Assembly: GCA_946402065.1 (NCBI GenBank)
Contig: CAMIVR010000004.1
Coordinates: 1-64,000, forward strand
Source of the DNA: an uncultured Brevibacillus sp.
GTDB lineage: Bacteria > Bacillota > Bacilli > Brevibacillales > Brevibacillaceae
DNA length: 64,000 bases
Reading direction: 5' to 3'
In this document: positions 1-64,000 of the stretch, piece after piece
Layout of the letters: every line of letters begins with the position of its first letter
Position numbering within the stretch: position 1 is the stretch's first letter
Position numbers and translations under genes: made by a program
The notes under the pieces: model-generated
Databases searched by the model: none
Told to the model about the DNA's origin: nothing
What the model saw: the letters and a program-made list of their open reading frames with translations, nothing else

Positions 1-119
1 TCGACGAAGGTCATTGGAAATCCTTGTTAGTTAATTGGTCAGCCGTAGAAAAAAAATCCGCCCCCCTGCCATGCAGAGAAAAGCGGTTGCTGGACCTGTA
101 CCTAAGCGAGACACGTCCC

Positions 120-827
120 TTACTCCATATGAAATTTATACCCGAACCCTCGCAACGTTTGAATAAACTGCGGATTCGCCGGGTCCTTCTCGATCTTTTT
201 ACGCAAATTGCTAATCTGCACCATGACGGTCCGCTCGTCGCGAGCATGCTCAAAGCCCCACACCTGATCAAGCAGTTGCTGAAAACTGAACACCTGATTG
301 GGATTCTGCACGAAAAACAGCAGCAACTGCAACTCCTTCGCATACAGCGCAACTGGCTCTCCATCCAGCTTGACCTCGTAGCCATGCATATCGATTTCCA
401 GGCCTTCATATCGCCAGTAGCGCTGGTCAGCCGGTTCATCATCAACCGACTGCTTCAGCAGCGCAGCCCGGCGCAAATGGGCCTTTACCCGGGCCACGAG
501 GATGTTGGGATCGAACGGCTTTGTCAGGTAATCGTCCCCGCCCAGCTCCAACCCCTTGATGATGTCATCCGCTTCCCGCATTCGACTGACAAAGAGGATC
601 GGTGTCTGGCAAAACTGCCGGATGCTTTGACACAAGTCGACACCGTTGGCATCCGGCAGCATCACATCCATTACAATCACATCAGGCCGTTTCTCGCGCA
701 GCAAGCGAAGAGCCTGCTCACCGTTTTCCGCCGTATAAACCTGAAGGCCATTTTTCTCCAGATAGAGCCGGACAAGCTCCCGCAGATCCCGCTCATCCTC
801 GACGACCATAATCGTTCCCATGCTCAT
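120..827 (-). CDS. OmpR-family response regulator
   Basis: The 235-residue protein has an N-terminal receiver domain (acidic pair in VVEDERD, phospho-acceptor Asp in VIVMDVMLPD, switch Thr/Ser region and Lys in DDYLTKPFD) and a C-terminal winged-helix DNA-binding domain ending in the usual GFGYKF. It is the cytoplasmic transcription factor of a two-component system. The start directly follows the stop codon of the upstream kinase gene, with GAGGTGGGG as ribosome binding site, so the two are co-transcribed and probably translationally coupled. Target genes cannot be told from the sequence. Family assignment is secure. Confidence 0.95.
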   Translation of the reverse strand: MSMGTIMVVEDERDLRELVRLYLEKNGLQVYTAENGEQALRLLREKRPDVIVMDVMLPDANGVDLCQSIRQFCQTPILFVSRMREADDIIKGLELGGDDYLTKPFDPNILVARVKAHLRRAALLKQSVDDEPADQRYWRYEGLEIDMHGYEVKLDGEPVALYAKELQLLLFFVQNPNQVFSFQQLLDQVWGFEHARDERTVMVQISNLRKKIEKDPANPQFIQTLRGFGYKFHME

Positions 828-2948
828 TTACCCCACCTCGTTTCTGGACATGTTTGTTCGTGCCGCATACGTAATGGGAAGTGTAAACCAAAACGCGCTG
901 CCTTTGCCAAGGGCACTCTCCACTCCGATCGTTCCACCATGACTGCGGATAATCTCCTTGGCAATGGAGAGCCCCAACCCGACTCCTCCTGTTTGCGGCT
1001 GTCTTGGGCCAGAGCCTTTGTAAAAGCGTTCAAACAGGTACGGCAAATCTTCAGCAGCTATGCCTCTTCCTGTATCAACTACCTTGATCAACACAAATCC
1101 CGTTGTCAGTATCTCTGCCCGTACTGTGATGGTTCCATTGAGCGGCGTGAATTTTTTGGCATTGACGATGAAGTTGGTGAACACCTGTTCAATTCGAACC
1201 GGATCAATGGTTGCTACGGGAAGCAGGTCGGCTTCCGCTCCGTCTTTCGTCAATTCTTCCGGAAGCTCCAGTTCAAAGCGAAGCCCGCTTTGTTTTACAT
1301 CCAGTTCGTACTTTTCATACAGCCGTCGAATATGGGGGATGATGTCAACCGACTGATAGTAGAAGGGAAGCTGCCCCGCCTCCAGTCTGGACAATTCGAA
1401 CAAATCCTCGATGATCCTGTCCAAATAAACGGTCTTGTCGTACATCAGCGTGATGTATTTGCGGTAATCGGATGCGATCACACCGTCAAGCATTGCTTTC
1501 AGGTAACCCTGTATCACATCGAGTGGCGTACCCAGCTCATGTGAAATATTGGACAGCAGTTTCTTTCGTGACGCTTCCATCCGCGAGATTTCCTCGTTGG
1601 CCTGCTGCAAGCTCAGATTCATCTCTTTCAGAGCAACGGTCCGCTCTCTGACCTTTTCTTCCAACGAGGCATTCATCCCTTGCAATTCGCCAGACAGTTT
1701 TTCCACTTGCAACGTAGAGCGAACGAATTTCATCGAGAGGATAAACGACTGGGTAAACAAATAGGCGAAGACGCCGACAGATAGGGAATCTCCCAACGAA
1801 AAAATTTGATTGTAATACAAGGTGGCACTTAGCGTAGCGAAAAATAACAGCACGATGGCGATCATGTTGGCGATTGCCCCTGTTCTTCTTTTTACAGCTA
1901 CGCGAATCGTCACGACGATGATGTAGAAAAAGGTTACCAGTGTGAGTATCTCATAAGGCAGCATCGTGTAGGTGTAAATTTTGGCTGGGGTGAACAAGAC
2001 AACGAAACTGAACAGAATTCCGATCGCGAGTGAAACATTGGCAATTTTCCGATTCATCTCCTGAGGATATTCTAACTGGATAAAGCGTAACAAAAGAGGG
2101 ACCCCCAGATAGATCGGCAGATATTCCAGCTTCACCGCGGTCTCCCAACTGATCTGCGGTAAGAGCCAAACAAGAAAAATATCACCTACAACCAACATTC
2201 TGACGATAAAGCCCAGACAGAGAATGGAAAAAAACAGTGCAGACAGATTTTGTTTTCGTAGAACAAAGAGAAACAGATGATAAATGCCCATAAAAAAAAG
2301 GCTGCCTGCTAGAAAAACCGTATAGGCGATGTTTTTCTCCCGCTGCAGGGCAATTTGTTTCTCGCTGCCAAACAGAATCGACTCCCAAAGTCCTGCCTTG
2401 CGTTGGACGAAATTGGCTACCTGGATGACGACCTCGATTTCGGTGCCGTTCGGGACAAACGAAATGACCTGCGCGTAATCCTGGGGAATCATCTCGGCTT
2501 CGCTCTTGCCGACCGTTCCATTGGAAGCCGTGAGTTTTCCGTTGACCCATAGTTTATAGGCTGTGGAAACACTCGGTATGTACAGTGACTTCACCTTGTC
2601 TGCTTCGCTTTCGTCAAGCCGGATCAGCAGGCGATAGGTCGCATAGCCAAAATTGGCAATCGGTTGATGCTGATATTCGTATTGGCTCCAGACTCCTGGA
2701 ACAGGGACATATTCCTTCTCATCCGCATGCGACCGAGCGGTGAAATCTTTCGGTTCCAATAGCTGATGCCAGTAAAATTCCCATTCCCCGTCAATCCCCA
2801 CATTTCCTTTATCGGTAAAATCCCATCCCCTCAAGTCGATGATTCCTTCCCTCGCCTGCGGCTTGTCCAGATTTGCATCCGCAAACGCGGGCGTGAAAGC
2901 GAAAAAGGCGTTGCAAAACATGACCAGCAACGTCACAATGATTTTCAT
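828..2948 (-). CDS. 7TMR-DISM sensor histidine kinase
   Basis: A 706-residue membrane kinase. A signal peptide (about residues 1-23) leads into an extracellular 7TMR-DISM-type domain (jelly-roll-like, roughly 30-190), then seven predicted membrane helices (about 205-400), a short coiled coil, a HisKA domain with SNISHELGTPLDVI, and a HATPase_c domain with N, G1 (VVDTGRGI) and G2 (GLGLSIA) boxes. Known DISM sensors bind small molecules or carbohydrates; the ligand here is unknown. CAGGAGGATAATTTGT precedes the ATG. It lies directly upstream of its response regulator, and the ORF is intact with all kinase motifs present. Confidence 0.93.
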   Translation of the reverse strand: MKIIVTLLVMFCNAFFAFTPAFADANLDKPQAREGIIDLRGWDFTDKGNVGIDGEWEFYWHQLLEPKDFTARSHADEKEYVPVPGVWSQYEYQHQPIANFGYATYRLLIRLDESEADKVKSLYIPSVSTAYKLWVNGKLTASNGTVGKSEAEMIPQDYAQVISFVPNGTEIEVVIQVANFVQRKAGLWESILFGSEKQIALQREKNIAYTVFLAGSLFFMGIYHLFLFVLRKQNLSALFFSILCLGFIVRMLVVGDIFLVWLLPQISWETAVKLEYLPIYLGVPLLLRFIQLEYPQEMNRKIANVSLAIGILFSFVVLFTPAKIYTYTMLPYEILTLVTFFYIIVVTIRVAVKRRTGAIANMIAIVLLFFATLSATLYYNQIFSLGDSLSVGVFAYLFTQSFILSMKFVRSTLQVEKLSGELQGMNASLEEKVRERTVALKEMNLSLQQANEEISRMEASRKKLLSNISHELGTPLDVIQGYLKAMLDGVIASDYRKYITLMYDKTVYLDRIIEDLFELSRLEAGQLPFYYQSVDIIPHIRRLYEKYELDVKQSGLRFELELPEELTKDGAEADLLPVATIDPVRIEQVFTNFIVNAKKFTPLNGTITVRAEILTTGFVLIKVVDTGRGIAAEDLPYLFERFYKGSGPRQPQTGGVGLGLSIAKEIIRSHGGTIGVESALGKGSAFWFTLPITYAARTNMSRNEVG

Positions 2949-3066
2949 ACAAATTATCCTCCTGGATCGGGCTGGAATTCGCTCTGTGAGGTCTGTTGGC
3001 AGATATGTTTCCGAGTAATATTCTTATTATACAACATGTTGGAAAAAAGCTATTTTCTGATGTTGT

Positions 3067-3100
3067 AAAAAAAGCCGCTCTGTCATTTCGACAAAGCGAC
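3067..3100 (-). terminator. Possible rho-independent terminator
   Basis: On the minus strand GCTTTGTC and GACAGAGC form a stem (one G-U pair) around GAAAT, followed by GGC and seven T residues. It lies upstream of a TATAAT box (minus strand, 3026-3031) that could start the kinase operon. No gene that it would terminate is visible, so it may be a leftover of the degraded region to its right. Confidence 0.45.
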
Positions 3101-3452
3101 CCTGGGTTTCCAGCATGCGTTATGTGTCTGCTTCCCGGAGATGCCGATCCGCTGCATCAACCGCTCATCCGAGTCCAATTCCTCGCCTGTCACTGGACTA
3201 CAAATATATAAAATTTTTTGTATATTTACACTTTTTAACTGATACCCTTTTACAAAGAGCGATTAGAAGACATCATCCTGAATTTCGAAAGCCCATAAGA
3301 TCAAGGCGAGGTACTGAAGCAAAGGGGGCTTGATATGTAAAAAAAAAGGGAATTTCCCATGTTCACCGAGAGGATCTCGTACGTAGTGGATAGTCTTTCC
3401 CCCTCCCCACTGAAGGGGCTCACTACTTTTCCATGTGAAATTTTGGAGAATG

Positions 3453-3773
3453 TCATTCCAGTAAGGCTACTTTTGCTTCGATGCGCTTCCAGGCATAGCG
3501 ACCGGCCAAGCCTTTCATCAGCTTGAGCACAATGGCGCGGCTGTGTTGAATGAGGGTCGCTGCGTAATGAAAGAACTCCAGGCGGAACCAGGAAATCGTA
3601 TAGCCCTGATGCACGGGCTCGCAGCAGTCTCGCTTGAAGCGTTCAAACAAATTGTAGGCGAGCAGCTTGATCAACAAATCCAATTCGTTGGCATTAAAAT
3701 CGCTTGTCGCGATGCGATCGATGGAGAATCCGTTTTTGGCTTCCTTGATGTAATTCTCCGCATGAATGACTCA
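3453..3773 (-). pseudogene. IS1380-family transposase remnant (C-terminal part)
   Basis: The minus-strand frame from 3770 to 3453 reads HAENYIKEAKNGFSIDRIA, then NELDLLIKLLAYNLFERFK, which is the typical C-terminal part of the DDE transposase of IS1380-type elements. About 105 residues remain of a family normally 400-450 long. A stop codon lies immediately upstream of this segment and there is no intact N-terminal part, so it is a dead fragment. The ORF track starts it at an internal TTG, but the conserved reading continues upstream. The roughly 500 bases between the kinase gene and this remnant (2949-3452) contain no convincing gene. Confidence 0.72.
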
Positions 3774-3923
3774 TGCTCCACTTCCGTTGTCTTTTTTGGT
3801 CAGTCATTCAAACTCATTTTTAAACGGAGGAAAAATTCGGTATCGAACTACACGTTTATCTCCTTAAACAATAATCCAGTTTGATTTTGACACTCCAAAG
3901 AAACAACAAATCATGTTTAATCG

Positions 3924-3961
3924 AAAAATGGTAGTACAGGAATCCCCCCGTACTACCATTT
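3924..3961 (-). terminator. Rho-independent terminator of prkA-yhbH
   Basis: AATGGTAGTAC and GTACTACCATT form a perfect 11-bp stem; on the minus strand it is followed by TTTTT. It lies just after the yhbH stop codon. Confidence 0.8.
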
Positions 3962-3968
3962 ACGGACA

Positions 3969-5135
3969 CTATACTTCCGCTTCCCTCTTCCCAAAAAACG
4001 TCTTCAACGCCTTGAACACTTCTCCCTTTTCCCGGATCACACAATGCATGAACTTCGGATCCTTGATGTGGCGATAGGCGGACATCAGTGTTGAATGCCT
4101 ATTATACTGATTCACTTCCCCATAGCCGAACATATTGCAGCGATCCATCAGCTCCTTCACCAGCTTGACGCAGCGCTCATTGTCTGACGTCAGGTTATCG
4201 CCATCGGAAAAGTGAAACGGATAGATGTTGTACTGGCTCGTCGGATACCGCTCCTCGATGATTTCCAACGCCTTGCGATACGCCGACGAACAAATCGTTC
4301 CGCCGCTTTCGCCTTTGGAGAAAAACGCTTCTTCCGTCACTTCTTTTGCCTCTGTATGGTGCGCGATAAAGACGATCTCAACCTTTTCGTACTTGGTGCG
4401 CAAAAACCGGAGCATCCAGAAAAAGTAGCTGCGGGCGATGTACTTCTCGAAGACGCCCATCGAACCGCTCGTATCCATCATCGCGATAATGACGGCATTG
4501 GAATGCGGCTTGATCACATCCTCCCACGTCTTGAAACGCAGGTCGTCATTGGATATGCCCAGCTCCAGATCGTCATATCCGGCAAGTCCGTTGCGGCGGA
4601 TGGCGGCGAGCAACGTCCGCTTCTTGTCGATGTTGCCCATCAGCCCTTTTTTGCGCACATCCGTGAACCGCGATTCCTCAATCGTGATATTGTCTTCGTC
4701 TTTTCGCTGCAGATTGGGCAGCTCCAGCTCGGAAAACAACATCTCCTGCAGCTCTTCAACGGTAATCTCCACTTCGTAATAGTCAGCGCCGGGCTGATCG
4801 CCTGCCCCCGGGCCTTTGCCTGGCCCCTGGGCCGGGTCGCCGTCCCTGGCCACGACATCGCCCACTTTGGAGTCGCCTTTTCCCTGCCCCGTATGCTGAC
4901 TTTTGTTGAAATTGTAGCGAAACCGGTATTCGTCCAGCGACCGAATCGGAATTTTTACGACATCGCGGCCATTCGACAAGATGATGCTCTCTTCGCTCAC
5001 CAGCTCAGGCAGGTTTTTCTTTATCGCCTCTTTTACCTTTTCCTGATGCCGGTTTTGATCTTGATGTCCTTTGCGGTGCAGACTCCAATCCTCTTTGGAG
5101 ACGATAAAAGACGGCGCATCATCCATCCGAGCCAC
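3969..5135 (-). CDS. yhbH: Sporulation protein YhbH (DUF444)
   Basis: The 388-residue protein matches the YhbH/DUF444 family throughout: a charged N-terminal half, RFRYN, a Gly-rich linker (about residues 100-120), and a von Willebrand A-like C-terminal half with the metal-site motif MMDTSGSMG. It is a cytoplasmic protein needed for normal sporulation in B. subtilis; its biochemical role is unsettled. It follows prkA by three bases, the conserved arrangement in Bacillales, which suggests a functional pair. The neighbours queG, amidase and trmL reproduce the B. subtilis yhb gene neighbourhood. Confidence 0.94.
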
Positions 5136-5138
5136 CCC

Positions 5139-7037
5139 CTATCTGTTCAGTAGGCTACCTACATAGCGAAGCAGCTCATTTGCGCAAATCGGACAATAGC
5201 TGTGCTCCTCAATCAACCGCTTCGTCACCTCGTTGATTTTCTTCAATTGATGCTCATCCGGTGTTTTTGTCGAGGTCGTGATTTTCACCACGTCCTTCAA
5301 GTCAGCGAACAGCTTCTTCTCGATCGCTTCCCGCAGCCGATCGTGCGTGCTGTAGTCAAATCGCTTGCCTTTGCGGGCATATGCGGAAATACGGATCAGT
5401 ATTTCTTCGCGGAACGCGCGTTTGGCGTTTTCCGAGATGCCGATCTGCTCCTCGATGGAACGCATCAAGCGCTCATCCGGATCCATTTCCTCACCCGTGA
5501 CGGGATCCCGCATTTTGGCCATGTTGCAGAAGGATTCGACATTATCCAGATAATTGTCCATCATCGTCTTCGCCGACTCTTCATAGCTGTAGACAAACGC
5601 CTTTTGCACTTCTTTTTTCGCCAGCTCATCGTACTCTTTTCGGGCGACGGAAATGAAGTTCAGGAATCGCTCGCGCTGCTCCTTGGTAATTGACGCATGC
5701 TGGTCAAGCCCTTCCTTGAGTGCCCGCAAAATATCCAACGCATTGATGCACTCGGTATCGCGGCGAATCAAGGCACTGGAAATCCGGTTGATGACATAGC
5801 GCGGGTCAATCCCCGACATGCCCTCGTCGACGTGTTCATTGCGCAGCTCTTCCAGGTCTGAGCCTTTGAAGCCCTCCACGGACTCCCCGTCGTAGAGTCG
5901 CATCTTTTTCAACAGGTCTGCCCCTTGCTTTTTCGAATCCTTCAGGCGGGTGAGAATAGAAAAGATCGCGGCAGCTCTGAGCGCATGCGGCGCAATATGC
6001 ACATGGCCGAGATCAGACTGCTTGATCAGCTTGTCGTAGATCTTCTCTTCGTCACTGACCCGCAGGTTGTACGGTACCGGCATGACGATAATCCGCGATT
6101 GCAGGGCCTCGTTTTTCTTGTTCGCAATAAACGCTTTGTACTCGGTTTCGTTTGTATGGGCGACGATTAGCTCGTCAGCCGAAATCAAGGCAAACCGCCC
6201 AGCCTTGAAGTTGCCTTCCTGCGTCAGCGAAAGCAAATGCCAGAGAAATTTTTCGTCGCACTTGAGCATCTCCTGAAACTCCATCAGCCCGCGGTTGGCC
6301 TTGTTCAATTCACCGTCAAAACGGTAGGCGCGCGGGTCTGATTCAGAGCCATACTTCGTAATCGTCGAGAAGTCGATACTTCCTGTCAGATCGGCAATAT
6401 CCTGAGACTTCGGATCAGACGGACTGAATGTCCCGATCCCGACGCGCTCTGCTTCCGAAAACAGCACGCGACGGACGGGAAAATCCTCAATGCGTCCGCC
6501 AAATTCCGTCTCCAGGCGCATGCGGTTATACGGAGTCAGTTCCCCTTCAATTTTGACACCAAGCTCCGCCTCGATTTCCGGGCGCAGCTCACGCGGTATC
6601 AGATGAAGCGGCTCTTCCTGCATCGGGCAGCCGTCCAACGCGTATACGGCTCCTTCATCCGTGCGGGTGTAGTCCTCCAGTCCTCGTTTTAGCGTCGTGA
6701 CAATCGTCGATTTCCCGCCGCTGACCGGGCCCATCAGCAGCAGAATCCGTTTACGTACATCAAGGCGTCGCGCCGCCGAATGAAAATATTCCTCAACAAG
6801 ACGTTCGATGGCCAGATCCAAACCGTAGATCTCTTTGCTGAAAAATCGATACGAACGGCTTCCGTCTTCATTCTCCTCGATTCCTGCACTTTTTATCATA
6901 TTGTAAACACGCGAATGTGCAGTCTGGGCAATTTTTGGATTTTTCCGAATTAGCTCGAGGTATTCCGCAAATGTACCTTTCCACGTCAACTTTTCTTCTC
7001 GTTCCCTGTGCTGTGTAATGCGCTTCAAGATATCCAT
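5139..7037 (-). CDS. prkA: PrkA AAA-type serine kinase/protease
   Basis: PrkA family protein of 632 residues. It carries a AAA domain with the P-loop GPVSGGKST, the sensor region and the C-terminal kinase-like PrkA domain. In B. subtilis it acts in sporulation, and both kinase and Lon-like protease activities have been reported for the family. The ORF track starts at 7091, but I place the start at the ATG at 7037, which begins MDILKRITQHRE like the family and is preceded by GAGGAGGAG. This gives the usual length of about 630. It is co-transcribed with yhbH. Confidence 0.95.
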   Translation of the reverse strand: MDILKRITQHREREEKLTWKGTFAEYLELIRKNPKIAQTAHSRVYNMIKSAGIEENEDGSRSYRFFSKEIYGLDLAIERLVEEYFHSAARRLDVRKRILLLMGPVSGGKSTIVTTLKRGLEDYTRTDEGAVYALDGCPMQEEPLHLIPRELRPEIEAELGVKIEGELTPYNRMRLETEFGGRIEDFPVRRVLFSEAERVGIGTFSPSDPKSQDIADLTGSIDFSTITKYGSESDPRAYRFDGELNKANRGLMEFQEMLKCDEKFLWHLLSLTQEGNFKAGRFALISADELIVAHTNETEYKAFIANKKNEALQSRIIVMPVPYNLRVSDEEKIYDKLIKQSDLGHVHIAPHALRAAAIFSILTRLKDSKKQGADLLKKMRLYDGESVEGFKGSDLEELRNEHVDEGMSGIDPRYVINRISSALIRRDTECINALDILRALKEGLDQHASITKEQRERFLNFISVARKEYDELAKKEVQKAFVYSYEESAKTMMDNYLDNVESFCNMAKMRDPVTGEEMDPDERLMRSIEEQIGISENAKRAFREEILIRISAYARKGKRFDYSTHDRLREAIEKKLFADLKDVVKITTSTKTPDEHQLKKINEVTKRLIEEHSYCPICANELLRYVGSLLNR

Positions 7038-7264
7038 GCCAAGCCACTCCTCCTCTTCAGAGCCGATCTTCGAACAATAATGTACTTCCATGTATATGTC
7101 CCGTTTCGATCAGGCATTCATGATAAAAACCGGGGCCAAGCTTCAGAGTATCCACATTTGCACTGGTACCTCTCATATCTTTATGCAAAAAAACCAAACA
7201 TGTATACCCTCATCTGACAAAGTTTGCAGATAAACTTTGCTACAAATCTGTCACGGTTACTCCG

Positions 7265-7293
7265 TTTTCAAATCGGGCAGGCTAGTTTATAAT
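7265..7293 (+). promoter_or_regulatory. Sigma-A-like promoter of the 30-residue peptide gene
   Basis: TTTTCA and TATAAT are separated by 17 bases, with the start codon 36 bases downstream of the -10 box. The -10 is consensus and the -35 matches four of six. Confidence 0.6.
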
Positions 7294-7328
7294 AGTGTTA
7301 CCTATAGTGTGGAAAGGGGTTATTTCAG

Positions 7329-7421
7329 ATGGGCACATTCATCGTCGCTTTCGTATTTGCCGCATTCTTGTTCTTCATCCTGACCGCTGGATACAACCAG
7401 GACAAAACGTGGAACTTGTAA
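7329..7421 (+). CDS. Small membrane peptide, 30 residues
   Basis: This ORF is too short for the ORF track. It reads MGTFIVAFVFAAFLFFILTA, then a ten-residue polar tail ending in TWNL: one membrane-spanning segment plus a short soluble tail. The ATG has AAAGGGG nine bases upstream, a consensus -10 promoter in front and a strong terminator 12 bases after the stop, so it is a complete one-gene transcription unit. It lies divergent to prkA and may be a sporulation-related small membrane protein, but I do not recognise a family. Function is unknown. Confidence 0.7.
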   Translation: MGTFIVAFVFAAFLFFILTAGYNQDKTWNL

Positions 7422-7432
7422 AATAAACATGC

Positions 7433-7470
7433 AAAAAGGCAGGGCGGTCACGGCTACCCTGCCTTTTTTT
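7433..7470. terminator. Bidirectional rho-independent terminator
   Basis: AAAAAGGCAGGG and CCCTGCCTTTTTTT form a stem with A and T tracts on both sides. It can end the peptide transcript (+) and the HAD-phosphatase transcript (-). Confidence 0.88.
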
Positions 7471-7494
7471 ATTTGTCCGTCTGCCTGGTCGCGA

Positions 7495-8223
7495 TTAAAG
7501 TGCAAAAATCCCAGATCTTGTATGAATCGCCTGATACAATTCTTCAATCGTCCCGGACTGGTCCACCGGGTAAACCGGTTCGCCTCGGTCCTCGGCATAA
7601 TCGGTCACATGGAACGTTTTCATTCCCAGCGTGCCCGCTACCATGTCCTCCTGCATGTGATTGCCGACCATGATGCACTCGTTGGGTGCTACGCCAAGCG
7701 ACGTGCAAATCTCCAAAAAGTACCTGGGGTTGGGCTTGGTGTAATGCGATTCTTCATACACGGTGACCAGTTCAAATTGTTCCGGCTTCAATCCGATCCA
7801 GGCCAAGCGGTGGTGAATGGCTTCGCGTGGGAATACCGGGTTGGTCGCCACTGCAACGCGATATCCATGGCTTTTGGCAGCCCCGACGATTTTTTCCGCC
7901 CAGGGAGAGGGATAGGCCAAATGGGAAAGCGTCGGGAACACATCGCGGTAAAACGCGTCAAAGACAGGCCAGATCGCAGAGTGAGCCAGTCCGCTCTTGG
8001 CCAAAAACCGCTCGATAAACACCTGCTCATTGGTCTTATCCGGTTCCTCGCTCATGATCATCGCTTTGGTCGCATCCCAAATCAGCGGAATGATCTGTTC
8101 CGCCTCAAACCGGGGTGCCACGTATTTTCCCAGTTCCTTTAGATACTGCATGACAAACGGCTCCGTCTGCATTTCCAGCAATGTGCCGTCCAAATCAAAG
8201 AGAATCGCCTTCATCTTGTTCAT
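7495..8223 (-). CDS. HAD-superfamily hydrolase
   Basis: The 242-residue protein has all four HAD motifs: ILFDLDGTLL (residues 6-15, nucleophile Asp), VATNP (motif II), KPNPRYF (motif III Lys) and VGNHMQEDMVAG (motif IV). An alpha-helical cap lies between motifs I and II, so it is a subclass I phosphatase of the phosphoglycolate-phosphatase/YjjG type. The ATG is preceded by GAAGGAAG. It is cytoplasmic; the substrate cannot be told from the sequence. It stands between trmL and the small peptide gene and seems to be transcribed with or behind trmL. Confidence 0.9.
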   Translation of the reverse strand: MNKMKAILFDLDGTLLEMQTEPFVMQYLKELGKYVAPRFEAEQIIPLIWDATKAMIMSEEPDKTNEQVFIERFLAKSGLAHSAIWPVFDAFYRDVFPTLSHLAYPSPWAEKIVGAAKSHGYRVAVATNPVFPREAIHHRLAWIGLKPEQFELVTVYEESHYTKPNPRYFLEICTSLGVAPNECIMVGNHMQEDMVAGTLGMKTFHVTDYAEDRGEPVYPVDQSGTIEELYQAIHTRSGIFAL

Positions 8224-8290
8224 CGGTTCGCTTCCTTCTTTATCATCTCTCTATTTGCCTGATTCATGCACTGCGTCACTTCCTGCAACA

Positions 8291-8764
8291 CTAGTCAAGA
8301 TTGGGAAAACCGATTTGCCTGAACGCCTCGAAGACGACAATGGCAGCACAGTTGGAAAGATTGATCGAACGCGTTGCCCCTCCCATGGGAATGCGGATCG
8401 TCTGCTCAGTCGGGTAAGCCTCCATCAATTCCGGCGGCAATCCGCTCGTTTCCTTGCCGAGAATAATGTAGTCCCCATCTGCAAACTGTACATCCGTATA
8501 ACGCCGTACCCCTGTTGTTTCCACAAAGTAAAACCTGCCTGGTCCGTTGCCGTTCACCTCGGCAAAGTGCTGAAAGTCCTCGTAATGATGCACGGAGACA
8601 GCGTGCCAGTAATCCAATCCGGCCCGCTTTAATGCGCGATCATCCGTCGAAAAGCCCAGCGGATGAATCAGATGCAAATGCGCTCCGGTAGCTGCACAGG
8701 TACGGGCGATGTTGCCTGTATTGGCCGGAATTAACGGTTCGTGTAAGACGATATGTAGCGCCAT
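8291..8764 (-). CDS. trmL: tRNA (cytidine(34)-2'-O)-methyltransferase TrmL
   Basis: The 157-residue SPOUT methyltransferase (B. subtilis CspR, E. coli TrmL/YibK) methylates the 2'-OH of the wobble base of tRNA-Leu. Seen here are the N-terminal EPLIPANTGNIARTCAATG, the central FVETTG and GKETSGLP, and the C-terminal knot IRIPMGGATRSINLSNCAAI. Length is as in the family. A TATAAT box lies on the minus strand at 8799-8804, so the gene probably has its own promoter. Its position near prkA, amidase and queG matches the B. subtilis yhb region. Confidence 0.95.
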   Translation of the reverse strand: MALHIVLHEPLIPANTGNIARTCAATGAHLHLIHPLGFSTDDRALKRAGLDYWHAVSVHHYEDFQHFAEVNGNGPGRFYFVETTGVRRYTDVQFADGDYIILGKETSGLPPELMEAYPTEQTIRIPMGGATRSINLSNCAAIVVFEAFRQIGFPNLD

Positions 8765-8798
8765 GTTCGAAAATCTCCTTGTACGTACTCAACTCCCT

Positions 8799-8804
8799 AT
8801 TATA
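8799..8804 (-). promoter_or_regulatory. -10 box upstream of trmL
   Basis: The minus strand reads TATAAT 35 bases before the trmL ATG, with TTCGCA at 18 bases spacing as a possible -35 box. The rest of the 179-bp gap up to the amidase gene shows no convincing gene. Confidence 0.45.
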
Positions 8805-8943
8805 CGCCTTCTCGCACTGTATTGCGAACCAGAAACATGTCTTTCCCTGACATAACGGTGAAGGTTGTGGCAAACATCGGTACATTCCCGAATGGCAGCA
8901 ACGGTGCATTCTCCAACGACGTGAACCCGCCATTGCCTGTTCC

Positions 8944-9930
8944 CTATCTGGCGTCAATCTTGAAAAAGGCGTACTGGATGTGCGGTGTGTACGCGGTAGA
9001 ATCACGGTACTCCCAGTACCGATGCTGGCTGTTCGTCGTGTGGGCGTTGACCAGCGGCATGCCGTAGATGTCTTTTCCGACAACTAAAGTGTTATGCTGA
9101 AATCTGCCATCGCCGTCAAAGTCATAGCAAATGACATCACCAATATCAAGCTCCATGGGACTCTCCATTTGAACCGCGTAAATGGGAGCCTTGCCTGACT
9201 TCATCAACAAGTAAAGACTATGGGCCACCGTCCAGCTGTAGCTCCAGTTTTCACCTTTGCCGCGATACCACCAGCCCGAACCTCTGTTGCCGGTATACTG
9301 CATCGGAATACCGCCGGCATGCAGGCATTGCGAGACAAAGTTCGTGCAATCCACCGTCAGATAGGCGTATGCGGGATTGGGAGTATCCCAGTGCGTTTCC
9401 GCATAGGCTACCGCCTGTTCGCGATTGTATGTCGAGCTTCGAGAACGGGAGGGAAGCGCTTCTGGTATCGTCCACGGCTGATTGATGCTCGATTGCTTCG
9501 AGGAGCTGTTCTGCTCCCGCCTTTTTTTCTGCAGCTGCCCTGTTATTCGCTTCTCACTCCATCGCCACGGACCGGCAAATCCCCAACGATCTCCCCTTTT
9601 CTCCAGTGTCACCTGCTGAATTCGCTGGTTCTGCTGCCGATACGCGACATCTCCATGCAAATAGTGCAGCTCCTCGTGCAGCTCAAGCTCCGCCTCCAGC
9701 ATCGATGCATTTACGCTGGAAACGCTGAGTGGTATGGCATTTGTCTTCGCGGCGAGCGGATGGGCATCGCGATTGCGCCACTGCGCCCAGACGCTGGCCC
9801 AATGAGCTTGCTCACCTTTTTGATCGGCCTCTTCCCAAAAGTAGCTGGCAGGATCAATTGCTCCTTCATTTACTTCTGCTTTGTTCATCTGTGCCAAATA
9901 CTCTTTTAAAAAGTCTTTCCACGTCTGCAC
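8944..9930 (-). CDS. Amidase-domain protein, YhbB-like (Amidase_6)
   Basis: The 328-residue protein has a C-terminal putative amidase domain (PF12671 type, about residues 160-328) with the NlpC/P60-like nucleophile motif TVDCTNFVSQCLHAGG and a later His region (RFQHNTLVVG, VNAHTT). The N-terminal 150 residues are a less conserved charged region. No signal peptide is visible, so any wall-lytic role would need release from the mother cell or another export route. The GTG start at 9930 has AAGGGGG seven bases upstream. B. subtilis YhbB is the likely counterpart because the neighbours are also shared. Substrate unproven. Confidence 0.82.
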   Translation of the reverse strand: MQTWKDFLKEYLAQMNKAEVNEGAIDPASYFWEEADQKGEQAHWASVWAQWRNRDAHPLAAKTNAIPLSVSSVNASMLEAELELHEELHYLHGDVAYRQQNQRIQQVTLEKRGDRWGFAGPWRWSEKRITGQLQKKRREQNSSSKQSSINQPWTIPEALPSRSRSSTYNREQAVAYAETHWDTPNPAYAYLTVDCTNFVSQCLHAGGIPMQYTGNRGSGWWYRGKGENWSYSWTVAHSLYLLMKSGKAPIYAVQMESPMELDIGDVICYDFDGDGRFQHNTLVVGKDIYGMPLVNAHTTNSQHRYWEYRDSTAYTPHIQYAFFKIDAR

Positions 9931-10018
9931 CTGACATCCCCCTTTGCCCCGATTGCGTTATCAAAGTATATGAAGCAAACGGACGTCAACATGCTTTCAG
10001 CAAAGCAAAAAGCCACCC

Positions 10019-10561
10019 TTAACGGATAGCTTTTGCCGAGGCATGGTTGCCCAGTACCCCTTCCAGATGAAGCAGATGCTCTTTGATCGGCAGTCCGCCG
10101 CCATACCCGACTAACTCGCCGTTTGAGCCAATTACCCGATGGCACGGGATGATGATCGGAATCGGGTTGCGGTTATTCGCTCCGCCAATCGCCCGAACAG
10201 CCTTGGAGGCGCCGATGCCCAACGCTATTTGCTTGTATGAGCGGGTCTCTCCGTAAGGAATTTTGCTCAATTCCAGCCAGACCTTTTTCTGAAATGGCGT
10301 CCCATACAAATCAAGCGGACAATCAAACACCTTTCTCTTCCCGCTGAAGTATTCTTCCAGTTGAGTGATTACCTTGCGATTCCGTTCGTCCTTTTGGACG
10401 GGTGCGCTGCCCAAAAGGTGTTTGCTGACCCAGCGACTCAGCGATAATACAGCGAGCTCGTCGGAGCCAAATTCAATCAAACACAGCCCTTTCTCTGTTG
10501 AAGCAATCAACAAAGGTCCAATCGGTGATGAAATGGTGGAATACTCTACATGATTTGCCAT
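10019..10561 (-). CDS. ogt: Methylated-DNA-[protein]-cysteine S-methyltransferase
   Basis: It repairs O6-alkylguanine by suicide transfer of the alkyl group to its active-site Cys in IPCHRVIGSNGELVGYGGG. The N-terminal half is the RNase-H-like ferredoxin fold of this family, and the DNA-binding domain begins near PYGETRSYKQIA. I place the start at the ATG at 10561 (MANHVEYSTISSP), because GAGGAGGACAGGGAA precedes it and the length (180 residues) is then typical; the ORF track starts 19 codons upstream. It is the first gene downstream of queG and faces the same way. Confidence 0.93.
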   Translation of the reverse strand: MANHVEYSTISSPIGPLLIASTEKGLCLIEFGSDELAVLSLSRWVSKHLLGSAPVQKDERNRKVITQLEEYFSGKRKVFDCPLDLYGTPFQKKVWLELSKIPYGETRSYKQIALGIGASKAVRAIGGANNRNPIPIIIPCHRVIGSNGELVGYGGGLPIKEHLLHLEGVLGNHASAKAIR

Positions 10562-10633
10562 TTCCCTGTCCTCCTCGCACCTCTTCGTAATCTCACTCAC
10601 GGCTTTTTTCGATTCCATACATTGCTCCAGCTT

Positions 10634-11794
10634 TTATGTGGTCTGTGCAGACGCTAGCATTTGCAATCCTTTGGCGATTTCAGCCAATACCTCTGCCTCT
10701 TCCTCACTGTCCTTTGCCTTCTCCAATGCATCCTTGGCCTCATCGCCGCCAATTTTCCCTAGTGCCCAGGCGGCAGTACCGCGAATGACCGGACGTGGAT
10801 CATTTTTCAGCAGCTTGATCAGCTCCGGCACGGCTTGTTTGTCCCTGAAATGCGCCAGGGCGAGAATCGCATTGCGCTGGATCGGCTTTTTCCCCCGCCA
10901 TGCAGATGATGACGTGCCGAATTTGTCTTTAAACTCCTTGTTGCTCATTGACAGAAGCGGCAATAACAGCGGTTTGGCAATCTCCGGGTCGGGAGTGAAC
11001 TCGGGATGGTTGGTGAAATGCTTTCCCTTATTTTTCGGGCAGACAATTTGACACGTGTCGCACCCGTATAACCGGTTCCCGATTTTTCCTCTGAACTCAT
11101 CCGGAATAAACTCCTTGACTTGCGTTAAAAACGAAATGCATTTCTGGGCGTTTAGCTGGCCGCCCTGCACCAATGCGCCGGTGGGGCACGCGTCCACGCA
11201 TATATTGCAATCGCCGCATCCTTCTTCTACCGGGGAATCCGGGGGCAGCGGCAAATCTGTAATCAGCTCGCCCAAATATACCCACGAGCCGTATTCAGGT
11301 GTAATCAGCGCGCAATTTTTGCCAACCCAGCCCAGGCCAGCACGCTCTGCAACAGCCCGGTCTGACAAAGCACCGGTATCGACCATCGACTCGACCGTCG
11401 CACTCGGCTCCAATCTGCGGATAAACCGGCTGAGCTGATCCAGTTTATCCCGCAAGACATGGTGGTAATCCATCCCCCATGCCGAGCGGCTGAGGATGCC
11501 GCGGTACGCCCCCGGCTGTGATTTGGGCGCATTTTCCAGCCTGGACGGATAGGCAAGCGCAATGGCAATGAGAGATTTTGCTTCCTTCACGGAGAGTGCC
11601 GGATCTACCCGTTTCTCCAGATCCGGCTCTTCAAATCCGGACTCGTAACCCAGTTCCCGATGGGCAACCAGCCTGGTCTTTAATTCGCCAAACGGGTCAG
11701 CCGAGGCAAAGCCGATTTTGTCGATGCCGATCTGTTCTGCAAATGCTCTGATCGCCTGCTTCGTTTGCTCCCAGATTTGGTCGTTGTCGGTCAC
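10634..11794 (-). CDS. queG: Epoxyqueuosine reductase QueG
   Basis: QueG carries out the last step of queuosine synthesis, reducing epoxyqueuosine in tRNA with a cobalamin and two [4Fe-4S] clusters. Visible are the N-terminal reductase domain, the ferredoxin-like motifs CGDCNICVDACPTGAL and GCDTCQIVCPKN, and a C-terminal HEAT-like repeat region (about residues 300-375) as in Bacillus QueG (YhbA). The ATG overlaps the rnhA stop by four bases (ATGA), so the two are translationally coupled. Length 386 is normal. Confidence 0.95.
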   Translation of the reverse strand: MTDNDQIWEQTKQAIRAFAEQIGIDKIGFASADPFGELKTRLVAHRELGYESGFEEPDLEKRVDPALSVKEAKSLIAIALAYPSRLENAPKSQPGAYRGILSRSAWGMDYHHVLRDKLDQLSRFIRRLEPSATVESMVDTGALSDRAVAERAGLGWVGKNCALITPEYGSWVYLGELITDLPLPPDSPVEEGCGDCNICVDACPTGALVQGGQLNAQKCISFLTQVKEFIPDEFRGKIGNRLYGCDTCQIVCPKNKGKHFTNHPEFTPDPEIAKPLLLPLLSMSNKEFKDKFGTSSSAWRGKKPIQRNAILALAHFRDKQAVPELIKLLKNDPRPVIRGTAAWALGKIGGDEAKDALEKAKDSEEEAEVLAEIAKGLQMLASAQTT

Positions 11795-12225
11795 AATCGT
11801 TTTATCGCCCCCGTGGCCAGCTCATCGCAGCGGTTGTTCCACTCATTGTCAGCATGGCCTTTTACTTTGACAAACTGAACCTGGTGCTTATTCGTCAATT
11901 GCAGGATCTCTTTCCATAAATCCTGGTTTTCGACCGGTTGATTCTTGCTGTTTTTCCAGCCCTTTTTCAGCCAGCCTTTATACCAGCCCTGTTCAAAGCA
12001 GTTAACCAGATAGGCACTGTCGCTGTACAAGGTTACTTTGCACGGTTCTTTCAACACGGATAAAGACTCGATCACCGCCTGCAGCTCCATGCGGTTGTTC
12101 GTCGTATTCGCTGCCGCACCGGACATTTCCTTTTTGTGCTCTCCGTAAAACAACACGGCACCCCAGCCGCCCGGACCAGGGTTGCCGGAGCATGCACCGT
12201 CTGTATAGATCGTCACGTCTTTCAT
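11791..12225 (-). CDS. rnhA: Ribonuclease HI
   Basis: The 144-residue RNase HI cleaves the RNA strand of RNA-DNA hybrids. The catalytic acidic residues are seen in TIYTDGACSGNPGPGGWG (Asp), NRMELQAVIESL (Glu), LYSDSAYLVN (Asp) and KVKGHADNEWNNRCDELA (His and Asp). The ORF track begins 115 codons too far upstream; the ATG at 12225 starts directly before the first strand and has AGGAGGG upstream at a spacing of 11. The stop overlaps the queG start. Confidence 0.94.
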   Translation of the reverse strand: MKDVTIYTDGACSGNPGPGGWGAVLFYGEHKKEMSGAAANTTNNRMELQAVIESLSVLKEPCKVTLYSDSAYLVNCFEQGWYKGWLKKGWKNSKNQPVENQDLWKEILQLTNKHQVQFVKVKGHADNEWNNRCDELATGAIKRL

Positions 12226-12312
12226 CAGTGGCGTTTCCCTCCTGTTATTCCTCTTCTTCCATTGTACAAAAGGACAGCTCGTTTCACAAAGAAATTTCGG
12301 GACAACTTGTGC

Positions 12313-12318
12313 TATAAT
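12313..12318 (+). promoter_or_regulatory. -10 box for the B3/B4-domain gene
   Basis: A consensus TATAAT lies 35 bases before the ATG at 12353. No good -35 box is seen at the usual distance. Confidence 0.4.
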
Positions 12319-12352
12319 CCCAATAATACAAGAGCCTGAAAGGAGCTTTTTC

Positions 12353-13033
12353 ATGAACGTGTCAATCCATCCTTCGGCGAGTGACCGCTTACCCGAATTC
12401 TCGCTTGGCATCCTCGAATACACGGACGTTGCAGTAAGCGACTCGCCAAAAAAACTGCAAGGCCGCATTAACCTGTATGTGGAGTCGTTGAAACTAGGGA
12501 CGCCGCTCTCCGCAATCAGTGAGATCAAAGGCGTGCAAAGCTGGCGAAGCGACTTCAAAAAGCTCGGCATCGACCCCTCCCGCTATCGTCCGTCCTCAGA
12601 AGCGCTGCTGCGTCGCCTTTTACAAGGAAATCCGTTTTTTTGGCTGAATTCAGCTGTCGATGTAAACAATTTCCTCTCCGTCTACCATGCCCTGCCGTAC
12701 GGGATCTACGACCGCAAGCAACTATCCGGCTCAGTCGTCTGCCGAATCGGCACACCTAGGGATACGTACCTGGGGTTGAATGGCCGGGAGATGGACATGC
12801 AGGGAAAACTGCTGCTCGCTGATGAAATCGGAGCTTTTGGCAGCCCGATCGTCGATTCCGCTCGTTCAAAAGTAACGGAGCAGACTACCGAGCTGTTGCA
12901 GGTGATCTTTTTTCATTCACAGCTCTTAAACGACGAGTGTGAGCAAATCCTCGGCTCTACTGCACGGATGTTTACGGAAATTAATGGCGGCGAAATCATT
13001 CGCCAAACTTTGGTAACTGCCTGCATAGCATAA
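12353..13033 (+). CDS. B3/B4 tRNA-synthetase-type domain protein
   Basis: The 226-residue protein is a free-standing B3/B4 domain like that of the phenylalanyl-tRNA synthetase beta chain. Recognisable parts are WRSDFKKLGIDPSRYRPSSEALLRR and NPFFWLNSAVDVNNFLSV. Stand-alone members are thought to act on mischarged tRNA or to bind nucleic acid, but this is not established. GAAAGGAG lies eight bases before the ATG. It faces the rnhA-queG operon divergently and converges on the amine dehydrogenase operon. Confidence 0.85.
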   Translation: MNVSIHPSASDRLPEFSLGILEYTDVAVSDSPKKLQGRINLYVESLKLGTPLSAISEIKGVQSWRSDFKKLGIDPSRYRPSSEALLRRLLQGNPFFWLNSAVDVNNFLSVYHALPYGIYDRKQLSGSVVCRIGTPRDTYLGLNGREMDMQGKLLLADEIGAFGSPIVDSARSKVTEQTTELLQVIFFHSQLLNDECEQILGSTARMFTEINGGEIIRQTLVTACIA

Positions 13034-13065
13034 AAAAATGGCCACCTCCTTTACAGAGTGTGGCC
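13031..13065 (-). terminator. Terminator of the qhp operon
   Basis: On the minus strand GGCCAC and GTGGCC form a stem followed by ATTTTTTTA. It lies 30 bases after the stop codon of the last qhp gene and right at the end of the convergent B3/B4 gene. Confidence 0.75.
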
Positions 13066-13094
13066 TTTCATCGTCGACACAGTCAATACCCGCA

Positions 13095-13784
13095 TTAAAT
13101 CTGACCGTTCACATACCGGGTGGACATGAATGCCTTCACCTCGCGATAGGCAACGTCTCCCTCGCACGCGGCCAACCGTCTGCCAATGATCCCGCTAAGT
13201 CTGGCAGCGGCAAAACTGTGCCCATGCAAGTTATAGCGCTGCACATCACCTGTGAGCTCCCGTGGATATCCGCAGCAAGCAAAGCGGTTGCCACCGAGAA
13301 AACGGTACTGTCCCGGCAACAGCTCGCCTGCTGTAACTGCCAAAACACCTTCAAATTCCGCAGGATAGGGCATGCCCCGTAGTTCATCCATCGCTGCTAC
13401 GACGATTATCCCGGTATCATGCGCTTCCCGGCACAGCGCTCGCAGCTCCTCGTGATCCTGTGTGCTGCCCAGACTCAGATTGACAATATCCATGTGATTG
13501 TCGATAGCCCATTCCAGTGCAGCGCACAGAACCGTTGGATAGGTTGCCAGTGTTTCATCAAAGACGCGCACAGCGTAAAGCTCACAGGCCGGCATTTCAT
13601 CGCGGATCGCTGCTGCCACGGCTGTCCCATGCCCCAGGCGGTCCCGGTAATCTGCACGCAGCTCCAATTGCATCGCTTTTCCCACCTGAATGGACACACC
13701 GCCTGCCACACCGCCGATGTGTGAGTGAAACGGGTTGATTCCACTGTCAATTACAGCAATTTTAACCGCTTTTTGCCGAGTCAT
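13095..13784 (-). CDS. qhpE: QhpE-like cytoplasmic subtilisin-type protease
   Basis: A compact subtilase (S8) of 229 residues with the triad Asp13 (AVIDSGIN), His52 (GHGTAVAAA) and Ser190 (GHSFAAARLSG), plus NLSLGS for substrate binding. It has no signal peptide or propeptide. In Paracoccus denitrificans QhpE removes the 28-residue leader of the CTQ subunit in the cytoplasm; this is the natural role here given the operon. The start at 13784 (MTRQKAVK) has AGGGGG six bases upstream and lies inside the end of the ABC exporter gene, so the two are coupled. The ORF track start at 13814 is less likely. Confidence 0.88.
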   Translation of the reverse strand: MTRQKAVKIAVIDSGINPFHSHIGGVAGGVSIQVGKAMQLELRADYRDRLGHGTAVAAAIRDEMPACELYAVRVFDETLATYPTVLCAALEWAIDNHMDIVNLSLGSTQDHEELRALCREAHDTGIIVVAAMDELRGMPYPAEFEGVLAVTAGELLPGQYRFLGGNRFACCGYPRELTGDVQRYNLHGHSFAAARLSGIIGRRLAACEGDVAYREVKAFMSTRYVNGQI

Positions 13785-15591
13785 ATAATGCCCCCTGTTC
13801 GACCCGCAGCTCACCGTGAGCCAAGTGCCATTTCGTCTCTACCCAATCAAGCGCACCCACGCGATGGCTAATGATCACCATGCTTCGCCCAGATAGCGCT
13901 TCCCGCAGCCGCTGGTAGATTTGCCTTTCTGTTGCACTGTCTACTTCAGATGTCGCTTCATCCAAAATATACAGATCGGCAGGAATGAGCAGGGTACGGG
14001 CCAATGCCAGACGCTGCCGCTGCCCCCCTGACAAAGAATAGCCTCGCTCGCCAACAACCGTTTCGTACGCGTCGGCAAGCTGCATAATCTCGTCGTGCAG
14101 GCCCGCCAATGTTGCCGCCTTGATGACTTCCTCCTCCGTCGCGTGCGGAGCGCCGAAACGAATATTTTCCAGGACTGACGCATGAAAAATATACGGCTGC
14201 TGTACGGCAACGGCAATTCGTTTGCGAATGCCTTCGACTGTTTTGCACGACAGCTCATCTTCGTCAAACACGATGCTTCCACTACTAGGCCGATACAGCC
14301 CTGTGATCAGGTGAATGAGCGTGCTCTTGCCTTGACCGCTGTCACCCGTCAGGGCCACAGCCTCGCCCGCATGCAGTGTGGCGGAAATGCAGCGCAACAG
14401 CGGCCGCCTTGCCTCATGGGCAAATGACACCTGCCGTAGCTCGAGTATGGGATGCGCAGGTTTATCTTGCTCGTCTCCCCTGACTGCTTGCCTTCGCTCC
14501 GGATTATTGCCAGCCTTCATTTCATCACAAACACTTTCATTCGTCGTTGCCGCAGTTGCCGCAGTTGCCACGCTTTTGCTCTCGGCAGCCTGGTTCCTCC
14601 CTTTGCCTACATGCCGTGTCTGATTCACCTCGTCGGCTTCATCAGGCAGCATAAGCAGCTCTTCCAGCCTTTTCAGTGAAACGCTCATGCGCTGGATGCG
14701 CAAAACCAGCCCGGCAAGGCTTTGGACAGGGCCAAAAATCCTCGCCTGATAGCCCGTAAAGGCAACCAATGCCCCGACAGTCATCTCCCCCGACAACACT
14801 TCGTACCCGCCCCAGGCAAAAATGATCAGCGTCGAGACAATGATCGCCATACGTGGAATCCCCTCTGCCACGGTTGTGATCCAGCTCAGTCGAAAGGAAC
14901 TTTCGTTGAGCTCCGCTACCTTTCGATCAAAATCATCGGCTACTCGCTGTTCAGCCGATAACAGCTTGATGATTGTGATGGCCTGCAGTCGCTCAATCAA
15001 AAAGCTTTGCAATAAACTGTTTTGCACGCGTAATGTGCCGCTTGTTTCAACGACATGCCTGCGAAAATAAAGCACGGAAGCAATCACGACAGGGAGAAAG
15101 ACCATACAGCTGATCGCCAGTCTGTAGTCCAGCCAAAACAGCATAAACCCGACAAAGAGGAACGTACTGACTTGGATAATCGCTTGCAGCACGACGTCGG
15201 TCAAGCCGCCTTGCACTTCAGCGGCATCGCCATTGAGCCTGGTGATGATATCCCCTGCCTTTGTTCGAACAAAGTACGCGTAATGCGTTCGCTCGACGCG
15301 CAAGACGATCGCTGTCCGCAAGTCTCTTAGCATCCGCAACGTAATTCGCAAATACCAGAGACTGTTCATGGCGGAGAGCAGATAACCTGTGATCATCAGA
15401 CAAAACGCAATCGTTACGATTTCAAACAGGGAGTGCGTACGGTTAATCAGCACACCGTCAATCAACAAGCTCGAAAAATAAGGATAACTGAGTGCGAGTC
15501 CGGTTGAGAGAAGCGACAGGAGCAATACTCCGGCAAGGGCAGGAAGATACGGCCTGACAAACGGGAAGAGCCATTTGTACCGGGTTTGCAC
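13762..15591 (-). CDS. qhpF: QhpF-like ABC exporter
   Basis: The 609-residue half-transporter has an ABC type-1 membrane domain (about residues 1-310, six helices) and an ATP-binding domain with GDSGQGKST (Walker A), the signature SLSGGQRQRLALARTL and Walker B LYILDEATSEVD. In the known amine dehydrogenase operons QhpF is the transporter for the cross-linked gamma subunit. An unusual low-complexity linker of about 70 residues (Ala/Thr/Glu-rich) separates the domains. The GTG start has GGGAGG upstream. The gene is 15 bases behind the U32 gene and overlaps qhpE. Confidence 0.88.
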   Translation of the reverse strand: MQTRYKWLFPFVRPYLPALAGVLLLSLLSTGLALSYPYFSSLLIDGVLINRTHSLFEIVTIAFCLMITGYLLSAMNSLWYLRITLRMLRDLRTAIVLRVERTHYAYFVRTKAGDIITRLNGDAAEVQGGLTDVVLQAIIQVSTFLFVGFMLFWLDYRLAISCMVFLPVVIASVLYFRRHVVETSGTLRVQNSLLQSFLIERLQAITIIKLLSAEQRVADDFDRKVAELNESSFRLSWITTVAEGIPRMAIIVSTLIIFAWGGYEVLSGEMTVGALVAFTGYQARIFGPVQSLAGLVLRIQRMSVSLKRLEELLMLPDEADEVNQTRHVGKGRNQAAESKSVATAATAATTNESVCDEMKAGNNPERRQAVRGDEQDKPAHPILELRQVSFAHEARRPLLRCISATLHAGEAVALTGDSGQGKSTLIHLITGLYRPSSGSIVFDEDELSCKTVEGIRKRIAVAVQQPYIFHASVLENIRFGAPHATEEEVIKAATLAGLHDEIMQLADAYETVVGERGYSLSGGQRQRLALARTLLIPADLYILDEATSEVDSATERQIYQRLREALSGRSMVIISHRVGALDWVETKWHLAHGELRVEQGALYDSAKSG

Positions 15592-15606
15592 GAGAACCTC
15601 CCCCCT

Positions 15607-16602
15607 CTATTTGTAGTAGCACATGTACCCTGAAGCACACTTCTCCGGTGTTTTGCGAATCCGCACAGCTTTGTCTTTGACTTGTTGTTCAGGCATTCCG
15701 CTGCGAACGCTTTTCACGACTTCGGAAACCAACTGCACACTTGCCAGCTTTCGGTACGGAGATGCTTCCCGTCCGACGATTTTTAGCGAATCCACTCCGA
15801 TCGCGTGCAGTCTGGGAAGTGCACACAAGCCGCAGGGGCCAAGCGGCAGCCCTTCTGCCGATAAACTGCAGCCGCAACTGTTGGTATACCAGACAAACTC
15901 GCGGTACTGCTGCAAATGACGTTCGAGTTTCGCGGTTTCCTTTTCAGAAAACTGAGACTCGTTATTTGAAGGGCTCCAAACGAACTCCCAATTGTCCGTC
16001 GTGCAAAACGCCCCTACCTGATTATGGCTGGTAAAGCAAAAGCTCTCCTCATAGACGCAGCCGTCATTTAAAATAAACACCTCGTACTCCAGCTGCGGTC
16101 CGCCAGCCTCAATCATCTCACTGATCTCATCGAGGTGCAGGCTGCGCGGAAAAACGATCCGGCTGGCCCCCAGCTGTCGGTACAAGTCCACACTGAAGCG
16201 GTTGGTCGGCGCTGCCAGACTGCTGACATGAATTACAGCATCAGGCAGACGCGATTTGATCGCCAGCATCAGCCCGATGTCGCTGACGATGTACGCATCG
16301 GCGCCAAGCTGGTCTGTTTCCAGCACCATCTCGAGTATACTCGGCAGCTGCTCGGCCGTATAATAGGGCGCGTTCAGCGCAATAAATACGGGCGCGCCAT
16401 GCGCATGAGCGGATTCAATCAACTGAGCAAACTCTTCGTAGGACGGCAGGCTGGCTTGCGGATTGCGCCGATTCATCCAGACTCCTGCGGAGAATTTCTG
16501 TATCCACTCCCGGGGGAGTACGCCACAGTAAAATTCCTCTGCTCCGTTGGCCGCTAACATTTCCACTTCATCCACGCTGCTAATGGGAGCCAGTACTTTC
16601 AT
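15607..16602 (-). CDS. Peptidase-U32 family protein, UbiU-like
   Basis: The 331-residue protein has the TIM-barrel U32 fold signature: MKVLAPISSVDEVEMLAANGAEEFYCG at the start, HVSSLAAPTN and a Cys-rich second half. Cys182 and Cys189 have exactly the spacing of two of the four [4Fe-4S] ligands of E. coli UbiU (Cys169/Cys176); further Cys are at 200, 243, 245, 257 and 260, with the U32-like run LCALPRLHAIGVDSLKIVGRE. UbiU, UbiV, TrhP and RlhA hydroxylate ubiquinone precursors or RNA without O2. I infer a hydroxylase or sulfur/oxygen-transfer role on the qhpC product. GAGGAG precedes the ATG. It is co-directional with the next U32 gene and 30 bases behind it. Confidence 0.85.
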   Translation of the reverse strand: MKVLAPISSVDEVEMLAANGAEEFYCGVLPREWIQKFSAGVWMNRRNPQASLPSYEEFAQLIESAHAHGAPVFIALNAPYYTAEQLPSILEMVLETDQLGADAYIVSDIGLMLAIKSRLPDAVIHVSSLAAPTNRFSVDLYRQLGASRIVFPRSLHLDEISEMIEAGGPQLEYEVFILNDGCVYEESFCFTSHNQVGAFCTTDNWEFVWSPSNNESQFSEKETAKLERHLQQYREFVWYTNSCGCSLSAEGLPLGPCGLCALPRLHAIGVDSLKIVGREASPYRKLASVQLVSEVVKSVRSGMPEQQVKDKAVRIRKTPEKCASGYMCYYK

Positions 16603-16632
16603 CGCTCTTCTCCTCTCTGCTGCTTCGTATCA

Positions 16633-17571
16633 CTAGACCGGAATACGCGGGCTATAGACGAGCCGACAAGCCTGATTGGCACGGGCAAAATGAACCCCCG
16701 CCTCAATTTGTTCCAAGGTCTGCTGATAAAACACGGAGTTGCCCTTTTGAAATACGCGCTGCGGGAGGTCAGAAATTCGCGGATGTCGATTGACCATCTC
16801 CGCCGTATAGCGACGGCATTGCTGCTTGCAGACGATGTGCCCACGAAATTTATCTTGTTCTTCGACATGCAGACTGCCGACAAGACAGGTTCGCCCAGTA
16901 GCGACACAGCCAAAGCCAAGGTGCACCGCCAAAGCGAGGTCGTCCTCCTCAGCCAAGTCCCACTCAATACCCTGCAGCGTGTTGTCAAGCTCGATCATCT
17001 GCACGCCAGCCTCGCGCAAAAACGTCCGAAACGCATTTTGCGTAAAACTAGCCTGTTTTAGTGCCGTATTCGCTTGTACTGGCGCGCCGCTGCGATTATA
17101 GTGCTGGGTCACGCGGGGATCGCGAATCATTTTATTGAGCAACCGTCCAAGCACTGGTTTATAGCACGGATAATGTTGCTTGAGATGGTTCAGCACGCCC
17201 CAGTCATTGACGACCACCTCGACGGTTGCCACTCCATCCCGCTTCAGTCGCTCGGCAAGCGCAGCCAAACAGCTGGCCAACCGCTGCAAGCCAGATTGCG
17301 GCAGATAAGGCGTGACAAACGTAAACGCGTAGCCCGCTTCCCTGCTTGCCTCGTAGGCACGAAGCAGATCTTCCGCATCCACAAGCCGGTAGTGGCAAAA
17401 TTCCGAGCCAAAATAAAGTCGCTCGGGTACAGATTTACCCACCACTCGCTTCACCGCCGTCCTGATCGACTGCGCTGTTTCCTGCTCCACTGCTGTGAGC
17501 TGGGGCGCACTCCACGGCAAGTGAAGCAAACCCAAATCCTCTACTGATTGGACGGATATTGCAAGCTGCAT
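16633..17571 (-). CDS. Peptidase-U32 family protein, UbiV-like
   Basis: A diverged U32-family barrel protein of 312 residues. Cys59 (GSEFCHYR), Cys222 or Cys229 (GRTC), Cys248 and Cys252 are arranged like the cluster ligands of E. coli UbiV (one early Cys, then Cys-Cys with a spacing of four). Other family-like stretches are VVVNDWGVL and LTNDPRV-type sequence (KMIRDPRV). With the following UbiU-like gene it forms a pair recalling the UbiU-UbiV heterodimer. Within this operon the probable target is the tryptophan of the CTQ subunit, but this is inference. AAGGGGG lies seven bases before the ATG. Confidence 0.82.
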   Translation of the reverse strand: MQLAISVQSVEDLGLLHLPWSAPQLTAVEQETAQSIRTAVKRVVGKSVPERLYFGSEFCHYRLVDAEDLLRAYEASREAGYAFTFVTPYLPQSGLQRLASCLAALAERLKRDGVATVEVVVNDWGVLNHLKQHYPCYKPVLGRLLNKMIRDPRVTQHYNRSGAPVQANTALKQASFTQNAFRTFLREAGVQMIELDNTLQGIEWDLAEEDDLALAVHLGFGCVATGRTCLVGSLHVEEQDKFRGHIVCKQQCRRYTAEMVNRHPRISDLPQRVFQKGNSVFYQQTLEQIEAGVHFARANQACRLVYSPRIPV

Positions 17572-17616
17572 AGTGTGCCCCCTTCATAATCTCCATCGCT
17601 TCCTGTTTGGCCGTGC

Positions 17617-18711
17617 TCACTGTGCAATCTGCACGACGTGAACGTCCATCGTATCTGACGGCAAATCGAGCACCTTTTCATACGCCATCGTCGCTGCGTT
17701 GATGAACGAAATATCCGGTCCGCCGCCGGAAACATAGACGGTTTTGCCGTCACCGCTAATGTTGTAGCCATAAGACGTACCTACTTTGGACTGAAGGGTT
17801 TTGACAGCTTTGCCTGTCTTCAGATCGATTTTAAAAATCAGGTTCTCGCCGCCATAGGCATACTTTTTATCAGGCGAAACGACAACGGAGAACAGCCCCA
17901 GTAACGTATCGAGCTTGTAGTCTTTCATTTCCGCAGTCTTGCGGTCCATCATGAATATGTGTTCCTCCAGATTGCCGCTCGTAGGGAAAAATTTCACCAA
18001 CCCGGCAGTGATTGAATTGGCACTGTCACGGTCCCGCGTCCACAGATAGAGATAGCTCGCGATGCCTTGCTTGTCCGGATCAGCCGGATTCATCAATTCT
18101 TCCACTTTTTTCATTTGATCGGTTTCTGTGTCGAGCATGTACAAGTCCTTAGCCCATACAACCAGCCGCTTGCCATCCTCTAAAAACTGCAGTGTATGGG
18201 CCAACACCGGTGCGTCTATCTCTTTGACCACTTGCTTCGTCTGCAAGTCCATAACTGCGATAATCGGTTTGAGCCGGATCAATTCAGCGGACTTGCGCTG
18301 TGTCCGCATCAGTGTCGCATACAGCTTGTTGCCGGCTGGATCCACTGCAAGTCCGTAAATACGCGAAGTAATTTTCTGGTCCGGCTGATTAAACGATACT
18401 GTATCGACGACTTTGTTCTCAATCGTATCCACGATGGCTACTTCCTGCCGCTGTGCGCTGTTAATGAACAGACGGTGCCCATCCCCCGTCCAGGTGAAAT
18501 CGCGGTTTGGGCCTTTGATCGAATACTTGGCTACCATTTCCCGCTTGACGGGATCGATCGCATAAGTCGCATCGTACCCTGTGATATAGAGCATCTCACG
18601 CGTAGAAGCCGCTTGGGAAACGTCTTGTTTGGCAAACAAGCTGCCGCAGATGACCATGCTGACAAGTCCCGCCACGGCCAGCAGCTTGCCTGCTCCCTTC
18701 ACTCGTGCCAT
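17617..18711 (-). CDS. qhpB: Quinohemoprotein amine dehydrogenase beta subunit
   Basis: The 364-residue protein has an N-terminal signal peptide (LLAVAGLVSMVICGSLFA) and YVTN/YncE-like repeats that make a seven-bladed propeller, as in QHNDH beta. Repeats such as LYITGYDATYAIDP and AVDPAGNKLYATLM are visible along the whole chain. The beta subunit packs around the CTQ subunit and helps shape the active site outside the cell membrane. GGAGGGG precedes the ATG. Its place between the radical SAM gene and the U32 pair supports the assignment. Confidence 0.9.
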   Translation of the reverse strand: MARVKGAGKLLAVAGLVSMVICGSLFAKQDVSQAASTREMLYITGYDATYAIDPVKREMVAKYSIKGPNRDFTWTGDGHRLFINSAQRQEVAIVDTIENKVVDTVSFNQPDQKITSRIYGLAVDPAGNKLYATLMRTQRKSAELIRLKPIIAVMDLQTKQVVKEIDAPVLAHTLQFLEDGKRLVVWAKDLYMLDTETDQMKKVEELMNPADPDKQGIASYLYLWTRDRDSANSITAGLVKFFPTSGNLEEHIFMMDRKTAEMKDYKLDTLLGLFSVVVSPDKKYAYGGENLIFKIDLKTGKAVKTLQSKVGTSYGYNISGDGKTVYVSGGGPDISFINAATMAYEKVLDLPSDTMDVHVVQIAQ

Positions 18712-18727
18712 TAGGTGCTCCCCTCCT

Positions 18728-20188
18728 CTAAGTGTTGTTGCTGCTGCAGGCGCCAGAGCCGATCATGCGGTCCAGATAGTCCGGATTTTGCTCCATGAGG
18801 CGGACGTACGTCTTCAGCCCAATCGTCGTCCACCGCAGCATCCAATTGCAGTAATGCAGATTCGGCGCCAGGATATCGCCTTGTCGTTCCCGCGCCTCGT
18901 AATAGCAGCCGCCTGCACAGCTGTGAACGAGAGCGCAGCGCGAGCAGGTCGTCTTGTTATCCACGTGCAGCTCGCTCAACAGCTTTTGCTGAAAATCTCT
19001 GTTGATCCCCTTGTAGATGTCACCCATACGGACCGTGCTGTCTTCGTTGAAGCGATGGCACAAGTACAGCTCGCCGCTTGGTGACACTGCCATAAAACCA
19101 AGCCCTGCCCCGCATCCATACGCTTTTGTCTGACCGCTGTGCAAATCTGCAAGCAGATTGGTCAAGTTGGAAAAGCCGAGAAACCCATTGTTCGCGGCTG
19201 CCGCGACGAATTCATCGGCGAGCTCGGCAAATTGCTCCAACAGCCGCATCATTTCCGGGCGCGCCAGCATCATTTCCTCATCTGTCTCCGTCACCGGTGC
19301 AAAGCCTACCTCGTGAAAACCCAACCCGCGCAAATGCTGCAGGGTCTCACGCACGTGTGGAAAATCCCTCGTCAACGTCACGCGTGCCGCTACTGGCCTG
19401 CCCGTCTTCTCTGCAACCAGCTTGCGCACATTGGCGCTGACCAGCCGATACGAGCCCGCTCCGCTTTTCAGCGGACGCCATTTGTCCTGTGTCGCCTCAT
19501 CGCCATCCATGCTCACGCTTACACCGATCTGGTGATCGCGGATAAACGCGATCCGCTCGTCATTCAACAGCGTCCCGTTGGTGGTCAGCGAAAAGCTTAT
19601 CCGCTTTCCGCAGCGGCCGGCTTCACGTTCCCCGTACTCGACAATGTGTTTGAGCTGCGGCCAGTTGAGAAAAGGCTCTCCGCCAAATAAAATGACAGAG
19701 ACTTCCTCTAATTGCCTTGACTCGCGCAATAAAAAATCGATCGCGTCCTCAGCCGTTTCCCGACTCATCAACTTTTGTGGTGCGCCGTATTCGCCACTGC
19801 CGGCATAGCAGTAAGAACAGCCCAGATTGCAGGAATTGACCAAATGGAAGACCAGTGTGGCGAGCGGTAGTTTGGAAGAGACTGGTACGGGTGGCGTACG
19901 CATGAGCGGCCCCTTGTTCTCCCCTGTGACGTACAAAACACCTGACTGGATCAGTTCATCTATCGCCTCTGCCAGTTCTGACGGGCTTGCCAGATCACTG
20001 AGACTGCTATAGAGCGCCTGTCGCTCAATGGCCTGATTCGCTTTCATCGCATGGATGATTTTGCTCGCCAAGCCGTCCAGCTGTGTAATGACCCCGCTTA
20101 ATCCTTGATACAAATACGGGCGGCCGTCCACCTCGAAAGCGATGTGATTGGATAAAACAACGGCTGAGCGATCCATTAGTACGGTCAT
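18728..20188 (-). CDS. qhpD: Radical SAM/SPASM thioether maturase QhpD
   Basis: QhpD forms the intra-chain Cys-to-Asp/Glu thioether bridges in the CTQ subunit. The 486-residue protein has a PqqD-like N-terminal region (about 1-95), the radical SAM motif at Cys120, Cys124 and Cys127 (NSCNLGCSYCYAG), GGEPFLNW, and a C-terminal SPASM domain with Cys-rich runs (TTCSRCALVHSCAGGCYYE). I use the ATG at 20188 with GGAGGGGGAAGCGCC upstream; the track start at 20272 would overlap qhpA by 56 bases and reads unlike the family. Confidence 0.94.
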   Translation of the reverse strand: MTVLMDRSAVVLSNHIAFEVDGRPYLYQGLSGVITQLDGLASKIIHAMKANQAIERQALYSSLSDLASPSELAEAIDELIQSGVLYVTGENKGPLMRTPPVPVSSKLPLATLVFHLVNSCNLGCSYCYAGSGEYGAPQKLMSRETAEDAIDFLLRESRQLEEVSVILFGGEPFLNWPQLKHIVEYGEREAGRCGKRISFSLTTNGTLLNDERIAFIRDHQIGVSVSMDGDEATQDKWRPLKSGAGSYRLVSANVRKLVAEKTGRPVAARVTLTRDFPHVRETLQHLRGLGFHEVGFAPVTETDEEMMLARPEMMRLLEQFAELADEFVAAAANNGFLGFSNLTNLLADLHSGQTKAYGCGAGLGFMAVSPSGELYLCHRFNEDSTVRMGDIYKGINRDFQQKLLSELHVDNKTTCSRCALVHSCAGGCYYEARERQGDILAPNLHYCNWMLRWTTIGLKTYVRLMEQNPDYLDRMIGSGACSSNNT

Positions 20189-20216
20189 GGCGCTTCCCCC
20201 TCCCGGCTTTTGTGTG

Positions 20217-21902
20217 CTATTGAATGCGTGTGACAAAATCAGGTACGGTTGACAGCAAAAATGCTTCTGCATTCAGCACTTTTTTGCTCCCTGGTTCTTG
20301 ATACGTGGCGACGACGTTCACACTGCCTGTGTTGTTGGTGCTATACTCGCGTTTCGGGTTGGGGCCGCCGGCAGCGGGTGTAAACAGTCCGGTATCCGCA
20401 TCGAGTTTGCCGATGAACGCGAGATCGTGATCATTCTCTTCGCCTTGCAAATACTCTTTCATACTCCATTTCACCGGTACCGGACCTAGCAAGATGTCAT
20501 CAGCGGTGCCCGGCTTGCCATCCGGTCCAAATAGGTACGCATTGGCCTGGAACTGTACGCTTTGTCGATGCTCGCCGAGTTGTATGCGTCCGAGCCCGAA
20601 CTCCGGCGTAATTTTGAGAAAATCAACCTTGTCATAGACACGCAGACTCAGCTTATTTTCCACATCAGCAATGCCAATCGTCGCCTGCTCTGCTGTCTGG
20701 TTTGCCTTCACTTCAAGCCACAGATCATCACCCTGTTGACGGACGATTTTGCTTATGCTGATCGCTTGGTCTGTCGTAATTTGCTTGAGTGTCAATCCTT
20801 CCGGCAATTGATTGCCGATGAGATGAACGACTGTCGTCTGGCCTTTTTTCACACTGCGCGGCCATAGGTCAAATAGCTGTTTGCCGTCTGCAGCATAGTA
20901 GGTTTCATCGGCATACAGCCCGTTATCCCCGACTACGACTCGCGATCCGACGATGGTTTTCCCGTCAGCGCCAATATTGTAATAGCCCCGATAGCGCTGT
21001 TGCCCGTCTTGGCTGACTCGCAGCGAGTAGCCGCTGTACAGTGTCGCCTGACCTTTGTTCGTCTCTTTGACCCCATTGATCTCCACAGTACGCTCCTCAG
21101 TGAACGCATCGCCTTCCCCGCTAAAGACAGCGTTTCCGGAATACATTCCGTCTTTTGGCGAGATGCCGACAATTCGCCAGTTTCCGCTTGGATTGAGCGC
21201 CTTGCCCGATTGCTTCCACTGATTGTACTCCGGATTATCAAACGGGTACTTCTCCGCCAAATACTTCAGCAACTGTGCTGACACTTCATCCCAATCCACG
21301 TCCCGGACCTGGTACAGTTGGGAAGGGTTGTAAGCGACGTGGAAATCCTTCAGCTTGTCCCATTCCTCTGGCGTCCGCCGCTGGGCAAAAGGCTGACCGA
21401 GCGAATGACAGCGGATACATGTTTGTTCAAAACGCGGGTCTGGAATATCCTCCATCGTTGAGCCCCGCTTTGTCACCCAGTACATCACCGACTCCATTTC
21501 ACTTGGCGCCAAACCGTTTGTTTTGCTCAAGTCCTGAACCAGCTGTTTCTTCTCTTCAGGAGTAATTTGCAATCCCCAGGAATGCTCCATCCGATAAATC
21601 GTCGCATCCCATCCCTCCGGCGTTTTGCGAATGTCACTGATCCGCTCGACACGCTGCCCATCCGTTGCGTGACAAGTAAGGCACTTCTTCTGCGTCAGCT
21701 GGCTGAGCTCGCCTGTATACGCTGACGCCTGCGCCACCTCTGTCGGCGGTTGGGCAGCATCTGTCGGCGTCTGTTCGCCATTATTTTGTGGAGTGGTAGC
21801 TTGTGGCTGCTTTTCTTCGGGTGCGCACCCCCAGACGAGCAGCATGATCGCTAGCAGCCCTGCTATCAGGATACTGACTCGATTTTGCTTTCTCTTGTTC
21901 AT
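20217..21902 (-). CDS. qhpA: Quinohemoprotein amine dehydrogenase alpha subunit, di-heme lipoprotein
   Basis: The 561-residue alpha subunit has two heme c sites, CLTCH (74-78) and CIRCH (162-166), followed by the three beta-rich domains of the family (for example VFSGEGDAFTEER and the Ig-like middle part). It passes electrons from the CTQ cofactor to an external acceptor. The N-terminus is a lipoprotein signal with LVWGC (Cys26) and a Pro/Gln/Thr-rich tether of about 40 residues, so it is probably anchored to the outer face of the membrane. The proteobacterial enzymes are instead soluble and periplasmic. GGGAGGACATT precedes the ATG. Confidence 0.94.
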   Translation of the reverse strand: MNKRKQNRVSILIAGLLAIMLLVWGCAPEEKQPQATTPQNNGEQTPTDAAQPPTEVAQASAYTGELSQLTQKKCLTCHATDGQRVERISDIRKTPEGWDATIYRMEHSWGLQITPEEKKQLVQDLSKTNGLAPSEMESVMYWVTKRGSTMEDIPDPRFEQTCIRCHSLGQPFAQRRTPEEWDKLKDFHVAYNPSQLYQVRDVDWDEVSAQLLKYLAEKYPFDNPEYNQWKQSGKALNPSGNWRIVGISPKDGMYSGNAVFSGEGDAFTEERTVEINGVKETNKGQATLYSGYSLRVSQDGQQRYRGYYNIGADGKTIVGSRVVVGDNGLYADETYYAADGKQLFDLWPRSVKKGQTTVVHLIGNQLPEGLTLKQITTDQAISISKIVRQQGDDLWLEVKANQTAEQATIGIADVENKLSLRVYDKVDFLKITPEFGLGRIQLGEHRQSVQFQANAYLFGPDGKPGTADDILLGPVPVKWSMKEYLQGEENDHDLAFIGKLDADTGLFTPAAGGPNPKREYSTNNTGSVNVVATYQEPGSKKVLNAEAFLLSTVPDFVTRIQ

Positions 21903-21932
21903 AATGTCCTCCCCCCTGCTTCATTTGCTGGC

Positions 21933-22250
21933 CTAATCCCCGACGAATTTTAACTTTTGCCAGTCGCGGACGGCAGCCGGACACTCTTCATGCCAGCTCG
22001 GGTACATGATCATGCCGTCCGGAACTTGTGCAGCCCACCAGCAATCGCCATAACAGCCGTACAAATCGCGTTCCAACGGCTGACATCCGCCGCCCAGCCC
22101 GACGCCGGTAACATCTGTTTCCCACCCCGGATCAAACACAGTCGTACAGCCCATCGGCAATTGCATACCAGCTACGACCATCGCTTCTCCAGCTTCGACA
22201 CGCCGCTGGATTCGCTTCGCCTTTTGGTTGATTCCTTTTACGTGTTTCAC
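21933..22250 (-). CDS. qhpC: QHNDH gamma subunit precursor carrying the CTQ cofactor
   Basis: The 105-residue precursor carries every cross-link site of the Paracoccus gamma subunit at the same spacing: Cys35-Glu44, Cys56-Asp62 and Cys70-Asp78 thioethers, and Cys66-Trp72 for cysteine tryptophylquinone (GCYGDCWWAAQVPD). A basic leader of 28 residues precedes the mature part, the same leader length as in Paracoccus, and the first cross-linking Cys is then mature residue 7 as there. One extra Cys (Cys90) is unexplained. The start is GTG with AGGAGGGG upstream. As first gene of the operon, it may be made in excess over the maturases. Confidence 0.95.
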   Translation of the reverse strand: MKHVKGINQKAKRIQRRVEAGEAMVVAGMQLPMGCTTVFDPGWETDVTGVGLGGGCQPLERDLYGCYGDCWWAAQVPDGMIMYPSWHEECPAAVRDWQKLKFVGD

Positions 22251-22302
22251 CTTGATTCCCCTCCTTTTGTTCCACTGGTTACATGCAATCCTAAACGAAG
22301 GA

Positions 22303-22352
22303 GGTAAAACAAGACGTTATCGATGGTAAAGAGATGGTAAAATCAACGTAAA
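22303..22352. promoter_or_regulatory. Phased GGTAAA direct repeats, candidate regulator-binding sites
   Basis: In the gap between qhpC and the divergent response-regulator gene, GGTAAA occurs at 22303, 22325 and 22336, and CGTAAA at 22347. The distances are 22, 11 and 11 bases, so all lie on one face of the helix. OmpR-family regulators commonly bind such 11-bp-phased direct repeats. A fifth GGTAAAA at 22409 is out of phase. Confidence 0.55.
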
Positions 22353-22460
22353 AAATCTGATAATTTCGATCATTTTCGGAATTACTCTGGCTGGCTTGAG
22401 GGCAAACAGGTAAAATAAGAGGAAACAAAGAGGCCGGTTTTTGTAGAGGAGGGACATAGG

Positions 22461-23183
22461 TTGTCGCGTGAGTTCATTTTGATTGTGGATGACGAACAGG
22501 AAATCGGGGAGCTGTTGGGCAGATACCTGCATAAAGAAGGGTATACGTACGAGATCGCGCTCACCGGTTTGGACGGGCTGGAAAAGGCCCGGACGAAGCA
22601 GCCTGACCTGATCCTGCTTGACGTATTTCTACCGGACATCGACGGACATGAAGTATGCAGACAGTTGAGAACGTTTACAGACACGCCGATTCTCTTCCTT
22701 AGCTGCAAAGATACAGAACTGGACAAGGTCGTAGGCTTAAGCATCGGCGCAGACGACTACATCAGCAAGCCGTTTGGCATTAACGAACTGATGGCCCGAA
22801 TCAAAGCTCATTTGCGCCGAAGCAAAAAGCGCTCGCCAATCGCTGCCGCTGCAGCAGGCAGATCGTCGGATATGCTCGCTTCGGCCACGTTAACCGTCGA
22901 TTTGAAGCGGCATGAAGCCTATTTACATGGACATAAATTAATTTTGTCAGCCAAAGAGTTTCACCTGCTTGTCTTCCTGCTCAGCCATCCCAAGCAGGTG
23001 CTTAGCCCTGAGCACATCCTTGAGCAGGTTTGGGGATACGACTATGCCATTGATACCAAAACCGTAAAAGTCCACATTGGCAACTTGCGCAAAAAGATCG
23101 AAGACGATCCCCGCGAGCCGAAAAAAATAGTGACCATCCGAGGAGTTGGCTACCGTTTTGATGAAGAGATGGAAACTGCTTAG
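22461..23183 (+). CDS. OmpR-family response regulator next to the qhp operon
   Basis: The 240-residue protein has a receiver domain (VDDEQEIG, phospho-acceptor in LILLDVFLPD, Lys in DDYISKPFG) and a winged-helix domain ending GVGYRFDEE. The start is TTG with GAGGAGG eight bases upstream. It is divergent from the amine dehydrogenase operon and shares with it a 210-bp gap holding phased GGTAAA repeats. It could therefore control qhp in place of the AraC-type QhpR of Proteobacteria; this is inference. The kinase gene overlaps its 3' end. Confidence 0.93.
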   Translation: MSREFILIVDDEQEIGELLGRYLHKEGYTYEIALTGLDGLEKARTKQPDLILLDVFLPDIDGHEVCRQLRTFTDTPILFLSCKDTELDKVVGLSIGADDYISKPFGINELMARIKAHLRRSKKRSPIAAAAAGRSSDMLASATLTVDLKRHEAYLHGHKLILSAKEFHLLVFLLSHPKQVLSPEHILEQVWGYDYAIDTKTVKVHIGNLRKKIEDDPREPKKIVTIRGVGYRFDEEMETA

Positions 23184-25362
23184 CAGGATTCAGGCGGTCT
23201 GGAAATCGCTATCGTTTCGCATCTTGATTACGTTGCTGCTGATTTCTCTCACGCCAATTCTCCTGCTCGGCAACTATGTCATGCAGTCCTTCGAGGGCAC
23301 GCTGAACGCGATTGCCCTGCAGACAGGCGACATGATTTCTAGCGATATTACTATGCTGTACCAAAGCAATTTGAGCAGTCAAGTGAAGCTGATCAATCTT
23401 GAGTTTGAAACGATCCAGCAAAACGTGATCGCGATTAGAGCAATGGCCCAGGACATTTACGACAATCCGCAAAAATACCCGTATACCAACGCCCACAGCT
23501 TGGTCAAATCCGACTTCGACTACTACTGGGAAAAGGACTACGGCAAAAATGAGTCCAATACCGGAGCAAACAGCTTTGTCAAGCTGACACCGGAATTTAC
23601 CGAACGACTGTCGCGCAGCAAGTATTTGGAGCCGCTCTTCCGCCAAACCATGCAGATGAATGACAACATTTCGGCGATCTATTTTATTTTACCCGATTCC
23701 GCCTGGCGAATTTATCCTGCGGTCAACTTGCAACAAGAGATCGATGGCGATTTTTTCTCCACTTCTACCGCGATCACGTCCTATCCGTTTTATCAAATGG
23801 CTCTGCCCTCCAAAAACCCCTCCCGCAAGGCGGTTTGGACAGATCCTTACCTGGATATTACCCATCGCGGCTGGATGTTTACTTGTTCTGTTCCGGTCTA
23901 CAGCAAAGACAACACCTTGCTTGGGGTCATCAGCGCCGATGTCACAATCGACAATCTGATCACGAACATTCTCAACACCAAATTCAACCATCCCAATGCC
24001 TATGCTTTTTTAATCAGCCGGAATGGGGAAAAAATCGCCGTTCAAAAGCAGGGCGAGGATGACTACCCTTCACTGCCGGTCGAACAAATTTTAGCTGACA
24101 AATCCTACAGTGAATTGCCCAGGCTCACTTACCTCGACAGAGACCGGATCATGCTGAGCACGGAAATTCCCGCGACCAATTGGTACTTAGGGTACGTCAT
24201 CTCACAAGAGGCTCTGATCGGCCCCATTTACACCAAAACGAACGACAACATCCTCAAGATCGGCAACCGCATGATCGGACAAATGACCCTTTTGTCCCTG
24301 TTTTTATTGATCGTTTGCATCGTCATTACACTGCTGTCGTGGCGCAACATCGCCGGACCGACGAAAAAACTGATCCGCGCCATCTCGGCCATGCGCGCAG
24401 GCAACTTGAATGTCAGCGTTCCCGCCAACGCGATCAGGGAATTTGATGAAGTCTCGCAAGCATTCAATGCCATGTCCCAGCAAATCAATCACCTGGTGCA
24501 AGCGCTCGACCAACGCCTCAAGGAAAAAGAGGAGCTGCAAGCGGAGTTGGTCGGCTTGAATCGACAACTGGAATCCAAAGTGCAAAAACGTACAGAAGAG
24601 CTTAAACAAGCCAATGAAATTCTTGTCTCGACCAATGAACAGCTAAAAAGCGTCGAAGCGTCGCGTTCCACGTTTTTTTCGCATATTTCCCACGATTTGA
24701 AAACGCCGCTAACGCTTATATCCGGCTACATCGAAGCGATACAGGATGGCGTGATTACGGAGGACGAAGAGGAGCTTTATCTGGAAAAAATCAAACAACG
24801 GATCGCTTCCGTCAATCGCTTGGTACACGATCTCAATGAGCTGAGCATACTCGAAACGCGATCGAAAACATTGCCGTACAAGAAGAGAAAAAGCGTGTAC
24901 GATCTGTATGCAACTGTCCAAAATAAATGGAGCTTCTCTACAAAAGACCAGCGGCAGGCCATTCAGGTCATCCTTGACGATTCCCTTCAGGAACTATCGC
25001 AGCTGCTCGTTTTGGAGATCGATCAGGAGTACATCCATCGGGCCATCGACAATCTCGTCGAAAATGCGCAAAAATACAGCGAGAGCAAAGAACCGATTGT
25101 CATACGCTTTTCTCATTCGGAGCCGTTTCTCGCCATCTCTGTACAAGATGTCGGCTCTGGTATTGCCAAAGAGCACTTGCCGCACCTGTTTACGCGCTCC
25201 TACCGTGTGGACAAGGCCCGTAATTCCGCGATCCCTGGCAATGGGCTTGGACTTGCCATCGCACGCGAAATCGTTGAAGCGCATCACGGTCGCATTTTCG
25301 TTAAAAGTGAACTAGCGAAAGGAACGGTTTTTACTATCCTGCTGCCGCTTATAGATGGTTGA
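23161..25362 (+). CDS. Cache-type sensor histidine kinase
   Basis: A membrane kinase of about 733 residues: one N-terminal helix, a large extracellular dCache-like sensor region (about 45-365; WTDPYLDITHRGWMFTCSVP is typical), a second helix, HAMP, a coiled coil, HisKA with FSHISHDLKTPLTL, and HATPase_c (DNLVENAQKY, DVGSGI, GNGLGLAIA). Cache domains sense small molecules such as amines or organic acids outside the cell. I choose the ATG at 23161, overlapping the regulator stop by 23 bases; TTG codons at 23146 and 23158 are alternatives. Confidence 0.9.
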   Translation: MKRWKLLSRIQAVWKSLSFRILITLLLISLTPILLLGNYVMQSFEGTLNAIALQTGDMISSDITMLYQSNLSSQVKLINLEFETIQQNVIAIRAMAQDIYDNPQKYPYTNAHSLVKSDFDYYWEKDYGKNESNTGANSFVKLTPEFTERLSRSKYLEPLFRQTMQMNDNISAIYFILPDSAWRIYPAVNLQQEIDGDFFSTSTAITSYPFYQMALPSKNPSRKAVWTDPYLDITHRGWMFTCSVPVYSKDNTLLGVISADVTIDNLITNILNTKFNHPNAYAFLISRNGEKIAVQKQGEDDYPSLPVEQILADKSYSELPRLTYLDRDRIMLSTEIPATNWYLGYVISQEALIGPIYTKTNDNILKIGNRMIGQMTLLSLFLLIVCIVITLLSWRNIAGPTKKLIRAISAMRAGNLNVSVPANAIREFDEVSQAFNAMSQQINHLVQALDQRLKEKEELQAELVGLNRQLESKVQKRTEELKQANEILVSTNEQLKSVEASRSTFFSHISHDLKTPLTLISGYIEAIQDGVITEDEEELYLEKIKQRIASVNRLVHDLNELSILETRSKTLPYKKRKSVYDLYATVQNKWSFSTKDQRQAIQVILDDSLQELSQLLVLEIDQEYIHRAIDNLVENAQKYSESKEPIVIRFSHSEPFLAISVQDVGSGIAKEHLPHLFTRSYRVDKARNSAIPGNGLGLAIAREIVEAHHGRIFVKSELAKGTVFTILLPLIDG

Positions 25363-25399
25363 GCGAGTGGCGGCCATCTTTCTGCAAAATAATTAAAAA

Positions 25400-25446
25400 G
25401 AGGCTGCGCCATGCACGTCATCCACCTGCAGGCCAGCCTCCTTTGA
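25400..25446 (+). terminator. Weak terminator-like hairpin
   Basis: GAGGCTG and CAGCCTC form a stem with a long (27-base) loop followed by CTTT. It lies in the gap between two converging genes. The poor T tract makes it uncertain. Confidence 0.35.
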
Positions 25447-25517
25447 TATCCGGTTTTGTATTATTTGGCAACATTTATTATGCCGCTCAGATTTTCAGCC
25501 TTAGCGAAATCCTGCAT

Positions 25518-26840
25518 TCAAGAGCTGCGCTGTTCTTTGTTCCGTTTTCGCTCTGGCAAAATGACATGCTCCATTAACAAAGCCACTAATACACCCAACA
25601 GCAGCCCATTGCCAAACAGATAGCTGAGCATCGGATTGAGGTGTTTCCATGCTTCTGTCGGAATAAACATGACCCCGATGCCAATCAGTAAAGAGCTGCC
25701 GATGACGATAATATCGCGTTCTTCTAGTTTAGAGCGGGCAAAGTCCTTCAACCCAAACCCGAGCAACTGCGTATAGGTAACGAACATGGCAGCATAAGCA
25801 ACGGGGGTAGGAATGGAGCTGAGGAAATGCGTGATTCCGGGAAAGATGCCGATGAGCATCATGGCGATCATCGCCAGCATAAACGGCAGTCGTGCCGCCA
25901 TATTGGTCGTTTTAATGACAGCCGCAGCAAGTGAGAGCGAAATCATCCCGACCACACCGGAAGCACCGGAGAGAATGTGCGAGATCCCGTTAAAAATCCC
26001 CCCGCGATTAAATGTCGATGCCGTTGCTTGCTCATCCACCGTCCGCCCGACTACTTCTATACTCGTAATCAAATTCGTCAACAACACGAAGGCGGTCAGC
26101 AGGCTTGTCACAATCACCCCAACGTCCCAGTGAGGCGGCCCCCAGAAAAACAGCGTTGGCCAGACAATCGTCTCTGTCGTCGGAGCAATCGGCTCCGACC
26201 ATCCCAGCACGGCGTAAGAAATCCAGCCAATGATAATTCCAAGCAAAACAGCAAAACTGGAAATCGCTTTCATCCGTAAAAATAATATCACCAGCGCCAT
26301 AATGACAACCGACATAATTGCGATGGCGGGCTGAACCAGCGTTGCTTGCTTGTAGCCCAATCCCAGCATTCCTTTGATAAAATTGCTGGAGAGCGATACG
26401 GACAATAACGTCATATATATTCCGGTAATGCTCGGAGTAAACCACTTTTGGATTCGGCCAATCCACCCGACCATGCCAAAGATCACAAACATGGCTCCAG
26501 CCAAGATCAGGCCAAGCTGAAACGATTGCCCGATCACGCGGGGCTGTGTCCCTATGCTTATGCCGATTTGCGCCAAAATAATAAAGATTCCCCACCACAG
26601 CCCGGCAGGCGCTTCCATCATGGGGTAGCGATGGCCAATCCACACCTGCAGCAAGGAAGCCAGACCGACAAAAAAGATCGTTTGCTGCATAAATTGACTC
26701 GTCTCCGCCGCGTTCAAACCATATACCTGTCCGATCATTAACGGAACAACGATGCTGCTGGAAAGTGTGACAATCAACCACTGCAATGCCGTTACGACGG
26801 TAATGGCAAACGGCGGTCGATCATGTAAACCGTACTTCAT
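25518..26840 (-). CDS. NCS2-family nucleobase permease
   Basis: A uracil/xanthine-type permease of 440 residues with the usual 14 membrane segments and the family start MKYGLHDRPPFAITVVTALQW. It probably imports a purine or pyrimidine base with protons. I place the start at the ATG at 26840, preceded by AGGGGGATAACC; the track start lies six codons upstream. A TATAAT-like box is on the minus strand near 26880. I see no purine riboswitch in its short leader. It is the last chromosomal gene before the mobile element. Confidence 0.88.
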   Translation of the reverse strand: MKYGLHDRPPFAITVVTALQWLIVTLSSSIVVPLMIGQVYGLNAAETSQFMQQTIFFVGLASLLQVWIGHRYPMMEAPAGLWWGIFIILAQIGISIGTQPRVIGQSFQLGLILAGAMFVIFGMVGWIGRIQKWFTPSITGIYMTLLSVSLSSNFIKGMLGLGYKQATLVQPAIAIMSVVIMALVILFLRMKAISSFAVLLGIIIGWISYAVLGWSEPIAPTTETIVWPTLFFWGPPHWDVGVIVTSLLTAFVLLTNLITSIEVVGRTVDEQATASTFNRGGIFNGISHILSGASGVVGMISLSLAAAVIKTTNMAARLPFMLAMIAMMLIGIFPGITHFLSSIPTPVAYAAMFVTYTQLLGFGLKDFARSKLEERDIIVIGSSLLIGIGVMFIPTEAWKHLNPMLSYLFGNGLLLGVLVALLMEHVILPERKRNKEQRSS

Positions 26841-26996
26841 GGTTATCCCCCTAATCATTTTCCGAACTCTGCCATTATACTATATTTTATCGCAAAAATG
26901 ACGGTCTTGTCGCTGGTCAAACCCCAAGCGGATTTCCGCGAAAAAAATAAAAAACCTTGGATCCGGGATCACAAGAGCTTACCTTCGAAAGATGTA

Positions 26997-27050
26997 TGGT
27001 GCCGGTAGAGGGACTTGAACCCCCACGGTTTCCCTCACGATTTTGAGTCG
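26997..27050 (-). tRNA. tRNA-Leu(CAA) 3' fragment, left attachment site of the element
   Basis: Read on the minus strand this is the 3' two-thirds of a leucine tRNA: anticodon stem CGA/TCG with loop CTCAAAA (anticodon CAA), a variable arm GTGAGGGAAACCGTG, the T arm GGGTTCAAGTCCC and the terminal CCGGCACCA. The sequence upstream is not a D arm or acceptor strand, so the gene is not intact. Such a fragment is what remains on one side when an element integrates into a tRNA 3' end. The orientation predicts the complete tRNA at the far right end of the element, outside the window. Confidence 0.85.
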
Positions 27051-27099
27051 CACATGCTATTCGGAAGATAGCAGAAACTAAGTCAAAGATGAGGAATCT

Positions 27100-27146
27100 A
27101 AAACCCGCGAAAAGCCTTGTAAAATCAAGGTTTTTTGCGGGTTTTT
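27100..27146. terminator. Two-part hairpin terminator near the left end of the element
   Basis: AAAACCCGC pairs with GCGGGTTTTT, and CCTTG with CAAGG inside it. It stands between the attachment site and parA and may insulate the element from chromosomal transcription. The rest of 27051-27300 holds no gene that I can see. Confidence 0.65.
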
Positions 27147-27303
27147 CTGTTTTTTTCAGGGTTCAAAAGGCTTTGGGGATTTTCTCAAAAAAGATGAGAT
27201 TTTAGAACGTTCGAGAGAACTCGGAGAGAACTAAGGAAGAACAAGCCCGCTCCCTACCATTGACACATTATTCGGAGCGTATGCTCCAGGGAGGGTGTTG
27301 TAT

Positions 27304-28095
27304 ATGTCCACAACAACGGTCATCACTATTGCAAACCAAAAAGGCGGAACCGGTAAAACCACCACAGCCTACAACCTGGCTTATGCCTTATCCAATGAAG
27401 GAAAAAAAGTACTCCTTGTTGATTTTGACCCACAAGGTAATTTGACGATGTGCTTTGGCATCGAAAATCCGGATCAACTCAAGCTCTCGATGTTTAATAT
27501 CATGAATGCCATCATGAGCGATGAGCCGCTTCCAACTCCAGACGGATACATTCACTCTCACGGCAATATCGACCTGATTCCGAGCAACATCGAATTGTCC
27601 GTTGCCGAAATCAATCTACGAGATGAAATGGGCGGAGAGAAAACGTTGGCTTCCCTTCTGGAACCAATGAAACATAAATACGATTACATCATTATCGATA
27701 CGAATCCTTCCCTCGGCTTGCTGACGATCAACGCACTCGCGGCCAGCGACCGAGTACTTATTCCGGTCAATCCGCAACTATGGTCCGCCACGGGTTTGAC
27801 CCAATTGCTTAAAATTATCGTCAAAGTGAAAAAACGGATTAATCCAAGGATTGGTATCGAGGGCATCTTAATGACCATGTGTGATACCCGAACGAACTTA
27901 TACAAGGAAGCCTTTCGTCTTGTGAAAGTTTACTACCGGGAAACTTTCCGTATCTTCGATGTGCAAATCCCGCTTTCCGTTAAAGTCGGGGAAGCCAACT
28001 TTTACAGTCAAAGCATTATCGAGTTTCATCCAAAATCCAAAGTAGCCTTGGCTTACCAAAGCTTGGCGAAGGAGTTGATCCAAAATGGCAAGTAA
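27304..28095 (+). CDS. parA: ParA/Soj-type partition ATPase
   Basis: The 263-residue Walker-type ATPase has the deviant P-loop NQKGGTGKTTTAYNLA, switch motif VDFDPQGN and DYIIIDTNPSLG. It probably works with the next gene to stabilise the excised circular form of the element, as in many integrative conjugative elements. I use the ATG at 27304, with GGGAGGG eight bases upstream, instead of the TTG at 27295. Its stop lies 11 bases inside parB, so translation is coupled. Confidence 0.93.
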   Translation: MSTTTVITIANQKGGTGKTTTAYNLAYALSNEGKKVLLVDFDPQGNLTMCFGIENPDQLKLSMFNIMNAIMSDEPLPTPDGYIHSHGNIDLIPSNIELSVAEINLRDEMGGEKTLASLLEPMKHKYDYIIIDTNPSLGLLTINALAASDRVLIPVNPQLWSATGLTQLLKIIVKVKKRINPRIGIEGILMTMCDTRTNLYKEAFRLVKVYYRETFRIFDVQIPLSVKVGEANFYSQSIIEFHPKSKVALAYQSLAKELIQNGK

Positions 28096-29119
28096 ACGTC
28101 CTACGCCCAAGCTCTCCAGTATTGATGAATTGCTGCTGTTGTCCGAGGAAACAAAAGTGCCGGAAACCGGAACCGGAACAGGTGTAACCCAGCTACTTCT
28201 ATCTGACCTGGTTCCGTTTCATAACCACCCCTTCAAGTTATATGAAGGGAATAAGCTGGATGAGCTAGTTGAGAGTGTTATGGAAAACGGAGTGTTGATT
28301 CCGATCATTGTCCGACCAAAAGAACCCAATGGTTATGAAATCCTGTCCGGGCATAACCGTGTGAATGCCGCTAAAGCTGCCGGTCTCATCTCCGTTCCTT
28401 CTATTATAATGGACAATCTTACAGAGGCCGAAGCCGTCATCATCGTGGTGGACACTAATTTCCATCAACGTTCTATCCAGGATATGCTGCCTAGCGAACT
28501 GGCTCGTGCCCTGCATATGCAGCTTGAAGCATGTAAGGAAGCTAGACAGAAACAAGGTAGAATAAACGAAATTGAAAATGCCGAAATCCCCAGTAATGAC
28601 GGAGAAAACGCCGAAGGTGTCCCAGTGGGACACCGCGGCAAAAGCGTCTTTGAGGTTTCCCATAAAAACGACATGAGTCCAACCAATATCAAGCGTTACT
28701 TACGTCTCAATCATTTAGTCCCTGAGTTGTTAGAACGAGTCGATCAGGGAGAAATCAAACTACGCCCTGCTGTAGATCTGTCTTATTTGAAACCGGAAGA
28801 ACAGCAAACCGTGGAAACCTTGATTCAGGAACAAGGCTACAAGGTGGATATGAAAAAATCTGAGTTGCTAAGAGGGAAGTCTGAAAGCCGTAATTGCAAT
28901 GAACAAACCATTAGAGCCGTTCTTTCTGGAGAAGTTACCCGGAGACCAAAAAGCAAAACCCCTGCCCCTTTCAAGTTGAAACATAAAATTTACACCAAAT
29001 ACTTTACGCCGGATAGCAAAGCGGCGGAAGTCGAAGAAATCATCGACAAAGCGCTGGCCTTATATTTCTCGCAACACCCCAAAGAAAACCACGATCCAGA
29101 CAAGGAGGAATTTCAATGA
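28085..29119 (+). CDS. parB: ParB/Spo0J-like partition protein
   Basis: The 344-residue protein has the ParB N-terminal CTPase/nuclease-like domain (LVPFHNHPFKLYEG, GYEILSGHNRVNAAKAAG), a helix-turn-helix middle (NDMSPTNIKRYLRLNHLVPELL) and a Lys-rich C-terminal part. It binds a centromere-like site for partition. A charged spacer (about 155-180) before the helix-turn-helix region is encoded in part by a perfect 19-base palindrome. It overlaps parA upstream and the following small gene by ATGA downstream. Confidence 0.92.
   Translation: MASKRPTPKLSSIDELLLLSEETKVPETGTGTGVTQLLLSDLVPFHNHPFKLYEGNKLDELVESVMENGVLIPIIVRPKEPNGYEILSGHNRVNAAKAAGLISVPSIIMDNLTEAEAVIIVVDTNFHQRSIQDMLPSELARALHMQLEACKEARQKQGRINEIENAEIPSNDGENAEGVPVGHRGKSVFEVSHKNDMSPTNIKRYLRLNHLVPELLERVDQGEIKLRPAVDLSYLKPEEQQTVETLIQEQGYKVDMKKSELLRGKSESRNCNEQTIRAVLSGEVTRRPKSKTPAPFKLKHKIYTKYFTPDSKAAEVEEIIDKALALYFSQHPKENHDPDKEEFQ
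28616..28634. repeat. Perfect 19-bp palindrome inside parB, candidate parS
   Basis: GGTGTCCCA and TGGGACACC flank a single G. ParB sites of the parS kind are short perfect palindromes and are sometimes located within parB. The match to the general layout is suggestive only. Confidence 0.4.
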
Positions 29120-29556
29120 TGTTTAAAGACCTTGCCCATGAACAGTTTTATGAAGGAAACGTGATCCGCACTAATCGTCAGCATGATCCTTATCGTAAGG
29201 CCCTCTTTTATCTCCTGGGCCTGACAGAAGACACCCGCAGAAACATCAACGATCTTTACAATTTCAAGGAGGATAGCATCCGTCTGGAGGGATTAAACGA
29301 AAGTTGGCAAACCGGAACCACTTCTCGTCTTACGCGATTAGCATTCAATTTATACACCGGCTATACGGGAGAAAGTGAAGAGGACGCCCGTCATTATAGC
29401 CCCTACTATCTATTCGACACCGGCTTACTGCCCTACTTTTTTGAAGCGGTTAAACTTCGTTATCCTTCCTACGCCTCTGATTTGTCGCAGAGTTGGACAT
29501 CGTTTCAACCTTTCACTAACCACGGCAGAGATGTATGGGATGAACTGGAGCAATAA
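29116..29556 (+). CDS. Conserved mobile-element protein, DUF6075-like
   Basis: A soluble 146-residue protein with aromatic-rich motifs (FYEGNVIRTNRQHDPYRKALFYLLGL, and a C-terminal FDTGLLPYFFEAVKLRYP). I recognise it as the type of small protein that follows parB in Firmicutes conjugative elements and is annotated as DUF6075; no function is known. Its start codon overlaps the parB stop, so it belongs to the same operon. Confidence 0.7.
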   Translation: MMFKDLAHEQFYEGNVIRTNRQHDPYRKALFYLLGLTEDTRRNINDLYNFKEDSIRLEGLNESWQTGTTSRLTRLAFNLYTGYTGESEEDARHYSPYYLFDTGLLPYFFEAVKLRYPSYASDLSQSWTSFQPFTNHGRDVWDELEQ

Positions 29557-29592
29557 AATCACTTCGAACCATCGAGGAAGGAGGACAACCAC

Positions 29593-32500
29593 ATGGCGCG
29601 TGCGAAACAACTGAAATCGTTGTATGAATCAGGTGTATCCTACATCTCCAATTCGCCGGAAGCCTGGACGGACTATCTGACCTTTGCTTCCGGTATTTAT
29701 AAATATTCCTTCGACAATGCCCTGCTGATCTATATGCAAAACCCTACCGCAACCATGCTGGCCTCCTTGCCTCTTTGGAACAAATTGGGGCGTTATGTTT
29801 CCAAAGGAGAAAAAGCGATCGCTGTCTGTGATTATCGCGATGCCGGGTTAACGCTGGATTATTTATTTGACGTAACCCAAACTTACGGTAAGGCCGCGCC
29901 AAAAACATGGAGTTTGGAACATCTGGATATGGCTGAATTGGCAGGCCGACTGTCCTCCTACGATACCGATAATCTCAGCGAATGTATCAGTATGATGGTC
30001 AGACAAAGCATCGCTTCTTTAGATGTGTCTATGCAGGATATGGAACTGGACATGGCTGATCATCTGTTTGGTTCGCTTCCTACCGGGGGCATTGAAGATC
30101 AAATGTTGGAGTTGATTGAAGCGAGCAGTCGTTTTTTCATTCATCAGCGCTGTGGCATACCGGAATCCATCATCTTTCCAGCCTTTGATACGATCCCTCA
30201 TTGGAATACCGTGCCTCTCATGTCCCGGCTCGGCGGAATCGTCACCGAGTTATCCAAAGAAATCTTGCTGGACATCGGGAGACATGTCAAAATCTTGGAA
30301 CAGGAAAGGAGTATGACACATGACCGAAATCAAGGCGAATCTGAATTATTCCGAACAGACGGACGGCCTGCTTTATCCCCAACTGCAAATCTCCAATCAA
30401 GCGGAGGCCGACCAACAGCCCCTGGGCAAATACGGGCGAATGGCGCTGAACTATTTGCGCAATCATCATCCACAGAGGTTCATGAGCTTAAAAATGCAAG
30501 GGAACCTAATGGAAAAAATGCATCAGGCGGATCAGGAAGCCAACGAGAAGATGAACCAGCTCACCGAACAGCTTCTCCGACTTCGTCCGATGCCGCAGAC
30601 CGAAGACATTTTGGAGCGGACACGCCACCTGAATCAGATCAAATCCACAGCCGAGGAACTGGTACTGAACGACATCGTACTGAAACCGAGATAACCAAAT
30701 CAAAGCCGAATCCTGAACCGCCTGTCAGCGGTTCTTTTTTTGCACCTAAACAGGAGACCGACAGCATCAGGCATGACGTCGAAGATATGCTGGAGCACCT
30801 GCTGCGCAGCGACCGAGGCGGATTGGTGATCAAACCGCGTGTGTATCAATTTGTTACGGAGGAACCCCAACCCGTAAAAACGGCTAAACTGGCCGCATTG
30901 CTCAAGTCCCTTTACGGAATCGGCGGCGCTAGAGGAGAGTTCGGCAACGGGTTACGCGGATTCGACTACAACGGCAAAGGGATCGAGTTGTATTGGATGG
31001 ATACGGATGGCGAACATCAAAGTACTTTCACTTGGAATAAAGTCGCCACCAAGATTTTAGAACTGATCCGGGATGGCCGTTATGATGAGAACTTTGCTCC
31101 CTTCCCTCCCGTTGAACCGGAATGGACATTGTTCGATTATGCTTTGGAACTGGAACAACAGGATGCAGGCGACCAGACAACTGTAACGCTTGAAGAAGTC
31201 ACAAATCAAGATGTTCCAGATCTCGAAACGGAATACGAAAATCACGCAACAGTCATTAACGTATCGAATATACCCGCTTCCCCCGTTTCCAGCAATGCTG
31301 TCAATTATCGCTTTAACCCGGAGGCTTCCCCTTACGTTTCAGGTCCGAAAAGTAAATTCAAACGGAATATAGAAGCCATTCGGCTGCTCAAACAATTGGA
31401 ACAAGAAAATCGCCAGGCAAGCCCGGAAGACCAACAGATTCTGGCCGGTTATGTTGGATGGGGTGGTTTGGCAAATGCCTTTCATCCATCCGCGTCCGGT
31501 TGGGAAAACGAGTACCAGGAATTGAAACAATTGCTGGATGAAACGGAATATGTAGCGGCGCGAAACTCCACGATCACAGCTTTTTATACCGAGCCATTCC
31601 TTATTGAACACATTCATGTCACGTTGCATCGTTTTGGCCTTACGGATGGAGCAGGCCGCAAATTGCTTGAGCCCTCCATGGGAACCGGAAATTTCTTTTC
31701 AGTTTTGCCTCTGGATTGGCAACAGGCCGAGCTTCATGGCGTGGAACTGGACAGCATCACCGGTAGAATCTCACGACAGCTATATCCTCAAGCAACTATA
31801 CATCTACAGGGCTTTGAAACGGTCGATTTTCAGGACAATCATTTTGACGCTATTTTCAGCAATATTCCGTTTCACAATATTCGTGTATTTGACCGGCGCT
31901 ACACCAGCAATTACCTGATCCATGATTATTTTTTCGTCAAATCTTTGGACCTGCTCAAACCTGGCGGGATCTTGGCCTTTATCGCCAGCAAAGGGACACT
32001 GGACAAACAGGATTCCTCCGTTCGGGAAGTGCTGGCGCGAAAAGCGAACCTGATCGGAGCTGTACGCCTGCCTAACACAACCTTTCAATCGCTGGCCGGA
32101 GCCGAAGTCACGACTGACATCGTATTTTTGCAAAAACGGGAACAGCCGCTGAAGTCGTTGAAAAGGGAAGACATGCCAGAATGGGTGTTTACCGGTGTTA
32201 CCGAAGATGGCGTGCCGATCAACCGTTATTATCTCTCTCATCCTGAAATGGTGCTGGGACGAATGGTTTGGGATCGCGGCATGTATGGGCCGGAGCAGAC
32301 TACAGCTTGTGTGCCGCATGACAACCAGGAACTATCTCCCCTGCTGGAGCAAGCACTCAGTACGCTACAAGCCTCCTTACCCGGCGCATCGGAAAAAACA
32401 TGGGAAACAAACTTGCCGGATGTGTTGGATGAGGAAGAAGTCAAACCAATCAAGGCTCCTCCTGGAACCAAAAACTTTACCTATATCATTCAGGAAGGTC

Positions 32501-35500
32501 AAATTTTTTACTGCGAGAATGGCTATTTGTTACCGCAGGACATCAAAGGCAAAAAAGCCGATCGCATCAAAGGATTATGCGAAATCAAGTCGGCTCTCTT
32601 GGATGTCATTTATATCCAATCCCACGAATCCGGATACGATGAAACGGAGCTAAAGAAAGCCCAGCAGCAACTCAATCAGGTATACGACCGCTTTGTCCAG
32701 CAACACGGTTTTATCAACGATCGAGCGAATACGGCCGCTTTTACCGATGATGATCAACTGCCGCTCTTGCGCTCCATCGAAGATCAGACTTCGGAAAAAA
32801 CATGGGCGAAGGCTGCCATCTTTTCTCGCCCAACCATTAGAATGAACCGCCTGCCGGACCAAGCGGATAGCGCCCTGGAAGCCTTACAAATTTGCTTAAA
32901 TCAACGGCTGCGAGTCGATTTGCCGTATATTGCCCACTTATGCGGCAAATCGGTCCCCGAAGTGCGGGATGAACTGGGCGATCGTATCTTCCTCAATCCA
33001 CAAAAATATACCGGCGATGAGGAGGAAGGATGGGAACTAGACGAGGAATATTTGTCCGGCAATATCAAAGATAAGTTGGCTTATGCCACATTGAAGGCGC
33101 AGGAACGTCCCGACTTGTTTGAGCGTAATGTGGCGGCGTTAACCCGCGTTCAACCTGCTCCGCTGTTACCCGGCGATATCGATTTTCGCATTGGCAGCCC
33201 GTGGATTCCCGTTCGCTATTACCGCGATTTTATGTACGAAACCTTTGGGACGACCCAAGCGTTTCAAAGAGCCCGTACCATCGATGTGGAATATTTGGAA
33301 TATACCAATACGTGGCGAATCTCGGGTAAATCGTTGGAGCGAAACTCCATCAAGGCAAACCAGACCTACGGTACCCATCGAGCCAACGCCTACGAGATTT
33401 TTGAAAGCAGTTTGAATTTGCAAAGTATTACGATTCGAGATCCGGTCACCTACTTGGACAGCAATGGCAAGGAGCAGGTCAAATACGTGGTTAACGCCAA
33501 AGAAACAATGATTGCCCGTGCCAAACAACAACAAATGAAAGAAGCCTTCGGAGCCTGGTTGTTTCGGGATAAGGAAAGAGCGGATACGTTGCTAGCCATT
33601 TACAACGACAAATTCAATACAATCCGTCCTCGCAACTATGATGGCGATCATCTGGTGTTCCAAGGCATGAATGACGAAATGACGTTGCGGAAGCACCAAA
33701 AGGATGTCGCGGCCCGAATTATCTATTCCGGCACTGCCCTTATGGCTCATGAAGTCGGCGCGGGCAAAACCGCCGCTATGATTGCCGCAGGCATGTACTT
33801 GAAGCGTATCGGCGCGATCCAAAAACCGATGTACTGCGTCCCAAACCACTTAACCGAACAATGGGCCAATGAATTTCTACGTTTCTTCCCTGCTGCAAAT
33901 ATTTTGGTAACGACAAGAAAGGATTTTGCCCTGGCCAATCGCCAGCGCTTTGTCTCACGGATTGCGATGGGAGATTACGATGCCATCATCATCGGCCACA
34001 GCCAATTTGAGAAAATCCCCATCTCCAAGAAACGCCAGGAACAGCTCCTGCAAGATGAAATCCGCAACGTCTCCCAGAAGATTGACCAGATGAAAAAAGA
34101 AAAGGGAGACAACTGGAGCATTAAGCAGATGGTCGTTTTCGAGAACAACCTGAAATCCCGTCTGGAGCGTTTAGTCAATGAAGGCAAAAAAGACGATTTG
34201 ATTACCTTCGAGCAGCTTGGTGTGGATATGTTATTTGTCGACGAGGCGCATGCGTATAAAAATTGCTTCACATTCACTAAAATGCGTAACGTTGCCGGCA
34301 TCGGTAAATCCAGCAGCCAACGAGCGACGGACATGCTGCTGAAATGCCAATACTTACAGGAGATCAACCAGGGGCGCGGCGTGGTATTTGCTACGGGCAC
34401 GCCCATTAGCAACAGCATGTCTGAAATGTATGTGATGAAGCGCTATCTTCAACCAAACCTGTTGCAAAAGCTGGGTCTAAATTTCTTTGACAACTGGGCC
34501 GCAACGTTCGGTGAGGTCGTCACCTCGTTGGAGATTACCCCGGAAGGCAGCGGCTACCGAATGAAATCCCGCTTTGCCAAATTTCATAACTTGCCGGAAC
34601 TGATGAGCCTATTTCGTCTGGTTGCCGATATTCAGACTGCCGACATGCTGAAACTTCCTACCCCACAGTTGGAAGGCGGTAAAGCAACCATCGTTGTCAG
34701 CGAGTGCACTCCTTATCAAAAGATGATGATGAACGAATTTGTCGAGCGAGCAGAGAAAATACGGAACAACGAAGTGGATGCTACGGAAGACAATATGCTG
34801 AAGCTGACACACGAAGCAAAACTCATGTCCATTGATCCCCGACTCGTGGACGAAGAAGCCCCCTCCGATCCGGACTCCAAACTGAATCGCTGTATCTCCA
34901 ACGTTTTTGACATTTGGAAGAAAACCCAGGATGACCAGCTTACTCAAGTAATTTTTTGCGACAGCGGCACTCCGAAACCGGGACAATTTAACGTGTACGA
35001 TGAGGTAAAAGCCCAACTGTCTCATTTCGGTGTACCTGAACAAGAAATCGCTTTTATTCATGATGCGAAGACCGATGTGCAGCGGGAGGAACTTTTTGAA
35101 AAAGTTCGCCGCGGCGAAGTCCGGATATTGCTTGGATCGACTCAAAAAATGGGAACTGGTACCAATGTGCAAGATCGTCTCATTGCTGCTCACCACTTGG
35201 ATTGCCCCTGGCGACCGGCAGACATTACGCAGCGTGATGGCCGTATCCTTCGGCAAGGCAATCGGAATGAAGTTGTCCAGATTTTCCGTTATGTCACCAA
35301 GGGAACTTTCGACTCTTACCTGTGGCAAATCCAGGAACAAAAACTTCGCTATATCTCTCAAGTCATGACCGGAAAAAGTATTTCCCGTTCCTGCGAAGAT
35401 GCCGATGAAACGGTTCTTTCCGCCGCCGAAGTAAAAGCCATCGCAACCGCAAACCCATTACTTGCGGAGAAAATGCAGGTAGACAACGAAGTCATACGCT

Positions 35501-36162
35501 TGAAACTGTTGCAATCCAATTGGCATAATGAGCGCATGATGTTAGAAGGCAAAATCAAGCAGTATCCGCACTTGATCGAAAAGATACAGCAGGAAATCAA
35601 GGATTTACAGGCGGACATTCAATTGTCCCGCCAGTCCATGAACCAATCTTTTGTCATGGAATTGGATGGAAAAACCTTTACGGAACGCCCCAAGGCGGGC
35701 GAAATGCTTCTCCTCCTTTTCAACATGACGGAATTGCAACCTGATGAATCGGTACGAATCGGATCTTATCGCGGATTTGAACTTTTGTTTGCCCGTCAAT
35801 CGATGTACAACATGCATCTGGAGGTCAAAGGAGCGAAAAGCTACGCCATTGATTTAGGCGAGTCAGAATTGGGCAACATTTCCCGTATCGAGAATGCCAT
35901 TGAAAAAATCCCCTCATTGCTGCAAGATGCTGAACAAAAACAAAAAGATATGCACGATCAACTAATGGCTGCCAAAAACGAAATCGATAAGCCTTTTGAA
36001 TTTGAACAAAAACTACAGAAGATGGTAGCGCGGCAAGCCGAGATTAATTCGGCACTGGAGTTTGAAGAACTACAGGGGCAAGAAATCTTGATCGATGAGC
36101 AACCAGAGGAAGGACGATCCGAACATGCAGAAAAGTCCTTTGAGTTGGAAAGGGAGGACTAG
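29593..36162 (+). CDS. Giant ArdC/DNA-methylase/SNF2-type helicase protein
   Basis: The 2189-residue protein is typical of large conjugative elements. In order: an ArdC-like N-terminal domain (about 1-130, YKYSFDNALLIYMQNP); a low-complexity linker (243-370); a methyltransferase-like core with motif I LLEPSMGTGNFF and a degenerate motif IV (SNIPFHN in place of NPPY); and a superfamily 2 helicase with AHEVGAGKTAAM, LFVDEAHAYKN, FATGTPISNS and QKMGTGTNVQ with DGRILRQGN. A coiled-coil tail follows. It probably handles element DNA during transfer or protects it. The ATG has AAGGAGG eight bases upstream. A tnpV gene lies out of frame in the linker. Confidence 0.88.
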   Translation: MARAKQLKSLYESGVSYISNSPEAWTDYLTFASGIYKYSFDNALLIYMQNPTATMLASLPLWNKLGRYVSKGEKAIAVCDYRDAGLTLDYLFDVTQTYGKAAPKTWSLEHLDMAELAGRLSSYDTDNLSECISMMVRQSIASLDVSMQDMELDMADHLFGSLPTGGIEDQMLELIEASSRFFIHQRCGIPESIIFPAFDTIPHWNTVPLMSRLGGIVTELSKEILLDIGRHVKILEQERSMTHDRNQGESELFRTDGRPALSPTANLQSSGGRPTAPGQIRANGAELFAQSSSTEVHELKNAREPNGKNASGGSGSQREDEPAHRTASPTSSDAADRRHFGADTPPESDQIHSRGTGTERHRTETEITKSKPNPEPPVSGSFFAPKQETDSIRHDVEDMLEHLLRSDRGGLVIKPRVYQFVTEEPQPVKTAKLAALLKSLYGIGGARGEFGNGLRGFDYNGKGIELYWMDTDGEHQSTFTWNKVATKILELIRDGRYDENFAPFPPVEPEWTLFDYALELEQQDAGDQTTVTLEEVTNQDVPDLETEYENHATVINVSNIPASPVSSNAVNYRFNPEASPYVSGPKSKFKRNIEAIRLLKQLEQENRQASPEDQQILAGYVGWGGLANAFHPSASGWENEYQELKQLLDETEYVAARNSTITAFYTEPFLIEHIHVTLHRFGLTDGAGRKLLEPSMGTGNFFSVLPLDWQQAELHGVELDSITGRISRQLYPQATIHLQGFETVDFQDNHFDAIFSNIPFHNIRVFDRRYTSNYLIHDYFFVKSLDLLKPGGILAFIASKGTLDKQDSSVREVLARKANLIGAVRLPNTTFQSLAGAEVTTDIVFLQKREQPLKSLKREDMPEWVFTGVTEDGVPINRYYLSHPEMVLGRMVWDRGMYGPEQTTACVPHDNQELSPLLEQALSTLQASLPGASEKTWETNLPDVLDEEEVKPIKAPPGTKNFTYIIQEGQIFYCENGYLLPQDIKGKKADRIKGLCEIKSALLDVIYIQSHESGYDETELKKAQQQLNQVYDRFVQQHGFINDRANTAAFTDDDQLPLLRSIEDQTSEKTWAKAAIFSRPTIRMNRLPDQADSALEALQICLNQRLRVDLPYIAHLCGKSVPEVRDELGDRIFLNPQKYTGDEEEGWELDEEYLSGNIKDKLAYATLKAQERPDLFERNVAALTRVQPAPLLPGDIDFRIGSPWIPVRYYRDFMYETFGTTQAFQRARTIDVEYLEYTNTWRISGKSLERNSIKANQTYGTHRANAYEIFESSLNLQSITIRDPVTYLDSNGKEQVKYVVNAKETMIARAKQQQMKEAFGAWLFRDKERADTLLAIYNDKFNTIRPRNYDGDHLVFQGMNDEMTLRKHQKDVAARIIYSGTALMAHEVGAGKTAAMIAAGMYLKRIGAIQKPMYCVPNHLTEQWANEFLRFFPAANILVTTRKDFALANRQRFVSRIAMGDYDAIIIGHSQFEKIPISKKRQEQLLQDEIRNVSQKIDQMKKEKGDNWSIKQMVVFENNLKSRLERLVNEGKKDDLITFEQLGVDMLFVDEAHAYKNCFTFTKMRNVAGIGKSSSQRATDMLLKCQYLQEINQGRGVVFATGTPISNSMSEMYVMKRYLQPNLLQKLGLNFFDNWAATFGEVVTSLEITPEGSGYRMKSRFAKFHNLPELMSLFRLVADIQTADMLKLPTPQLEGGKATIVVSECTPYQKMMMNEFVERAEKIRNNEVDATEDNMLKLTHEAKLMSIDPRLVDEEAPSDPDSKLNRCISNVFDIWKKTQDDQLTQVIFCDSGTPKPGQFNVYDEVKAQLSHFGVPEQEIAFIHDAKTDVQREELFEKVRRGEVRILLGSTQKMGTGTNVQDRLIAAHHLDCPWRPADITQRDGRILRQGNRNEVVQIFRYVTKGTFDSYLWQIQEQKLRYISQVMTGKSISRSCEDADETVLSAAEVKAIATANPLLAEKMQVDNEVIRLKLLQSNWHNERMMLEGKIKQYPHLIEKIQQEIKDLQADIQLSRQSMNQSFVMELDGKTFTERPKAGEMLLLLFNMTELQPDESVRIGSYRGFELLFARQSMYNMHLEVKGAKSYAIDLGESELGNISRIENAIEKIPSLLQDAEQKQKDMHDQLMAAKNEIDKPFEFEQKLQKMVARQAEINSALEFEELQGQEILIDEQPEEGRSEHAEKSFELERED
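30320..30694 (+). CDS. tnpV: TnpV-family protein encoded inside the helicase gene (overlapping frame)
   Basis: This 124-residue ORF lies entirely within the helicase gene in a different frame. It reads like the TnpV family (PLGKYGRMALNYLRNHHP, a helical middle, and the C-terminal LNQIKSTAEELVLNDIV). It has its own AAAGGAG nine bases before the ATG. TnpV is a small protein of unknown function in Firmicutes transposons and conjugative elements. In the helicase frame the same bases give a Ser/Gly/Glu/Arg-rich linker without clear structure, so the constraint seems to come from the TnpV frame. Confidence 0.75.
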   Translation: MTEIKANLNYSEQTDGLLYPQLQISNQAEADQQPLGKYGRMALNYLRNHHPQRFMSLKMQGNLMEKMHQADQEANEKMNQLTEQLLRLRPMPQTEDILERTRHLNQIKSTAEELVLNDIVLKPR

Positions 36163-36205
36163 TCGGATAACAGTTATTTAGATAATCATCCAATTCGTGA
36201 ATTAA

Positions 36206-36211
36206 CTAAAC
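36206..36211. repeat. Target-site duplication CTAAAC (left)
   Basis: CTAAAC directly precedes the left transposon end (TGTTG...). The same six bases follow the right end at 39470-39475. Confidence 0.85.
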
Positions 36212-36333
36212 TGTTGCTGACAACGTAATTTGACCGAAAATTGACGGTGTCTGTTGTCCAATAACTGACGGAATTCGTGACCGCATCATCCATTCAGAAG
36301 GGAAAGCCTCGGAATGAGACTTTCCCGCCACGA

Positions 36334-36564
36334 TCAGATATGAATCTGGTAGGTATCCTTCTGCCGCAGATAGAACCGCGCTTCCTTTGCCACTACGTAC
36401 CAGTCGTGACGATCCAGTTCCAGTGTGCATGCAATCCCTTTGTCTTGGCAGATTCGAACCTCCAGACACTCTCCACAGTGCATCGGGTATGTTCCGCCGT
36501 CCAGATGAACCATCCAACATGCCACATCCCGATCATAGGTCATGAGGAGCCACGGATCGATCAT
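36334..36564 (-). CDS. DUF5348-like transposon protein
   Basis: A 76-residue protein with HCGECLEVRI and CTLELDRHDWYVVAKEARFYLRQKDTY, matching the small DUF5348 proteins that accompany this transposon type. Its ATG overlaps the stop of the ATPase gene (ATGA). Function is unknown; a structural or regulatory role in transposition is possible. Confidence 0.75.
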   Translation of the reverse strand: MIDPWLLMTYDRDVACWMVHLDGGTYPMHCGECLEVRICQDKGIACTLELDRHDWYVVAKEARFYLRQKDTYQIHI

Positions 36565-37360
36565 GTCAATTCACCTTCTATGACATGTTTGACCATGTGG
36601 TCGTCGATGATGCGGCGCTTGTTGACGGCCCCGTAAATCAAGCTGTTCGTGCACACTTTGTTGATCAGCCGAGCAGCACCGCCGGAAAATTGGGAAATGA
36701 CTTCGATCGCCCCGTCAGAGAAGATGTCGTGCTCGCTACCTGCGTACGCCAGATGCCTGACGATATACTCCCCCGTCTGCGCACGATCATAATGTGGAGC
36801 TTGCACTGCAGGTCGATTCGTTGCCGGATCGCCGTGTACGCCTGCATCCTGAGCCGATCCCACAACTCACTTTGCCCCACCAGCATCAGCGCCATCGGGC
36901 TTTCCGAGTCCATCCTGACGTTCAGCAGAAACCGTACTTCCTCCAGCATCTCCCGATCAAGCAGGTGTGCCTCATCCACAATGACGCACGGTTTGACGTG
37001 GTGAATCCCGCGCAACAGTTCAATTTCGCGATGCAATTGCCGTTTCGCATCGCCGCGGTAAAACTTCGATTCACATCCCAACTGTTCCAGCACGCCCTTG
37101 TAGAAATGGCGGGGCGTCAGTTTGGAATCCGATACATACAGCACTTTGTATTTCGCCGCATCCAGCACCGCCGTAATCCGGCGTATCACCGTCGTTTTTC
37201 CGGTTCCGCAGTCTCCCGTAACAACAGCAAACCATTGGCTCTGCGCCGCGTATTCGAGGCGTTCCAGCGTTTCTTCCAGCATCACCGGCATATACAGTTC
37301 ACCGGTTGGTATGTTCCGCGTAAAGGGCGTGTGGCGAAGTCCGTAGAACGATTCAAACAT
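36561..37360 (-). pseudogene. ExeA/TniB-like AAA ATPase of the transposon, frameshifted
   Basis: The N-terminal frame (from the ATG at 37360, MFESFYGLRHTPFTRN) carries Walker A GDCGTGKTTV and Walker B CVIVDEAHLLD and ends its conserved reading at RQRIDLQCKL. The family sequence resumes in another frame at HYDRAQTGEYIVRHLAYAG and runs to HVIEGELT. Loss of one G in the plus-strand run at 36796-36797 explains the break. Such ATPases are targeting partners of the transposase. The start overlaps the transposase stop. A sequencing error in a short G run cannot be ruled out. Confidence 0.8.
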
Positions 37361-38711
37361 CGCTCTCCACCCCCTTGCGAATCGCGCGGAAGGAGATGGC
37401 GGGCGCTTGTCGTTTCTGACGCTGCTCATGCTGCTTTTCGGCTCCGCGCAGCAGGCGCGAGGCTTCTGCCCGCTTTGGTTGTAGATGTTCCGGCAGGGGC
37501 GGTCGTTTCCCCGCTCGTTCGCCGATCACCAGTTCACGAGCCTTCCACGGTTGATGACCCTCGTATTCGATCGTGATTTCCGTGATGTCGGCGGGGTCAT
37601 ATACCACCTGAACCGTTCTGCCGATAAAGAGAAGCCCGACTTCGTATTTCCTGCCCATGAAGCTGATGCATCCCGTCTTGTCGACCTTCCGCTCCTCACA
37701 GTGAAGAAAGGCATCTGCGAGCACATCCGGCTGGACGAAACGAAGCGGATGGGGGTCCTGACGGAAGGCCTGCTCCGGACTTCTCCCGTCAAGCGCCGAG
37801 TGCGGCTTGTTCTGATAACATTCGCTAAGCCACACTTGGAATAACGCATTGAGCTGTTCAAGCGTCTTCGGCTTCTCCAGTTCTACCTCGCTTAAGAAAG
37901 AATCGATGACACCGTTCAGCCTCTCAATTTTGCCCTTTGATTCCGGCGAATAGGGTCTGGCAAAAAGAAGGCGAATTCCCAGCTTGGAACAAGTCCGCGC
38001 CATCCATTTTGTCTTATACTGTTTGCCTTGATCAAAATAGACGGCTTCCGGTACGCCGTATTTCTGAATCGTCTTACGAAAACAGTCCTCCACAATGGTC
38101 TGATCGAATACAGCGTAAAATTCCCCGTGCAAGACCGAGCGTGTCGCGTCATCCTCAAACAGTACGAGATAGACTTGCTTCTTTTCTCCGTTTGGTCCTA
38201 TGGGCAAATAGGGGCCGTATTTGATGTCCGACTGCGTCAGGGCCATGCGGCGCTTCTTTTGAAACCGCCGCGCGGCAACTCCTTTGTTCTCATACATTCG
38301 CATATGCCGCGAACTGTATCCGCATTCCGCGAGCTTCTCCTGTAAGGTGCTACGCTTGATTTCATCCGGCTTCACGATGTCTTCCCATTCCAAAATCTGA
38401 ATGATCTGCCGCACACTGCGACCGGGAACTTCGCGCCGTAGCAGGATCGCTTGTTCCAATACCGGCTGGGCAATTGCGGCATCGGCGGGCCGTCGGCCTC
38501 TTGGTTTGGGCTTCAGCCCGGCAAAGCCTTCCTCCCGGTACTGAGCCAGATACCGGCGCAAGGTGCGCTCGGACATCCCGGTTTGTTCACAAATGGATGC
38601 CTTGATCTGACTCGCCCTGGCCGGATCCAATCCTTCCGCCAGCAGGGGCGATAGCAATTGAACGCGCTGTGTGGCGATTTCTTCCGCTTTCTTCTGATCT
38701 TTCAAGCTCAT
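37353..38711 (-). CDS. DDE transposase with N-terminal helix-turn-helix
   Basis: The 452-residue transposase has an N-terminal helix-turn-helix (TGMSERTLRRYLAQYREEGFAGL), an integrase-core rve domain with Asp in LFEDDATR, Asp in VYFDQGKQYK and Glu in SPESKGKIERLNG, and a Mu-transposase-like C-terminal beta domain. It belongs to the TniA/IS481-like group that works with an AAA ATPase. The track ATG has GGGAGG only one base upstream; a TTG two codons on (38705) has better spacing and may be the true start. Confidence 0.9.
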   Translation of the reverse strand: MSLKDQKKAEEIATQRVQLLSPLLAEGLDPARASQIKASICEQTGMSERTLRRYLAQYREEGFAGLKPKPRGRRPADAAIAQPVLEQAILLRREVPGRSVRQIIQILEWEDIVKPDEIKRSTLQEKLAECGYSSRHMRMYENKGVAARRFQKKRRMALTQSDIKYGPYLPIGPNGEKKQVYLVLFEDDATRSVLHGEFYAVFDQTIVEDCFRKTIQKYGVPEAVYFDQGKQYKTKWMARTCSKLGIRLLFARPYSPESKGKIERLNGVIDSFLSEVELEKPKTLEQLNALFQVWLSECYQNKPHSALDGRSPEQAFRQDPHPLRFVQPDVLADAFLHCEERKVDKTGCISFMGRKYEVGLLFIGRTVQVVYDPADITEITIEYEGHQPWKARELVIGERAGKRPPLPEHLQPKRAEASRLLRGAEKQHEQRQKRQAPAISFRAIRKGVESDV

Positions 38712-38741
38712 GCCTCCCTTTCTTTCGGATTGATGATGAGT

Positions 38742-39404
38742 TTACTCCGAAAGGGGGCGGACAGGAAGGCAGAACGGGTCTGTTACCCACAAATGCGAAT
38801 TGGCGATCGGGCGGACAGCTCGTTTCAGCCATCCGGCGGCATCGCCTACAAACCGTCCGAGTAACGAGAGTACGGTCTGTGGCCGGGCGGACGGTTCGAC
38901 CACAGGGAGCTTGAGGCGCTTTGCGATGGATTCCAGACAGCCTGCTGCATACACCGCCCAGGCCACGAACCAACACTTCCAGCGGTAGAGCGTCGATTCA
39001 TCTGCCGCGATGTCGGTACGAGTTGGCTCCGAAACCACCACCTCGATACTTTCTGCATCGTACCTCTTGTAGGGTACAAGGATGTCCGGCAACTCGTGAT
39101 GAATTCGCCCGCACATCTCGCAGTAAAGCCTGCGAATGATAAGCTTTCGCTTCTCTCCCGCGCTTTGAAACCATGCTCGTGGACGGCTTCCCACTACGCA
39201 TAAACATCCTCCGCAACAAGGCGCAGCTACCTGCTCCGCACTCTTAACAAAAAACGCCGCTTCCCGGCTCCTTTTCAATGAGCGTATATTTTGATACAAT
39301 GACCATGTCGATAGTGAAAAGACGCCTCTTGTGATACTGTTCCCGCAGTATCCGTTCCAAAGGAGGCGTTTTTTCTTTTCTCCCTCACTATTCTTATTGG
39401 TCAT
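38742..39404 (-). CDS. DUF6431-like zinc-ribbon protein of the transposon
   Basis: The conserved part shows a double Cys-pair ribbon (APCCGGCLCVVGSRPR, then LYCEMCGRIHHELPDILVPYKRYD) and a C-terminal helical region with STLYRWKCWF. This matches DUF6431 proteins that travel with this transposase. The start is uncertain: the ORF extends to 39440 inside the terminal repeat, but a hairpin at 39321-39368 lies within it, so translation probably begins nearer 39280-39300. No good ribosome binding site is visible. Confidence 0.65.
   Translation of the reverse strand: MTNKNSEGEKKKRLLWNGYCGNSITRGVFSLSTWSLYQNIRSLKRSREAAFFVKSAEQVAAPCCGGCLCVVGSRPRAWFQSAGEKRKLIIRRLYCEMCGRIHHELPDILVPYKRYDAESIEVVVSEPTRTDIAADESTLYRWKCWFVAWAVYAAGCLESIAKRLKLPVVEPSARPQTVLSLLGRFVGDAAGWLKRAVRPIANSHLWVTDPFCLPVRPLSE
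39321..39368. terminator. Hairpin inside the right end of the transposon
   Basis: GACGCCTC pairs with GAGGCGTT and GATACTG with CAGTATC around TTCCCG; T tracts follow on both strands. It could block transcription entering or leaving the transposon. Confidence 0.65.
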
Positions 39405-39469
39405 TATATCGGTCAATCGCTGGACAGGCATTAGCGTCAACTTTCGGGCTTATTGATTCAGCAAAAACA

Positions 39470-39475
39470 CTAAAC
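39470..39475. repeat. Target-site duplication CTAAAC (right)
   Basis: Identical to the six bases before the left end at 36206-36211. Confidence 0.85.
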
Positions 39476-39639
39476 TTCTCACTTTATGTGAATATGAACT
39501 CAAAAATATACATCCTTCGATTTATATACTATAATTGAAAGGTTAATGCTCAAAACTTCAACTTTTCCATTCATTTTGTTATAGTAATCTTATACAAACT
39601 GACGTTCGCTTTATTTACGAATTAAAGGATGATTGCATA

Positions 39640-40467
39640 ATGGTTAAATCCCCTCTTAGGTACCCTGGTGCCAAGAAGAAAGTTCTTAATCGATTCACCC
39701 AGTTTTGGGAAGTCCCTCATGTAGAGTACAGAGATGTTTTTGTTGGCGGAGGATCTACTTTTTTTGGTAAACCTGAATGTCCGAGAAACTGGTTGAATGA
39801 TTATGATGAAGAAATCGCGGCTTTCTTTATCTCAATGAGAGACTATCCTGAAGAACTTTGTAATTTAGTCATGTCTACAAAACCAACAGTTGAACTATGG
39901 AGACAAATAAAGGATAGAGATTTAAATACGGATTTAGAGAAAGGGTTCAGGACCTTGTTTTTAAACCGTACGACATTTAGCGGAATACTGAAAGGAAATC
40001 CAATTGGTGGGATTGAGCAAAAAAGCAAATATACTATTGATTGCCGCTGGAATCCTGTTGCATTGTGCGAACAAATTCGTTTGTGTAGTGAAATGCTACA
40101 AGGAGTTACAATCACAGCCTTAGATTTTTCAAGCGTAATTCAAGAAGCTGGAGAAAATGTTCTACTTTATCTTGATCCTCCTTATTACCACAAAGGAAAC
40201 CTCCTTTATCGTCAAGGGATGACGCACGAGGATCATGTAAGACTCTCCGATTTGCTAAAAGATACTGAACATAAATTTTTTATAACTTATGATGATTGTG
40301 AGGAGGTAAGAGAACTATACCAAGAATGGGCTTACCTGTACCCAGCATCTTGGTTTTATAGTAGTTCAAATAAAAAAGCTAGAGAAGTCGGCAAAGAACT
40401 ATTCATTTCTAACTTCATGATTTCTGAGCAAATTGCATGTAATTTTGGTATAGGAGGAGAAAATTAA
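39640..40467 (+). CDS. D12-class N6-adenine DNA methyltransferase (Dam-like)
   Basis: The 275-residue protein has the D12 class signature: KSPLRYPGAKKKVL near the start, RDVFVGGGSTFFGKP (SAM-binding motif) and YLDPPYYHKGN (motif IV DPPY, about residue 177). It methylates adenine in a specific DNA sequence. Its last base is the first base of the next gene, a restriction-methylase, so the two are coupled and form one restriction-modification unit. Base composition is clearly more AT-rich than the element backbone, a sign of separate acquisition. Confidence 0.92.
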   Translation: MVKSPLRYPGAKKKVLNRFTQFWEVPHVEYRDVFVGGGSTFFGKPECPRNWLNDYDEEIAAFFISMRDYPEELCNLVMSTKPTVELWRQIKDRDLNTDLEKGFRTLFLNRTTFSGILKGNPIGGIEQKSKYTIDCRWNPVALCEQIRLCSEMLQGVTITALDFSSVIQEAGENVLLYLDPPYYHKGNLLYRQGMTHEDHVRLSDLLKDTEHKFFITYDDCEEVRELYQEWAYLYPASWFYSSSNKKAREVGKELFISNFMISEQIACNFGIGGEN

Positions 40468-43400
40468 TGGAAATATCAAAGTTAATTAGACTAATTGAAC
40501 AAGAAATCACTGAAGTCGGAAAAACCGCCAAATCGGAAGAAGATGTACGACTAGGTTGCGAAAGTATTCTTAAAAATCACTTGCCTCAAATAGGAGTTCA
40601 ATATGATGCCAGATATGAAGTCACAGTAAGTAATGGCCGTATAGATGCCTTGTTCCATCATTTGATCACTGAATATAAAGAGCCTGGAAAACTAGCTACA
40701 AGAAATGGTTATGACCGGGCAACTGAGCAAGCTTTACAATATATTGAAAATCTAGCTAAAGAGAATAAGGAATCAACTGATAAATATATTGCAGTTTTAT
40801 TGGATGGAAAAAATATTGGATTTGTTAGATTTAATCAATCTAACAAAAAAATAATATCTCCTCTACTGCCCATCAACTTTGAATCAATTCGATTGTTTTT
40901 GAAATATATACACTCACTAAATTATAAAGCTTTAACGACATCTAATGTACTATCTGATTTTGGGCCTCAGAGTAAAATAACTGGCAATGTTATAAGAGCA
41001 CTATGGTCACGCTTTCAGAATCATCGGGATACACGTACATCTATGTATTTTACCGAATGGCGCAGATTGTTTGGACAAGTATCAGGTTTCGGTCAATTTA
41101 CTGGCCCTGAACATGGTGTTAATAGTATTGCAAAGCAATTAGGAATAGATATAAATAAAAAACCTGCTGAGTTCATCTTTGTTCTCCATACCTATTATTC
41201 CATTCTCATAAAATTAATCGCAGTCTTTATCATAGAGAACGCTAAAGAAACAAGTGGAATTTACAATACATTTAAGACGTCTTCTTTAGAAGAAAAAAAA
41301 TCTATGATTGAATCAATGGAAAATGGTACTATTTTTAGACGGTTAGGAATAACAAACTTTTTAGAAGGTGACTTCTTTGCTTGGTATCTTAATGAATGGG
41401 ATGAAAGCTCTGCCGCGGCAATACTAGAGGTACAAGAATGCTTATGTGACTATGAGCCTTCTACCCCATCACTTATGCCAGAATCTGTACGTGACTTATT
41501 AAAAACTTTGTATGAGCGACTGTTACCAAAACAAATTAGGCATGACTTAGGGGAATTTTATACTCCCGACTGGCTTGCTCACTATACTATTAATGCATCA
41601 GGATTTCTACCATCTGATAAAATACTCGATCCTACTTGTGGATCAGGAACTTTTTTAGTTCTATGTATAAAAGAAAAAATAGATCAATTACAAAAGGTAA
41701 TGAGTCCAGATGCACTTGTAAAACACATTTTATCCCATGTCTATGGATTTGACTTAAATCCATTAGCGGTTATTGCAAGCAGAACGAACTATCTACTTGC
41801 GCTCGGTGATCTATTAGGATATGCAGATGGTGATATAGAAATTCCTGTCTATCTAAGCGATGCGATTCTATCACCACAAAAGCAAGATAAAGGATACACT
41901 TATCGTATCGAAACTACAATGGGTCCAATTGAACTAATAATTCCAGATCAAGTTGTTTCAAATGGCTTTTTAGGAACAGTACTTATTCAAGTGGAAGAAC
42001 TAATTATTCAAACAGCTGAACAATTTTGTACACAAGAACAGGCTAGAAAACATCTTAAAGAGAGTATGATTAGGCTCGGATTATCTGAAAGCATATCTGA
42101 TATTGTAAAGTTATATGATGATATCATGGAGCTTGAAAAAAAGAATTGGAATAGAATTTGGTGCAGGATAATCAAAAATCACTTCAGTTCTGCAACTTTA
42201 AAGAATTTTGATGTTATTGTTGGAAATCCTCCATGGTTGCGTTGGACTAATCTTCCTGATATATATAGAAACTCTATCAAGGAATTTTGTGTGAATTACG
42301 GTCTCTTCTCCAAAGATAGATTTGTTGGTGGAATCGAGACTGACATATCAACAGTTATTTTGTACTCAACTGCCGAGAAATGGTTAAAACAGAATGGTAA
42401 GTTAGCCTTTCTAATAACAAGAAGTGTTTTTAAAACAGAATCATCTGAAGGATTCCGTAAATTTGAAATCCCAAATGACAGGAAAACAAAATTTAGAGTT
42501 ATGAAAGTGGAGGATTTTACAAGCATAAAACCTTTCGAGGGTGCGACCAACAAACCTGCCTTAATCCTTCTTGAAAAAGGAAATAAAAACACTGAATATC
42601 CTGTTCCGTGGATTGTTTGGAGCAAAAAAAACAAGAACCGTATCTCAGATGATTCCTCCCTTCAAACAGTCATTGATAACACAATTAGATCTGAAATGTC
42701 TGCCTACCCTATATATGCAGATGGTGGACCTTGGTTAACCTTAACTCCCGAGTATGTTGATCAATGTATACAATTAATTAATCGTCAAGGAGAACACAAC
42801 TATCCTGCAAGAAAAGGAATATGTACAGATAGGAACGGGATCTATTACGGAGCAATTCTTGATAAAAGGGGGCGGACAGATGTAATTTTCGAGAACAACC
42901 CTGACCTTGGAAGAACAACTGGTATTCCCATCATTCGTTCGATACTAGAAAAGGATCTAATCTATCCCATTGCTCGAGGAAGAGAAGTATCCTCGTTTCA
43001 ATGGGAATTCGGGAATGTTTATGGAATAGTTCCACAAGATAAAATGGATGGTTTTCCCGAGGATTTTATGAGGTTAAACTACAATAAAACACTACGTTTT
43101 TTTAGAGAGTTTGAAAATAATGAAGTTCATCACTTAACAACACGTGGGAGCTTTCGACGCTATCAAGCAAAGCGCAATGCTCCGTTCTACTCTTCTTGGA
43201 ATGTTGGTGAGTATACATTTGCACCTTATAAAGTCGCATGGTCTGAAATATCTGGAAGTTTCCAAGCTTGTGTATTATCCAGTATATCAAGTCCTTATTG
43301 GGAAACAAAAAGAATTGTTATCCCTGATCATAAGTTATATTTTGTTCCTCTTTACTCTGAATCTGAAGCTCATTTTCTCTGTGCCTTATTAAACGCTCCG

Positions 43401-43604
43401 CAAATAGAAGAGTTTGTAATGGGATATGTTGAAACTACACAAATCGGAACGCACGTCACAGAATACCTTAATTTACCAAAATTTGATGAGTCAAATGATT
43501 ATCATCAGGAATTATCACAGCTGTCTTTAAATGCCCACCACGATAATAATCTTGTTCAATCTACTCGAGAAAAAATTTCTCGTCTTCTTCATAAAATAAT
43601 CTAA
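40467..43604 (+). CDS. Type IIG-like restriction endonuclease/N6-adenine methylase
   Basis: The 1045-residue protein has an N-terminal nuclease-like segment (RIDALFHHLITEYKEPG, residues about 58-75, resembling a PD-(D/E)xK core), a helical connector, an N6-adenine methylase core with LDPTCGSGTFLVLC (about residue 385) and NPPWLRW (about 587), and a C-terminal target recognition region. This is the domain order of Eco57I-like type IIG enzymes, which cut and methylate with one chain. PglX-like methylases are an alternative, but no BREX neighbours are present. The start overlaps the D12 methylase by one base. Confidence 0.85.
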   Translation: MEISKLIRLIEQEITEVGKTAKSEEDVRLGCESILKNHLPQIGVQYDARYEVTVSNGRIDALFHHLITEYKEPGKLATRNGYDRATEQALQYIENLAKENKESTDKYIAVLLDGKNIGFVRFNQSNKKIISPLLPINFESIRLFLKYIHSLNYKALTTSNVLSDFGPQSKITGNVIRALWSRFQNHRDTRTSMYFTEWRRLFGQVSGFGQFTGPEHGVNSIAKQLGIDINKKPAEFIFVLHTYYSILIKLIAVFIIENAKETSGIYNTFKTSSLEEKKSMIESMENGTIFRRLGITNFLEGDFFAWYLNEWDESSAAAILEVQECLCDYEPSTPSLMPESVRDLLKTLYERLLPKQIRHDLGEFYTPDWLAHYTINASGFLPSDKILDPTCGSGTFLVLCIKEKIDQLQKVMSPDALVKHILSHVYGFDLNPLAVIASRTNYLLALGDLLGYADGDIEIPVYLSDAILSPQKQDKGYTYRIETTMGPIELIIPDQVVSNGFLGTVLIQVEELIIQTAEQFCTQEQARKHLKESMIRLGLSESISDIVKLYDDIMELEKKNWNRIWCRIIKNHFSSATLKNFDVIVGNPPWLRWTNLPDIYRNSIKEFCVNYGLFSKDRFVGGIETDISTVILYSTAEKWLKQNGKLAFLITRSVFKTESSEGFRKFEIPNDRKTKFRVMKVEDFTSIKPFEGATNKPALILLEKGNKNTEYPVPWIVWSKKNKNRISDDSSLQTVIDNTIRSEMSAYPIYADGGPWLTLTPEYVDQCIQLINRQGEHNYPARKGICTDRNGIYYGAILDKRGRTDVIFENNPDLGRTTGIPIIRSILEKDLIYPIARGREVSSFQWEFGNVYGIVPQDKMDGFPEDFMRLNYNKTLRFFREFENNEVHHLTTRGSFRRYQAKRNAPFYSSWNVGEYTFAPYKVAWSEISGSFQACVLSSISSPYWETKRIVIPDHKLYFVPLYSESEAHFLCALLNAPQIEEFVMGYVETTQIGTHVTEYLNLPKFDESNDYHQELSQLSLNAHHDNNLVQSTREKISRLLHKII

Positions 43605-43624
43605 GAAACCTAGTATTCATAAGT

Positions 43625-43652
43625 TGAGCAGTTAGATTTCACTAACTGCTCA
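43625..43652. terminator. Hairpin between convergent defence operons
   Basis: TGAGCAGTTAG and CTAACTGCTCA form a perfect 11-bp stem around ATTTCA. It lies between the restriction gene (+) and the helicase gene (-) and probably serves both. Confidence 0.7.
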
Positions 43653-43679
43653 TTATTCTTCATGCCAAAAGGTATTGTA

Positions 43680-45629
43680 CTAACAGTACTCAAAATCATA
43701 AAACTTTTCTTTTCCATTCTTTTTACAGTACTCTTCAAGAACTCGATCAATACTTCCCGAAATTTCCTCATCACCATTTAAATGTATATATAGTTTGTTT
43801 CTAGCTCTACTCGCAGCAACATATACTATTCTTGTGAACTCCTCGTACTTCTTTTCGTAATCAGTGGTTGAATTTCCAAAAATAATAGGATTGCATAAAA
43901 CGTTTAGAGGAGAACATTCTTCGGAGTCCAGCCTATCAGCCCGTTCAATATTAATAAGTACATTATCAAACTCTGCTCCCTTAGCTTTGTGTATTGTCAT
44001 AAACCTACTATTTTCCGAAAATATTTCACAGCAAATTTTCTTTGACGTTATATACTGTAACTTATCGATATATTTGTATACCCCTTCGTAATAATCATCG
44101 TCACCTTCAAAAGGATATCTGAGATAGGATTTTACTGGAATTTCCAAATCATCTATCAATTCATTAATTCTCATTATTAAATCTTTGAGCAATATAGCAT
44201 TATCAATATAGCTATTTACATTCTCCCAAAATGTAAAGACTCTTTTCAATAATAAGTTGTTTTCCTGATTAAAACTTCGATATGAAGGTTCGATGTTAAA
44301 GTATTTTTCAAATACTGTAAACGCACTCGGTATGCATTTCCTACTGAATGCTTCTTCAAGTTCATTAATAGCTAGCATAGATTCAATCCATGCTTCCCTT
44401 TTTGCTTCAATCTCATTTTCTAATTTTCTTCCCATCTGGTATGAGTAGGCATTTATTATGTTGTTTACTAACCTACGTTGATCCTCATCAATGTTACTGA
44501 TATACTTTAACACCTCAGACCATTTTCTGCATAAAAATACTGTGTTCCTTTCAAGTATTGTTTCAAGAGGTTTAGAAAAATTGCTTTTACTTCTCTGCAT
44601 TAAAAAGGTTACTTTATGTTTATTTTCAAAGTTTAATTCACAAGTCTGCTCATTTAATTCAATGTCACCTTGCCGCAAGAAATTTAAGAAATTAATTATA
44701 TTCTGGGTACTTCTTCTGTTCCCTTTTATCACATAATTTTCAATTGGTAGACTTGAAGATAAATTAAAATTATGAAACTCCCTGTAATCGGCCCCTTGAA
44801 AAGAATAAATGGATTGGGCTACATCACCAATTACAGCTACAATAGATTCTTTCTCTGAAAGAATTCTAACAATCTTATTTTGAATTGGATTCGTGTCCTG
44901 ATATTCATCAATTAGAATATATGGAAATTCACACCTGATAAGATGTGTTGAAAGTTCATAATTCTTAAGAATTCTATAACCAAAATATAGAATCTCATCA
45001 AAGGTCAATCTGCCTGCCTCACCCCAAATATATTTTTTTACAGCTACGGCTACTTCTTGCGTTATGTTCTGATGATATTTCAAGCAAATACCAGTACTTT
45101 CGCTCATATATCCAGAGTTTAATAAAGTAATGTCAATCTGGACGTCCGCCATTTTATTGCGTGATAAATCATTATATAGATTAGAAGGGATTAATGGGTA
45201 GTTTCTCTCAAGATAACTATAAATATCTTCTTTTTTGTGACCACTTAAAACTGAAAATCCTTCTTGTACCGAAACTATTTCTTTGTTTTTATCTATTAGC
45301 AAACCAAATTCTTCTTTTATAATTTTTTTTAATTGGACCTGATTAGGTTTGATTATATATTCATTTATAAAAGAGTGAATGGTTGATACAACTACGTTAT
45401 GATTAAATGCTCCTAATCTGTTTTGAATCTGTTCAACAGCAACATTTGTATACGTAATACAAAGTATTTTCCGAAATTCACTCTGAAGTTTGGCGCTATG
45501 CTGGACCATCTGCTTTATATTTTCAATTAATAAATGAGTCTTTCCAGCTCCTGGACCAGCATATATTTTCAGATGCCTATTATTATCATAGATCCGTAAA
45601 TCATCAGAAGAGTTTATTTCCTGAGCCAT
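43680..45629 (-). CDS. UvrD-like helicase, Gabija GajB-like
   Basis: The 649-residue superfamily 1 helicase has the P-loop IYAGPGAGKTH (about 22-32), LIDEYQDTNPIQ (motif II), a GD-AQSIYSF motif and the C-terminal FMTIHKAKGAEFDNVL and VYVAASRA. It starts 16 bases inside the end of the OLD-family gene and shares its direction. The pair OLD nuclease plus UvrD helicase defines Gabija anti-phage systems. It is longer than the reference GajB (about 490 residues), so it is a divergent member or a related system. Confidence 0.85.
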   Translation of the reverse strand: MAQEINSSDDLRIYDNNRHLKIYAGPGAGKTHLLIENIKQMVQHSAKLQSEFRKILCITYTNVAVEQIQNRLGAFNHNVVVSTIHSFINEYIIKPNQVQLKKIIKEEFGLLIDKNKEIVSVQEGFSVLSGHKKEDIYSYLERNYPLIPSNLYNDLSRNKMADVQIDITLLNSGYMSESTGICLKYHQNITQEVAVAVKKYIWGEAGRLTFDEILYFGYRILKNYELSTHLIRCEFPYILIDEYQDTNPIQNKIVRILSEKESIVAVIGDVAQSIYSFQGADYREFHNFNLSSSLPIENYVIKGNRRSTQNIINFLNFLRQGDIELNEQTCELNFENKHKVTFLMQRSKSNFSKPLETILERNTVFLCRKWSEVLKYISNIDEDQRRLVNNIINAYSYQMGRKLENEIEAKREAWIESMLAINELEEAFSRKCIPSAFTVFEKYFNIEPSYRSFNQENNLLLKRVFTFWENVNSYIDNAILLKDLIMRINELIDDLEIPVKSYLRYPFEGDDDYYEGVYKYIDKLQYITSKKICCEIFSENSRFMTIHKAKGAEFDNVLINIERADRLDSEECSPLNVLCNPIIFGNSTTDYEKKYEEFTRIVYVAASRARNKLYIHLNGDEEISGSIDRVLEEYCKKNGKEKFYDFEYC

Positions 45630-47692
45630 TCTAATCCCTCCCTTATGTATTCCGGAACGATTAAATCATTAATAAGATATTTGGGCTCCTTATTCAAATC
45701 ATCTTGAACATTTTTTGAAAGAATATTTAATGCAAGGTCACCTTTCTTATTTTTTGCATAACTCAGAAACAAGTTTGCAAAAAACAGCTTCTCAATTTTT
45801 TGTTGAAGTTCTTCATTGTCAGCATTTGTATAGTCATGTATATACAGTTCAATGTAATCACTAATCTTCTTTCTTGTTTTTGGATGCGTTATTAGATCTA
45901 AATTCATTTTCCAATCGAGTATTGACATATCCTCAATACCCTCAATAAATGGATGCAGATTGTTTGGTGAAACAAATTTAAGCAACCTTTTTACAACGAA
46001 TTTATTCTCGAAATTTTCTAAAAAGAGCTCATTCTCAAACGTTGATCCTAACTTTTTTTGTGTTTTAACTAAAATATTCTCATTTCCCAAAAATTCTTCG
46101 CTTATTGGTTCCATTAAAGTTAAGTGTTCTTGATATAAAGATAAATCATTAAATTTCCCATCCTCAAAATATTTGTAATCACAATCTCTAAAGCATAGAA
46201 CTTTAACACCCGTGTTTATAAATAATGGAAGAAAATGATCAAAATTTATGCCACCAACTTCTACTACTGAGATATGATTGCTCTCAATTTCATAATCAAT
46301 TCCACATTTACTTGCAAATGCAGACATTAACATCTTTTCTGCTAATCCCTCTACTAAAATTACTTTATAAGCAAATAACATATCAGACCTTGTCACATCC
46401 AAAAATTTAGCCAGATGTGCTTTACTTTCCTTATATTCTTCTTTCATATATTTATTTTTTAAATTATCCGAAACAACTTTATGTTCATTCACTACAGAAT
46501 TACGATAATACTTCAGTGAGATCATATCATCAATATCAGCTGACGCTGTTATATTAGGTGAATGGGTGGTTAAGAAAATCTGATTTTTGATAATTCTACC
46601 ACTGTCACCTCTCACACCATCTTCTTGAGCTTTTTCTCTCTCTTTTTTCTTTGATAATTCATCTGCCTGTTTTAAAGCACTCAAATACCTAAACAGTTTA
46701 TATTGCATTGCCGGATGTAGATGTGCTTCTGGCTCCTCAATCAGCAGAAGATTGTAGTCATTATTAATTTTGAACGCAATGATATTGTATATCTGAACAA
46801 GATTGTTATAACCCAAACCATTATTCTTCATCGGCATCTCATACCCTAATGACGTATCTTGAAGTATATATTGAAAATAACGTTCGAATGGGGAGTCATA
46901 TATAAAACTAGGCGTTAAAGAGTTATTTCCATTCTTTATTCCTACTTTGTCTTGATCGATTTCAATCAATTGCTTCATTTCTTCTGTAATCTCTGCAAAG
47001 CTAGTCCCAAGCAATTGAGTTATATTGGCTCTTAAATCGACTTTCCCATCATACATGTCTAGACGCTTCTTGACATATCTCTGGGTATGTGGGAGTAGAC
47101 CATCCGTAGTTCTATCGGCTGGTATGTAGTCTATATTAAAGATATTCTGTACTTCATTTTTTTTGATACTTTGATGAGACGTCGTATTATAGTAATTCCA
47201 AGAAAACTTTACGATAAACTTTTCCAATGAAAGCAGATAATCTTGAAGCTTATCTTTACTTTTCATTTCATCACGGTAGTCATTTAAGTATTTTGGATCA
47301 AGCTCATATTTAAGCAAAACTACTGCACTGATTACATAATTCTCATCATCAGTTAAAACATTCCCATCTTCATTGTAAACAATGAAATTCCTAAATCTTA
47401 AAATACCATCGTCAAAGCTATCTAATCTAAGTGAGTGTTGAATATGATAATAAATTTCGATACTTGGGGGATCTTTTTTATACATCTCAAGATTTGAGTG
47501 AAGGTCATTTTTATTGAAATCATGCACTGATCCAATATTCTCTGAAATATTATCCAGAAGATTAATAACCTTTAGCAAATTTGATTTCCCTGAATTGTTA
47601 GGTCCAATAATTATATTTATACCATCTTGAAATTCAACTACTGTATCATCAAAATTTCGAAATCGTTTAATATGAACCTTTTTTAAAAACAT
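45614..47692 (-). CDS. OLD-family ATPase/TOPRIM nuclease, Gabija GajA-like
   Basis: The 692-residue protein has an SMC-like ATPase domain with IIIGPNNSGKSNLL (residues about 28-40), Walker B LLLIEEPEAHLHPAM and TTHSPNI, and a C-terminal TOPRIM nuclease domain with VILVEGLAEKML and the acidic FRDCDY. GajA of Gabija has the same layout. It probably nicks or degrades DNA upon phage infection together with the helicase. I place the start at the ATG at 47692, preceded by GAGGTG at good spacing, not the GTG at 47701. Confidence 0.86.
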   Translation of the reverse strand: MFLKKVHIKRFRNFDDTVVEFQDGINIIIGPNNSGKSNLLKVINLLDNISENIGSVHDFNKNDLHSNLEMYKKDPPSIEIYYHIQHSLRLDSFDDGILRFRNFIVYNEDGNVLTDDENYVISAVVLLKYELDPKYLNDYRDEMKSKDKLQDYLLSLEKFIVKFSWNYYNTTSHQSIKKNEVQNIFNIDYIPADRTTDGLLPHTQRYVKKRLDMYDGKVDLRANITQLLGTSFAEITEEMKQLIEIDQDKVGIKNGNNSLTPSFIYDSPFERYFQYILQDTSLGYEMPMKNNGLGYNNLVQIYNIIAFKINNDYNLLLIEEPEAHLHPAMQYKLFRYLSALKQADELSKKKEREKAQEDGVRGDSGRIIKNQIFLTTHSPNITASADIDDMISLKYYRNSVVNEHKVVSDNLKNKYMKEEYKESKAHLAKFLDVTRSDMLFAYKVILVEGLAEKMLMSAFASKCGIDYEIESNHISVVEVGGINFDHFLPLFINTGVKVLCFRDCDYKYFEDGKFNDLSLYQEHLTLMEPISEEFLGNENILVKTQKKLGSTFENELFLENFENKFVVKRLLKFVSPNNLHPFIEGIEDMSILDWKMNLDLITHPKTRKKISDYIELYIHDYTNADNEELQQKIEKLFFANLFLSYAKNKKGDLALNILSKNVQDDLNKEPKYLINDLIVPEYIREGLEWLRK

Positions 47693-47857
47693 AACCATCA
47701 CCTCGGGCTATATAGTTCTTTATAAACTCCATCAATATGGGCCAAAAGAATGTGTTCGTTCCTGTATAAATTCGACTTCATACCTGATTTTTCCTCTGAT
47801 TTTGTAGAAATTTGTATAAACGTCATGCCTTCTTTAAATTGATAAGGAGTTGTTTTT

Positions 47858-48835
47858 ATGAATAATTTCTTTACTTCTCTCCAAATCATACAAGCCAACA
47901 GCATCAATTTAATCGAATTCGCCAAATCTCAAGGCTATATTCTTGAAAATGGCGGCCGCCGCGCGCTTCATGCGAAGCAAAGTGGCGGTCTTTACTTTTT
48001 CCGGGATAGCAACAAATTCTATCACTTCTCAACAGACACCAGCGGCGGTCCCATCGACTTTGTGATGCAATTTATGCGAATGGATTTTAAAGAGGCCGTT
48101 GCGTATTTACTAGAAACTGGCTTGCCGCAGTATCAGACAGTTCCTTCCCTACCTAAACCTTCCGGCAAACTTCAGCTCCCGGATAAAGCCCCTAACTTTA
48201 AACGTGTAGCCTGGTATCTGATCCATGTTCGGGGTATCGATCCGAAAATAGTCTCTTGTCTAATGCACGAAAAAAAGCTATATCAGCAGGATAAAACCGG
48301 TAATTGTGTTTTTGTCGCCTACGATAAGAATGGTGTTGCCAAGTATTGCTCCTTGCGCGGCACCAGGCCGGAACGTCCTTTCAAGCAAGATCGGGAACAT
48401 TCCGACAAGAGCTATCCCTTTCACATCATCGGGTCTAGTCAAAAAGTTTATGTATGCGAAAGTCCCATTGACGCCATGAGCCATGCTACGCTTGCAAAAT
48501 TGAAAGGACTGGATTGGAAAAACGACCATCGCATTTCCCTGGGCTGTCTGTCCGACCTTGCTCTGGAACGATTTCTCCAACATCACCGTATTCATGAAAT
48601 CATTTTTTGTCTGGATAACGACCATAACGCAACGTTTCGTGATGGCAGCCCTGCTCCCAACTGGGGACAAGAGGCTGCCTTAAAATTTGCCCAAAAGTAC
48701 AACGATCAAGGCTACCAGACCTCGATTGAGAAACCGTTCCGCAAAGACTTCAATGAGGACCTGACAGCCATACGCCAAGCGAAATATGAAGCAGAACAAG
48801 CCATCAGAGAGGAGGAATGCGAGTATGAGCATTAG
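47858..48835 (+). CDS. DUF3991/TOPRIM primase-like protein
   Basis: The 325-residue protein has an N-terminal CHC2-like region without the full zinc ligands (SGGLYFFRDSNKFYHFSTDTSGGPIDFVMQ) and a TOPRIM domain with YVCESPIDAMSHATL and IIFCLDNDHNATF. Such proteins are standard in Firmicutes conjugative elements and are thought to act in replication of transferred DNA. AAGGAG precedes the ATG. It marks the return to element backbone after the AT-rich defence island. Confidence 0.85.
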   Translation: MNNFFTSLQIIQANSINLIEFAKSQGYILENGGRRALHAKQSGGLYFFRDSNKFYHFSTDTSGGPIDFVMQFMRMDFKEAVAYLLETGLPQYQTVPSLPKPSGKLQLPDKAPNFKRVAWYLIHVRGIDPKIVSCLMHEKKLYQQDKTGNCVFVAYDKNGVAKYCSLRGTRPERPFKQDREHSDKSYPFHIIGSSQKVYVCESPIDAMSHATLAKLKGLDWKNDHRISLGCLSDLALERFLQHHRIHEIIFCLDNDHNATFRDGSPAPNWGQEAALKFAQKYNDQGYQTSIEKPFRKDFNEDLTAIRQAKYEAEQAIREEECEYEH

Positions 48836-48867
48836 ATCTTTTTTCCATTGGATAAGAGAACTGCCGG

Positions 48868-49002
48868 ACCAAAAACAGAGGGGACCCCCTCTGTTTTTGG
48901 TGTAAAGGCAGGAATAGCAAAATGTCATTTTGCGAAAAAACAGCGTGAAAGCAGAGCTTTCACCGACATTTTTACGGGTGTTCCCCCGACAATCGCATGT
49001 CG
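48868..49002. other. Candidate oriT: cluster of four inverted repeats
   Basis: Four perfect inverted repeats lie in 135 bases before the relaxase operon: ACCAAAAACAGAGGGG with its complement (16-bp arms, 2-base spacer), GCAAAATG/CATTTTGC (1-base spacer), GTGAAAGC/GCTTTCAC (3-base spacer) and CGACA/TGTCG. A transfer origin is expected next to the relaxase gene. The first repeat could alternatively be a terminator of the TOPRIM gene. Confidence 0.55.
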
Positions 49003-49037
49003 CTTGGCGGATAACCCCCAAGAGTGAGGTGCTGCCG

Positions 49038-49520
49038 TTGGCACGCGCAGAGAAAACGGTGCAAATCACCGTCAAGCTGCCCAAAAAACAATATGATGCA
49101 TTAAAAAAATACGCCGCTTCCAAGCATTTGAGCATGGCGGATATTGTGCGGGCGTTTATCCAAAAAGGCATGTCTGTGGAGGCTTATACCGAGGAGATCG
49201 ATTTCATCACGGCCATCATCCGCCAGGAGATCAAAATTGCCATTGACGGATTAAGCAACCGGCTAGCCGGACTCGCCAGCAAGGACTTAATCATGTCGGC
49301 TGCCTCCTACTACTCCACCATTGCGATTATCGCCGATCTGATTGATACGAATCGGTATACGACCTTTCGGGAGATCGAGAAGAAAGCGCGGCGGCTTGCG
49401 GTGGACTATGTCAAAATGAAGCTCACCGATGCTGAAAAACTGTTTTTGTCGGGGAATGCGTTGGATCAGAGCATCGAGCATCTACGCGGGGGCGACTCCG
49501 ATGTCGATCCTGATCTATAA
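49038..49520 (+). CDS. MobC-like ribbon-helix-helix mobilisation protein
   Basis: A 160-residue protein with an N-terminal ribbon-helix-helix motif (KTVQITVKLPKKQYDALKKYAASKHLSMADIVRAF) and a helical remainder. Proteins of this kind bind oriT and help the relaxase. I place the start at the TTG at 49038 with GAGGTG seven bases upstream; the ORF track begins in the inverted-repeat region. The relaxase start lies within its 3' end. Confidence 0.75.
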   Translation: MARAEKTVQITVKLPKKQYDALKKYAASKHLSMADIVRAFIQKGMSVEAYTEEIDFITAIIRQEIKIAIDGLSNRLAGLASKDLIMSAASYYSTIAIIADLIDTNRYTTFREIEKKARRLAVDYVKMKLTDAEKLFLSGNALDQSIEHLRGGDSDVDPDL

Positions 49521-50736
49521 ACAGCGCTTCTTCCATCCCAACCACCCGAAAACGGCGAAAAGCAACTACTGCCATATCGGATATATTGCCACCCGTCCTG
49601 GTGCGGTGAAGAATGAAGGCATGAATCATGGGTTGTTCGGGAAGCTGCGCCCCGGAAACTTGCAGGAGTTTTCCTCTTGGCAAGAAGTGGCCCGACTGGC
49701 ACGCGACTTATCCCGACAAAAAAAGAACATGTATCGCAGCGTCATTTCATTCAAACGAGATACGGCGCTGGAACTGGGCCTAACCAATCAGAAGGCTTGG
49801 CAACAGTATATTGAACAACATATCTCCACCATCGCCGCCCAAAATCACATTAAAGGAAAGAACCTCTGTTGGGCCGCCGCTGTCCATAATGAGAAGGAGC
49901 ATCCGCATCTTCATGTCGTCTTTTGGGATCGACAACAGGACATCCTGAAAAACTATACCCACCCCGAGATTCCCAATCGCATACGCAGGCAATTGATCAA
50001 AGACACCTTTGCTTACAAGATCAAACAATTTTGCGCTTTGCGGGATCAGTTTAAATCCGGTATTACGGAAATCACCGACCGCATGGTAAGTGAATTCGAG
50101 TTGTATATCAAGAATCTGAACCCGAAATCGTTCAAGGTTTTCTACAAACGCTTTATGAAGGAGGATGAAGATTCCCTGCACCGTCTACCGAAACACCATC
50201 TTTTTCAGCAAAGCCATGCCGCTGCGCTAGCCGAAAAACTGGTTCAACTCCGCGCAAACATGCCGAAAACCGGAAGACTCGCTTATCAACTCCTCCCCCC
50301 TGCTGTGAAATCCATGTTGGATGAACTCGTACAGGAATTGATGAAAACCAATCCCTATCTGGCACAAATGGTTGAGGATTATGTCCAAGTCAAAGTCCAA
50401 ATCGCGATGCTGTATGACACCGATCCGGAACGTATCGCTAACTACTGTGAGAAGTATCTGACCGAGGCGAAAAAGCGAATCGCGAACCGTATTTTGGGAA
50501 CGGTCCGTACGCTGATCAAAATGGAACGGGAAGTAACCATGGAACAAAACCATAGGATACGGCGACAGTACCTGGCCGAGCAGCTTCTGGTTGGCATCCT
50601 TGATATGCTGGAGAGTCTGATCATGAACGGCAATATAGACTACGATGACAAAGCAAAAGCCATGGGCACGGAGTTATCCAAACAAGCCAAAAAGGAATGG
50701 TTTATAAAACATCGGGACAAGGGTTTAGAAAGATAA
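49501..50736 (+). CDS. HUH relaxase, MobP type
   Basis: The 411-residue relaxase has the histidine-cluster motif HPHLHVVFWDR (metal-binding HUH) and an N-terminal region with possible Tyr nucleophiles (NYCHIGYIATRP). The C-terminal half is helical. It nicks oriT and leads the strand into the recipient. The ATG at 49501 overlaps the accessory protein gene by 20 bases and has GGGGGCG upstream; the track start is 24 codons earlier. MobP3-type relaxases of Firmicutes elements look similar. Confidence 0.87.
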   Translation: MSILIYKQRFFHPNHPKTAKSNYCHIGYIATRPGAVKNEGMNHGLFGKLRPGNLQEFSSWQEVARLARDLSRQKKNMYRSVISFKRDTALELGLTNQKAWQQYIEQHISTIAAQNHIKGKNLCWAAAVHNEKEHPHLHVVFWDRQQDILKNYTHPEIPNRIRRQLIKDTFAYKIKQFCALRDQFKSGITEITDRMVSEFELYIKNLNPKSFKVFYKRFMKEDEDSLHRLPKHHLFQQSHAAALAEKLVQLRANMPKTGRLAYQLLPPAVKSMLDELVQELMKTNPYLAQMVEDYVQVKVQIAMLYDTDPERIANYCEKYLTEAKKRIANRILGTVRTLIKMEREVTMEQNHRIRRQYLAEQLLVGILDMLESLIMNGNIDYDDKAKAMGTELSKQAKKEWFIKHRDKGLER

Positions 50737-50862
50737 CATCCATCATATTCTTCATCCACTATTGTGGATAAATCTGTGAATAACCGGTGAATATTCTGTG
50801 GATAATTACACCCTTTGTTTACGAAATGGCTTTTCATTTTGATTGAAGAAAGGAACGATCTC

Positions 50863-51030
50863 ATGTTATTTACCGAAGGCAAACATCAACAGTACGAACG
50901 AATGATGCGGCAGACTCCGCGAAATCATCCACGTTCAAGGAAAGAAAAAAAGAACTCGGAAACAAAACGTACAGCTCAGCAGGTTCCTCCGAACCATCCC
51001 AAGGAGAGTTGTTCTTATGGAAATCAATGA
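50863..51030 (+). CDS. Small basic mobile-element protein
   Basis: The 55-residue product is very basic and hydrophilic (MLFTEGKHQQYERMMRQTPR, then a Lys/Arg/Asn-rich tail). AAAGGA lies eight bases before the ATG. Its end overlaps the next gene by 14 bases. I recognise no domain; it could bind DNA or belong to transfer regulation. Confidence 0.6.
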   Translation: MLFTEGKHQQYERMMRQTPRNHPRSRKEKKNSETKRTAQQVPPNHPKESCSYGNQ

Positions 51031-51652
51031 ACGCATGAAAAAAGTATTACAAGTCCAGCTTTCTCATTTGGGCCTGGAATTGAAACCGGAGAATCGTTTT
51101 CCCCTGACTGTGCTCCATGATCATCGCCCGATTGCATACATTCAAGAGGACGGTGCAGTCCATTACCCTGTTGATCGAGACACCACGCCTGCCCGCCGAA
51201 TTCCCGGTGTCATCGCAAAAGTTTGGGAGATGGAGCAGGCTTACCGTCAGGCTCCACATCTGGAACTATCCGGCGTGAACAGTTACAAAAAAATTCTTCA
51301 ATACAACCAACATCTATTGGCTGCCCGGTACGACGGAAACGGCCATTTTCGTTTTGTGACCTGGCAAGTCAATTTCGATCAAACGGGTGTAACGCTGGGC
51401 CACTATTTTTATCGGAATGAATACGAGCAGGCGAAAGAAGATTTTATCCAACGCAGCGGACTGGTGGACGAACGAAAATTATTCAGCAAGGAACAGCTTT
51501 CCATACTCTATTCCAGGTTCCATGATGTCAGTCTGGACTACCCGGAAAAGCAAGAAATTGACCGATTAATACGACAAATTGAGACGATCACCCCAGTTTC
51601 CCAAGCGGTTCAGCAACCTGAACTTGACCCCGAATTGGATAACGAACGCTAA
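51017..51652 (+). CDS. Uncharacterised element protein, paralogue of the next gene
   Basis: A soluble 211-residue protein of unknown function. Its C-terminal half shares the pattern RSGL-DE-KLFS-E-L and YFYRNEYEQAKEDF with the next gene, so the two are diverged duplicates. AAGGAG lies upstream of the ATG. It sits between relaxase and coupling-protein genes, which suggests a role in transfer, but nothing in the sequence defines it. Confidence 0.75.
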   Translation: MEINERMKKVLQVQLSHLGLELKPENRFPLTVLHDHRPIAYIQEDGAVHYPVDRDTTPARRIPGVIAKVWEMEQAYRQAPHLELSGVNSYKKILQYNQHLLAARYDGNGHFRFVTWQVNFDQTGVTLGHYFYRNEYEQAKEDFIQRSGLVDERKLFSKEQLSILYSRFHDVSLDYPEKQEIDRLIRQIETITPVSQAVQQPELDPELDNER

Positions 51653-51684
51653 AACAGTTCCGTTTGTCGAAAGGAGATGGCAAT

Positions 51685-52383
51685 TTGAAAAGCAAAACGG
51701 AGTTTTACAAGAAGTTTTTTGAAGCCTTGACCAAACAAGGCTTTGAAGTAAAACGCTCCACCTCTGCCGATTATTTGGCCGATTTGTATTATAAAGACCA
51801 GCTTGTTGCCTTCTACACCCGGATGGACACGATCGAGAAAAACCCATTCGTCACCGTACCGGACCGACTCATGGGCGCGATTCACGATTTGGCCAGACAA
51901 ACGGCGTTGCAAGCTGGAATCTGCGTGGAAAAACCTTATACGGACAAAGACCCAAAAATCGCCAATGGTGTGTATAAGTTAAGCGAATACAACGATGTGA
52001 TCTTGGCTTGCAAGCATCATCCCATGTTTGAGTATGTGTTCTCCACGTATCGCCTTTCCCCGGAAAACGGAACGCCAGTGCAGCGGCAGTATTTTTACAA
52101 TAAAGAAGAAGCGTTGGAAAACTTCGCAGTACGGAGTGGACTCATAGACGAAAAAAAGCTGTTTAGCGAAGAAGAACTGGTCCTGATCCATTCCGAACTG
52201 ATCAAATTCATGATTACACCCAACGATAAAACGGTCGAACAGTTCGAACGAGCAGAAACCATCATTGAACGGATTGAGGAACTTCTGCCGGCATTAAAGG
52301 ATCGGGAAATTCATCTGGAGTTCGAACTGGAGTTTCAACATGAAGATGAACTGCTGGCCGAAGAGATGGAAATCGGAGATTAG
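51685..52383 (+). CDS. Uncharacterised element protein, paralogue of the previous gene
   Basis: A 232-residue soluble, acidic protein. The start is taken as the TTG at 51685 with AAAGGAG seven bases upstream. Shared with the previous protein are YFYNKEEALENFAVRSGLIDEKKLFSEEEL and the spacing around it. No catalytic motif is seen. Function is unknown. Confidence 0.75.
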   Translation: MKSKTEFYKKFFEALTKQGFEVKRSTSADYLADLYYKDQLVAFYTRMDTIEKNPFVTVPDRLMGAIHDLARQTALQAGICVEKPYTDKDPKIANGVYKLSEYNDVILACKHHPMFEYVFSTYRLSPENGTPVQRQYFYNKEEALENFAVRSGLIDEKKLFSEEELVLIHSELIKFMITPNDKTVEQFERAETIIERIEELLPALKDREIHLEFELEFQHEDELLAEEMEIGD

Positions 52384-52437
52384 TCTTCGTGTTCCTAACC
52401 ACTTTGCTAAAGCAGTCGTTACAAGGAGGGATTTGCC

Positions 52438-53283
52438 TTGGCAAGCGCAAGACCGGAAAGCTCCCTCTGGGGGAACATCATAACCTGCACCGAAATCGCC
52501 CTTCATGTTTATGAAATCGTGGCCGAGTATAAAAGCGGAATCGTCATTCCTACTGAACAAGCAGAAGAGTTGCTAAGTCCGAAAGCCGTTGCGCTTGGCA
52601 ACGAAAAAGACGGGTATTTGCATTACGAGGATGACCAAAAAAGCATGATTCCGGCCTACGAACTGCTGCAAAAAGACCTGATCACAGACCACGATTTTAA
52701 AGAGAAATACGGAACGCCGGAACAATTAGAAAAGGAAGGCCCCTTTTTTGTTCCCGAATATTTCGAAATACTGGAAGAACCACAGACTTCGCCTTGGGGC
52801 GATATTGCCAAGACAACCACGATCCACCATGGGATCGGCTTGATTGAAAGCGAAGGCAAAGCCGCGTTAGCCGTCCATCAAACCATTGGCGATCTTTTCC
52901 TATCTGACATGGCACGGCAGCACGCTGTCACCGATGGAGGCTATTTGTTTTATACCCTAGATGCGAACTGTGCCATCCCCATCTATGAATTGTCCGCTTC
53001 GCATCCGCAAGTGCTGGAATTGATTATCGACGAGGACAGTCTGGTGCATACGCTATGCGAGGATTTCCCCGATTACGTCGATTTTCATAACCGTCATGTC
53101 GACGAGTGGGGATGGATTCAAGACTTTCCTGCCCCCAAAGGGTTATTTTTACAAGCTCAGGTAGACCAGGAAATCGGTCATCCGCTTCGTACCAGCGAAC
53201 AAGTTGCCGAATCTTCCTTATCGTATGGAAGTGAACCGGAGACCGACGACTTTTTTGAGCCAAACGGAGAGTATGAGTTGTGA
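52438..53283 (+). CDS. Uncharacterised protein with an internal duplication
   Basis: A 281-residue acidic protein with two copies of one domain: residues about 9-78 (SLWGNIITCTEIA ... DGYLHYEDDQKSMIPAYELL) and about 117-190 (SPWGDIAKTTTIH ... GGYLFYTLDANCAIPIYEL). The start is TTG with AAGGAGG eight bases upstream. It overlaps the next gene by four bases and so belongs to the coupling-protein operon. I do not recognise the family. Confidence 0.75.
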   Translation: MASARPESSLWGNIITCTEIALHVYEIVAEYKSGIVIPTEQAEELLSPKAVALGNEKDGYLHYEDDQKSMIPAYELLQKDLITDHDFKEKYGTPEQLEKEGPFFVPEYFEILEEPQTSPWGDIAKTTTIHHGIGLIESEGKAALAVHQTIGDLFLSDMARQHAVTDGGYLFYTLDANCAIPIYELSASHPQVLELIIDEDSLVHTLCEDFPDYVDFHNRHVDEWGWIQDFPAPKGLFLQAQVDQEIGHPLRTSEQVAESSLSYGSEPETDDFFEPNGEYEL

Positions 53284-53774
53284 AAACCAAGTACAAGGTG
53301 ATCATCTGTTTGTTCCTCTTCGTTGTTGGAGCGTTCTTCAATCTGTTCTTTACCACCGCCTTGCACGGCATCTTATCCGGAAAACCCCATACGCTTGCCT
53401 TCACTCCTTTCGCGGGTTGTATCGCAAGTCTCATTGCCAGCAAACAACATTTGCTGCTTTTTTTATGCTTGCAAGGATTGGTCGGCGTCGTGTCCACGAT
53501 GTTCTTTTTTACGAATCATCGCCCTTACCAAAGTGAACTGGCCCGCATCACGCCGCAAATCGAAACGCCGGTTCCGGTTGGACAGCATCAGCACGGCTCT
53601 TCCAGATGGTTGACGGAACCAGAAAAGCAGTGCGCTTTTGATACGCTCGTACTGGATCTCAAGCATCCGCTGATCCGGGAACTCATCGCGACCGGCTACG
53701 ATCATCTGGAATTTTACCAACGCGGGGAGGAGGAGCAATCTCATGAAGTATCCGGAGAACATTTCAAAGAATGA
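53280..53774 (+). CDS. Coupling-protein N-terminal part (membrane domain), separate gene
   Basis: The 164-residue protein has two membrane helices (about 6-30 and 50-76) and then a sequence found just before the ATPase core in VirD4-like coupling proteins of the CD1115 type (TPQIETPVPVGQHQHGSSRWLTEPEK). Here it is a separate gene that ends 32 bases inside the ATPase gene, in another frame. The start is GTG overlapping the previous stop. It probably forms the membrane anchor of the coupling protein. Confidence 0.78.
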   Translation: MKTKYKVIICLFLFVVGAFFNLFFTTALHGILSGKPHTLAFTPFAGCIASLIASKQHLLLFLCLQGLVGVVSTMFFFTNHRPYQSELARITPQIETPVPVGQHQHGSSRWLTEPEKQCAFDTLVLDLKHPLIRELIATGYDHLEFYQRGEEEQSHEVSGEHFKE

Positions 53775-55335
53775 AGACGGGGCCGCTGCAAAGGAACAGC
53801 CTCTGCCCTTCTCGCAAGGCGGAATCGTGGTAGGCATGAACAAACTGCGCGGGAAAGAACGCATCTATTGCATCCAAGACGATGTGCACACGCTTTGCCT
53901 GGGCGCAACCCGCAGTGGAAAATCGAGAACGGTTGTGCTGCAATCCATCTGTACGCTTGGCCTTGCCGGGGAATCGCTGGTCATTTCTGATCCCAAAGCC
54001 GAATTGTACCACTATACCCACGAATTTTTGCAAAAGTTGAATTATGACGTGTATGCACTGGATTTCCGTACGCCTGAAAAAAGCCATCATTACAATCTGC
54101 TCCAACCGATCATTGATGCTGCCCTTCGCGGTGATCAGGAACAGGCGGAAATGCTGGCTTGGGATATGACCAACGTTCTTGTCGGCAAATCACAGGGAGA
54201 AAAAATCTGGACAAACGGGGAAATGTCCGTCATCGCCGCCACGATTTTAAGTGTGGTGTGGGACAATGCCAAACGGCCGGAATACCAGAACTTGACCAAC
54301 GTCTACTGGTTTTTGGCCGAGATGAACCGTCAAATCGGAAATAAAACGCCAATGCAGGACTATATGAAGCGTCTCCCGCCCACCCATCCTGCCAGAGCCC
54401 TGCTCAGTATTTCCGACATCGCGCCTTCGCGCACCAAGGGAAGCTTCTATACTTCAGCTCTGACGACACTGCGTCTTTTCACGTCCAAATCCATCTATGC
54501 CATTACTCACAAAAGCGACTTTTCGTTAACCGAATTGGGGGAGAAGAAACAGGTGTTGTTTATCATTTTACCGGACGAAAAGACGACCTTCTACCCTGTC
54601 GCTTCCCTCATGGTATCGCAGTTGTATGAGTTACTAACAGCAGAGGCAGATAAACGCGGCGGCAGACTGAAACGGCGCGTGAACTTCATTCTGGACGAAT
54701 TCGGTAACTTTACACCGATTGCCGATTTCACGAACAAGCTGACGGTAGGCGGCGGGCGCGGCATGCGGTTCAATTTGTTCTTGCAAAGTTTTGAACAACT
54801 CAAGGAAAAGTATGATGCTCACGCCGCCAGTACAATCAAATCAAATTGTCAAACCTGGATTTATTTGCAGGCGGATGACCTGGAGACGCTGCGGGAAGTC
54901 AGCGAAAAACTGGGCACGTACACCACTTCCAGTTACCAGCTCTCTGCTTCTAACAGCAAATATTCTACGCCAAGCACATCGCACAGCATGAACCTGATGG
55001 AACGCAAGCTTTTGACCGTAGACGAGGTGCGCCGCGTCGCCCGGCCGTATCAAATTGTCATTTCTCGAAGCCACCCCGCGATGATGTTTTCGCCCGATTT
55101 AAGCGAATGGGCTTTTAACGCCATGCTGGGGTTGGGCGATAAAGAGCATAATCGTCAGGTTCGGGAAGAACGGGAACGAAAGCGGCCAGTTCGGACCGAT
55201 ACGCGAAAGGAGGTGAAACTGTGGAATATCTGGGTTTATTATCAGAAAGACATCGCCAGACAACTGGAAGAGAAAAGACTCCAGGAGGCAACAGGGGGTA
55301 ACGTTTTTTTCGGACCCAATTCGGACATAGAATAG
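53743..55335 (+). CDS. VirD4-like type IV coupling protein, ATPase part
   Basis: The 530-residue protein has the TraG/VirD4 core: Walker A LGATRSGKSRTVV, Walker B VNFILDEFGNFTPI, GGGRGMRFNLFLQS and the all-alpha segment between. It links the relaxase-DNA complex to the secretion channel. It has no membrane helix; the anchor is encoded by the preceding overlapping gene. GGAGGAGGAG lies eight bases before the ATG, so separate translation is likely and a simple sequencing frameshift is less likely. Confidence 0.88.
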   Translation: MKYPENISKNEDGAAAKEQPLPFSQGGIVVGMNKLRGKERIYCIQDDVHTLCLGATRSGKSRTVVLQSICTLGLAGESLVISDPKAELYHYTHEFLQKLNYDVYALDFRTPEKSHHYNLLQPIIDAALRGDQEQAEMLAWDMTNVLVGKSQGEKIWTNGEMSVIAATILSVVWDNAKRPEYQNLTNVYWFLAEMNRQIGNKTPMQDYMKRLPPTHPARALLSISDIAPSRTKGSFYTSALTTLRLFTSKSIYAITHKSDFSLTELGEKKQVLFIILPDEKTTFYPVASLMVSQLYELLTAEADKRGGRLKRRVNFILDEFGNFTPIADFTNKLTVGGGRGMRFNLFLQSFEQLKEKYDAHAASTIKSNCQTWIYLQADDLETLREVSEKLGTYTTSSYQLSASNSKYSTPSTSHSMNLMERKLLTVDEVRRVARPYQIVISRSHPAMMFSPDLSEWAFNAMLGLGDKEHNRQVREERERKRPVRTDTRKEVKLWNIWVYYQKDIARQLEEKRLQEATGGNVFFGPNSDIE

Positions 55336-55350
55336 GAGGTCTGCCTTGAA

Positions 55351-55692
55351 ATGAAGAGATGGATACGCAGAGTCATTCGCTACAGCAGAATGGCTCTTTT
55401 TGTGTTGGGCACAAGCTTATGGCTGACCCAACCTGCTAATGCAGCGGATATCCAAAACAGCAAGATTGTAAAGGGAACGGAAAAGCTGATTGGGGATGTC
55501 ACAACCTGGCTGATGATCCTCGCTCCCGTTGTTTCCGGTCTGCTGATCATTTACTTCTGTATTCGGCGTTCTGCAGCGGATGAAATGGATCAGAAGAAAT
55601 GGAACAACCGCATCATCGTTGCCGTTGTTTCCTGTATCGGAGCCGTACTTGGTTCCGCCACACTGAACGTCATTATTGGCTACTACAAGTAA
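55351..55692 (+). CDS. VirB2-like pilin candidate
   Basis: The 113-residue protein has a signal peptide (ALFVLGTSLWLTQPANA, cleavage likely after ANA), and two hydrophobic segments separated by a short charged loop (RRSAADEMDQKKW). This is the layout of VirB2/TrbC-like subunits in Gram-positive conjugation systems. AGGAGG lies 11 bases before the ATG. It follows the coupling protein by 15 bases. Confidence 0.65.
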   Translation: MKRWIRRVIRYSRMALFVLGTSLWLTQPANAADIQNSKIVKGTEKLIGDVTTWLMILAPVVSGLLIIYFCIRRSAADEMDQKKWNNRIIVAVVSCIGAVLGSATLNVIIGYYK

Positions 55693-55756
55693 ACCGAATC
55701 TGCCCTGATTGGGGCTTTTTTGATGAAATTCACTACATTTTTGGAGGGTAACACAT

Positions 55757-55987
55757 ATGAAAAAGTGGCTGAAAACCGTAAAGAAAAACTCTATGCAACG
55801 TATTTTGCTGGCAAAATCGGTCATCACCGACCGCCGCGGCGAAGGGTTTGTAGATACTGCCGTGAAAATTTTGATGGCTGTCGTCATCGGCGCTTTGGTG
55901 CTTGCGGGCTTGTATCTGCTCTTCAGCGATACGATCCTGCCTACTCTGACAGAACGGATTCGGAACATGTTCAATTACAGGGGATAA
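55757..55987 (+). CDS. DUF6133-like pilin-type membrane protein
   Basis: A 76-residue protein with a basic N-terminus, then RRGEGFVDTAVKILMAVVIG, one membrane helix and a short tail. This resembles DUF6133 proteins of conjugative elements. The Gly-Glu-Gly followed by an aromatic residue and a hydrophobic helix resembles a prepilin cleavage site, although the usual Glu at +5 is missing. A prepilin peptidase is encoded 1.5 kb downstream. GGAGGG precedes the ATG. Confidence 0.7.
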   Translation: MKKWLKTVKKNSMQRILLAKSVITDRRGEGFVDTAVKILMAVVIGALVLAGLYLLFSDTILPTLTERIRNMFNYRG

Positions 55988-56044
55988 CGGATTCCCTTTG
56001 GCGGGAACGGCTGACAAGTATAGGCCGTTCCTGTAGAAAGGAGG

Positions 56045-56893
56045 TTGAGGAAACTGGAAGCCATTTTAGTGGTGCTGATCGTAGCCATCCTGAATGGAGC
56101 CTTGATATACATCGATACATTGCTGAAAGATATTATTCCGATGACCCTGTACGCTGAACGTTCTATGACCGCTCTCTCGGGCGGGAATATCGCGGATTCC
56201 CTGTTCGATATTTTGTTCGGCTTCGGGGTTTCCCTCATCATTTTGAAGTTTTTGAAAAAGGGGTTTGAAATTTATGTGATGTGGTCCGATGGCGATCCTG
56301 ATGAAGAACCGCTATCGCTGCTCACCAATTTTTTCAAAGCGATGGCCGTAGCGATTTGTTTCCCGACAATTTATCTATGGCTGGGCCAGATCGTGGAAGA
56401 GTTAACGGACAAGCTGCTTGTTGCCCTCGGGCAATCGACCAATTACGATTGGAATGCCTGGGTAAGCGGGATTAGCTCGTTGGGATTGGTGACAGCCATT
56501 TTCGGGCTGATCTTCATCATCTGCTATTTCATTCTTTACTTTCAATTTCTCATGCGCGGGTTGGAAATTCTCATTTTGCGCATTGGGGTGCCCCTCGCTT
56601 GCGTTGGACTGTTGGACAACGATAAGGGCGTGTTCAAAGCCTACTCCCAAAAGTTCGCCCAATCGACATTGGCCGTTGTCGTACAAATTACGCTGGCCAA
56701 GCTGGGCGTCGGGTTAATGTTGAATATGCACATCTTTTGGGGTCTTGCCTGCATGGTGCTGGCCATTCGCACGCCGCGCTTCTTGTCCGACTTCCTTATT
56801 ACGACTGGCGGCAATGGGGGAGTCGTCAACAATGTATATCATTCCGTCAGACTGGTCGGTATGGCTCGCAAAATGTTGATGAAAACGGGGTGA
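56045..56893 (+). CDS. VirB6/TrbL-like conjugal transfer membrane protein
   Basis: The 282-residue polytopic protein has six or so membrane helices and the conserved FKAMAVAICFPTIYLWLG and ITLAKLGVGLMLNMHIFWGLACMVLAIRTPRFL, as in TrbL/VirB6-like proteins of Firmicutes elements. It forms part of the channel in the membrane. The track start is TTG at 56045, but AAAGGAGG touches it; a CTG at 56054 would have normal spacing. The true start is therefore open. Confidence 0.82.
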   Translation: MRKLEAILVVLIVAILNGALIYIDTLLKDIIPMTLYAERSMTALSGGNIADSLFDILFGFGVSLIILKFLKKGFEIYVMWSDGDPDEEPLSLLTNFFKAMAVAICFPTIYLWLGQIVEELTDKLLVALGQSTNYDWNAWVSGISSLGLVTAIFGLIFIICYFILYFQFLMRGLEILILRIGVPLACVGLLDNDKGVFKAYSQKFAQSTLAVVVQITLAKLGVGLMLNMHIFWGLACMVLAIRTPRFLSDFLITTGGNGGVVNNVYHSVRLVGMARKMLMKTG

Positions 56894-56899
56894 TGTCCA

Positions 56900-57109
56900 T
56901 TGGTTACGGTGGACGAACTGGCCCAAGCGGTCATTCTGCTGATTCGTCTGGGCTGCGTCGCCCGGTTTATCTATTGCATGGTTCGCCTGTCGGGTGCGGA
57001 TGAGGAGAGCTCGCAGTATAAAAAGAGAACCCGAAACGTGATTCTGTTTTATGTATTGGCCGAAAGCATCTGGCAGATCAAAGATATCGTATTGTTTTAC
57101 TATCAATAG
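56900..57109 (+). CDS. Small membrane protein of the transfer operon
   Basis: A 69-residue protein with two hydrophobic segments (AVILLIRLGCVARFIYCMV and NVILFYVLAESIW) and a charged loop between them. TTG start, GGGGTGA upstream. It lies between the VirB6-like and PrgI genes with six-base spacing. Family not recognised beyond its position. Confidence 0.65.
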   Translation: MVTVDELAQAVILLIRLGCVARFIYCMVRLSGADEESSQYKKRTRNVILFYVLAESIWQIKDIVLFYYQ

Positions 57110-57184
57110 GGCGATGATGTTTGATCACTCAAGCGCCTGAAATGACAGTCGTTTTCTTCATTCCACAAAATCAGGAGGTTTTTC

Positions 57185-57514
57185 ATGGAAGACAATCCTC
57201 AAACCCTTTATATCCCCATGGGCGTAAAATCGGAAACGGAGTTGTTTCCCGGATTCGGTCGAAAACAACTCTTTCAATCGGTAATCGGTTCGCTAGGAGC
57301 TGGCTTTGTCGCTTTGCTGCTTTGGATTTTCGGGAGAAGCGTTTCCTTAACCATAGTCACCTTTCTAATCGGCGTTTCAGCTTCCGTCATGATGACCACG
57401 AAAGATCGCATGAATCTGTCGGTGCTGGACCAAATGAAACAAATGATCCGTTTCGCCAAAGGTCAGAAAAAATATCCGTATATCGCGATGAACGAATGGC
57501 CTGACAAGCCCTAA
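57185..57514 (+). CDS. PrgI-family (VirB3-like) transfer protein
   Basis: The 109-residue protein begins IPMGVKSETELFPGFGRKQL, has two membrane helices and ends in MIRFAKGQKKYPY, the usual form of PrgI proteins in Gram-positive conjugation systems. In most elements the VirB4-like ATPase gene follows immediately; here a prepilin peptidase gene follows instead. AGGAGG precedes the ATG. Confidence 0.85.
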   Translation: MEDNPQTLYIPMGVKSETELFPGFGRKQLFQSVIGSLGAGFVALLLWIFGRSVSLTIVTFLIGVSASVMMTTKDRMNLSVLDQMKQMIRFAKGQKKYPYIAMNEWPDKP

Positions 57515-57527
57515 GGAGTTTCAAAAA

Positions 57528-57953
57528 ATGTGGGTAGTAAAAGGTATACTCTTTGCCAGTCTGCTGCTGTGGGCAAGTATTTCCGATATCCGAAAACGGG
57601 AAATCCCGGATATGCTTCCGGCATGCATCTTATTTATCGGTTTGATTCAAGTCTCCCTGCTCCCTGCCCTATTAGGTTTGTTTGTTACCGCTCTTCCCTT
57701 TTTTGCAGCAGCGATTTTATCCCATGGGAGGATCGGCGGCGGAGATATAAAACTGATGGCTGCTTGCGGCTTTGTTTTAGGCGTTTCCGGGGGATTTCTG
57801 CAAACGATCATTGGACTTTCAATGGCTTTGATCGGGTGGTTGTTCCAATCTGCCACTTCCTGTTTCAAAAATAGTCGAAATATAGCGATGCCGCTTGCGC
57901 CGTTTTTGGCTGTAGGCGGCATCGTCGCTTTTTGGATCATTCATAGAGCTTAG
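57528..57953 (+). CDS. A24-family prepilin peptidase (TadV/CpaA-like)
   Basis: The 141-residue membrane aspartyl protease has both catalytic sites: Asp20 in SISDIRKREIPD and Asp73 in RIGGGDIKLM. It lacks the N-terminal methylase domain, as in TadV/CpaA. It cleaves the leader of Flp-type pilins and pseudopilins. AAGGAG lies nine bases before the ATG. It opens a set of Tad pilus genes. Confidence 0.9.
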   Translation: MWVVKGILFASLLLWASISDIRKREIPDMLPACILFIGLIQVSLLPALLGLFVTALPFFAAAILSHGRIGGGDIKLMAACGFVLGVSGGFLQTIIGLSMALIGWLFQSATSCFKNSRNIAMPLAPFLAVGGIVAFWIIHRA

Positions 57954-57965
57954 GAGGAATGCAAA

Positions 57966-58721
57966 TTGCAATGGGTTAAGAATCGTACCGTGCTGGGGAT
58001 TGGCTGTATCGTCCTTTCTCTCCTGATTTGTTTTGGGTTAACGCCCCTGTTTCAACAATCCTTGCAGGCACAGACGGAAATCGTCAGAGTCACGCAGGAC
58101 ATCGCAACAGGCGAACAAATCACCAATGAAAAGTTGGAAATCGTCCAGGTTGGGGCATACAACTTGCCGTCCAATGTGCTGACATCGATGGATGCAGTCA
58201 TAGGACAGTATGCCGCTGCTGTGTTACAAAAAGGAGACTATATTCTCTCGACGAAACTATCCGCTGTTCCGCTCGCAGAATTTTTGGACCGTTTGAACGG
58301 AAGTAAGCAAGCGATATCGATCAGTATCAAAAGTTTTGCAGCGGGTCTATCGGGCAAACTGCAATCCGGGGACATTATTACCCTGATCGCTTCCGATTAC
58401 GGGGAAATGAGAACGACGACCATGCCGCCGGAACTGCAATATGTCGAAGTGCTTGCCGTAACGACAAGCAGCGGGGTGGACAAAGAAAAGGCATCCACAC
58501 AAAAAAAATCCGACGATGACAAGCAGCAGTTGCCTTCTACGCTCACGCTGCTGGTACAGCCGATACAAGCGCGACTTCTTGCTGACATAGAGGTCAAAGG
58601 CCAACTCCACGCTGCTCTCGTATATCGGGGAGATCAAACCACTGCTCAAGCTTTTATCGCCAAACAGGATGCTTTTCTCTCCGAAAAGTCTACACCAGAT
58701 AAGGAGGCTGTCCATGAATAA
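57966..58721 (+). CDS. CpaB/RcpC-like SAF-domain pilus assembly protein
   Basis: The 251-residue protein has an N-terminal membrane anchor, a SAF domain (VTQDIATGEQITNEKLEIVQVG and VLQKGDYILSTKL) and an RcpC-like second part (KSFAAGLSGKLQSGDIITLI, LTLLVQPIQARLL). CpaB proteins support Flp pilus assembly at the cell surface. The start is TTG with AGGAGG eight bases upstream. It overlaps the next gene by eight bases. Confidence 0.87.
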   Translation: MQWVKNRTVLGIGCIVLSLLICFGLTPLFQQSLQAQTEIVRVTQDIATGEQITNEKLEIVQVGAYNLPSNVLTSMDAVIGQYAAAVLQKGDYILSTKLSAVPLAEFLDRLNGSKQAISISIKSFAAGLSGKLQSGDIITLIASDYGEMRTTTMPPELQYVEVLAVTTSSGVDKEKASTQKKSDDDKQQLPSTLTLLVQPIQARLLADIEVKGQLHAALVYRGDQTTAQAFIAKQDAFLSEKSTPDKEAVHE

Positions 58722-59523
58722 TCACCAAATCATTGCCGTATGGGGCAGTCCGGGCAGCGGAAAGACGGTAACTTCCATAAAACTGGCTCGGGAATTTGCC
58801 TCCAGGCAAATCAATGTACTGGTTGTCCTCTGTGATTCGGTATGCCCTTCGATTCCAACCCTTCTGCCAGGTGTCCATGCAAAAGAACAATCATTGGGCA
58901 GATTACTCAGTTTGCCGTCGATATCGCAAGAACAGATTTTCCAGCATCTCGTTCCATGCAAAGCTTTTTCCCATCTGGCGTTCATCGGCTATGTTCACGG
59001 CGATAACGCCTTTACCTATGCCAGCTATACCAAAGAGAGAGCGCTGGATTTTTTCACCTTGAGCCGACACCTTGCAGATGTCGTCATCGTGGATTGCTCC
59101 AGTGTGTTGTCTGCCGACCCGTTATCCGTGGCCGCGCTTGAAGTCGCTGATCAGGTTTTGCGAATGCATGAATGCACGCTGAAAAGCCTAAGTTATTTTG
59201 CCTCTCATTTACCGCTGCTGAGTGACTCCCGATTTCATGCAGATCGTCATTTGCATCTTCTTTCCAACGTGAAAGCAAAACAAGACAGTGTTCAATACAG
59301 CAATGTCTTTGGCGGGATTCATCACCTGCTGCCTTTTGTCTCTATCGTGGAACAACAAGCGGTTTCGGCTCGGTTATTGGACGCTTGCGAAGGAAAAGAC
59401 GCCGGTTCCTACCTGAGTGCCATTCAAAAATTAGCTGGACGTTTTATGGACCATCCTTCGAAAGCAGAAAAGCAACCATTCATCCAGCGCTTGATACAAA
59501 GGTTCAAAGGAGTGCGGTCATGA
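58714..59523 (+). CDS. CpaE/TadZ-like P-loop ATPase
   Basis: The 269-residue protein has an N-terminal P-loop VWGSPGSGKTVTSIKLA and a MinD/ArsA-like fold with ADVVIVDCSSVLSADPLSV. No receiver domain is present. In Tad systems the CpaE/TadZ protein places the assembly machinery in the cell. AAGGAGG lies six bases before the ATG at 58714. Its stop overlaps the next start by four bases. Confidence 0.82.
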   Translation: MNNHQIIAVWGSPGSGKTVTSIKLAREFASRQINVLVVLCDSVCPSIPTLLPGVHAKEQSLGRLLSLPSISQEQIFQHLVPCKAFSHLAFIGYVHGDNAFTYASYTKERALDFFTLSRHLADVVIVDCSSVLSADPLSVAALEVADQVLRMHECTLKSLSYFASHLPLLSDSRFHADRHLHLLSNVKAKQDSVQYSNVFGGIHHLLPFVSIVEQQAVSARLLDACEGKDAGSYLSAIQKLAGRFMDHPSKAEKQPFIQRLIQRFKGVRS

Positions 59524-60866
59524 AAGGGGCAACGTTATTTTATCCGGCAAGTAGCAATAAAAAGCCATTTTCCGAAGTACTGAAAGAGGTGCAAGAATAT
59601 CTCTCCGGCAAATACGCTACGCTTATTTCCCGAAATGCCGAGGAACAAAAACAACAGATCATTTCGTATACCACCAAATATGTCATGGATTATCGCTTGA
59701 GTGTAGACGGACTTTCTTTCGACGAACTGGTGGAACGGTTATATGCGGAAATGGCGGAGTTTTCTTTTCTTACCCCGTATTTGTTTTCCCATGATGTAGA
59801 GGAGATCAATATCAACGGGTACAAAGATGTCAAAATCACCTATACGGATGGGCGCATTCTCCCAGCTTCCGAACGGTTTACCTCACCGGAACATGCCGTC
59901 GACGTGGTCAGACGCCTGCTGCACAAATCAGGGATGATCCTGGATCATTCACAACCGATCGTTCGTGGACATCTGGCCAACAATATTCGGATTACGGTTT
60001 TCGGCGCACCGATCACCGATTCGGACAAAGGCGTAGCCGCATCCATACGGATCATTAACCCGCAAAAATTGGGAAAACAAGATTTCATTCACAATGGAAC
60101 GGCTACGGCGGAAATGCTGGATTTTGTAAGTCTTTGTTTGCGCTACGGCTTGTCCATTTGTGTTACTGGAGCCACCGGCAGCGGGAAAACGACCTTGATG
60201 AGCTGGATGTTATCGACCATTCCTTACGACAAGCGAATTTTCACCATTGAGAATGGCACCCGGGAATTCGATCTTGTGGTGGAAGATGAAAATGGGCAAG
60301 TGCAAAATAACGTCGTTCATACCGTTACCCGTTACAGTGAAGACAGCCGGCAACATATAGATCAGGAGAAGTTGCTCGAATATGCACTTACCGCCAATCC
60401 GGATATCATCTGTGTCGGGGAGATGAAATCGGCAGAGGCCTTCGCCGCGCAAGAAGCAGCCCGTACCGGACATGCGGTAATCACGACGACGCATGCCAAT
60501 TCCTGCATCGCCACCTATTACCGGATGGTTACGCTCTGTAAACAAAAATACGATATGAGCGACCATACTTTGTATAACCTTGTTACGGAGGCGTTCCCAA
60601 TTGTCATGTTTGCCAAGAAATTGGAGGATAACTCCCGCAAGGTGATGGAAATTACCGAATGCGAAATTTTGCCGGATGGAAGCCGGAATATCCGTACGCT
60701 TTTTCGCTATACTGTGGCCTCCAATACGATGGAGAACGGGAAAATTCGGATTAGCGGAGCGTATGAAAAGGTACAAAATATATCACCAAGTTTACAAAAA
60801 CGGCTGCTCGAAAACGGGATGCCGCTCCATCTGCTGCAACAAATGATGGGAGGCGAATCCGCATGA
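59520..60866 (+). CDS. CpaF/TadA-type secretion ATPase
   Basis: A 448-residue ATPase of the type II/IV secretion superfamily with ELVERLYAEMAEFSFLTPYL, the Walker A GATGSGKTT (about 217-225), the Asp box near VVEDENGQ, Walker B-like DIICVGEMKSAEAFAAQ and the His box TGHAVITTTHANS. It drives assembly of Flp pili or similar filaments. The ATG at 59520 has AAAGGAG seven bases upstream; the track start lies 45 codons too far upstream. It overlaps both neighbours by four bases. Confidence 0.92.
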   Translation: MKGATLFYPASSNKKPFSEVLKEVQEYLSGKYATLISRNAEEQKQQIISYTTKYVMDYRLSVDGLSFDELVERLYAEMAEFSFLTPYLFSHDVEEININGYKDVKITYTDGRILPASERFTSPEHAVDVVRRLLHKSGMILDHSQPIVRGHLANNIRITVFGAPITDSDKGVAASIRIINPQKLGKQDFIHNGTATAEMLDFVSLCLRYGLSICVTGATGSGKTTLMSWMLSTIPYDKRIFTIENGTREFDLVVEDENGQVQNNVVHTVTRYSEDSRQHIDQEKLLEYALTANPDIICVGEMKSAEAFAAQEAARTGHAVITTTHANSCIATYYRMVTLCKQKYDMSDHTLYNLVTEAFPIVMFAKKLEDNSRKVMEITECEILPDGSRNIRTLFRYTVASNTMENGKIRISGAYEKVQNISPSLQKRLLENGMPLHLLQQMMGGESA

Positions 60867-61795
60867 TCGTACTGCTCGTCATAGCCTTTATGGGCCTCGT
60901 TTCCGGTTCCTTCCTTGTTTTGAAATTGAATCCTGCAGAATGGGTACGCGAAGTAGCCGGACACATACCTCTCCGAAAGAATCCTTCCTTGCGAAAAAAA
61001 ATCAAAGCCATACAGAATCCGAAAAAGATAAAAGGCATCCGGCTGACGATTCATGAAGTCAAAACGATGCTGGAACAAATGGTAAGGAAAGAATCCTTTG
61101 GAAAGGTCTGTATTTCTTCCCTCGCTCTCTTTATCGTTGGCGCTCTATTGGCCCTGGCTTTTGGCAATTTGTTTATGGTGCCAGTTCTCGCAATAGGTTT
61201 TGCCCTCCTGCCTTTTTGGCTTGTGCTGTTCAGCGCAAGCTTTTACAAAAAGCGTCTGAATGCCGAACTGGAAACCGCTCTATCGGTCATCACCACCTCT
61301 TACTTACGCAGCGAAAATATACTATCAGCCGTAGAGGAAAACGTCGGTTATTTGAATCCCCCCGTATCGGATGTGTTTCTGTCCTTTCTGGCCCAGTCCA
61401 AGCTGATTAACTCCAATCTGCAACAAGCGTTAACAGAGCTCAAAGGCAAAATCAACAATAGCGTCTTTCAGGAATGGTGCGACGCGGTTATGGCTTGTCA
61501 GGAAGACGTCACCCTCAAAACGACGCTTCCCCCGATTATTTCCAAACTGTCCGATATGCGCGTCGTCTCTGCTGAATTGGATTTTCTGCTTTACGAACCG
61601 TTAAAGGAATTCATTACGATGGCGCTGCTTTTGATCGGGAATATTCCGCTCCTGTATTTTCTTAACAAAGATTGGTTTCACACGCTGGTCGAAACAGCGG
61701 CGGGCAAATTCGTCTTGGCTCTTTGTGCGCTAACCTTGTTCATCTCCCTGGCCGCGGTCATTCGATTAACACGCCCGATCGAGTATAAAAGATAA
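60863..61795 (+). CDS. TadB-like inner-membrane assembly protein
   Basis: The 310-residue protein has a cytoplasmic segment, paired helices near 90-130 and 255-305, and a type II secretion F-like domain with YLRSENILSAVEENVGYLNPPV between them. It resembles TadB of Flp pilus systems. It overlaps the ATPase gene by ATGA. With the TadC-like protein it would form the platform for the ATPase. Confidence 0.75.
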   Translation: MIVLLVIAFMGLVSGSFLVLKLNPAEWVREVAGHIPLRKNPSLRKKIKAIQNPKKIKGIRLTIHEVKTMLEQMVRKESFGKVCISSLALFIVGALLALAFGNLFMVPVLAIGFALLPFWLVLFSASFYKKRLNAELETALSVITTSYLRSENILSAVEENVGYLNPPVSDVFLSFLAQSKLINSNLQQALTELKGKINNSVFQEWCDAVMACQEDVTLKTTLPPIISKLSDMRVVSAELDFLLYEPLKEFITMALLLIGNIPLLYFLNKDWFHTLVETAAGKFVLALCALTLFISLAAVIRLTRPIEYKR

Positions 61796-61820
61796 AACCT
61801 ACTCGTTAGGAGGAACTGAC

Positions 61821-62120
61821 ATGTCAACATCACACTCTCGCGATATGGAAACAACCTTACAACGAACCGCTACGATTCTGGAAAGACTCCTTTCCCCTCC
61901 TTCCTCAGTTACTACCCAAATTCAACAGGGATTGAAAAAATACGGAACGTGGGGCTTTTTTCAACGATTGGATGAGCTGGACTTGCCCGAAGAAACGCGT
62001 TACAAGCTACATGCCGTGCGCCTTGTCCTTTATGGAACCGGAGAATTGAAGGATGAATCCGATCAGGCAAACAGGGATGTTCCGCAGGATTGGGGGTACC
62101 CTTATGACACCATCTTATAA
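61821..62120 (+). CDS. Uncharacterised small protein
   Basis: A soluble 99-residue protein with a helical N-terminus (METTLQRTATILERLLSPP) and the sequence GTWGFFQRLDELDLPEETRYKLHAVRLVL. AGGAGG precedes the ATG, and the end overlaps the next gene by 17 bases. I recognise no family. Confidence 0.65.
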   Translation: MSTSHSRDMETTLQRTATILERLLSPPSSVTTQIQQGLKKYGTWGFFQRLDELDLPEETRYKLHAVRLVLYGTGELKDESDQANRDVPQDWGYPYDTIL

Positions 62121-62868
62121 CTCGCTTCATGCCTCCAACTTTATTGAAGGGATATCCGCACTGACCGGCATTTCGACCCACAAACTGCAAAAATACGCCA
62201 GGGATCATAATCTGTTCAATATTCTCGATCACCCTTATGTCATTGAATCCACGCCGCGCCAGCTTGAAAAGCTCCATCTATTAAACGAATTTCTCGTTTC
62301 CTACAAATTGCTCCGATTCGAAGAAAGTCAGGGGAAGAGCCCGTTCCGTTCTCCCGACGATGCAGGAAAGTTTTTTGCCGCGCAATTGGGACATGTCAAA
62401 GACAAAGAGAAACTGATGGTTGCGTTTTTGGACAATGGGAACCATTTGATCGAGTCACGCGTGATGTCAGAAGGTAGCGTCGGGTTCGCCCAAGTTTATC
62501 CCCGCGAGATTTTAAAAGCGGCATTGAATTGCGACTGCGCCGCTATCATTTTGGCACATAATCACCCCGGCGGTTCCCTTCGTCCCAGTATGGAAGACCA
62601 AATCCTGACTGAGCGCCTTGTTTCGATTTTCTCTCCATTGCACATTTCCGTGTTGGACCATTTGATTATTGCGAACGGAACCTATGCTTCCATGGCCGCG
62701 ATGGGGCAATTGCCGCAGCCTTCCGACGATAAAGTAAACTACGAGAGCATCATACTTCGTTCCGAGACCACAACCGTGAACGAGGCCTTATATGAGAACC
62801 ATTCGGCTGCTTGGGATGACTTTAGTTCTCACTACACCACATGGGAAGAAGATGAATTGGAACGATGA
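62104..62868 (+). CDS. RadC-like JAB-domain protein
   Basis: The 254-residue protein has a C-terminal RadC/MPN+ domain with the metal-binding motif AHNHPGGSLRPSMEDQILTERL and a helix-hairpin-helix-free N-terminal part. RadC-like proteins are common cargo of mobile elements; a role in DNA repair is not established. The start at 62104 overlaps the previous gene and has GGGGG seven bases upstream. The gene sits oddly between tadB-like and tadC-like genes. Confidence 0.86.
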   Translation: MTPSYNSLHASNFIEGISALTGISTHKLQKYARDHNLFNILDHPYVIESTPRQLEKLHLLNEFLVSYKLLRFEESQGKSPFRSPDDAGKFFAAQLGHVKDKEKLMVAFLDNGNHLIESRVMSEGSVGFAQVYPREILKAALNCDCAAIILAHNHPGGSLRPSMEDQILTERLVSIFSPLHISVLDHLIIANGTYASMAAMGQLPQPSDDKVNYESIILRSETTTVNEALYENHSAAWDDFSSHYTTWEEDELER

Positions 62869-62881
62869 AGGAGGTGAGCCT

Positions 62882-63754
62882 GTGATCGGCATCCTTGTGA
62901 GCTTCGGTCTGCTATTTGCAACCGGAGCTTATTTTTTGGCCTCAGAATGGTTAAAGCTGCCTACATGGGCGGATACGCGTGTCATCATACAAGCAACCAA
63001 GCCGTTCAAGCGAAAAAGCCAGCTTCTTGAAGCGATTGTTTCCGAACTTTCAACTCGCCTAGCTCCCCTCATTCCGCTAAGCGATTATAAACGAAGAAAG
63101 ACCGAAGCCATATTGAAATCGGCAGGGATCCGCATGACGCCTGCCGCGTTTTATGCCAAGGCCATCGTCAAATCCGGCTTGGTCGCCCTGTTGATTATTC
63201 CCTGCTTGCTCATTTTCCCCTTGCTTTCTCCCTTGCTTCTGTTTTTAGCAATTGGTGTCTACTTCAAGGATATCCAATCCGCGGACTGGGTCATTCGCAA
63301 AAAGCGGGAGCAGATCGAGTATGAACTGCCCCGCTTTGCCGCTACCATTGCACAAGAGTTGAAGGCGACCCGAGACGTTTTGCTGATCCTGGAAACGTAT
63401 CGAAAAAACGCCGGAGAAAGTTTGGCAAGCGAACTGGAAATCACGATAGCCGATATGAAAAGCGGCAATCACGAGACGGCATTAACCCGACTGGAGACTC
63501 GTATGGGCAGCACGATGCTGTCCGATATTGTCCGCGGCCTTCTGGCTGTACAACGGGGCGACCAAGGTGTCGTCTATTTTGAAATGCTGGCTCATGATTT
63601 TAAGCTGCTGGAAATTCAGCGATTGAAACTGATCGCGATGAAGCGTCCCGGCAAAATCCGCAAATATTCCTTTTACATGCTTGGATGCTTTTTGCTCATG
63701 TATCTGGTGATCATCGGTATGGAAATTATGAAAGCCCTCGGCAAACTGTTTTGA
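62882..63754 (+). CDS. TadC-like inner-membrane assembly protein
   Basis: The 290-residue protein has an N-terminal helix, two central helices and a type II secretion F-like domain (LPRFAATIAQELKATRDVLLILETY, ALTRLETRMGSTMLSDIVRGLLAVQRG) with a C-terminal helix. It is the second platform protein of a Tad-type system. GTG start with AAGGAGG seven bases upstream; the track start overlaps radC by 77 bases and is unlikely. Confidence 0.78.
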   Translation: MIGILVSFGLLFATGAYFLASEWLKLPTWADTRVIIQATKPFKRKSQLLEAIVSELSTRLAPLIPLSDYKRRKTEAILKSAGIRMTPAAFYAKAIVKSGLVALLIIPCLLIFPLLSPLLLFLAIGVYFKDIQSADWVIRKKREQIEYELPRFAATIAQELKATRDVLLILETYRKNAGESLASELEITIADMKSGNHETALTRLETRMGSTMLSDIVRGLLAVQRGDQGVVYFEMLAHDFKLLEIQRLKLIAMKRPGKIRKYSFYMLGCFLLMYLVIIGMEIMKALGKLF

Positions 63755-63769
63755 AGGGAGGAGTTGCGA

Positions 63770-64000
63770 ATGCAGCATTGTTTACGGTGCAAACGCGGCG
63801 AGGGTTATATCGATGTTGTCGTACTTGTTCTGGTTGTCATGCTCGGTATCGCGTTAGCGGTGAAAGTGTTTCCTGTGTTTATCGCCAAAAACCAGCTTGA
63901 CCGTTTTGCCGACGAATTGGTCAGAGAAGCCGAAATCACCGGCAGAGTCGGTCAGGAAACAAGCAGTCGCGCGATACAGTTAAAGAACCAGACCGGGCTT
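63770..64000 (+). CDS. DUF4320-like pseudopilin, cut by the window end
   Basis: The visible 77 residues show CKRGEGYIDVVVLVLVVMLG followed by an amphipathic part. The RGEG-aromatic-hydrophobic-Asp motif and the following membrane helix match the DUF6133-like protein at 55757 and resemble a pilin leader. DUF4320 proteins occur in conjugative elements and are TadE-like in layout. AGGGAGGAG lies six bases before the ATG. The gene continues beyond the window. Confidence 0.72.
   Translation, partial: MQHCLRCKRGEGYIDVVVLVLVVMLGIALAVKVFPVFIAKNQLDRFADELVREAEITGRVGQETSSRAIQLKNQTGL

Follow-up and report, generated by a model that had tools for sequence, protein, structure and literature searches.

A Tad/Flp-type pilus gene set within the transfer region of a Brevibacillus mobile element

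The transfer region of a mobile element in an uncultured Brevibacillus sp. contains a set of Tad/Flp-type pilus assembly genes, lodged between the gene for the VirB3-like PrgI and those for VirB4. We consider it probable (roughly 0.6) that this set encodes a dedicated and complete monoderm Tad pilus machine, the filament of which would serve contact between mating cells. The DNA analyzed, here called the window, comprises 64,000 nucleotides (positions 1–64,000 of contig CAMIVR010000004.1, assembly GCA_946402065.1).

The Tad block and its neighbors

A first-pass annotation of the window had reported that PrgI is followed not by VirB4 but by a tightly spaced run of Tad genes. Indeed, each of the named genes proved to be an intact ORF in its place, and VirB4 was found only at about 67257–70602. 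The genes are closely spaced or overlapping and lie on the + strand throughout; to the run we add a RadC-family gene, which many relatives lack, and a small ORF, both between TadB and TadC. The block extends beyond the window to about 67.2 kb. Chance or misread ORFs were ruled out by the intact reading frames, the conserved gene order and the low dN/dS values.

Features of the transfer region and Tad block (contig positions; the last seven lie beyond the window)
Feature	Position	Strand	Evidence or remark
MobC-like accessory protein	48930..49520	+	before relaxase; name inferred from position
MobP3 relaxase	49429..50736	+	NF041499 2.7e-68, 231 bits (cut-off 150)
VirD4 coupling protein, CD1115 family	53743..55335	+	NF045973 6e-99, above cut-off
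VirB2/TrbC-like small membrane protein	55351..55692	+	weak T4SS_pilin and TrbC matches, under cut-offs
DUF6133, proposed Flp-type major pilin, 76 aa	55757..55987	+	PF19629 1.4e-28
TrbL_4 (VirB6-like)	56045..56893	+	PF19597 1.9e-118
Small conserved protein, 69 aa	56900..57109	+	in TrbL_4/PrgI gap; same place in relatives
PrgI (VirB3-like)	57185..57514	+	PF12666 19.8 bits, under cut-off (27)
A24 prepilin peptidase	57528..57953	+	PF01478 1.5e-13, above cut-off
CpaB/RcpC	57966..58721	+	PF16976 1.6e-16, above cut-off; SAF 2e-6
TadZ/CpaE-like P-loop ATPase	58714..59523	+	AAA_31/CbiA matches under Pfam cut-off
TadA/CpaF motor ATPase	59520..60866	+	T2SSE 1.2e-27
TadB platform protein	60863..61795	+	hhalign vs. 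chromosomal TadB 98%, E 2.1e-14
Small ORF upstream of radC	61821..62120	+	subset of relatives only
RadC-family protein	62104..62868	+	PF04002 1.7e-37
TadC platform protein	about 62852..63754	+	hhalign vs. chromosomal TadB profile 96%, E 3.2e-9
DUF4320, TadE-like pseudopilin	63764..64000, continuing to 64165	+	PF14208 9.3e-38
Second pseudopilin-like gene	64156-64698		
DUF6550	64812-65417		
Conserved secreted protein "65482"	65482-67227		
VirB4 N-terminal part	about 67257-67946		
C39 peptidase	67936-68781		
VirB4 motor part	68782-70602		
ParA/MinD-like	70698-71708		

The GxGD motif of the A24 peptidase is present in 61/61 homologues, and the Walker and His-box residues of TadA are invariant in A1. 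The TadZ-like protein is a ParA/MinD-like ATPase whose place between CpaB and TadA is conserved. TadB and TadC are both divergent: neither had a Pfam match of its own, and T2SSF matches were obtained for 8 of 33 TadC homologues (best 4.7e-5). The gene at 63764, called a pseudopilin in the first reading, encodes the TadE-like DUF4320. Its model has a single long N-terminal helix followed by a beta sheet (pLDDT 81); neither Foldseek (best E 0.18) nor VIA-align returned a pilin-like match for it. No secretin was seen with the element's Tad set.

Which protein might form the filament? DUF6133 is likely the Flp-type pilin of the element, to judge from its sequence and from the company that its gene keeps. 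The gene lies upstream of the Tad block, between the VirB2-like gene and TrbL_4, and had been overlooked in the first reading. In its product, a G-E-G-[FY]-x-D motif, common to DUF4320, precedes a single TM helix, and the two proteins align in hhalign (95%, E 6.5e-8). In other elements, the DUF6133 gene immediately precedes that of the A24 peptidase; some elements carry two copies, and it is missing from Tad-less transfer regions. A match between DUF6133 and the Pfam Flp family was not obtained, and its motif has D as the acidic residue, not the usual E. The openly licensed papers searched held nothing on DUF4320 or DUF6133.

The transfer set of VirB4, VirD4 and relaxase is present, with the latter two above their profile cut-offs. 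The true start of the relaxase gene is probably 49501; the start codon of the MobC-like gene (48930) is uncertain, and its product is also present in a few Paenibacillus relatives. Within the T4SS membrane set, TrbL_4 is a strong match, and PrgI (two TM helices) and the VirB2-like protein (two predicted) are weak in profiles and conserved in place. PrgI scores weakly in Pfam, yet it belongs to a conserved family and keeps its position, with TrbL_4 and the gene at 56900 on one side and the Tad block on the other. The gene at 56900, which encodes a 69-aa protein, is found at the same position in type A relatives as well as in a Tad-less relative, G386. No VirB8 was recognized with Pfam in the region.

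Reading past position 64000, as had been proposed, yielded the rest of the DUF4320 gene, a further pseudopilin-like gene, VirB4 and a C39 peptidase. The virB4 gene is split into two ORFs flanking the gene for this peptidase, which has a membrane anchor; the motor part of this split gene scores 366 bits with NF045975, under the cut-off of 590. The 65482 protein contains Ig-like beta domains (a fold search matched only common Ig-like and beta-sandwich domains) and, together with DUF6550, travels with the Tad set. Homology stops at two points, one near 26.95–27.0 kb, where a 3' fragment resembling a tRNA-Leu lies, and the other near 71.7 kb. Between these ends no integrase was recognized, and the phage records searched gave no match. 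The element's variable cargo region spans 36–48 kb.

Conservation and linkage to transfer genes

The order PrgI, CpaB, TadZ, TadA, TadB, TadC, DUF4320 and the gene at 64156 was found in all 46 of 46 relatives with full flanks and PrgI, which places the gene set beyond chance, and VirB4 lies downstream of the Tad block in 36/36 relatives where it is in range. The relatives span many Bacillota families, and among them are Paenibacillus, Clostridium and Desulfosporosinus. The search for the same order elsewhere, suggested in the first-pass annotation, revealed a widespread module, of which this element is but one carrier. A marker of this module, DUF4320, was present in 39 of 398 sampled genomes of the phylum (about 10%).

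In the TadA tree, the sequences from plasmids and from elements of types A and B form one clade, separate from 25 chromosomal TadAs. The module accompanies VirB4, MobP3 and VirD4 in type B elements and is carried by the complete plasmids pTPHSE1, pCd5_2, MB08-C2-2 and pESS17301a. The VirB4s beside it there are only 22–29% identical to that of the element, whereas the TadAs are 40–60% identical. Four type C loci (L042, L046, L052 and L053) contain DUF4320 and Tad; they were left out of the counts because transfer genes are within reach for some only (a VirD4-like gene and a primase near L052, and a primase only near L053).

The dN/dS values were 0.029 for tadA, 0.09 for tadC, 0.036 for virB4 and 0.05 for virD4; the constraint on tadA equals that on virB4. 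Within type A, TadA and VirB4 distances correlate at 0.92, and 0 of 2000 permutations gave as high a value. The GC content of the Tad block is that of the T4SS genes. Linkage and constraint alone are no proof of a role in mating.

The first-pass annotation had counted sister elements that still transfer without the Tad genes against its reading. A Tad-less relative of the transfer system, able to transfer or not, does exist: in G386, PrgI, the VirB4 N-terminal part and VirB4 are contiguous, and DUF6133, DUF4320, 64156, DUF6550 and 65482 are absent along with Tad. G386 shows that the backbone of transfer genes can occur in the absence of Tad.

The TadA tree and the equal GC content ruled out that a Tad cluster of the host had recently been inserted into the element. 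The assembly carries a flag of 8% contamination. Mis-assembly of the contig and contamination were also ruled out: one of its chromosomal genes shares 88–94% identity with genomes of the host's own family, against 75–83% with others of the class, and the gene order of the element was found again in independent assemblies.

Proposed working and rival explanations

In the working that we propose, the A24 peptidase would remove the class-III leader from both the pilin, DUF6133, and the pseudopilin, DUF4320, cutting immediately behind the first G of the motif G-E-G-[FY]-x-D. TadZ would position the machine, and a TadA hexamer would power TadB and TadC, with CpaB assisting, so that a filament is built through the wall and perhaps retracted. 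The 65482 protein, secreted and Ig-like, is a possible surface or tip adhesin. The filament would locate and hold a recipient, and the adjoining T4SS (VirD4, VirB4, TrbL_4 and PrgI) would hand over the relaxase-bound strand. The earlier suggestion of a possible filament of the element's own, built by a Tad set that is part of the transfer region, has good support from the anatomy of the block, its linkage, the purifying selection on it and its recurrent association with different transfer systems; the part of that suggestion concerning donor–recipient contact is still something we infer. More tentatively, at somewhat short of even odds, the Tad filament may be a general, exchangeable mating-contact device of conjugative elements in Bacillota; one old Tad lineage would then have joined several deeply different transfer systems, and efficient transfer would require it.

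Could the Tad proteins instead serve the transfer apparatus as a short, T2SS-like pseudopilus or a device for secretion, with no long filament, and act by opening the wall or by exporting the peptidase and 65482? The company of 65482 and DUF6550, the anchored peptidase encoded amid the VirB4 genes and the unrecognized VirB8 would suit such a device. However, the separate small pilin-type gene, sometimes duplicated, fits a filament, and filaments are what known Tad systems make; we regard this device as unlikely. It is quite unlikely, in our view, that the pilus is cargo that plays no role in transfer and with which the host sticks to surfaces or cells. Chromosomal Tad pili are adhesins, host-benefit genes are common on elements, and G386 retains a backbone without Tad, but the block lies amid transfer genes of conserved order and outside the variable cargo region, it accompanies VirB4s of different types and has a common history with VirB4 within type A, and the host chromosome already has two Tad clusters.

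Another reading makes TadA the missing VirB11-type ATPase of a single hybrid machine for translocation, to which TadB, TadC and the pseudopilins have been adapted as components. VirB11 is usually absent from Gram-positive T4SSs; the best NCBIfam score of TadA is indeed to VirB11, under the cut-off, and the genes lie between VirB3-like and VirB4-like ones. Among solved structures, however, TadA is nearest to CpaF (8rjf, 4.5e-25), with VirB11 further off (1.5e-14). T4SS backbones without the block exist, and a hybrid machine would have no need of a prepilin peptidase and pilins. We find this reading very improbable.

Relation to known systems

The dedicated Tad pilus that we favor has much in common with the Tad/Flp systems of Caulobacter (cpa), Aggregatibacter (tad) and chromosomal Bacillota loci: A24, CpaB, a TadZ-like protein, TadA/CpaF, TadB, TadC, a TadE-like gene and a small pilin candidate. 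It differs from them in that its TadA falls in its own clade, its pilin candidate is DUF6133, and its genes are linked to VirD4/VirB4/TrbL/relaxase, with DUF6550, 65482 and sometimes RadC.

The first-pass annotation knew of no Tad set in the transfer operon of a Gram-positive element. For Bacillota we, too, found no paper in the openly licensed literature that describes Tad in their transfer regions. For Gram-positive bacteria at large the statement has to be qualified: linear plasmids of Cutibacterium acnes, described in 2017, carry a tad locus beside VirB4/FtsK/TcpC-like genes, with the link to conjugation left open by the authors (PMC5696575). These plasmids are the closest precedent, being Gram-positive with tad next to conjugation-like genes, although they belong to Actinobacteria, have genes of the FtsK/TcpC type and are likened to the element by description alone. 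Also likened by description alone is a contig from clade 3 of C. difficile that carries par genes besides CpaB/CpaE/CpaF, reported in 2017 only as unexplained unique genes (PMC5337907). The C. difficile plasmid pCd5_2 has the same Tad module adjoining a CD1115-family VirD4 and a VirB4-like gene, but its VirB4 is of another lineage than the element's. A 2025 review of T4SSs makes no mention of Tad or Flp (PMC12857230). Mobile elements that bring a type IV filament besides their T4SS, as proposed here, are nonetheless established in Gram-negative bacteria: the thin type IV pilus of the IncI plasmids R64 and TP114 (PMC9045228) and, treated in the same review (PMC12857230), that of PAPI-1 have been experimentally shown to serve mating-pair stabilization or transfer. 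Those pili are of the PilS/PilV type IVb, not Tad, whereas the present one is predicted from its genes.

A filament that serves mating would account for how such elements find partners, and a place would be given to DUF6133, DUF4320, DUF6550 and the 65482 family. Otherwise, the retention of a dedicated pilus beside different transfer systems would still call for an explanation. Monoderm T4SSs are generally considered to be without a conjugative pilus, mates being held by surface adhesins or aggregation; with a mating role, monoderm conjugation would gain the pilus that it was thought to lack. Because the same Tad set lies beside several quite different kinds of transfer genes across Bacillota, many elements of Gram-positive bacteria may come with a partner-catching filament of their own.

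Gene order and identity of the Tad parts

The 64,000-nucleotide stretch belongs to a 5.84-Mb assembly; its contig ends at position 79880, and the sequence was read past 64000. VirB4, which the first-pass annotation proposed to seek there, is indeed present: it is split (contig 67257-70602, or 7257-10602 of locus L008) into an N-terminal gene and a motor gene, with a C39-like peptidase gene between them. The split is kept in relatives; the peptidase's position is not. NCBI annotation names single genes, not the system.

Genes of the element (contig positions; single values are gene starts)
Feature	Position	Strand
ParA/ParB + 2189-aa helicase/methylase-like protein	27.3-36.2 kb	
Cargo: IS, type IIG restriction system, Gabija-like pair	36-48 kb	
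DUF3991/Toprim primase-like	47858	
MobC-like	48930	+
MobP3 relaxase	49429	+
VirD4 (CD1115)	53743	+
VirB2-like	55351	+
DUF6133	55757	+
TrbL_4	56045	+
Small gene	56900	+
PrgI	57185	+
A24 peptidase	57528	+
CpaB	57966	+
TadZ-like	58714	+
TadA	59520	+
TadB	60863	+
Small ORF + RadC	61821-62868	+
TadC	62852	+
DUF4320	63764-64165	+
Pseudopilin-like	64156	+
DUF6550	64812	+
Secreted protein, 581 aa	65482	+
VirB4 N-terminal part	about 67257	+
C39 peptidase	67936	
VirB4 motor	68782-70602	+
ParA/MinD-like	70698-71708	

Every transfer and Tad gene lies on the plus strand. The GC content of the Tad block (0.478) is that of the flanking transfer genes (0.476-0.478); the cargo has 0.39. Between 53 and 64 kb, promoter-like and terminator-like sites were no commoner than in shuffled sequence. 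The small ORF and RadC-family gene between TadB and TadC are shared with elements of Paenibacillus and Pseudobacteroides; most Clostridium elements lack them.

CpaB, the A24 prepilin peptidase and TadA exceeded Pfam cut-offs, and CpaF is the closest solved structure to TadA. Pfam gave nothing for the element's own TadB and TadC, but compared as profiles with chromosomal TadB sequences they reached probabilities of 98% and 96%, respectively, and eight TadC homologues match T2SSF. DUF4320 and DUF6133 have the N-terminal motif G-E-G-[FY]-x-D in common, followed by a hydrophobic helix (hhalign 95%, E 6.5e-8). Read as G|EGFVD, this would have the shape of an Flp/TadE class-III leader, with D replacing E at position 5. 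GxGxx[DE] occurs in 74/82 DUF4320 and 56/74 DUF6133 sequences, and many of the remaining sequences shown are near variants, e.g. GENFVD. The AlphaFold model of DUF4320 (pLDDT 81) consists of one 47-residue helix followed by a small sheet; structure searches returned no neighbour for it. The model of the secreted 65482 protein is good (pLDDT 86) and shows a hydrophobic segment at the start, an Ig-like domain spanning 263-355 and one more beta domain.

Recurrence in Bacillota and a relative lacking the Tad genes

DUF4320 was found in 39/398 genomes sampled from the phylum and in 14/398 from the class. Scanning named genomes with a TadA alignment yielded 420 relatives, the best 80 of which were fetched; the 52 with full flanks all carry A24, CpaB, TadZ, TadA, TadB, TadC, DUF4320, 64156 and 65482. 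PrgI and TrbL_4 are present in 46/52, and the order from PrgI to 64156 is kept in 46/46; such relatives are labeled type A. The claimed placement of a Tad/Flp set inside a conjugation module is upheld, and the gene order recurs elsewhere.

In type B, the module opens with DUF6133 directly before A24; where longer stretches were read (G206 twice, G070, G367, G147, G368), VirB4, a MobP3-like relaxase, a primase and VirD4 come next on the same strand. Four complete plasmids also carry the module next to transfer genes: Terrisporobacter pTPHSE1 (with two DUF6133 genes, VirD4, a pLS20_p028-type protein and MobP2), C. difficile pCd5_2 (beside transfer genes), Clostridioides pESS17301a (beside PrgI and a VirB4-like gene) and Oscillospiraceae MB08-C2-2 (beside MobP3 and TrbL). 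MOB-suite called all four non-mobilizable, yet pTPHSE1 and MB08-C2-2 have annotated relaxases. Thermoanaerobacterium pMU3262 (L074) bears two Tad sets that differ from each other, both including a DUF4320 gene. A Virgibacillus halodenitrificans plasmid (L195) has a Tad set in which DUF4320 is joined by two pilin-sized genes of 74 aa and a class F sortase.

In the Tad-less relative G386 (locus L175), whose VirB4 shares as much as 67% identity with type A, VirD4, VirB2-like, TrbL, 56900, PrgI, VirB4N and VirB4 follow without gaps. DUF6133, DUF4320, 64156, DUF6550 and 65482 were not found in this transfer region, nor DUF4320 or DUF6133 by family searches of the genome. DUF6133 is missing although its place in type A is before TrbL, at a distance from the Tad block, and it is likewise absent from Tad-less transfer regions that are more distant relatives. 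Of the 29 DUF6133 matches in the 398-genome sample, 22 lie within 17 kb of a DUF4320 gene on the same strand, and the others are on contigs without one. This joint absence and linkage provide the best evidence that DUF6133 is probably part of the Tad machine, and its pilin. One caution is a CpaB-like/SAF protein upstream of the G386 transfer region (4395-5429, reverse complement), which may be a remnant or unrelated.

Inheritance, constraint and mobility

The TadA tree groups all type A, type B and plasmid members in a single supported clade, separate from 25 chromosomal Tad sequences; one host chromosomal locus is among the 25 and a second is a very long outside branch, the deepest order being unsure owing to long branches. 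Besides the element's genes, the host chromosome has two adjacent, quite different Tad clusters (L009/L010, contig C7 36449-44349 and 45708-54009). Within type A, distances correlate at 0.92 for TadA-VirB4 and 0.88 for VirD4-VirB4, with no permutation as high; this demonstrates long joint inheritance rather than function. Between types, VirB4 is only 22-29% identical to the element's and splits into deep separate lineages in its own tree, while TadA is 40-60% identical. Most simply read, a single Tad module was joined to different transfer systems repeatedly, perhaps on three or four occasions, a count that hangs on deep branches of weak resolution.

Against Paenibacillus sp. MSJ-34, dN/dS was 0.029 for tadA, 0.077 for tadB, 0.090 for tadC, 0.158 for cpaB, 0.086 for DUF4320 and 0.110 for DUF6133 (virB4 0.036, virD4 0.050, prgI 0.026); the range of 0.029-0.158 indicates that the Tad genes are kept functional.

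Despite an 8% contamination flag, the contig belongs to the host, because a chromosomal gene on it is closest to the host's family (88-94% identity; for the remaining families of the class the figure is 75-83%). Among the host-family genomes searched, a list of 34, no other had the element's TadA, and a 21.5-kb part of the element is present in Paenibacillus sp. J2TS4 at 96.4% DNA identity; the element is thus mobile or recently moved. A fragment resembling the 3' half of tRNA-Leu(CAA) (26985-27060) is the left homology limit in several genomes, and in MSJ-34 a tyrosine-recombinase-like frame ends just outside it. At the right end here, neither an intact tRNA nor an integrase was found. The Gabija-like pair (43680-47701, minus strand; GajB 351 bits, GajA 288 bits) adjoins the type IIG system (39640-43604), and together they are a defence island, cargo of the element.

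A possible filament for recipient contact

The transfer region carries a complete, conserved and constrained Tad set that is missing as a unit in G386. The first-pass annotation had suggested that the element builds its own filament for donor-recipient contact; the analysis bears this interpretation out in part and extends it. The Tad set would build a filament, and this would contact the recipient, a role that IncI plasmids in Gram-negatives give to their thin pilus (PMC9045228). Rival explanations are that the machinery serves as a pseudopilus or secretion device, that it provides adhesion of benefit to the host, or that TadA takes the place of VirB11 in a hybrid.

Conjugative elements that bring a type IV filament are already known as a kind, and Tad has been described in general terms as the type IV filament commonest on plasmids (PMC6668835). 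For C. acnes plasmids with tad and conjugation-like genes, their mutual link was posed as an open question (PMC5696575), and CpaB/E/F genes on a C. difficile contig were left unexplained (PMC5337907). Neither Tad nor Flp is mentioned in a 2025 T4SS review (PMC12857230). No paper on DUF4320 or DUF6133 was found among openly licensed literature, and an earlier description is possible. The role of Tad in transfer is a directly testable question.
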